Virus record (IMG/VR): IMGVR_UViG_3300046048_000188
Location: 1 to 23,467 of that record
Source of the DNA: a virus
DNA length: 23,467 nt
Direction: 5' to 3' (one strand)
The notes under the pieces are model-generated. The model saw only the letters and a list, made by a program, of their open reading frames with translations. It ran no database searches and was not told the DNA's origin. The translations under genes were made by a program, and so were the position numbers. Below, in pieces: positions 1 to 23,467 of the stretch. How positions within the stretch are numbered: position 1 is the stretch's first letter; every line of letters begins with the position of its first letter.

Positions 1-16
1 AGCGAAAGATGTGACA

Positions 17-39
17 TAACGTGATGGTACATTACGTTA
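17..39. repeat. 23-bp imperfect inverted repeat
   Basis: The arms TAACGTGATG (17-26) and CATTACGTTA (30-39) are inverted complements with one mismatch, separated by 3 bp. It lies about 110 bp upstream of the first candidate promoter and differs in sequence from the CCTTAACATGTTAAGG family, so it may be a separate regulator site. Function is unknown. Confidence 0.45.
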
Positions 40-147
40 AATACCCACAAGCTCCAATGCGCCGAGCGTGATTATGTAACATTCACATGGCACGTGGCAG
101 ACTGTCGGATTTCTTTACAGCATTGAATCGTTGAGAACACTGGGGAT

Positions 148-176
148 TTGACATAGACCGGGGGTTATGCTAGCGT
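148..176 (+). promoter_or_regulatory. Candidate early promoter P1 (sigma70 type, extended -10)
   Basis: A consensus -35 TTGACA (148-153) is followed after 17 bp by TAGCGT (171-176), a poor -10, but a TG dinucleotide at 168-169 supplies an extended -10. Predicted start is near 183. The operator palindrome at 207-222 would lie about 25 nt into the transcript. The promoter would drive the gene at 487 through a leader of about 300 nt. Inferred from motif and spacing only. Confidence 0.45.
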
Positions 177-206
177 GTGTGTGTCGGGATTCTTTACACT
201 TCCGTA

Positions 207-222
207 CCTTAACATGTTAAGG
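207..222. promoter_or_regulatory. Operator-like palindrome copy 1
   Basis: Perfect 16-bp palindrome CCTTAACATGTTAAGG, about 25 nt downstream of the predicted start of promoter P1. First of 11 copies in the window. Confidence 0.8.
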
Positions 223-269
223 CTATGCGGAAACCTCAATAGAATCAGACACTTGCAATGTTGGCACGC

Positions 270-293
270 GTCCTGCATACTCTTGGGCAGGAC
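270..293 (+). other. Leader hairpin
   Basis: GTCCTGC (270-276) and GCAGGAC (287-293) form a perfect 7-bp stem around a 10-nt loop in the presumed leader of the first gene. There is no U-run after it, so it is not an intrinsic terminator. It could stabilise the leader or be part of a regulatory RNA fold. Confidence 0.35.
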
Positions 294-486
294 ACAATGC
301 ACCCATCCGCGCGGAAGGCAACGCGCGAGCGCGATCCCGGTTCCGGCCGGGTAGCTTGACCCGACGTTCTTTAACAAAATGCAGCACAAGGTAGACCGCG
401 CGCGCGGAATGGCGCGTTGCGGCTCTCTGTGGCTATCGGGTAGCAATTCCGCTATGCCGATACGTACAAACCACTCGGAGTACATT

Positions 487-1107
487 ATGTCTACTTTCAA
501 AAAGTCGATCCTGTCGAAACTCCACGCTTTCGCGACGGCGCAGCACAAGGCGGACGAAACGGCCCGCACTGCGTTCCGGTCACTGGTAGCGGCGGCGATC
601 GTGGCCAAGACTGAGGATGTGTTCTCGCAACACGTCACCGAGTTTTACCGCGAGATTCGCGAGAACGTGGACGGTTTCGCTGAGTCAATCGGCGCCGAAA
701 AAGGCGAGAACGGTTTCACCGTTCCCGGCTCGATCATGGCGCAGGTTTCTCAGGTAAAACGCGCCCTCAAGCTAGGCGTGGACCTCGGAACCGAAAAGGC
801 GCCGAAAGGTCCGGGAGAGGTCCGCAAGGCGACCTCGGAAGCCGCAAAAAAGGCGCAGCCGACAGACGCGGCAGACGCGGCAGACGCGGGCACACTGAGT
901 CTCACGCCAGCACAGCAAGAGGATCTGCGGATTCGCACTGCTGCACTGGATGCGCTCAGGGACGCGGAAAAGGCCATCAAGAACGCGGAAGGCAACACGC
1001 TCCGCGCGATGGTGGAAGCCGTGACCGAGTTCGCAGGCAACATGCTCGCGATTCTCGGTGAACCTTCGGAAGCCGACAGTGCCGACGATGTCGCAGACGC
1101 GGCGTGA
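487..1107 (+). CDS. Hypothetical early protein, Ala-rich (206 aa)
   Basis: Not recognised. The first gene of the window, read from candidate promoter P1 and closed by the strong terminator at 1145-1178, so it appears to be its own transcription unit and probably an early protein. The ATG at 487 is chosen because GGAG (477-480) sits 6 nt upstream; an in-frame ATG at 379 has no SD. The N-terminal part is basic and helical (MSTFKKSILSKLHAF), the middle has a short Asp-Ala-Ala repeat encoded by three tandem 9-bp units CAGACGCGG (863-889), and the C-terminal half is Ala/Glu-rich with likely long helices and an acidic end. No Cys-based or enzymatic motif is visible. It could be a soluble host-interaction or DNA-associated protein, but nothing shows this directly. 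Confidence 0.8.
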   Translation: MSTFKKSILSKLHAFATAQHKADETARTAFRSLVAAAIVAKTEDVFSQHVTEFYREIRENVDGFAESIGAEKGENGFTVPGSIMAQVSQVKRALKLGVDLGTEKAPKGPGEVRKATSEAAKKAQPTDAADAADAGTLSLTPAQQEDLRIRTAALDALRDAEKAIKNAEGNTLRAMVEAVTEFAGNMLAILGEPSEADSADDVADAA

Positions 1108-1118
1108 CGCGTAGGGCG

Positions 1119-1134
1119 CCTTAACACGTTAAGG
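1119..1134. promoter_or_regulatory. Operator-like palindrome copy 2 (variant centre)
   Basis: CCTTAACACGTTAAGG has one central change from the canonical form. Flanking CG and CG extend the symmetry to 20 bp (1117-1136). It lies between the stop of the first gene and its terminator, with 10 nt separating it from the terminator stem. Confidence 0.7.
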
Positions 1135-1144
1135 CGACATAAGA

Positions 1145-1178
1145 GGGCGGGAGCCGAAAGGCTCTCGCCCTTTTTTTT
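1145..1178 (+). terminator. Rho-independent terminator after first gene
   Basis: An 11-bp stem (1145-1155 with 1160-1170, one G-U pair) is capped by a GAAA tetraloop and followed by eight T (1171-1178). This is a textbook intrinsic terminator for the gene at 487-1107. Confidence 0.93.
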
Positions 1179-1301
1179 CGCCTTTCGCGCGCGCATTATG
1201 TCATCACGCCCGGTTCTTTTGATCTTCGCGCGGGCGCGCGTGGATTGCCGGGAGCGGTCTAAGGGTGCCGTAAATTTCAGGGGGGGTTCTAAACAGGCCG
1301 C

Positions 1302-1330
1302 TTGCTATTATGTGAAATACGTGTTATAAT
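1302..1330 (+). promoter_or_regulatory. Near-consensus sigma70 promoter P2
   Basis: TTGCTA (1302-1307), 17-bp spacer, perfect TATAAT (1325-1330). Predicted start near 1337, which places the operator 1373-1388 about 36 nt downstream. This is the best promoter in the window and the likely entry point for the array starting at 1411, recognised by host RNA polymerase. Confidence 0.7.
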
Positions 1331-1372
1331 AGTCGGGTAAGTGGGAATTCGCCGTCCTTGCCCATTTGCGAT

Positions 1373-1388
1373 CCTTAACATGTTAAGG
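1373..1388. promoter_or_regulatory. Operator-like palindrome copy 3
   Basis: Perfect CCTTAACATGTTAAGG between promoter P2 and the first gene of the long array, ending 22 nt before its ATG. Confidence 0.85.
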
Positions 1389-1410
1389 TCGGCTCGCTAG
1401 GGGAAATAAA

Positions 1411-1509
1411 ATGAACGCTATCTGGTGGCTTTTGGTCTGGTGTGCAGTGTCGGTCCCGGCGTCACTGTTCATTGGTGCTTTCATCCGCTACGGGAGCGGT
1501 GAGGACTGA
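1411..1509 (+). CDS. Small membrane protein (32 aa)
   Basis: Very short gene with a good SD (AGGGGA, about 1399-1404) and an ATG at 1411. The product, starting MNAIWWLLVWCAVS, is one hydrophobic helix (roughly residues 3-25) ending in a short charged tail (RYGSGED). No family recognised. It is the first gene after promoter P2 and is followed after 3 nt by another tiny membrane protein, which suggests a co-translated pair. Evidence is start, SD, operon position and hydrophobicity only. Confidence 0.6.
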   Translation: MNAIWWLLVWCAVSVPASLFIGAFIRYGSGED

Positions 1510-1512
1510 GCC

Positions 1513-1647
1513 ATGGAGTTCATCCTGTTGCTGGTGCTGTTCATCCTGTTCCCACGGTTCACATTCTCAATGGTGGCACTCGTGCTAACAGTGGTGTTCG
1601 TGCTTCCGACGATCCTGCTCCTAGCCATGGCGCTAGGCTGGCTCTGA
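1513..1647 (+). CDS. Small hydrophobic membrane protein (44 aa)
   Basis: ATG at 1513 with GTGAGG (about 1500-1505) upstream, inside the end of the preceding tiny gene. Almost the whole product is hydrophobic, with two stretches (about residues 3-13 and 19-43) separated by Pro-Arg, so one or two membrane helices. No family recognised. It could be an early inner-membrane protein; nothing ties it to lysis. Confidence 0.6.
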   Translation: MEFILLLVLFILFPRFTFSMVALVLTVVFVLPTILLLAMALGWL

Positions 1648-1649
1648 CC

Positions 1650-2015
1650 GTGAGGCACGTTACGCGAACCGGGCGTGCGCTCAGGCACGGGCGCACGACC
1701 CGGAAATCCAAGGACGTGAAGCGGCCGGGGGTCAAACCCTTGCCGCTGCACTTGCAGTGCCATCCGCAATACCTCCACCGCACGCCCATACATCCGGGCT
1801 GTGCGACGTTCGAGAATCAGGTGGGCGGGCTGTTCGCTGTACAGCCGATGGCCGCCCTGTTGTACGGAATCGGGCGCGGGCTGCAATCGAGCGGTCCCGT
1901 GACCGTGGAAGTCGTGGGGAAGGGTACTTGGTACGCCCCTAACCTCACGTATGCTTGGGCGTGGAAACGCGCAGCCGAGCGAACCAAGCTGTACCGTGTC
2001 AACGTGTATCCTTAA
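1650..2015 (+). CDS. Hypothetical basic protein (121 aa)
   Basis: GTG start at 1650, 2 nt after the previous stop. No strong SD is seen, so coupling to the preceding gene is likely. The N-terminal 30 residues are rich in Arg/Lys/His; the C-terminal half (about residues 70-121) contains a Gly-rich hydrophobic segment (ALLYGIGRGL) and a Trp/Tyr-rich end. Not recognised. The TAA stop (2013-2015) lies inside the operator palindrome at 2010-2026, one of two genes that end within this element. Confidence 0.6.
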   Translation: MRHVTRTGRALRHGRTTRKSKDVKRPGVKPLPLHLQCHPQYLHRTPIHPGCATFENQVGGLFAVQPMAALLYGIGRGLQSSGPVTVEVVGKGTWYAPNLTYAWAWKRAAERTKLYRVNVYP

Positions 2016-2026
2016 CACTGTTAAGG
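2010..2026. promoter_or_regulatory. Operator-like palindrome copy 4 (17-bp variant)
   Basis: CCTTAACACTGTTAAGG has both arms intact with one extra C at the centre. It supplies the stop codon of the upstream gene and its right arm runs into the SD (AAGGGAAGGA) of the gene at 2039. Confidence 0.8.
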
Positions 2027-2038
2027 GAAGGAACTGAC

Positions 2039-2263
2039 ATGCCGGAAATCAAACCCAACCTCACTGCCAACGAAGCCGTGAAGATCGACTGCCTGTGCGG
2101 TCGCATCTTGGGGGACGTGGGCAGCATCCATGCCCGGATCAGCGCGGAGCAGGCGGACGGTCGTGTGGCGCCCATGTCGCACGAACTCGTGTCCATGCGT
2201 CGGTACGTCCGGGAGTTGCAGGACTCCGTGAGGGAGTTGTATCCTCACGCCTTCTTCAAGTGA
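2039..2263 (+). CDS. Hypothetical protein (74 aa)
   Basis: ATG at 2039, 12 nt after the operator whose right arm begins the SD. In-frame codons upstream to 1955 are rejected because they overlap the previous gene and lack an SD. The product (MPEIKPNLTANEAVKIDC...) is small, mixed-charge and probably helical, with two Cys near residues 18-20 and a C-terminal helix of RELQDSVRELY type. No family recognised. Confidence 0.7.
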   Translation: MPEIKPNLTANEAVKIDCLCGRILGDVGSIHARISAEQADGRVAPMSHELVSMRRYVRELQDSVRELYPHAFFK

Positions 2264-2272
2264 GGGAGTGCC

Positions 2273-2482
2273 GTGACCCGTCGAGTCCGAATCAGGCGCA
2301 ATACGTGGGAGCGCACCCGGCGCCCGCGTAATTGGTCGCCCTACCTGTTCTACGACGATTCGCCCGTGGCACAGCATGTGCCGCGTCGCGACGCGCCCGT
2401 AGATGTTCCCCCGCTTGGCGTTGCGTGGGAGGAATACGAAGATGAGCAGCGCCTTAACATGTTAAGGAGCAAGCCATGGTAG
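2273..2482 (+). CDS. Hypothetical basic protein (69 aa)
   Basis: GTG start at 2273 preceded by GAGGGAG (2262-2268), which overlaps the previous stop. The N-terminus is strongly basic (TRRVRIRRNTWERTRRPRN) and the second half acidic. The C-terminal residues LNMLR are encoded by the operator at 2452-2467, and the gene overlaps the next start by 7 nt (its TAG is at 2480-2482, the next ATG at 2476). No family recognised; the basic N-terminus would allow nucleic-acid binding. Confidence 0.6.
   Translation: MTRRVRIRRNTWERTRRPRNWSPYLFYDDSPVAQHVPRRDAPVDVPPLGVAWEEYEDEQRLNMLRSKPW
2452..2467. promoter_or_regulatory. Operator-like palindrome copy 5
   Basis: Perfect CCTTAACATGTTAAGG, translated as LNMLR at the end of the upstream 69-aa gene. 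Its right arm forms part of the SD (AAGGAG, 2464-2469) of the gene at 2476. Confidence 0.85.
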
Positions 2483-3432
2483 ACGAAACTACCACCACAG
2501 AACCCCAGTATCTCGGAGTCCTGCCTCTCGTTCAGTACCGCTACCCGTGGGAGTTGTTGGCCGAGCGCCGCTACTACGGGGGGAACGCAATGTTCCAGAT
2601 CTGGCACCCTGCCTATTCGGTGTGGACGTTCAGCCTCAAGAAAGCCGGAGGGCACGTCGTCGATGCCGTGCTCGAAATGGCGGGAATCGGCCAGATGCTC
2701 TACGACTTCTGCGGCGGCGTTCTCACGTCATCCCCGTACATCGGGGTGTTCGAGGTCCCGGAGTTCGACCCGCGCAGCGTGTGGGCGAAGAACTGGCGCA
2801 GGGGCTGGTCGGCGTACACGCTCGGGAACGAGTTCCCGCCCACGGACAGGTCCAAGAGCCAAGTCGCCAACGAAACGGAGCGGCAAAAGCTGTTCTCGCT
2901 GCTCCCTGACTCCGAGAGCTTTATCGGGCCGGGACCGTTCACGATGGCGCAGATTCGCGAGATCGGGGCGAAGTCCATCTTCGGCTACCTAGCCGCGTTT
3001 GCCGGGGGGTCGATGAGGCGTGGAATCTTCGGGGCTGACAGGTACTCGCGCGATACCGAGTTGCGCGACGTGCTCAGGATCGGAGTCAAGAACCTACAGG
3101 GATGGTTCTGCAACGTCCCGCGCGTCGGGTTCTTCAAGCACGGCAGCGGGGAGCGCATTGCTGCGCGGTCCACGGCTTCCGGGAACAAGCGCGAGTGGCA
3201 GCACTGCTTTACTCCGGGTAACTACACTCCCGGACGCAGGTACCGCAACGCGAACTCGGGCGCCAGTGTTTCGATGACGGGCGCGATCCTGCCTGACATC
3301 TGGAGGGATCGCGCTTCCCCACAGTACGGGGTGGCCGAGGCTCTGGCTCGCTGCTCTACTACTGAGTGGATGAAGATGTCAACCGAGTGGTATGCGGGGC
3401 TCATGCCCCTTGATCTGCTTCACAACGGCTAA
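2476..3432 (+). CDS. Hypothetical protein, first gene of amidoligase cassette (318 aa)
   Basis: ATG at 2476 with a strong AAGGAG 6 nt upstream, overlapping an operator palindrome. Not recognised. The protein is rich in Trp, Tyr and Gly, has no signal peptide, and contains one moderately hydrophobic stretch near residues 60-85 (DAVLEMAGIGQMLYDFCGGV) that is more likely a buried helix than a membrane segment. The C-terminal third carries basic and aromatic residues (QHCFTPGNYTPGRRYRNANS). The gene lies directly before the phiEco32-type amidoligase in the same direction, both behind an operator copy, so a role in the same pathway is a reasonable inference. It could be a substrate, partner or separate enzyme. 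Confidence 0.8.
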   Translation: MVDETTTTEPQYLGVLPLVQYRYPWELLAERRYYGGNAMFQIWHPAYSVWTFSLKKAGGHVVDAVLEMAGIGQMLYDFCGGVLTSSPYIGVFEVPEFDPRSVWAKNWRRGWSAYTLGNEFPPTDRSKSQVANETERQKLFSLLPDSESFIGPGPFTMAQIREIGAKSIFGYLAAFAGGSMRRGIFGADRYSRDTELRDVLRIGVKNLQGWFCNVPRVGFFKHGSGERIAARSTASGNKREWQHCFTPGNYTPGRRYRNANSGASVSMTGAILPDIWRDRASPQYGVAEALARCSTTEWMKMSTEWYAGLMPLDLLHNG

Positions 3433-3449
3433 CCTTAACACTGTTAAGG
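3433..3449. promoter_or_regulatory. Operator-like palindrome copy 6 (17-bp variant)
   Basis: CCTTAACACTGTTAAGG, identical to the copy at 2010. It starts right after the TAA of the upstream gene, and its right arm runs into the SD AAGGAAGGAG (3446-3455) of the amidoligase gene. Confidence 0.8.
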
Positions 3450-3461
3450 AAGGAGATTACT

Positions 3462-4316
3462 GTGGCTCGCAAGAAAAAGGCTGCGATAACGATGGGCGCG
3501 GACCCGGAGTTTTTCGTGCGTCGAATCGACACTGGTGCTCCGCACCCGATCTGTGGTCTGCTCGGTGGGACCAAGGATCGCCCGAGAATGGTCGGGCACT
3601 ACGGGTTGCAAGAGGACAACGTGATGGCGGAGTTCAACATCCCGCCCGTCACGGACATCAATCTGTTCTCGGCCCACATCACCAGTGGCCGCAACACTGT
3701 GCTCTCGATCCTCAACTCGGAGCACGGTGGCATCTTCGAGATTGATCCCGCACCGTCACGCCTGTTTCCCTCGTTCCACCTGCGCTCGGAGCAGGCCAAC
3801 ATGTTCGGGTGCAGCCCGGACTTCGACGCTTACATGCTCGGCGCCCCGAATCCACGCATCCAGCCGCTTGAGTTGGAGCGCCCGGAGGGGTCGTGGAGAT
3901 TCTGTGGCGGGCACATCCACATCGGGTACAAGACAGTCGCGCCGGATCTCCCGGAGTACGTGGCTGCCATGTTCTGCGATCTGTTCCTCGGGATCGGCAT
4001 GGTCTCGAACAACTTCGACAAGCAGGGCGAGCGTCGCCGGTACTACGGGACGCCCGGCAGATTCCGCCCGACACCCTACGGGCTGGAGTACCGCACCCTG
4101 TCGAACTTCTGGACGCACAGCCCCATGATGGTCGAGACTGCCGGCTACTACGTGGATGCGTTCGGCAGGTTCATCGCTCACGGCGATGCGGCCATCAAGA
4201 AGTATTGGGCAGAGGTACCGTGGCAGGACGTGCGACGGGCAATCAGTGAGGAGCGAGCAGACCTAGCCCACTCGCTTGTCACCTACGTTCGCGGGCTGGG
4301 GATGGAGGAGCTCTAA
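3462..4316 (+). CDS. phiEco32-type COOH-NH2 ligase (amidoligase)
   Basis: Predicted ATP-dependent ligase of the glutamine synthetase/GCS fold that joins a carboxylate to an amine. Visible motifs: N-terminal GADPEFF (residues 12-18, acidic metal/ATP ligands D14 and E16), AEFN (E57), the HxH motif in GGHIHIG (149-155), and YGTPGRFRPTPYGLEYR (195-211), whose Arg residues would contact phosphates. The length (284 aa) and motif order fit the phage COOH-NH2 ligase family named after phiEco32. GTG start at 3462, 6 nt after AAGGAAGGAG. Its stop overlaps the next start (TAATG), so it is coupled to the GGCT-like gene. Conserved phage clusters of amidoligase with GGCT, GAT-II and ATP-grasp have been predicted to make or attach peptides; the substrate is unknown. 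Confidence 0.88.
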   Translation: MARKKKAAITMGADPEFFVRRIDTGAPHPICGLLGGTKDRPRMVGHYGLQEDNVMAEFNIPPVTDINLFSAHITSGRNTVLSILNSEHGGIFEIDPAPSRLFPSFHLRSEQANMFGCSPDFDAYMLGAPNPRIQPLELERPEGSWRFCGGHIHIGYKTVAPDLPEYVAAMFCDLFLGIGMVSNNFDKQGERRRYYGTPGRFRPTPYGLEYRTLSNFWTHSPMMVETAGYYVDAFGRFIAHGDAAIKKYWAEVPWQDVRRAISEERADLAHSLVTYVRGLGMEEL

Positions 4317-4714
4317 TGCCTATCCGGGTATTCGTCTACGGCACCCTCAAGCAGGGGCATGGGAACAATCGGTTGCTGGAGAACTCGAAGTTCCTCGGCC
4401 GTTGCTACATCGAGGGTCCGTGGAGACTCATCAACCTCGGAGCCTATCCGGGCCTCGTTGAGATCCCGAAGATCGAGTTCGCGAAGGTGCTCGGTGAGGT
4501 CTATCAGGTGGACTTGGACACCTTGCAGTCGCTCGACTGGCTGGAAGGACACCCGAGGTACTACCGACGGGACAAGGTGGCAACGCCGTGGAAGAACGCA
4601 TGGGCGTACTTCCTGCCCGAGGACTACATCGAGAAGTACCCACTCGTGGACAAGGTGTGGGAACCGAGCGATGTTGAGACCGAGTTCATGAGGGGCACGT
4701 CATGCGGTTTGTAG
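4316..4714 (+). CDS. Gamma-glutamylcyclotransferase-like protein (GGCT/AIG2 fold)
   Basis: Members of this fold release 5-oxoproline from gamma-glutamyl amines or cleave related amide links. Signatures: VFVYGTLKQGHGN (residues 5-17, the YGTL substrate loop), GEVYQVDLDTLQSLDWLEG with the probable catalytic Glu at residue 77, then HPRYYRR. At 132 aa it is a complete single-domain protein. The ATG overlaps the stop of the amidoligase gene by 1 nt. In this setting it most likely edits, recycles or trims the gamma-glutamyl-type bond made by the neighbouring ligases (inference). Highly confident on fold, less on substrate. Confidence 0.88.
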   Translation: MPIRVFVYGTLKQGHGNNRLLENSKFLGRCYIEGPWRLINLGAYPGLVEIPKIEFAKVLGEVYQVDLDTLQSLDWLEGHPRYYRRDKVATPWKNAWAYFLPEDYIEKYPLVDKVWEPSDVETEFMRGTSCGL

Positions 4715-5010
4715 CACACATCTGCATGAGGCCGAACGACGGCAAGCCCACGTTCACGGTCGAGACCGAGTTCGATGCAGACAACTGGCACGCTGCATGG
4801 CAGCACTGCATGGGACTTGGCACGAAGTTCAACGCTGTGGTACTATCCCACAGGCTGAACGCCAAGGACGAGGCGAAGGGAGCGGTCAAGTACCTGCCGC
4901 CCCCAGCCGCGCCCGCAAAGCCAGCGGAACCGACGGTGCCCGAGTGGGCAACGAAGGTGTCACTTGACCCCGTTGCGGTGCTACCGTGGCCCGCAACCTT
5001 AACATGTTAA
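4702..5010 (+). CDS. Hypothetical protein (102 aa)
   Basis: ATG at 4702 within the last 13 nt of the GGCT-like gene, with GAGGGG upstream. The first 65 residues look like a compact alpha/beta domain (RFVAHICMRPNDGKPTFTVE, then an aromatic helix), followed by a Pro/Ala-rich linker (about residues 66-82). The TAA stop (5008-5010) lies inside the operator at 4997-5012, so the last residues (LTC) are encoded by the palindrome. Not recognised. Overlap with the GGCT gene suggests co-translation with the cassette. Confidence 0.65.
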   Translation: MRFVAHICMRPNDGKPTFTVETEFDADNWHAAWQHCMGLGTKFNAVVLSHRLNAKDEAKGAVKYLPPPAAPAKPAEPTVPEWATKVSLDPVAVLPWPATLTC

Positions 5011-5012
5011 GG
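4997..5012. promoter_or_regulatory. Operator-like palindrome copy 7
   Basis: Perfect CCTTAACATGTTAAGG. It provides the TAA stop of the upstream 102-aa gene, and its AAGG begins the SD AAGGAGG (5009-5015) of the gene at 5020. Confidence 0.85.
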
Positions 5013-5019
5013 AGGATCC

Positions 5020-5667
5020 ATGCTCACCATCCCACGGGACGTGAACCCACGCGACATCGAGCAGTGGTGCAGCAGTGGCGTTGTCATGTATCAAACACCC
5101 GAAGCCACCCTTGCGGGATGGTACCTCGGGTGCACACCGTCACGGACGATCACGGTCATGCCGATAACCGGCGGGGAGCACGTGCTGGTTCCGGCCGCGC
5201 AGGTTGCCGTGCATTGGCCCATGTGCGGGAGCGTCAACATTCGGGGCAAGCCGTATGCGGCCCACGTGGAGCGGCTGACTCAGCGTCAGTACCGCAGGAC
5301 GTGGCACCGTGCGGGTGTCAAGGTCGTGATCCCTCGCGAGTGGGACGTGACCCGGCACATGTCCGGGATGATGCACACGCTGTCGCCGTCCGACACGGAG
5401 CTAGCGCTGGCCTGCTTCGAGCCTGAGTACCCGACGCTGGAGACTGCTCTCTCCATGCTGGACTCCGGCGATGTCGTGACGGTAGCGACAAGTCCGCGCC
5501 TCATCGTGGCGGGGGATGCGCTCGGCAAGCGCATGTTCTACTACAACGGGGAGTTGGCAGCCACGGCGACTGCTAACAACGAGTTGTTCCCGGTCGGGGA
5601 CGAGGCACTGGTTCGCCGCATCATCAAGCTCACGGAGGGACGGTATCATGCCCGCACGTATCGTTGA
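5020..5667 (+). CDS. Hypothetical protein between the two amidoligases (215 aa)
   Basis: ATG at 5020 closely behind AAGGAGG, which overlaps the operator. Not recognised. The sequence suggests a mixed alpha/beta soluble protein with a beta-rich first third (VVMYQTPEATLAGWYLG, RTITVMPITGG) and a basic stretch in the middle (RLTQRQYRRTWHRAG). There is no Cys cluster, signal peptide or membrane segment. The gene overlaps the second amidoligase by 20 nt, which suggests translational coupling and a role in the same pathway, perhaps as a partner or accessory domain. No enzymatic motif is visible. Confidence 0.75.
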   Translation: MLTIPRDVNPRDIEQWCSSGVVMYQTPEATLAGWYLGCTPSRTITVMPITGGEHVLVPAAQVAVHWPMCGSVNIRGKPYAAHVERLTQRQYRRTWHRAGVKVVIPREWDVTRHMSGMMHTLSPSDTELALACFEPEYPTLETALSMLDSGDVVTVATSPRLIVAGDALGKRMFYYNGELAATATANNELFPVGDEALVRRIIKLTEGRYHARTYR

Positions 5668-6682
5668 GTACGCTCGACGCCGCACGATTGACCCGCAGGG
5701 GGTGCCTCTGTACGGCATGGAGGTCGAGCTCGAAGGGATGACCGCAGAGTTCGCAGTCAACGAGGTCACGTGGCCGAGGTCGTTGTCTCGCAACTGGCGA
5801 TTCGTTCAGGACGGCTCGCTTCGGGAGGGGATGGAGCTTGTGTCCGCCCCGCTGAAAGAGGACGCACTGATCGAGGCTGTAGAGGTTTTGTACACCGAGG
5901 TACTCGGGAGTGGGCGTGGCATCCACCCGTCTGTGCGGACGGGCATCCACATCCACGCTGGCTGCCTTGAGATGGACACCGATCAGGTGCTGCGCGTCTG
6001 CCAGCACTACGCATTGGTCGAGCCGCTGCTGTTCGCGTTCGTGTCAGAGTGGCGGGACGAGAACATCTACTGCATCCCGTGGTACCGCTCGCACAGTGAG
6101 CCGAAGGCTGTCTACAGGTGGCTGTCGAACCTCGCCGAGTGGGAGGAGCGCCCGCCCGTCTGCAAGTACAGCGCACTGAACACCGGGCCGCTATCCTCGT
6201 TCGGTACCATGGAGTACCGACACGCGCCCACGTTCGAGCAGGTGGAACTGGCGAAGCAGTGGGTCCGCATCGTGGCTCGCCTGCACAACACGTACACCAC
6301 AACCTACGACGTGCTCGCAGAGTGGGAGAGGCTCGGGCCTGCCGGCTTCGCAGCGATGGTGTTCGACGGGATGAACATGCCCATCGTACTGAGCCGGGAC
6401 TACGAGGCGCTCGACGTAGATCGGGTGGCCGAGTACCTGCGCCCGAGGAAGGACGTGGCGCACGATGGATGGGGGCTGCCGCCGCAACTGGCAACGGGTG
6501 GCGTGGTAGCGGCTGGCCCGACCCCGCGTAGGAATACGCTGCGCGGGCTGAGGTACGCCGACCTGAACCTCGGCAACGTGTTCGTTCGGGAGCTCACGCC
6601 CGACGATCCCATAGAGGAGGAGGAGATGCGTGAGTTCGAGGAGTCGTACAGCAGGGACGACGAGGACGAGGAGGAGTTCTAA
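5648..6682 (+). CDS. Second amidoligase (Amidoligase_2-like, 344 aa)
   Basis: Distinct from the phiEco32-type ligase but of the same ATP-grasp-independent glutamine synthetase-like fold. Motifs: GMEVELEG (residues 23-30, metal-binding Glu pair), DGSLREGMELVS (55-66, E63 in the core), the HxH motif TGIHIHAG (98-105), KYSALN (173-178) and GTMEYRH (186-192, conserved Arg). The C-terminus is a very acidic tail (about residues 317-344). The ATG at 5648 is chosen for GGAGGGA (5634-5640) 7 nt upstream; longer in-frame starts lie wholly within the preceding gene. It is followed by an operator and the GAT-II gene. The glutamine amidotransferase may supply ammonia or handle a glutamine side chain for this ligase (inference). 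Substrate unknown. Confidence 0.82.
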   Translation: MPARIVEYARRRTIDPQGVPLYGMEVELEGMTAEFAVNEVTWPRSLSRNWRFVQDGSLREGMELVSAPLKEDALIEAVEVLYTEVLGSGRGIHPSVRTGIHIHAGCLEMDTDQVLRVCQHYALVEPLLFAFVSEWRDENIYCIPWYRSHSEPKAVYRWLSNLAEWEERPPVCKYSALNTGPLSSFGTMEYRHAPTFEQVELAKQWVRIVARLHNTYTTTYDVLAEWERLGPAGFAAMVFDGMNMPIVLSRDYEALDVDRVAEYLRPRKDVAHDGWGLPPQLATGGVVAAGPTPRRNTLRGLRYADLNLGNVFVRELTPDDPIEEEEMREFEESYSRDDEDEEEF

Positions 6683-6688
6683 GATGAA

Positions 6689-6704
6689 CCTTAACATGTT
6701 AAGG
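6689..6704. promoter_or_regulatory. Operator-like palindrome copy 8
   Basis: Perfect CCTTAACATGTTAAGG between the second amidoligase and the GAT-II gene. The right arm is the 5' end of the SD AAGGAAGGAG (6701-6710). Confidence 0.85.
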
Positions 6705-6718
6705 AAGGAGCGAAGCGT

Positions 6719-8230
6719 ATGTGTGGAATAGTTGGTTTCATCACAGACGAAAGGTCTGTTGGCGCACATGAGCGCAAGAAGTTCTTCATCAATGCGCTAC
6801 TCGCTGGGGTGGTGCGTGGTGACGACGGCACCGGAGCGTTCTTCGTGCCGCATGATGGGGAGGGGTCGGCGGATTGGGCCAAGCAGGGCTCACACGCCAG
6901 CGACTTCCTAGCCTGCGACAAGGCACAGGAACGACTCGGGTACGGCAAGAACTTCGACCGCTACCGTGCAGTCATCGGGCACAACCGATCCGCTACCGTC
7001 GGCAAGGTCAGCACCGAGAACGCCCATCCGTTTCAGGAGGGGCCGATCACGCTGGTCCACAATGGGACGTTGCACAACACCATCGACTTGCCGAAGGGAC
7101 GCACGGATCTCAAGGGCGTTGACGTGGACAGCCACATCATCACCCACAACCTCGCAACCCACGATGCGGAGGAGGTCATCAGCAAGCTGGACGGAGCGTT
7201 CACCCTGATCTGGCACGATGCGCGGGACCAGTCGGTCAACATCGTGCGCAACGACAAGCGCCCCATCCACATCATGCAGGTCGGTTGTGAGAAAACTTTG
7301 CTAATCGCTAGCGAGGCAGAGATGCTGTCGTGGCTGGTTGCACGGTCTTCGTTCAGAGCCGGGCCGATCTACTACCCCGAGCCGGGGCAGTGGTTGAAGT
7401 TCACCAAGGAACACGGGATCGTTCCCGCTGTCAAAAAGGTGTCCCTTTACGCACCCAAGTACGGTGGGTACTACGGGAAAAGCCGGGGGTACTACGGGGG
7501 ATACGGGGGATACGGAGACTACTGGGAGGACGACACCGACCACCCTTGGTACAACGGCCGTGGACGCGCTTATAGCCCTGCTGAGTCTGGTGCTACCGGA
7601 GACTCCAAGGGAAAAGCGGCAACGTCGGAGACGGGAGCGACGACGCGGCCGCAAGTGAAGCTCCCGATCAAGGCGCGGAAGCTGCTGGACACAGTGGCAC
7701 TGATGCCGGAGGACAAGCTGCGGTTTCATGTGGTGGGGATTCAGCGGGTGCTGGGTACCGGCTACGCAAACGTAATCGGGAGACTGGTCGATTTGAACCG
7801 ACCCGGTATCATCCACGGGATGAAATTACTCGACACCGAGAACGCACTCGGACAGACGTGGACGGTCCATCCGATTGTGCCGAAGGTCCTGAGTGGTACC
7901 GGAGGCTCAAGGAACGAGTTGCTGGTATGCAACCTGCTCACCAAGAGAGTCACGTTCACGACCGAGCCCCTACCTTCCTCGACATCGTCACGGGACGTAC
8001 CCACTGACGACGACGTTGACTACGACTACACGGACGTGCCCTTCATGGACATGCAGGGAACACTGATCACGTATGCCGAGTGGTTGGAGAAGGTGTCGTG
8101 TGGATGTAAATATTGCCGCGAAGTCCCGGACCCTGAGTTCGCGGATGACATGGCATGGGACCCATCGGGCGAGCCGATCTGCGCTGACTGCCGGTGGGAT
8201 CTGGAAGGCGAAGTAGCGAGGCCATTCTAA
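6719..8230 (+). CDS. Class II glutamine amidotransferase, multidomain (503 aa)
   Basis: N-terminal Ntn-hydrolase glutaminase domain (about residues 1-235). MCGIVGF presents the catalytic Cys2 once Met is removed, followed by RGDDGTG (33-39), GHNRSAT (87-93), NAHPF (101-105), LVHNGTL (112-118) and VDSH (136-139). These are the GAT-II (GlmS/PurF-type) glutamine-binding motifs, so it should release ammonia from glutamine. A Tyr/Gly-rich low-complexity linker follows (248-268), then a disordered Ser/Thr/Ala-rich stretch, an unrecognised domain (about 315-420) and a C-terminal putative zinc ribbon (CKYC 463-466 and CADC 488-491). No known acceptor (sugar isomerase, PRTase, asparagine synthase) domain is present, so the ammonia acceptor is probably made by the neighbouring amidoligases or ATP-grasp protein. 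ATG at 6719 with a strong SD. Confidence 0.9.
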   Translation: MCGIVGFITDERSVGAHERKKFFINALLAGVVRGDDGTGAFFVPHDGEGSADWAKQGSHASDFLACDKAQERLGYGKNFDRYRAVIGHNRSATVGKVSTENAHPFQEGPITLVHNGTLHNTIDLPKGRTDLKGVDVDSHIITHNLATHDAEEVISKLDGAFTLIWHDARDQSVNIVRNDKRPIHIMQVGCEKTLLIASEAEMLSWLVARSSFRAGPIYYPEPGQWLKFTKEHGIVPAVKKVSLYAPKYGGYYGKSRGYYGGYGGYGDYWEDDTDHPWYNGRGRAYSPAESGATGDSKGKAATSETGATTRPQVKLPIKARKLLDTVALMPEDKLRFHVVGIQRVLGTGYANVIGRLVDLNRPGIIHGMKLLDTENALGQTWTVHPIVPKVLSGTGGSRNELLVCNLLTKRVTFTTEPLPSSTSSRDVPTDDDVDYDYTDVPFMDMQGTLITYAEWLEKVSCGCKYCREVPDPEFADDMAWDPSGEPICADCRWDLEGEVARPF

Positions 8231-8997
8231 TGCGAACACGAATCCGTATTCTCCCGTACCGAACGGGGTCGAGCAGCGTCCGTGCCCTGTCACGGGCGAC
8301 TGGACTGCGCCGGATCAACCTTAACATGTTAAGGTTCCGGCCTCGCCCGTCCGACCTGATCCTGAATTGGGGAGCGCACTGTCCTCCCCCGGACAAGGGA
8401 TACTGCGACGCACGGTGGGTGAACCACTGGTCCGCTGTCTCGGTGGCCCGCAACAAGGTGCTGACTCTCATGGAGTTCGACGCCCATGCGGTGCCCACTC
8501 TGGAGTGGACCGTGAACCCGGACGTGGCGCAGCAGTGGTGGAAGGACGGGGCCGACGTTGTAGTGCGTGGCACCACAACCGGACAGGGCGGGGCAGGCAT
8601 CCGCCTCATCACGCAGGGCGATGCCATTGCCGAGTGGCCGCTCGCTCCGCTGTACACGAAGTACGCCAAGAAGCGCACCGAGTACAGGCTGCACGTGTGG
8701 CGTGGCGATCTGCTGGACATTCAGGAGAAGCGCAGACGCAGCGGGAGCGAGGCTGACTCCCGCATACGCAGCTACGACAACGGCTGGATCTTCGCCCGTG
8801 AGAACGTGGCTGTGCCCGAGTGCGTGTCCAAGGCTGCGGTAGCCGCAGTCAATGCGCTCAATCTGGACTTCGGGGCTGTCGATGTGGGGTACAACGCACA
8901 CTACGACAGGCCCATTGTGTTCGAGGTCAACACCGCTCCCGGCCTCGAAGGAACTACGTTGGAGCGTTATGCGGAGAAGGCGAAAGAACTACGATGA
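8230..8997 (+). CDS. ATP-grasp ligase (255 aa)
   Basis: Predicted ATP-grasp enzyme, coupling a carboxylate to an amine through an acyl phosphate. Features: N-terminal IRILPYRTGSSSVRALSRA (residues 5-23) and ILNWGA, then VVRGTTTGQGGAGI (the Gly-rich ATP loop), TEYRLHVW, and the metal-binding end FGAVDVGY...FEVNTAPGLEGTT (Asp, Glu and Asn ligands). The ATG at 8230 overlaps the GAT-II stop (TAATG). The operator at 8319-8334 lies inside the gene and is translated as LNMLR (residues 32-36) in what looks like a variable loop between two parts that belong together. The stop overlaps the next start. It completes the amidoligase/GGCT/GAT-II/ATP-grasp set. Confidence 0.87.
   Translation: MRTRIRILPYRTGSSSVRALSRATGLRRINLNMLRFRPRPSDLILNWGAHCPPPDKGYCDARWVNHWSAVSVARNKVLTLMEFDAHAVPTLEWTVNPDVAQQWWKDGADVVVRGTTTGQGGAGIRLITQGDAIAEWPLAPLYTKYAKKRTEYRLHVWRGDLLDIQEKRRRSGSEADSRIRSYDNGWIFARENVAVPECVSKAAVAAVNALNLDFGAVDVGYNAHYDRPIVFEVNTAPGLEGTTLERYAEKAKELR
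8319..8334. promoter_or_regulatory. Operator-like palindrome copy 9 (inside ATP-grasp gene)
   Basis: Perfect CCTTAACATGTTAAGG embedded about 90 bp inside the ATP-grasp reading frame, in the only frame of the element without a stop codon. Confidence 0.85.
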
Positions 8998-9308
8998 TGA
9001 GCAATGCAGAAAGACTTCGACTGATGGCTAACGGGTGGGGTCGCTGCGGGCATGGCCCGGTGACGACGATGTACCCGGAAGGCATGACAGTCGCACCCGG
9101 CAAGCCGGGCACTGAGCCTCTGACTTTCAGTGAGGCAGACGAGGCGGAGTTTCGTGCAGTGAAGGATGCCTACGTAGCACGGCAGCCATCCCTCACGTAC
9201 AAGGAAGACCGTCCCGTTTCCCGTATCGGAGAGGACGAGGATGCCGACACGTTCGCAGCAGATGACGGCACGATACCCGTCGATCTGGAGGAGACTGACA
9301 GTGAGTAA
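8994..9308 (+). CDS. Hypothetical acidic protein (104 aa)
   Basis: Starts ATGATG at 8994; the first ATG overlaps the ATP-grasp stop as ATGA, and the second (8997) is equally possible. The product has a Gly/Cys-containing N-terminal stretch (MANGWGRCGHGPVTTMYPEG) and an acidic C-terminal half (EDEDADTFAADDG). Not recognised. It overlaps the sigma-like gene by 8 nt, so it is co-translated with both neighbours. Confidence 0.65.
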   Translation: MMSNAERLRLMANGWGRCGHGPVTTMYPEGMTVAPGKPGTEPLTFSEADEAEFRAVKDAYVARQPSLTYKEDRPVSRIGEDEDADTFAADDGTIPVDLEETDSE

Positions 9309-9909
9309 CATCCTCGACAACTTGACTCCGCACATGGAGGCGGCGCGTACCGTTGCCGTCAACATGGTCGGGCCGCAGGATGCGGATGACGTAGTGCAGG
9401 AAGCTGTGCTCTCTCTGGCCAAGCGCGTCGAAGCCGACGGGGTGGAGGCCGAAGTGAACTGGCTCGCCCTGTTCCTGCGGTACACCCAATGGGCCGGGCT
9501 GGACTGGCTCAAGAAGCAGCGGGAGATCGCGCACTTCGAGGGCACTGCACTGGAACCAGACGGGCCTAGCTCGGGGGACGGACGCTTCGTCAGTGAAGCG
9601 GACGAGGACGGAGGGCGATTGACCAGCCCCGACAGGCACACACCCGCATGGCCCACAGCCATCGAACGGACCACGCCGGAGGACATCGTGACAGCAGCGC
9701 AACTGCGTGATTTGATTAGGGAAATTGCGGTGCAGCATCACGGCGCACGTGACTACGCGATCTTCTGTGCGGTGGTGATGGACGGCATCGGGCAGGCGCG
9801 CGTTGCGAAGGAGCATGAGATGTCGCAAGGGCGCATCAGTCAGGTAGTTCAGGACGTGCGGGGGACGCTGATGCGAGAGATCGGCGAAGTTTTTTCTGCC
9901 AAAAACTAA
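9301..9909 (+). CDS. ECF-like sigma factor (202 aa)
   Basis: Predicted RNA polymerase specificity factor. Region 2 lies at about residues 10-75, with the typical DADDVVQEAVLSLAKR (27-42, regions 2.1/2.2 that contact the core enzyme) and an aromatic promoter-melting segment (WLALFLRYTQWAGLDWL). A long acidic linker (about 85-125) follows. Region 4 (about 128-195) ends with a helix-turn-helix (IGQARVAKEHEMSQGRISQVV) that would read a -35 element. GTG at 9301 is chosen for GGAGGAG about 8 nt upstream. phiEco32, whose amidoligase type is also present here, is known to carry an ECF sigma for its later genes; a similar role for the leftward virion genes is an inference. The family is divergent, but the two-domain order is clear. 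Confidence 0.75.
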   Translation: MSNILDNLTPHMEAARTVAVNMVGPQDADDVVQEAVLSLAKRVEADGVEAEVNWLALFLRYTQWAGLDWLKKQREIAHFEGTALEPDGPSSGDGRFVSEADEDGGRLTSPDRHTPAWPTAIERTTPEDIVTAAQLRDLIREIAVQHHGARDYAIFCAVVMDGIGQARVAKEHEMSQGRISQVVQDVRGTLMREIGEVFSAKN

Positions 9910-9919
9910 TAATTTTGGC
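9888..9919 (+). other. Two mutually exclusive stem-loops at the end of the sigma gene
   Basis: AGTTTTT (9888-9894) can pair with AAAAACT (9901-9907), while GCCAAAA (9898-9904) can pair with TTTTGGC (9913-9919). Both use 9901-9904, so only one can form. They span the sigma stop codon (9907-9909). Stems are AT-rich and weak. Possible attenuator-like switch or simply AT-rich spacer. Confidence 0.35.
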
Positions 9920-9943
9920 GTTAACTTCTTCTATAACTATAGT
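9915..9943 (+). promoter_or_regulatory. Candidate promoter P3 with palindrome over the -10
   Basis: TTGGCG (9915-9920), 17-bp spacer, TATAGT (9938-9943), in the only markedly AT-rich gap of the window. A perfect 12-bp palindrome TAACTATAGTTA (9934-9945) covers the -10, and TTAACT (9921-9926) is repeated inverted as AGTTAA (9941-9946). It would start transcription of the replication block near 9950. Motif-based only. Confidence 0.5.
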
Positions 9944-9973
9944 TAATTCGTTTGCGTAACGAGAACAAAAACT

Positions 9974-10087
9974 ATGACGAGCGTAGCATTAGCGTTAGGA
10001 ATTGGGATTCTGACTATCATCCTGATAGTCCTCTTACTCCGCATCGCAGCGGCGTGTTGGATCCTATGGGTATTGTTCCGTGACTAG
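9974..10087 (+). CDS. Small membrane protein (37 aa)
   Basis: ATG at 9974, first reading frame after candidate promoter P3, with only a weak SD (AACGAG). The product is a single membrane helix (about residues 4-35, GIGILTIILIVLLLRIAAACW) with almost no soluble part. It overlaps the next gene by 8 nt. No family recognised. Confidence 0.5.
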   Translation: MTSVALALGIGILTIILIVLLLRIAAACWILWVLFRD

Positions 10088-10307
10088 CCCTGCACTGTAT
10101 GGGCAGGGCGACGAAGTCACGTGGACGGAAACGACCTGCAACGGCGACACGCTGGAACGATGCGGATGCATCGTGTCCGTACTGTCGGCTCAGTACCTCG
10201 TCGAGTGCGACGATGCCCTGATCCGATTCGTATTCAAGAACGACTCAACCTTGAAGGAGAAGAAAGTTGAACGACGGCCGCACAAAACATTCACCACGGC
10301 GCAGTAA
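10080..10307 (+). CDS. Hypothetical protein (75 aa)
   Basis: GTG at 10080 inside the end of the preceding membrane-protein gene, probably coupled to it since no clear SD is seen. The sequence has the look of a small beta-barrel: QGDEVTWTET, a CNGD turn, CGCIVSVLSAQYLVECDDALIRFVF, then a basic tail. The pattern resembles KOW/SH3-like small phage proteins, but this is a guess. It overlaps the next gene by 41 nt. Confidence 0.6.
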   Translation: MTSPALYGQGDEVTWTETTCNGDTLERCGCIVSVLSAQYLVECDDALIRFVFKNDSTLKEKKVERRPHKTFTTAQ

Positions 10308-10503
10308 CCTGACGTACGGCAACTACCGTAGCCTGCGCCAGATGTACCTTGCGCTCAAGCCTGACATGACATACCTCGCATTCTACAAGCGGGTCAAGGC
10401 AGGCATGAAGCCCGAGGACGCAGCGGCTGCGCCGAAGTCCACCCGAGGGCGCAAGCGTCGGCGCCCCCTGCCTTGGGAGAACGCAAGTGAAACACAAGCC
10501 TGA
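10267..10503 (+). CDS. Putative small DNA-binding protein (78 aa)
   Basis: TTG start at 10267 with a strong AAGGAG (10254-10259) 7 nt upstream, which decides the start. The product is very basic. Residues about 20-52 (RSLRQMYLALKPDMTYLAFY, then KRVKAGMKPEDAA) resemble the short helix-turn-helix modules found in phage proteins and next to HNH nucleases, where a -TYxxFxxRVxxGxxPEDA- pattern recurs. It ends with a polybasic RGRKRRR segment. It precedes the primase, so a role in replication or regulation is possible. Fold inferred from pattern only. Confidence 0.6.
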   Translation: MNDGRTKHSPRRSNLTYGNYRSLRQMYLALKPDMTYLAFYKRVKAGMKPEDAAAAPKSTRGRKRRRPLPWENASETQA

Positions 10504-10603
10504 TCTGTTCAGTGTCATAGTCATCCTGTCGCTCGGTGCGCTGCTCATCTCTGCGTTCCTGCTGATGGCGTCGAAGGTGCCCGGAGCAGCGTTCCTGCCA
10601 TGA
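10487..10603 (+). CDS. Small membrane protein (38 aa)
   Basis: GTG at 10487 with GGGAGA 6 nt upstream. Short charged N-terminus (KHKPD) then one hydrophobic helix (about residues 8-29) and a short tail. It overlaps the gene before by 17 nt, and its TGA overlaps the primase ATG (ATGA). Function unknown; possibly a membrane anchor or regulator expressed with the replication genes. Confidence 0.5.
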   Translation: MKHKPDLFSVIVILSLGALLISAFLLMASKVPGAAFLP

Positions 10604-11394
10604 GCGAGAGGGCACAGCTTGCGCTAGATGCTGCGGCACTGGAGCCGGGAACATCCGTCCGCATGGTGTGTCCGTTCTGTCGAGGAGGTAGATCGAATGA
10701 AGCCTGCATGGTACTCACGCATGGCGACGACGGGGCTCTACTCTTTGTCTGCCACCGTGCTCACTGTGGCGCTAGTGGTCGGCTTGGGGGCGGGCCTGTT
10801 GTGCGCCGGCCCGACCGTCGCCCGACCCGAACGCGCACTCTGCCGGAGGATCTGGTTGTCACCGACCTACCCGAGGACGTGCAGTCCGAGCTCAGACGAC
10901 GATGGCACTTCGACATCGCACCGCTGAGTTGGAAGTGGGCGGATGAGTGGCAGCGGCTCCTGTTCCCCGTGCGCAGCCGGAAGTGGAAGCACCGAGGCTG
11001 GCAGGCACGGGCACTGGACAAGGGGCGGCAGCCCAAGGTCCTGACGTTCAGGGAGACCGAGGACGGGCCGTTCATCCACTGGACGGGGGATGGCTCAGCG
11101 GCCATCGTGATCGTTGAGGACATCCCGTCTGCGGAGCGGCTGGCTGCACTAGGCTACCGAGCCTGCGCCCTGCTGGGTACGCACATGGACGACGAGGCGC
11201 AGCAGGAGATTGTGGACGAGGCCCGCAGGACCGAGGCGCAGTTGTACGTTGCGCTCGACCGGGACGCAATCCGCAAGACGCTGGCGTACCGGGAGTCCCT
11301 TGGGATGCTGGTCCCTGCGCTGGCTGTGCTGGTGCAGAAAGACTTCAAAGACATGACTGACACGGAGATAAGCGATTGCATGAACGCAACCTGA
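10600..11394 (+). CDS. DNA primase, zinc-finger plus TOPRIM (264 aa)
   Basis: Stand-alone primase equivalent to the primase half of T7 gp4. N-terminal zinc finger: C24-x2-C27 with C51 and C56 (CPFC ... CHRAHC) for template recognition. TOPRIM domain: IVIVEDIPSAERLAALG (about residues 169-185, E173/D174) and YVALDRDA (216-223, D220/D222), the metal-binding acidic residues. It synthesises RNA primers for lagging-strand replication and should act with the helicase encoded next. ATG at 10600 overlaps the previous stop, and the 3' end overlaps the helicase start by 19 nt. The zinc-finger and TOPRIM signatures make this call secure. Confidence 0.92.
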   Translation: MSERAQLALDAAALEPGTSVRMVCPFCRGGRSNEACMVLTHGDDGALLFVCHRAHCGASGRLGGGPVVRRPDRRPTRTRTLPEDLVVTDLPEDVQSELRRRWHFDIAPLSWKWADEWQRLLFPVRSRKWKHRGWQARALDKGRQPKVLTFRETEDGPFIHWTGDGSAAIVIVEDIPSAERLAALGYRACALLGTHMDDEAQQEIVDEARRTEAQLYVALDRDAIRKTLAYRESLGMLVPALAVLVQKDFKDMTDTEISDCMNAT

Positions 11395-12587
11395 TCGGCT
11401 CGCTGCTCAAGAGTCGCAGCGCGTACGACAAGGTAGCGGACCACATTGCAGAGGATGACCTGACCGAAGCAGGCAACATGCTGGTCAAGCACATCACGGG
11501 CTACTACGACAGGGACCATGAGGCCAAGTCGGTAGACCCCGAGTTGCTGCTGGCCGGGATCTGCCGGGAGCTTCCGAACCCGAAGCACCATGCCATGTTC
11601 CGAGAGATCGTGGAGGGGTGCATCGAGGCCGACGTATCCGCCGAGAACGTGGTGGCTGACTACCTCGCCGTGAAGCGGGAGAAGGTAGGCAACCAGCTAG
11701 CGACGGCACTGGCGGCAGGTAAACCGGGAGAGCAAGTTCGCCCCTTGTTGGAGCGGTACGACGAGCTTCTACAACTGGATGCCCTAGAGGAGGGTGATGA
11801 AAAGCGTGTACTGGCGGGCGCGTCTGTGGCTGAGTTGGTTGCTGCGAGGAACCGCACTGGCGGGCTCATTCGCATGTTCCCTCGGACACTCAATGAGCGC
11901 CTCGACGGGGGACTACTGCGTGGTCATCACGTGGTCGTGTTCGCCCGACCGGAGGTCGGAAAGACTACGTTCCTCGTCAATAGCATTTACGGATTCCTCA
12001 AGCAGGGCCTCCGCGTACTATACGTGGGCAACGAGGATCCCATAGAGGATGTTGTGATGCGGGTGGTGTGCAGGCTCTCGGACATGACACGTCACGAGGT
12101 ACTGGACGCCCCGGACGAAGCCGACGCTAAGGCCCGAGAGGGCGGCTACGAGCGGCTCGTACTGGCAAGCCTAGCGCCGGGCTCGCCACGGGAAATAGAG
12201 GCGTTGGTCAAGGACCACAAGCCTGACGTGCTGATGGTTGACCAGTTGCGCAACCTGCTGGTGGGGGAGGAGAACTTCACAAGGCAGCTTGAACGCTCGG
12301 CCCAAGCGGTTCGTGCCATCGGCAAGCGCAACGATTGTCTAGTGATCTCTGTCACGCAGGCAGGTGATAGCGCCTCTGGCAAGAGCATCCTAGACATGGG
12401 GGACGTGGACTCAAGCAACACGGGCATCCCCGCACAGGCTGACGTGATGGTGGGGATAGGCATGTCCAGAGAGGACGAGCTCATGAACCGCAGGGTCATC
12501 AGTCTGCCGAAGAACAAGGCGGGCGGGAACCACGACTCGTTCCCGGTGCGGGTGGACTTGGCTAAGGCGAAGGTGCTGTCGTCATGA
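11376..12587 (+). CDS. Replicative DNA helicase, DnaB-like (403 aa)
   Basis: RecA-fold hexameric helicase that unwinds the fork ahead of the phage polymerase. The N-terminal 150 residues are a helical DnaB-N-like region. The ATPase core has Walker A FARPEVGKTT (189-198), with Glu where DnaB usually has Gly, then VGNED (218-222, likely catalytic Glu), Walker B VLMVDQ (285-290) and a C-terminal motif VISVTQAGD with the sensor Gln. TTG start at 11376 is chosen for GGAG (11364-11367) 8 nt upstream; the ATG at 11380 belongs to the primase frame. T7 fuses primase and helicase, but here they are separate, overlapping genes. The stop overlaps the polymerase start as ATGA. Confidence 0.88.
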   Translation: MHERNLIGSLLKSRSAYDKVADHIAEDDLTEAGNMLVKHITGYYDRDHEAKSVDPELLLAGICRELPNPKHHAMFREIVEGCIEADVSAENVVADYLAVKREKVGNQLATALAAGKPGEQVRPLLERYDELLQLDALEEGDEKRVLAGASVAELVAARNRTGGLIRMFPRTLNERLDGGLLRGHHVVVFARPEVGKTTFLVNSIYGFLKQGLRVLYVGNEDPIEDVVMRVVCRLSDMTRHEVLDAPDEADAKAREGGYERLVLASLAPGSPREIEALVKDHKPDVLMVDQLRNLLVGEENFTRQLERSAQAVRAIGKRNDCLVISVTQAGDSASGKSILDMGDVDSSNTGIPAQADVMVGIGMSREDELMNRRVISLPKNKAGGNHDSFPVRVDLAKAKVLSS

Positions 12588-19262: not shown

Positions 19263-19303
19263 AAAAACCCCCGCTCGGGCAACCGGGCGGGGGTTCTTCG
19301 TTT
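19263..19303. terminator. Bidirectional terminator between convergent units
   Basis: A 13-bp GC-rich stem (19266-19278 with 19283-19295) around a GCAA tetraloop. On the minus strand it is followed by a run of five T (complement of 19263-19267); on the plus strand by a weaker TTCTTCGTTTC. It separates the rightward replication genes from the leftward lysis/virion genes. Confidence 0.9.
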
Positions 19304-19687
19304 CTAGGCCAGCCGATTCACACGTAGCTGGAACCGGGTCTCTCGTTCAATCCACTTGCACATCGTCCGGAACACCGGCCCGTGGTCCGGTTCGATCCTC
19401 AGTACCTCCAGTTGATACTGATGCACCATCTCGTGCAGCAGGGTTCCACGCATGGCCTGCATCGTCTGGTGGGTAGACAGGCAGATACGGGCCTGCCCTT
19501 TGACCCTTCCGTAGGCGGGCGTATTCTGCGTCCCCACTTCCACCAAGTAAGAGATATACCCGTCGTACTTGCGGGCTGACGTGATCCGGATTGCCCTCGG
19601 GCGGGAGAGCTTCCCCCCAAAGAACCGGCTGTTGAAGTACGCCCAGTCTTCCCATATCAAGGCCAGCCGGCCCCGTCCTCGGGACAC
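19304..19687 (-). CDS. SprT-like zinc metallopeptidase (127 aa)
   Basis: Contains LLHEMVHQYQ (residues 83-92) with the HExxH zinc site (H85, E86, H89) and a third ligand in DHGPVF (H102), the arrangement of the SprT/Spartan family. The N-terminal part (IWEDWAYFNSRFFGGKLSRP) is the typical start of SprT domains. There is no C-terminal zinc ribbon, so it is the minimal peptidase core. GTG start, GGAG 9 nt upstream, placed after the holin-like gene as the last gene of the leftward unit before the terminator. Spartan proteases cut DNA-bound proteins; here the target could be a host or virion DNA-protein complex, or late-stage proteolysis. Family is clear, role is inference. Confidence 0.88.
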   Translation of the reverse strand: MSRGRGRLALIWEDWAYFNSRFFGGKLSRPRAIRITSARKYDGYISYLVEVGTQNTPAYGRVKGQARICLSTHQTMQAMRGTLLHEMVHQYQLEVLRIEPDHGPVFRTMCKWIERETRFQLRVNRLA

Positions 19688-19693
19688 CGGAGG

Positions 19694-20119
19694 CTACTCC
19701 GTATCGTACTGCTGCCGCCTCCAGAGGCGGATGCCATACACCGCAGTGAACACCAGCATGATCAGCCAGCGGTACCACTCCGGGGTTCCCTGTAGTGACT
19801 CGAAGCCGCGCGCGACTAGCGCCGCGCCATCGAACGTCCCGATCTTGACGAAGCTCAGGATGGACGGGATGCTCAGGATGATGAGGACGTACTCGTCCTT
19901 CCACCCCGAGTTCTTGATCTGCTCGATCTCCCACGTAGCGTCAGCCGCGAGGCCAGCCTCGATCAGCTTGGCCTGACGGTCGCCCTTCGCTGTCTCGTAC
20001 TTGAGCTTCGCTTCGTGCTGGGCGGCCTTGATCTCGGCCTTGCGCGTGAAGTACGTGGCGATAGGCTCGGCAATCCCCTTGCCAAGCAGCGCACCAATCC
20101 AGTCTATTCCTGTGGCCAT
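19694..20119 (-). CDS. Holin-like membrane protein (141 aa)
   Basis: Resembles the 3TM-type phage/GTA holins: an N-terminal amphipathic segment (GIDWIGALLGKGIAEPIATY), a charged coiled coil (about 27-70, KAEIKAAQHEAKLKYETAKG), the conserved SGWKDEYVLIILSIPSIL, and two strong membrane helices (about 77-93 and 115-132). ATG at 20119 is chosen for GGAG 8 nt upstream; a longer in-frame start lies wholly inside the endolysin. It overlaps the endolysin by 16 nt, and this pairing supports a role in releasing the signal-less lysozyme. The N-terminus may act as a third membrane segment. Confidence 0.65.
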   Translation of the reverse strand: MATGIDWIGALLGKGIAEPIATYFTRKAEIKAAQHEAKLKYETAKGDRQAKLIEAGLAADATWEIEQIKNSGWKDEYVLIILSIPSILSFVKIGTFDGAALVARGFESLQGTPEWYRWLIMLVFTAVYGIRLWRRQQYDTE

Positions 20120-20529
20120 TCGCCCGTCTCCATCATCTTGCTGAGCCGCACGGCCCGCCCCTTCACCTGACGCGCCCACTTGCTCTGGAGCATCTGCTCC
20201 GCAGCCAGTGCGTAGTTGCCGTCCCTCACCGAACCGAGCGTACGCTTGAACTGAGATAGCGTAGCAATTCCCATGTTATACGCCATGTCAACAATGACAG
20301 CTTTCCGTACATCGTCCAGTTCGTTGTACCACGGGAAGACACGTTCCACTTCCTGCTCAGTCCGCTCGATCCTGTTGCGGAGGATGAAGTTGATCTCCTC
20401 CGGGTACAGCCCAACGTCGTCTAGGTTGAAGCCAATCCCAATCGTCAGCTTGCCTGCCGTGCAGCGGTAGGGGAACCTGCGTACCCCTTCGTGCAGCGTC
20501 AGTAGCTCCTCGATGCTCTCGTATTTCAC
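20104..20529 (-). CDS. Endolysin, T4-type lysozyme (GH24 muramidase, 141 aa)
   Basis: Cleaves the glycan strand of peptidoglycan for host lysis. The catalytic region is LTLHEGVRRFPYRCTAGKLT (residues 10-29) followed by IGIGFN, giving E14-x8-C23-x5-T29, the E-8-D/C-5-T signature with Cys in the position that is Asp in T4 lysozyme. The rest matches the family (EEINFILRNRI, DMAYNMG, the FKRTL helix). No signal peptide or membrane segment, so it needs the holin-like protein. GTG start at 20529 overlaps the stop of the upstream virion protein gene by 4 nt (20526-20529), with GGAGG upstream. Length is usual for single-domain lysozymes. Confidence 0.93.
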   Translation of the reverse strand: MKYESIEELLTLHEGVRRFPYRCTAGKLTIGIGFNLDDVGLYPEEINFILRNRIERTEQEVERVFPWYNELDDVRKAVIVDMAYNMGIATLSQFKRTLGSVRDGNYALAAEQMLQSKWARQVKGRAVRLSKMMETGEWPQE

Positions 20530-22394
20530 TTGTACTTGTCCTCCTCTTCGTCGTCCCAATAGCCCTCTGCCTGCAACCGTTCGGCCATGTAGCCGTTGGC
20601 CAGCACCTCACCCCACGTGGGGGTGCGGTTGGGAATGATGGGACGGTCCAGATCCAGCGATGCAAAGTGCTTGAGAAGCTGCTTGTGCGACAGCTTGCCA
20701 ATGCCGAACAGCGAGTTCGTGATCATGTTCGTCGTCTTAACGAACAGGCCCGCCTTGGCGATCTCGTGGCCGAAGAACAGCCGGGAGATGGCCATGGACA
20801 GGAAGCCCGAGTTCAGCCACTGCGGGAGGTCCTTGGCGAAGGACGCAGCGTACGCCGCACGGCGCAGCATCTGCATATCCTTCCGGTTGATGCCGAGCGA
20901 GTCCACCATCGACTTGTTCTGCCCGAGCAACTGGTCGATGTTCTTGACCACCGACTTGAAGTTGGCCGGGGTCGGGACCTCGTTGAGGATGGGCTGTAGC
21001 GTATCCCACATCACCGACTGCTTGATCGCCTCCATCTCCGTCGGGCCAAGCACTTGCTTGAGCCTGTCGAGGGTCTTCGCAGCCGCCTTGTTCCCTGTCA
21101 TGGTACGTGCGCCCAGCAGCCAGCGCCCGATCATCTCGGGCGTGGCCTCCATCTGGACGAGATCGCGGATCACCTTGTCCTCGTGGAAGTTGGCCTTGTA
21201 CCGCTCGTAGGTGCCACGCGCATCAAGCCACGCCTGCTGCGCAGTCGCGTCTCCACGGATCGCGCGTCGGTTGAACTCGTGGTCAATGTACTTGTCCACC
21301 CCAGCGATGATCTTCCTGAGGCCCTCGGCCTCCACGGGATCGGCCCGCTTGAGCTCGCGCCGTACCTGCTGCCGGAACCCGTCGAGGTCCTTGAGGCGGA
21401 TCGACTTGATCTTTGTCCCGCCAGACAGCTTGGGCTGCAACTCATCCAGCAGTCCCGGAACCGCAGTCTTTGACGCGCGAAGCTGGTCGATGTACTCCAT
21501 GGTCTTCGACATGTTCCGCAGCGGGAAGTTGGAGTCGGCCATCTCCTGCACGAGGCTGTTGCCCAGCGCCTCCAACCCGTCCGTCTCGATCAGGGCGCGC
21601 TTCGCCCGAGCCACGTTGTACTTCTGCGTGACTAGGTTCTTCTCCCGGACCTGTGCAATGCGGAGCTCCCGCTGCAACTCGTCCAGACCTTCACCGCGCG
21701 TCGTGATCTGGACGCGCTTGTTCGCTTCATTCAGTACGGACTGGCGGATCTGGTCGTTGTCGAACGACAGGCCCATGGCCTCCGCTTCCGCACCGAGCGC
21801 CGCCTGCTTCTTCTTGAACGCGCGCTGGAACTTCGCGTCCTCGACGGCGCGAACCCCAAGGCGCATCTTCTTCAAGCCGAGGATCGACGGGAGGCCCTCG
21901 ATAGTGGTCCGCACTGCGGTTGCCGCTATCGGGTTCTCGAAGCCGGCCCACATGGAGAAGTCGTCCAGCGCCTGATTGACCTTCGTCAACGGCTCGGCAA
22001 TGGCCCCCTCAATCGCCCCGCGCCCGTCCGTCAACGGGTCCCACGAGAAGGCGTCGCGGACGTGCTCAATCGCCGCTGCCGCCTGATCGTTGTCTCCCGT
22101 GAGGATCAGGGTGCCGAGCCCGGTGAGTCCTGCGAGGGACTCGCCAGCGCCAGCAACGACGGTCTGCGCAGCGAGCTCAGCCCCGCCAGCTACGGCGGAG
22201 CCGAACTTCTCCAGCTTCGTCGGCTCTGGAGCCTCGTACGTCATGCGCTGAGGGGCCTGCTGCTGGGGCTGCGGGGCAGCCGTCTGCTGGCTCCGCGCAT
22301 CAGCGTACGCCCGAGCCAGCACCTTCGCGGCCTCGGTATCGCCCGCCTCGTGCGCTCGCTTGAGGGCCTCACCGAGTTGCTCAATGGTTGCCAT
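20526..22394 (-). CDS. Putative internal virion / DNA-ejection protein (622 aa)
   Basis: The N-terminal module MATIEQLGEALKRAHEAGDT (residues 1-20) plus EAAKVLARAYADAR is the short helical repeat often found at the start of phage injection and internal virion proteins. It is followed by a Gln/Pro-rich linker (36-49), a small-residue hydrophobic stretch (about 66-100), a long charged helical region (about 190-290) and an alpha-helical C-terminal half. It is next to the lysis genes in the leftward unit, as such proteins often are. No enzymatic motif seen. ATG at 22394, 2 nt after the upstream stop. Virion role inferred from module, size and position. Confidence 0.65.
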   Translation of the reverse strand: MATIEQLGEALKRAHEAGDTEAAKVLARAYADARSQQTAAPQPQQQAPQRMTYEAPEPTKLEKFGSAVAGGAELAAQTVVAGAGESLAGLTGLGTLILTGDNDQAAAAIEHVRDAFSWDPLTDGRGAIEGAIAEPLTKVNQALDDFSMWAGFENPIAATAVRTTIEGLPSILGLKKMRLGVRAVEDAKFQRAFKKKQAALGAEAEAMGLSFDNDQIRQSVLNEANKRVQITTRGEGLDELQRELRIAQVREKNLVTQKYNVARAKRALIETDGLEALGNSLVQEMADSNFPLRNMSKTMEYIDQLRASKTAVPGLLDELQPKLSGGTKIKSIRLKDLDGFRQQVRRELKRADPVEAEGLRKIIAGVDKYIDHEFNRRAIRGDATAQQAWLDARGTYERYKANFHEDKVIRDLVQMEATPEMIGRWLLGARTMTGNKAAAKTLDRLKQVLGPTEMEAIKQSVMWDTLQPILNEVPTPANFKSVVKNIDQLLGQNKSMVDSLGINRKDMQMLRRAAYAASFAKDLPQWLNSGFLSMAISRLFFGHEIAKAGLFVKTTNMITNSLFGIGKLSHKQLLKHFASLDLDRPIIPNRTPTWGEVLANGYMAERLQAEGYWDDEEEDKYK

Positions 22395-22396
22395 GC

Positions 22397-23467
22397 TTAC
22401 TTTCCGGAGCCGAGATACTGCTCTACCAGAGCGTCAACTGAGGGGTCCGTTACCGTGACCTCTCCCTGCGGAGTGTCGTACGACTGCCAGCGGCTCTCGA
22501 CGCCAGCGTACGACTTGCGGTAATCGTCAAGTCCGCCTTCACTGAACGCTTGTTCCAGAACCTCGGGCCGATAGACCCGGAGCCTGCGCTGTACCTGATT
22601 GTTGACTCGCCGGGCGTCCTCGAACAGGACGCGCTTGAACGAGTCCGGATCGTTGACATCGGCCGCCAGAGTGCGGGCGTTGTTCTTCACGTCGAGGTCC
22701 GACAGGCTGCGCGCCTGCCCGCCCTCCGCCACCTGCGCCCGCAGGTAGATCATCTCCATCAGCATCGCTTGGAACTGGTCCGCGTAAGCCGCGTCCTTAC
22801 GCAGCCTAGCGCGGATGCCGACCGGAAGCGCAGACTCGATGATCGCCGTCAGGTCCTTGCGGTTCTCCGAGGCGTACTTAGCCCGCGCTGCCGGGGTGGA
22901 GAAGTCGTAGACCTTCCCGCCCGGAGCGATCAGTTCAGTCGGTGCCACCTTGTCGTTGCCAGAGGCGAACGCAATGGCCTGCTCCATGCCTGTCACGATC
23001 CGGTTCACAAACGACTTGGCCCGCCCAACGTCTCCGATGAACGTGCCGGCGTCGTCCTTCATGGCCGTATCGAACATGTCGAAGATCTGGCCGATCTTCT
23101 CGTGGTGGCTACCAGCAGCCACAACGTCCTTGCGGAGCGCAGCCATCTCGGTAGGCGTGGCCGCGAGCTTGTTGCTCCCGCCGCCGCCCGGACTCATCTG
23201 GCTCGGAGCCATCGGGCGCACGGAGACCCACTCATTCGGCTGGTAGGTCCGGTTGCCGGATGTTACGGTATTGGTGAGCGGATCCCACAGACCAGACTTC
23301 GTAGCGTTCGGGTTGTTGGAGCCCGCCTCGTAGAAGTCAACCTTCTGCAAGCTGGCGAGCTCGAACGGGGCCTTCTTCTTTTTCTGGTCTACGGTGAGGC
23401 CGAGATCCTCGATCTCCAGATCGCGCTTCTTGCGGAGGGCTTCCTTGTCCTTGTACTGCATCAGCAT
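22397..23467 (-). CDS. Putative structural protein, 5' end outside window (at least 356 aa)
   Basis: Leftward frame open to the window edge; the ATG at the very edge (23465-23467) may be an internal Met, so the gene is treated as partial. The visible N-terminal part is charged and coiled-coil-like (KDKEALRKKRDLEIEDLGLT), then a Pro/Ser/Gly linker with GGGG, then a long helical region (from FDMFDTAMKDDAG onward) and an end containing QRRLRVYRPEVLEQAF. Composition and place beside the ejection-type gene suggest a virion protein. Not recognised. Confidence 0.65.
   Translation of the reverse strand: MLMQYKDKEALRKKRDLEIEDLGLTVDQKKKKAPFELASLQKVDFYEAGSNNPNATKSGLWDPLTNTVTSGNRTYQPNEWVSVRPMAPSQMSPGGGGSNKLAATPTEMAALRKDVVAAGSHHEKIGQIFDMFDTAMKDDAGTFIGDVGRAKSFVNRIVTGMEQAIAFASGNDKVAPTELIAPGGKVYDFSTPAARAKYASENRKDLTAIIESALPVGIRARLRKDAAYADQFQAMLMEMIYLRAQVAEGGQARSLSDLDVKNNARTLAADVNDPDSFKRVLFEDARRVNNQVQRRLRVYRPEVLEQAFSEGGLDDYRKSYAGVESRWQSYDTPQGEVTVTDPSVDALVEQYLGSGK

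Follow-up and report, generated by a model that had tools for sequence, protein, structure and literature searches.

What is made by the bond-forming enzymes encoded side by side in a viral DNA of 23,467 nucleotides (IMG/VR record IMGVR_UViG_3300046048_000188; this whole stretch is here called the window)? A first-pass annotation, made from the sequence, had described an array of five enzymes at 2476-9308 and knew of no established product, and the literature on the cassette, in the parts available, likewise contains no proven one. The same five activities have been published under the name "peptidoglycan modification cassette", proposed to form "three unusual linkages", and are common to RIO-1, phiEco32, LUZ24, PaP3, PA11 and CW02 (PMC5498523, section 16). 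The cassette itself is a further copy of a described system and not new. New here are a conserved gene Y, the substitution of GGCT by a peptidase C26, and palindromes which are spread over the window and differ between relatives.

Enzymes of the cassette

Pfam, PHROGs and profile matches confirmed each of the five enzymes in its annotated place: a COOH-NH2 ligase (CN), a gamma-glutamyl cyclotransferase (GGCT), an Amidoligase_2 (AM2), a class II glutamine amidotransferase (GAT-II) and a RimK-like ATP-grasp ligase (ATPG; Table 1). The gene order is X-CN-GGCT-Z-Y-AM2-GAT-II-ATPG, upstream of the replication genes for primase (ORF 10600), DnaB-like helicase (ORF 11376) and DNA polymerase (ORF 12584). 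As in cassettes of the phiEco32/LUZ24 type, the genes for CN, AM2, GAT-II and ATPG are clustered on a single strand and the set includes a gamma-glutamyl-cleaving enzyme, GGCT; judged from its sequence, the window cassette is an intact copy of this type.

Table 1 Features of the cassette and its surroundings in the window
Feature	Position	Strand	Evidence
Palindrome, 17-nt variant	2010..2026	.	
Palindrome before X	2452..2467	.	
X, 318 aa, first gene	2476..3432	+	no family match
Palindrome, 17-nt variant, before CN	3433..3449	.	
CN, phiEco32-type COOH-NH2 ligase (PF14395)	3462..4316	+	Pfam, PHROGs, conserved columns
GGCT, gamma-glutamyl cyclotransferase, AIG2-like (PF06094)	4316..4714	+	Pfam, PHROGs
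Z, 102 aa, relative found in L112 only (1.3e-17)	4702..5010	+	
Palindrome, Z end / before Y	4997..5012	.	
Y, 215 aa, conserved partner gene preceding AM2	5020..5667	+	profile matches, position, predicted model
AM2, Amidoligase_2 (PF12224), overlapping Y end	5648..6682	+	Pfam, PHROGs, conserved columns
Palindrome before GAT-II	6689..6704	.	
GAT-II, class II (Ntn) glutamine amidotransferase, C-terminal zinc-ribbon-like pattern	6719..8230	+	Pfam, PHROGs
ATPG, RimK-like ATP-grasp ligase	8230..8997	+	PHROGs, profile search, conserved columns
Palindrome within ATPG coding sequence	8319..8334	.	

CN matched Pfam COOH-NH2_lig with 30.9 bits (cut-off 25) and the PHROGs COOH.NH2 ligase at 9e-50, and the AM2 ORF, ending at 6682, matched Pfam Amidoligase_2 with 25.1 bits (cut-off 22) and the PHROGs amidoligase at 3e-21; in a first look, a genome scan with the same Amidoligase_2 model had given no match in the record. 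The most likely starts are ATG 5648 for AM2 and, overlapping the GAT-II stop, ATG 8230 for ATPG. At conserved columns, i.e. those kept in at least 90 % of alignment rows, the window agreed in 23 of 23 for ATPG, 30 of 31 for CN and 20 of 20 for AM2, and by these alignments the conserved ligase residues are intact. The CN and AM2 profiles gave no match at E <= 1 to solved structures in a PDB sequence search.

GAT-II matched Pfam GATase_6 with 61.8 bits (cut-off 27) and phrog_4736 at 5e-67. PHROGs names the latter glutamine-fructose-6-phosphate aminotransferase; a sugar aminotransferase was rejected, as no C-terminal sugar-isomerase (SIS) domain was matched in Pfam at E <= 0.1, the matches at this threshold being to glutamine amidotransferase models alone, within residues 83-203 of 503.

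ATPG matched phrog_2599 ('ribosomal protein S6 glutaminyl transferase') at 3e-71, and its profile was closest to solved alpha-L-glutamate ligases (7qyr 4.8e-11, 5zct 1.1e-10, 4iwx 1.2e-10). Membership of the R2K clade was not supported, the sole Pfam match, R2K_2, reaching 17.5-17.6 bits against a cut-off of 26.2. RimK tags ribosomal protein S6 with glutamate, and the phage enzymes could similarly mark a host protein with a peptide or with glutamate and so redirect host machinery. The nearness of ATPG to RimK and other alpha-L-glutamate ligases, together with the S6 name of phrog_2599, would fit such a role, and protein tagging by phage ATP-grasp ligases has been proposed, in the part of the source available, for another clade, R2K. 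However, ATPG remains under the cut-off of R2K_2, no target was seen, and two GCS-type ligases with a GGCT suit small-molecule chemistry equally well. We consider protein tagging rather unlikely.

A search for the gene set in other phages, suggested in the first-pass annotation, matched CN, GAT-II and ATPG in 309-313 phage records each, of 50,697; the set is already in print (PMC5498523). For comparison, 111 non-redundant loci were selected for CN and ATPG, the window included. GAT-II was present in 110 of these and AM2 in 108, and an unusual pairing of two amidoligases was rejected on this count. The proposal of three bond-forming steps was supported: because two ligases, confirmed as members of separate families, stand together with an ATP-grasp enzyme, the set could form amide or peptide bonds at the expense of ATP in as many as three steps, an idea which has already been published (PMC5498523).

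Whether the linkage of these genes reflects their function was considered from the correlations between families. Spearman coefficients among the five families were 0.32-0.53, compared to 0.27-0.44 with phage DNA polymerase (49 loci). Because the five families co-vary no tighter mutually than with the polymerase, the linkage is accounted for equally well by common descent and by shared function. A genome-contig scan with CN (A6) gave 16 loci, all MAG-titled and on contigs of up to 57 kb, with CN, Y and AM2 together in 10; these are putative phage contigs.

GGCT scored 76 bits with Pfam GGACT (PF06094, cut-off 22.8) and 2e-18 with the PHROGs gamma-glutamyl cyclotransferase. Among the 62 of the 111 loci that were well flanked (>3 kb either side of the cassette), 26 had only GGCT, 17 only peptidase C26, 16 both and three neither (L013, L093 and L109), one or both thus being present in 59; the Fisher p value of 0.0008 overstates significance, since many of the loci are related and do not count as independent observations. 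The pattern G-[IV]-C-R-G was found in 59 of 61 C26 members, and both C26 proteins tested exceeded the PF07722 cut-off. The two families, both gamma-glutamyl-cleaving, replace one another across loci. The tendency of peptidase C26 to stand in for GGCT in other loci strengthens the trimming role suggested earlier for GGCT, and gamma-glutamyl trimming or editing appears plausible.

Gene Y and the genes X and Z

The earlier gene list was incomplete, as it overlooked Y. This gene was found in 85 of the 111 loci, in every case between CN and AM2, and its end overlapped the AM2 ORF start or lay at most 30 nt from it in 82 of the 85. AM2 was present in 23 of the 26 loci without a Y match, and in two of these 23 an ORF of similar size, giving no score with the Y model, preceded AM2. 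Y belongs to the cassette. Its predicted structure is good, and the first part of the model resembles SH3/Tudor-like barrels. The best Foldseek E value was 0.027, and VIA-align did not separate its rows (Z 5.3-6.9), most of which covered residues 1-131. On a relation of Y to a subunit of the GatCAB/GatDE type, one Foldseek row was 2d6f_A (E 0.059, not significant). Y might be an obligate non-catalytic subunit of AM2 which, with GAT-II, forms an unrecognised glutamine-dependent amidotransferase complex analogous to the Gat systems and outside them, the barrel holding a macromolecular substrate, AM2 activating its carboxylate and GAT-II supplying ammonia; we regard this arrangement as improbable.

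X had no match in Pfam or PHROGs, and its family had no convincing match in Pfam; the AlphaFold model had a pLDDT of 37. It was present in nine other stretches of the window's lineage, directly before CN in each, and both X and Z were seen in this lineage only. Searches of phage records with X and Y and a viral-contig scan with X found no relatives, nor did a genome-contig scan with the Y of the closest relative; single-protein searches are insensitive, and relatives of X and Y which these missed were recovered by profile. It was not supported that X belongs to the family of the protein preceding CN in phiEco32-like and LUZ24-like phages: with ten candidates, compared mostly by single-sequence hhalign, a weak test, the probability was below 1 % for eight, 2.8 % for SU7 gp088 and 16.5 % for QDWS535 orf 44.

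Palindromes

A 16-mer palindrome had nine matches in the window compared to 0.04 expected, and with two 17-nt variants there were 11 sites, at all of which the arms were exact inverted repeats. The palindromes reported earlier as operators at and around the cassette are real; a control by them special to the cassette was rejected, since the cassette has five of the 11, no more than expected from its length (binomial p = 0.19; 0.34 over 1-19251), and the sites extend across the region of rightward genes. Hairpins follow two of them: the terminator scanner reported the one at 19266-19295, which comes after the site at 19236, and the one after the palindrome at 1119, unlisted, has a 15-pair stem followed by U's (-28.8 kcal/mol, z = -4.4).

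Related phages have different palindromes, some at matching places, and at least five copies of one palindrome occurred in 13 of 109 loci. The exact 16-mer was found in 10 stretches of viral contigs, at a single place in each, and these matches were taken as probable chance. Mycobacteriophage stoperators are bound by the phage repressor and occur as many dispersed copies, often at gene boundaries; they are asymmetric and oriented with transcription. The 11 window palindromes are similarly dispersed but, unlike stoperators, symmetric at every site. In literature searches on stoperators and palindromes the word 'stoperator' was in none of the matches listed, and no paper was found on sigma-54/RpoN with phages or podoviruses.

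Related phages

The closest relative found (L112, IMGVR_UViG_3300027900_000013) has the gene order of the window including X, Z and GGCT, a Y that is 48 % identical, and a different repeated palindrome, CGTTAAC-s-GTTAACG. The LUZ24/PaP3/UFV-P2-like and Bjorn Pseudomonas phages share the order CN-Y-AM2-GAT-II-ATPG, with Y annotated as hypothetical, whereas their GGCT follows ATPG and another protein, without detectable similarity to X in single-sequence hhalign, precedes CN. The same five genes stand in the same order in phiEco32-like SU7, Cronobacter A24 and Vibrio Vp_R1, whose GAT-II and ATP-grasp proteins are longer than those of the window; GGCT lies farther downstream in SU7 and Vp_R1 and was not found in the A24 stretch. 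The Zobellviridae CW02, PA11 and Klyazma also have all five, but with GAT-II before CN and with a peptidase C26, GGCT being additionally present in CW02 only.

Carriers similar to LysW are compared on the basis of a zinc ribbon with C-terminal glutamate. Such carriers near ATPG were not supported, as 17 small proteins there showed no consistent combination of the two. One of the 17, PA11 gp10, is cysteine-rich.

Peptidoglycan contains a gamma-glutamyl bond. The enzymes may remodel its stem peptides through three unusual linkages, which would alter the surface of the host and block superinfection. Such remodelling is the published reading, proposed for the RIO1/PSA-HP1 cassette (PMC5498523, section 16) and cited in the available text of PMC10580990. 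Like the window, that cassette has GGCT, GAT, a gamma-glutamyl amidoligase, a second amidoligase and an ATP-grasp enzyme, and is sited among early/replication genes; the PSA-HP1 numbering is GGCT(40), GAT(42), amidoligase(43), second amidoligase(46) and ATP-grasp(47), compared to CN-GGCT-Z-Y-AM2-GAT-II-ATPG here. The most frequent host genera named in the record counts for CN, GAT-II and ATPG are Gram-negative, in line with such a target. However, the literature on the cassette, as far as available, yielded no supporting experiment, and in Pfam and PHROGs none of the window cassette genes matched an enzyme of the cell wall. Peptidoglycan remodelling is possible but somewhat doubtful.

According to the available part of PMC10945688, the genes of phage ZRK32 include those for GAT, amidoligase, glutathione synthase and GGCT, and growth promotion of a Pseudomonas was reported; the ZRK32 locus (L024) has CN, Y, AM2, GAT-II, ATPG and GGCT. 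As has been suggested for this phage, the genes could be auxiliary nitrogen metabolism genes that help the infected cell to take ammonia into amino acids. The available text does not link the growth effect to these genes, and a pair of specialised ligases, together with Y and the strictness of the gene set, exceeds what ammonia assimilation needs, making this explanation very unlikely in our opinion. Amide-bearing phage bases exist, and the cassette might build a hypermodified DNA base by attaching an amino acid or amide. A thymidylate synthase or thymidylate synthase complementing protein lies near the cassette in two of 18 annotated stretches; most of these stretches, which are short and largely 'hypothetical', list none, and the subset of window ORFs scanned included no base-modification gene. 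We find this barely credible.

Proposed pathway

It is fairly probable that the cassette runs a short cytosolic pathway making amides or peptides early in infection, and we favour this as the most likely reading. As the enzyme families suggest, GAT-II would release ammonia from glutamine. CN and AM2, the latter together with Y, are ligases of the glutamine-synthetase/GCS type; they would convert carboxylates to acyl phosphates and couple these to ammonia or an amine, with a gamma-glutamyl bond in at least one of the couplings. The RimK-like ATPG would then add an alpha-linked amino acid, probably glutamate, and GGCT, or peptidase C26 in relatives, would remove or edit gamma-glutamyl groups. 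The likely function would thus be ATP-driven amide or peptide synthesis with gamma-glutamyl editing. The peptidoglycan reading names a target for this chemistry and is compatible with it. Of the first-pass annotation, the three-bond chemistry and the trimming by GGCT are retained, and the special palindrome control is abandoned.

Some 310 phage records contain genes of the cassette, which have repeatedly been named in print, yet the available literature gives no proven product. Y, its coupling with AM2 and the substitution between GGCT and peptidase C26 are concrete handles which make the question of the product testable, and the conserved, unnamed partner gene Y is the most useful new lead.

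Results

The window is a virus record of 23,467 nt from IMG/VR, and the array of five enzymes claimed in the first-pass annotation is present in it. Matches to Pfam and PHROGs models identify, all on one strand from 3462 to 8997, a COOH-NH2 ligase (CN), a GGCT, an Amidoligase_2 (AM2), a class II glutamine amidotransferase (GAT-II) and a RimK-like ATP-grasp ligase (ATPG). In conserved columns, i.e. those with an identical residue in at least 90 % of aligned rows, the window matches 30 of 31 for CN (22 rows), 20 of 20 for AM2 (21 rows) and 23 of 23 for ATPG (19 rows). The cassette is intact in the window in gene content, order and linkage; we infer its chemistry and timing from the enzyme families. 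On its 3' side lie ORFs for a primase, a DnaB-like helicase, a DNA polymerase, an exonuclease and an endonuclease, and a sigma-factor-like ORF (Sigma70_r2 at 17.9 bits, below the cut-off; weak KORA match in the C-terminal part), whose single relative among the fetched loci is in L112, the closest relative found (1.1e-21). A small ORF follows ATPG; the longer ORF around it has no match in Pfam or PHROGs, and nothing found here ties the small ORF to the cassette.

The proposed search for the gene set in other phages (tblastn, 50,697 phage records, some phages entered twice) recovered CN, GAT-II and ATPG in 310, 313 and 309 records, AM2 in 176 and GGCT in 96, every match being below 60 % identity. 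Faster divergence may lie behind the two lower counts. The cassette is already known, and the window copy adds another member. PMC5498523 describes a seven-gene 'peptidoglycan modification cassette' in RIO-1, phiEco32, 7-11, PA11, tf, MR299-2, LUZ24, PaP3 and CW02, naming a gamma-glutamyl amidoligase, a second amidoligase, an ATP-grasp enzyme, GGCT and a glutamine amidotransferase; three unusual linkages are given for it, and superinfection exclusion is put forward as a hypothesis. Some of the genes are treated in PMC6209634, PMC3890496, PMC10945688, PMC10580990 and PMC3517423, as far as these texts were available, and cassette gene terms are absent from the available part of PMC9960094. The earlier remark that no product is established agrees with the part of the literature surveyed, in which no proven product was found.

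The comparison set comprised 18 annotated stretches, picked from the tblastn matches for diversity, and viral contigs collected with ATPG and CN queries (3, 80 and 80 loci, the latter two being the best 80 of 592 and the best 80 of 466 relatives). Each of the 182 sources in the scan, which took in the window but not L001-L010, had at least one cassette gene, and 128 had both CN and ATPG, or 111 after collapsing at 80 % ATPG identity. CN and ATPG are present in 111 of these 111 non-redundant loci by selection; GAT-II was found in 110, AM2 in 108 and gene Y, which precedes AM2, in 85.

Coordinates of features in the window and in comparison loci
Feature	Source	Position	Remark
X	window	2476-3432	
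CN	window	3462-4316	
GGCT	window	4316-4714	
Y	window	5020-5667	
AM2	window	5648-6682	
GAT-II	window	6719-8230	
ATPG	window	8230-8997	start by homology, ATG 8230
Longer ORF	window	8820-9308	
Small ORF	window	about 8994-9308	
Sigma-factor-like ORF	window	9241-9909	
Palindrome	window	207-222	
Palindrome	window	1119-1134	precedes terminator-type hairpin
Palindrome	window	1373-1388	
Palindrome	window	2010-2026	
Palindrome	window	2452-2467	
Palindrome	window	3433-3449	
Palindrome	window	4997-5012	
Palindrome	window	6689-6704	
Palindrome	window	8319-8334	in ATPG coding sequence, downstream of its start
Palindrome	window	12592-12607	
Palindrome	window	19236-19251	precedes terminator-type hairpin
Sigma-54-type consensus	window	262-277 (+)	one mismatch
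Sigma-54-type consensus	L112 (IMGVR_UViG_3300027900_000013)	429	one mismatch
Sigma-54-type consensus	L032	4144; 4270	perfect
Sigma-54-type consensus	L163	575; 652	perfect
Sigma-54-type consensus	L038	4029; 4068; 4116	perfect
Small post-GAT-II protein	L014	11380-11598	
Small post-GAT-II protein	L015	11946-12167	
Small post-GAT-II protein	L020	9995-10228	
Small post-GAT-II protein	L023	8622-8840	
Small post-GAT-II protein	L025	7985-8218	
Small post-GAT-II protein	L031	10853-11071	

Discussion

The repeated palindromes had been read as operators exerting tight control over the cassette. The sites are real: 11 have exact arms CCTTAAC/GTTAAGG around AT (eight), AC (one) or ACT (two), and nine matches to the 16-mer with up to three mismatches were found in the window against 0.04 expected. 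No further place in the window has two or fewer arm mismatches at spacings of 0-6. Cassette-specific control did not hold, since the sites are not concentrated there; the palindrome system belongs to the whole early region, not to the cassette in particular. Different palindromes occur in L112, L032, L034, L163, L115, L143, L107 and L089, and a few pairs of loci have the same one (L040 and L058; L163 and L039; L107 and L082); a GTACGTAC-like centre is common to several palindromes of other loci. At least five copies of one palindrome were present in 13 of 109 non-redundant loci of at least 9 kb; ten shuffles per locus gave at most two among the 45 loci listed. With one mismatch allowed, the highest number of copies in a fetched locus was 18. 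Some palindromes that differ in sequence take matching places, at the helicase-polymerase boundary (64 nt before the polymerase domain in the window, 66 nt in L112) and at the ATPG N terminus (10 nt ahead of the domain in the window and in L115, 20 nt in L032), and L032, L034 and L039 have palindromes at CN model position 75-77; many other sites differ in position between loci, and these coincidences carry no chance estimate. The pattern has the look of dispersed operators that changed together with their putative binder, and suggests stoperator-like sites with a co-evolving putative DNA-binding protein.

A sigma-54-type promoter consensus, TGGCACG-N4-TTGCW, lies 5' of the cassette. In 18 chosen loci (296 kb) there were 10 matches with at most one mismatch, 7 of them perfect, compared to 2-7 in each of five shuffles; the remaining 97 loci (1.53 Mb) gave 21, 4 of them perfect. 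None was found in L034, L035 or L039, which also carry X, the gene before CN. To our knowledge, RpoN control of phage early genes would be unusual. Relatives of X were found in L112, L032, L033, L134, L034, L035, L038, L039 and L163, and none outside this lineage. All 10 stretches with X, the window among them and L032 and L134 coming from one contig, have it no more than 58 nt from the CN ORF start, and its F-C and N-x-N-S residues are invariant in eight aligned sequences.

Gene Y is a conserved neighbour of AM2. An ORF of 173-241 aa, of one family, lies between CN and AM2 in 21 of 21 sources first examined (the window, L011 and L013-L031, with both ligases), and Y has this position in 85 of 85 loci having it; the profile search gave no match in 26 of 111, so Y is not universal. 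In 82 of 85 the end of Y overlaps the AM2 ORF start or is no more than 30 nt away from it (median -3 nt; distances are approximate, the start being the first possible codon). Y of L024, excluded from the initial profile, matched at 1.5e-19, and a 72-sequence profile built without the window found the window Y at 2.2e-33. PHROGs splits the family under separate unknown-function names: of four proteins tested, two matched phrog_4877, one phrog_11055 and that of L112, weakly, phrog_33384. The predicted structure of the window Y is good (pLDDT 94.2, pTM 0.88); Foldseek gave no significant match, and VIA matches were tied (Z 5.3-6.9), many being Tudor-like barrels over residues 1-131. Because R89 is the sole residue apart from the start kept in 90 % of 72 rows, Y is more likely a partner or substrate binder than a catalyst.

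The N-terminal part of GAT-II matches amidotransferase models in Pfam, with no sugar-isomerase or recognised synthase domain. Its PHROGs name, 'L-glutamine-D-fructose-6-phosphate aminotransferase', was ruled out as misleading because the sugar-isomerase match is absent. The last 130 residues contain C-x2-C...C-x2-C in 69 of 110 homologues, window included, a zinc-ribbon-like pattern. In LUZ24-like and phiEco32-like phages a protein of ~72-77 aa directly follows GAT-II, with V-x-R-[KRG]-x-P-[MF]-T and L-R/I-R motifs in common (identified by eye); the window has no gene at this spot.

Across 49 loci, distance correlations were 0.32-0.53 between cassette proteins and 0.27-0.44 between these and the DNA polymerase, and for no pair was the observed value attained in 200 permutations. 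The two ranges are about equal, and therefore these data give no co-evolution beyond common descent.

The distribution of GGCT and of C26, a peptidase of relatives, bears on the chemistry. Among the 111 loci GGCT was found in 63, C26 in 61, both in 25 and neither in 12, many of which end prematurely. For the 62 well-flanked loci, with more than 3 kb beyond the outermost cassette genes on both sides, the counts were 26 with GGCT alone, 17 with C26 alone, 16 with both and 3 with neither. Fisher's test gave p = 0.0008 for the 62 loci and p = 0.0002 for all 111, the p-values being a guide only because related phages are not independent. Both C26 proteins tested match Peptidase_C26, a family that includes gamma-glutamyl hydrolase, and G-[IV]-C-R-G is kept in 59 of 61 members. 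The tendency of these two unrelated families to replace one another is, in this analysis, the strongest argument for a gamma-glutamyl intermediate.
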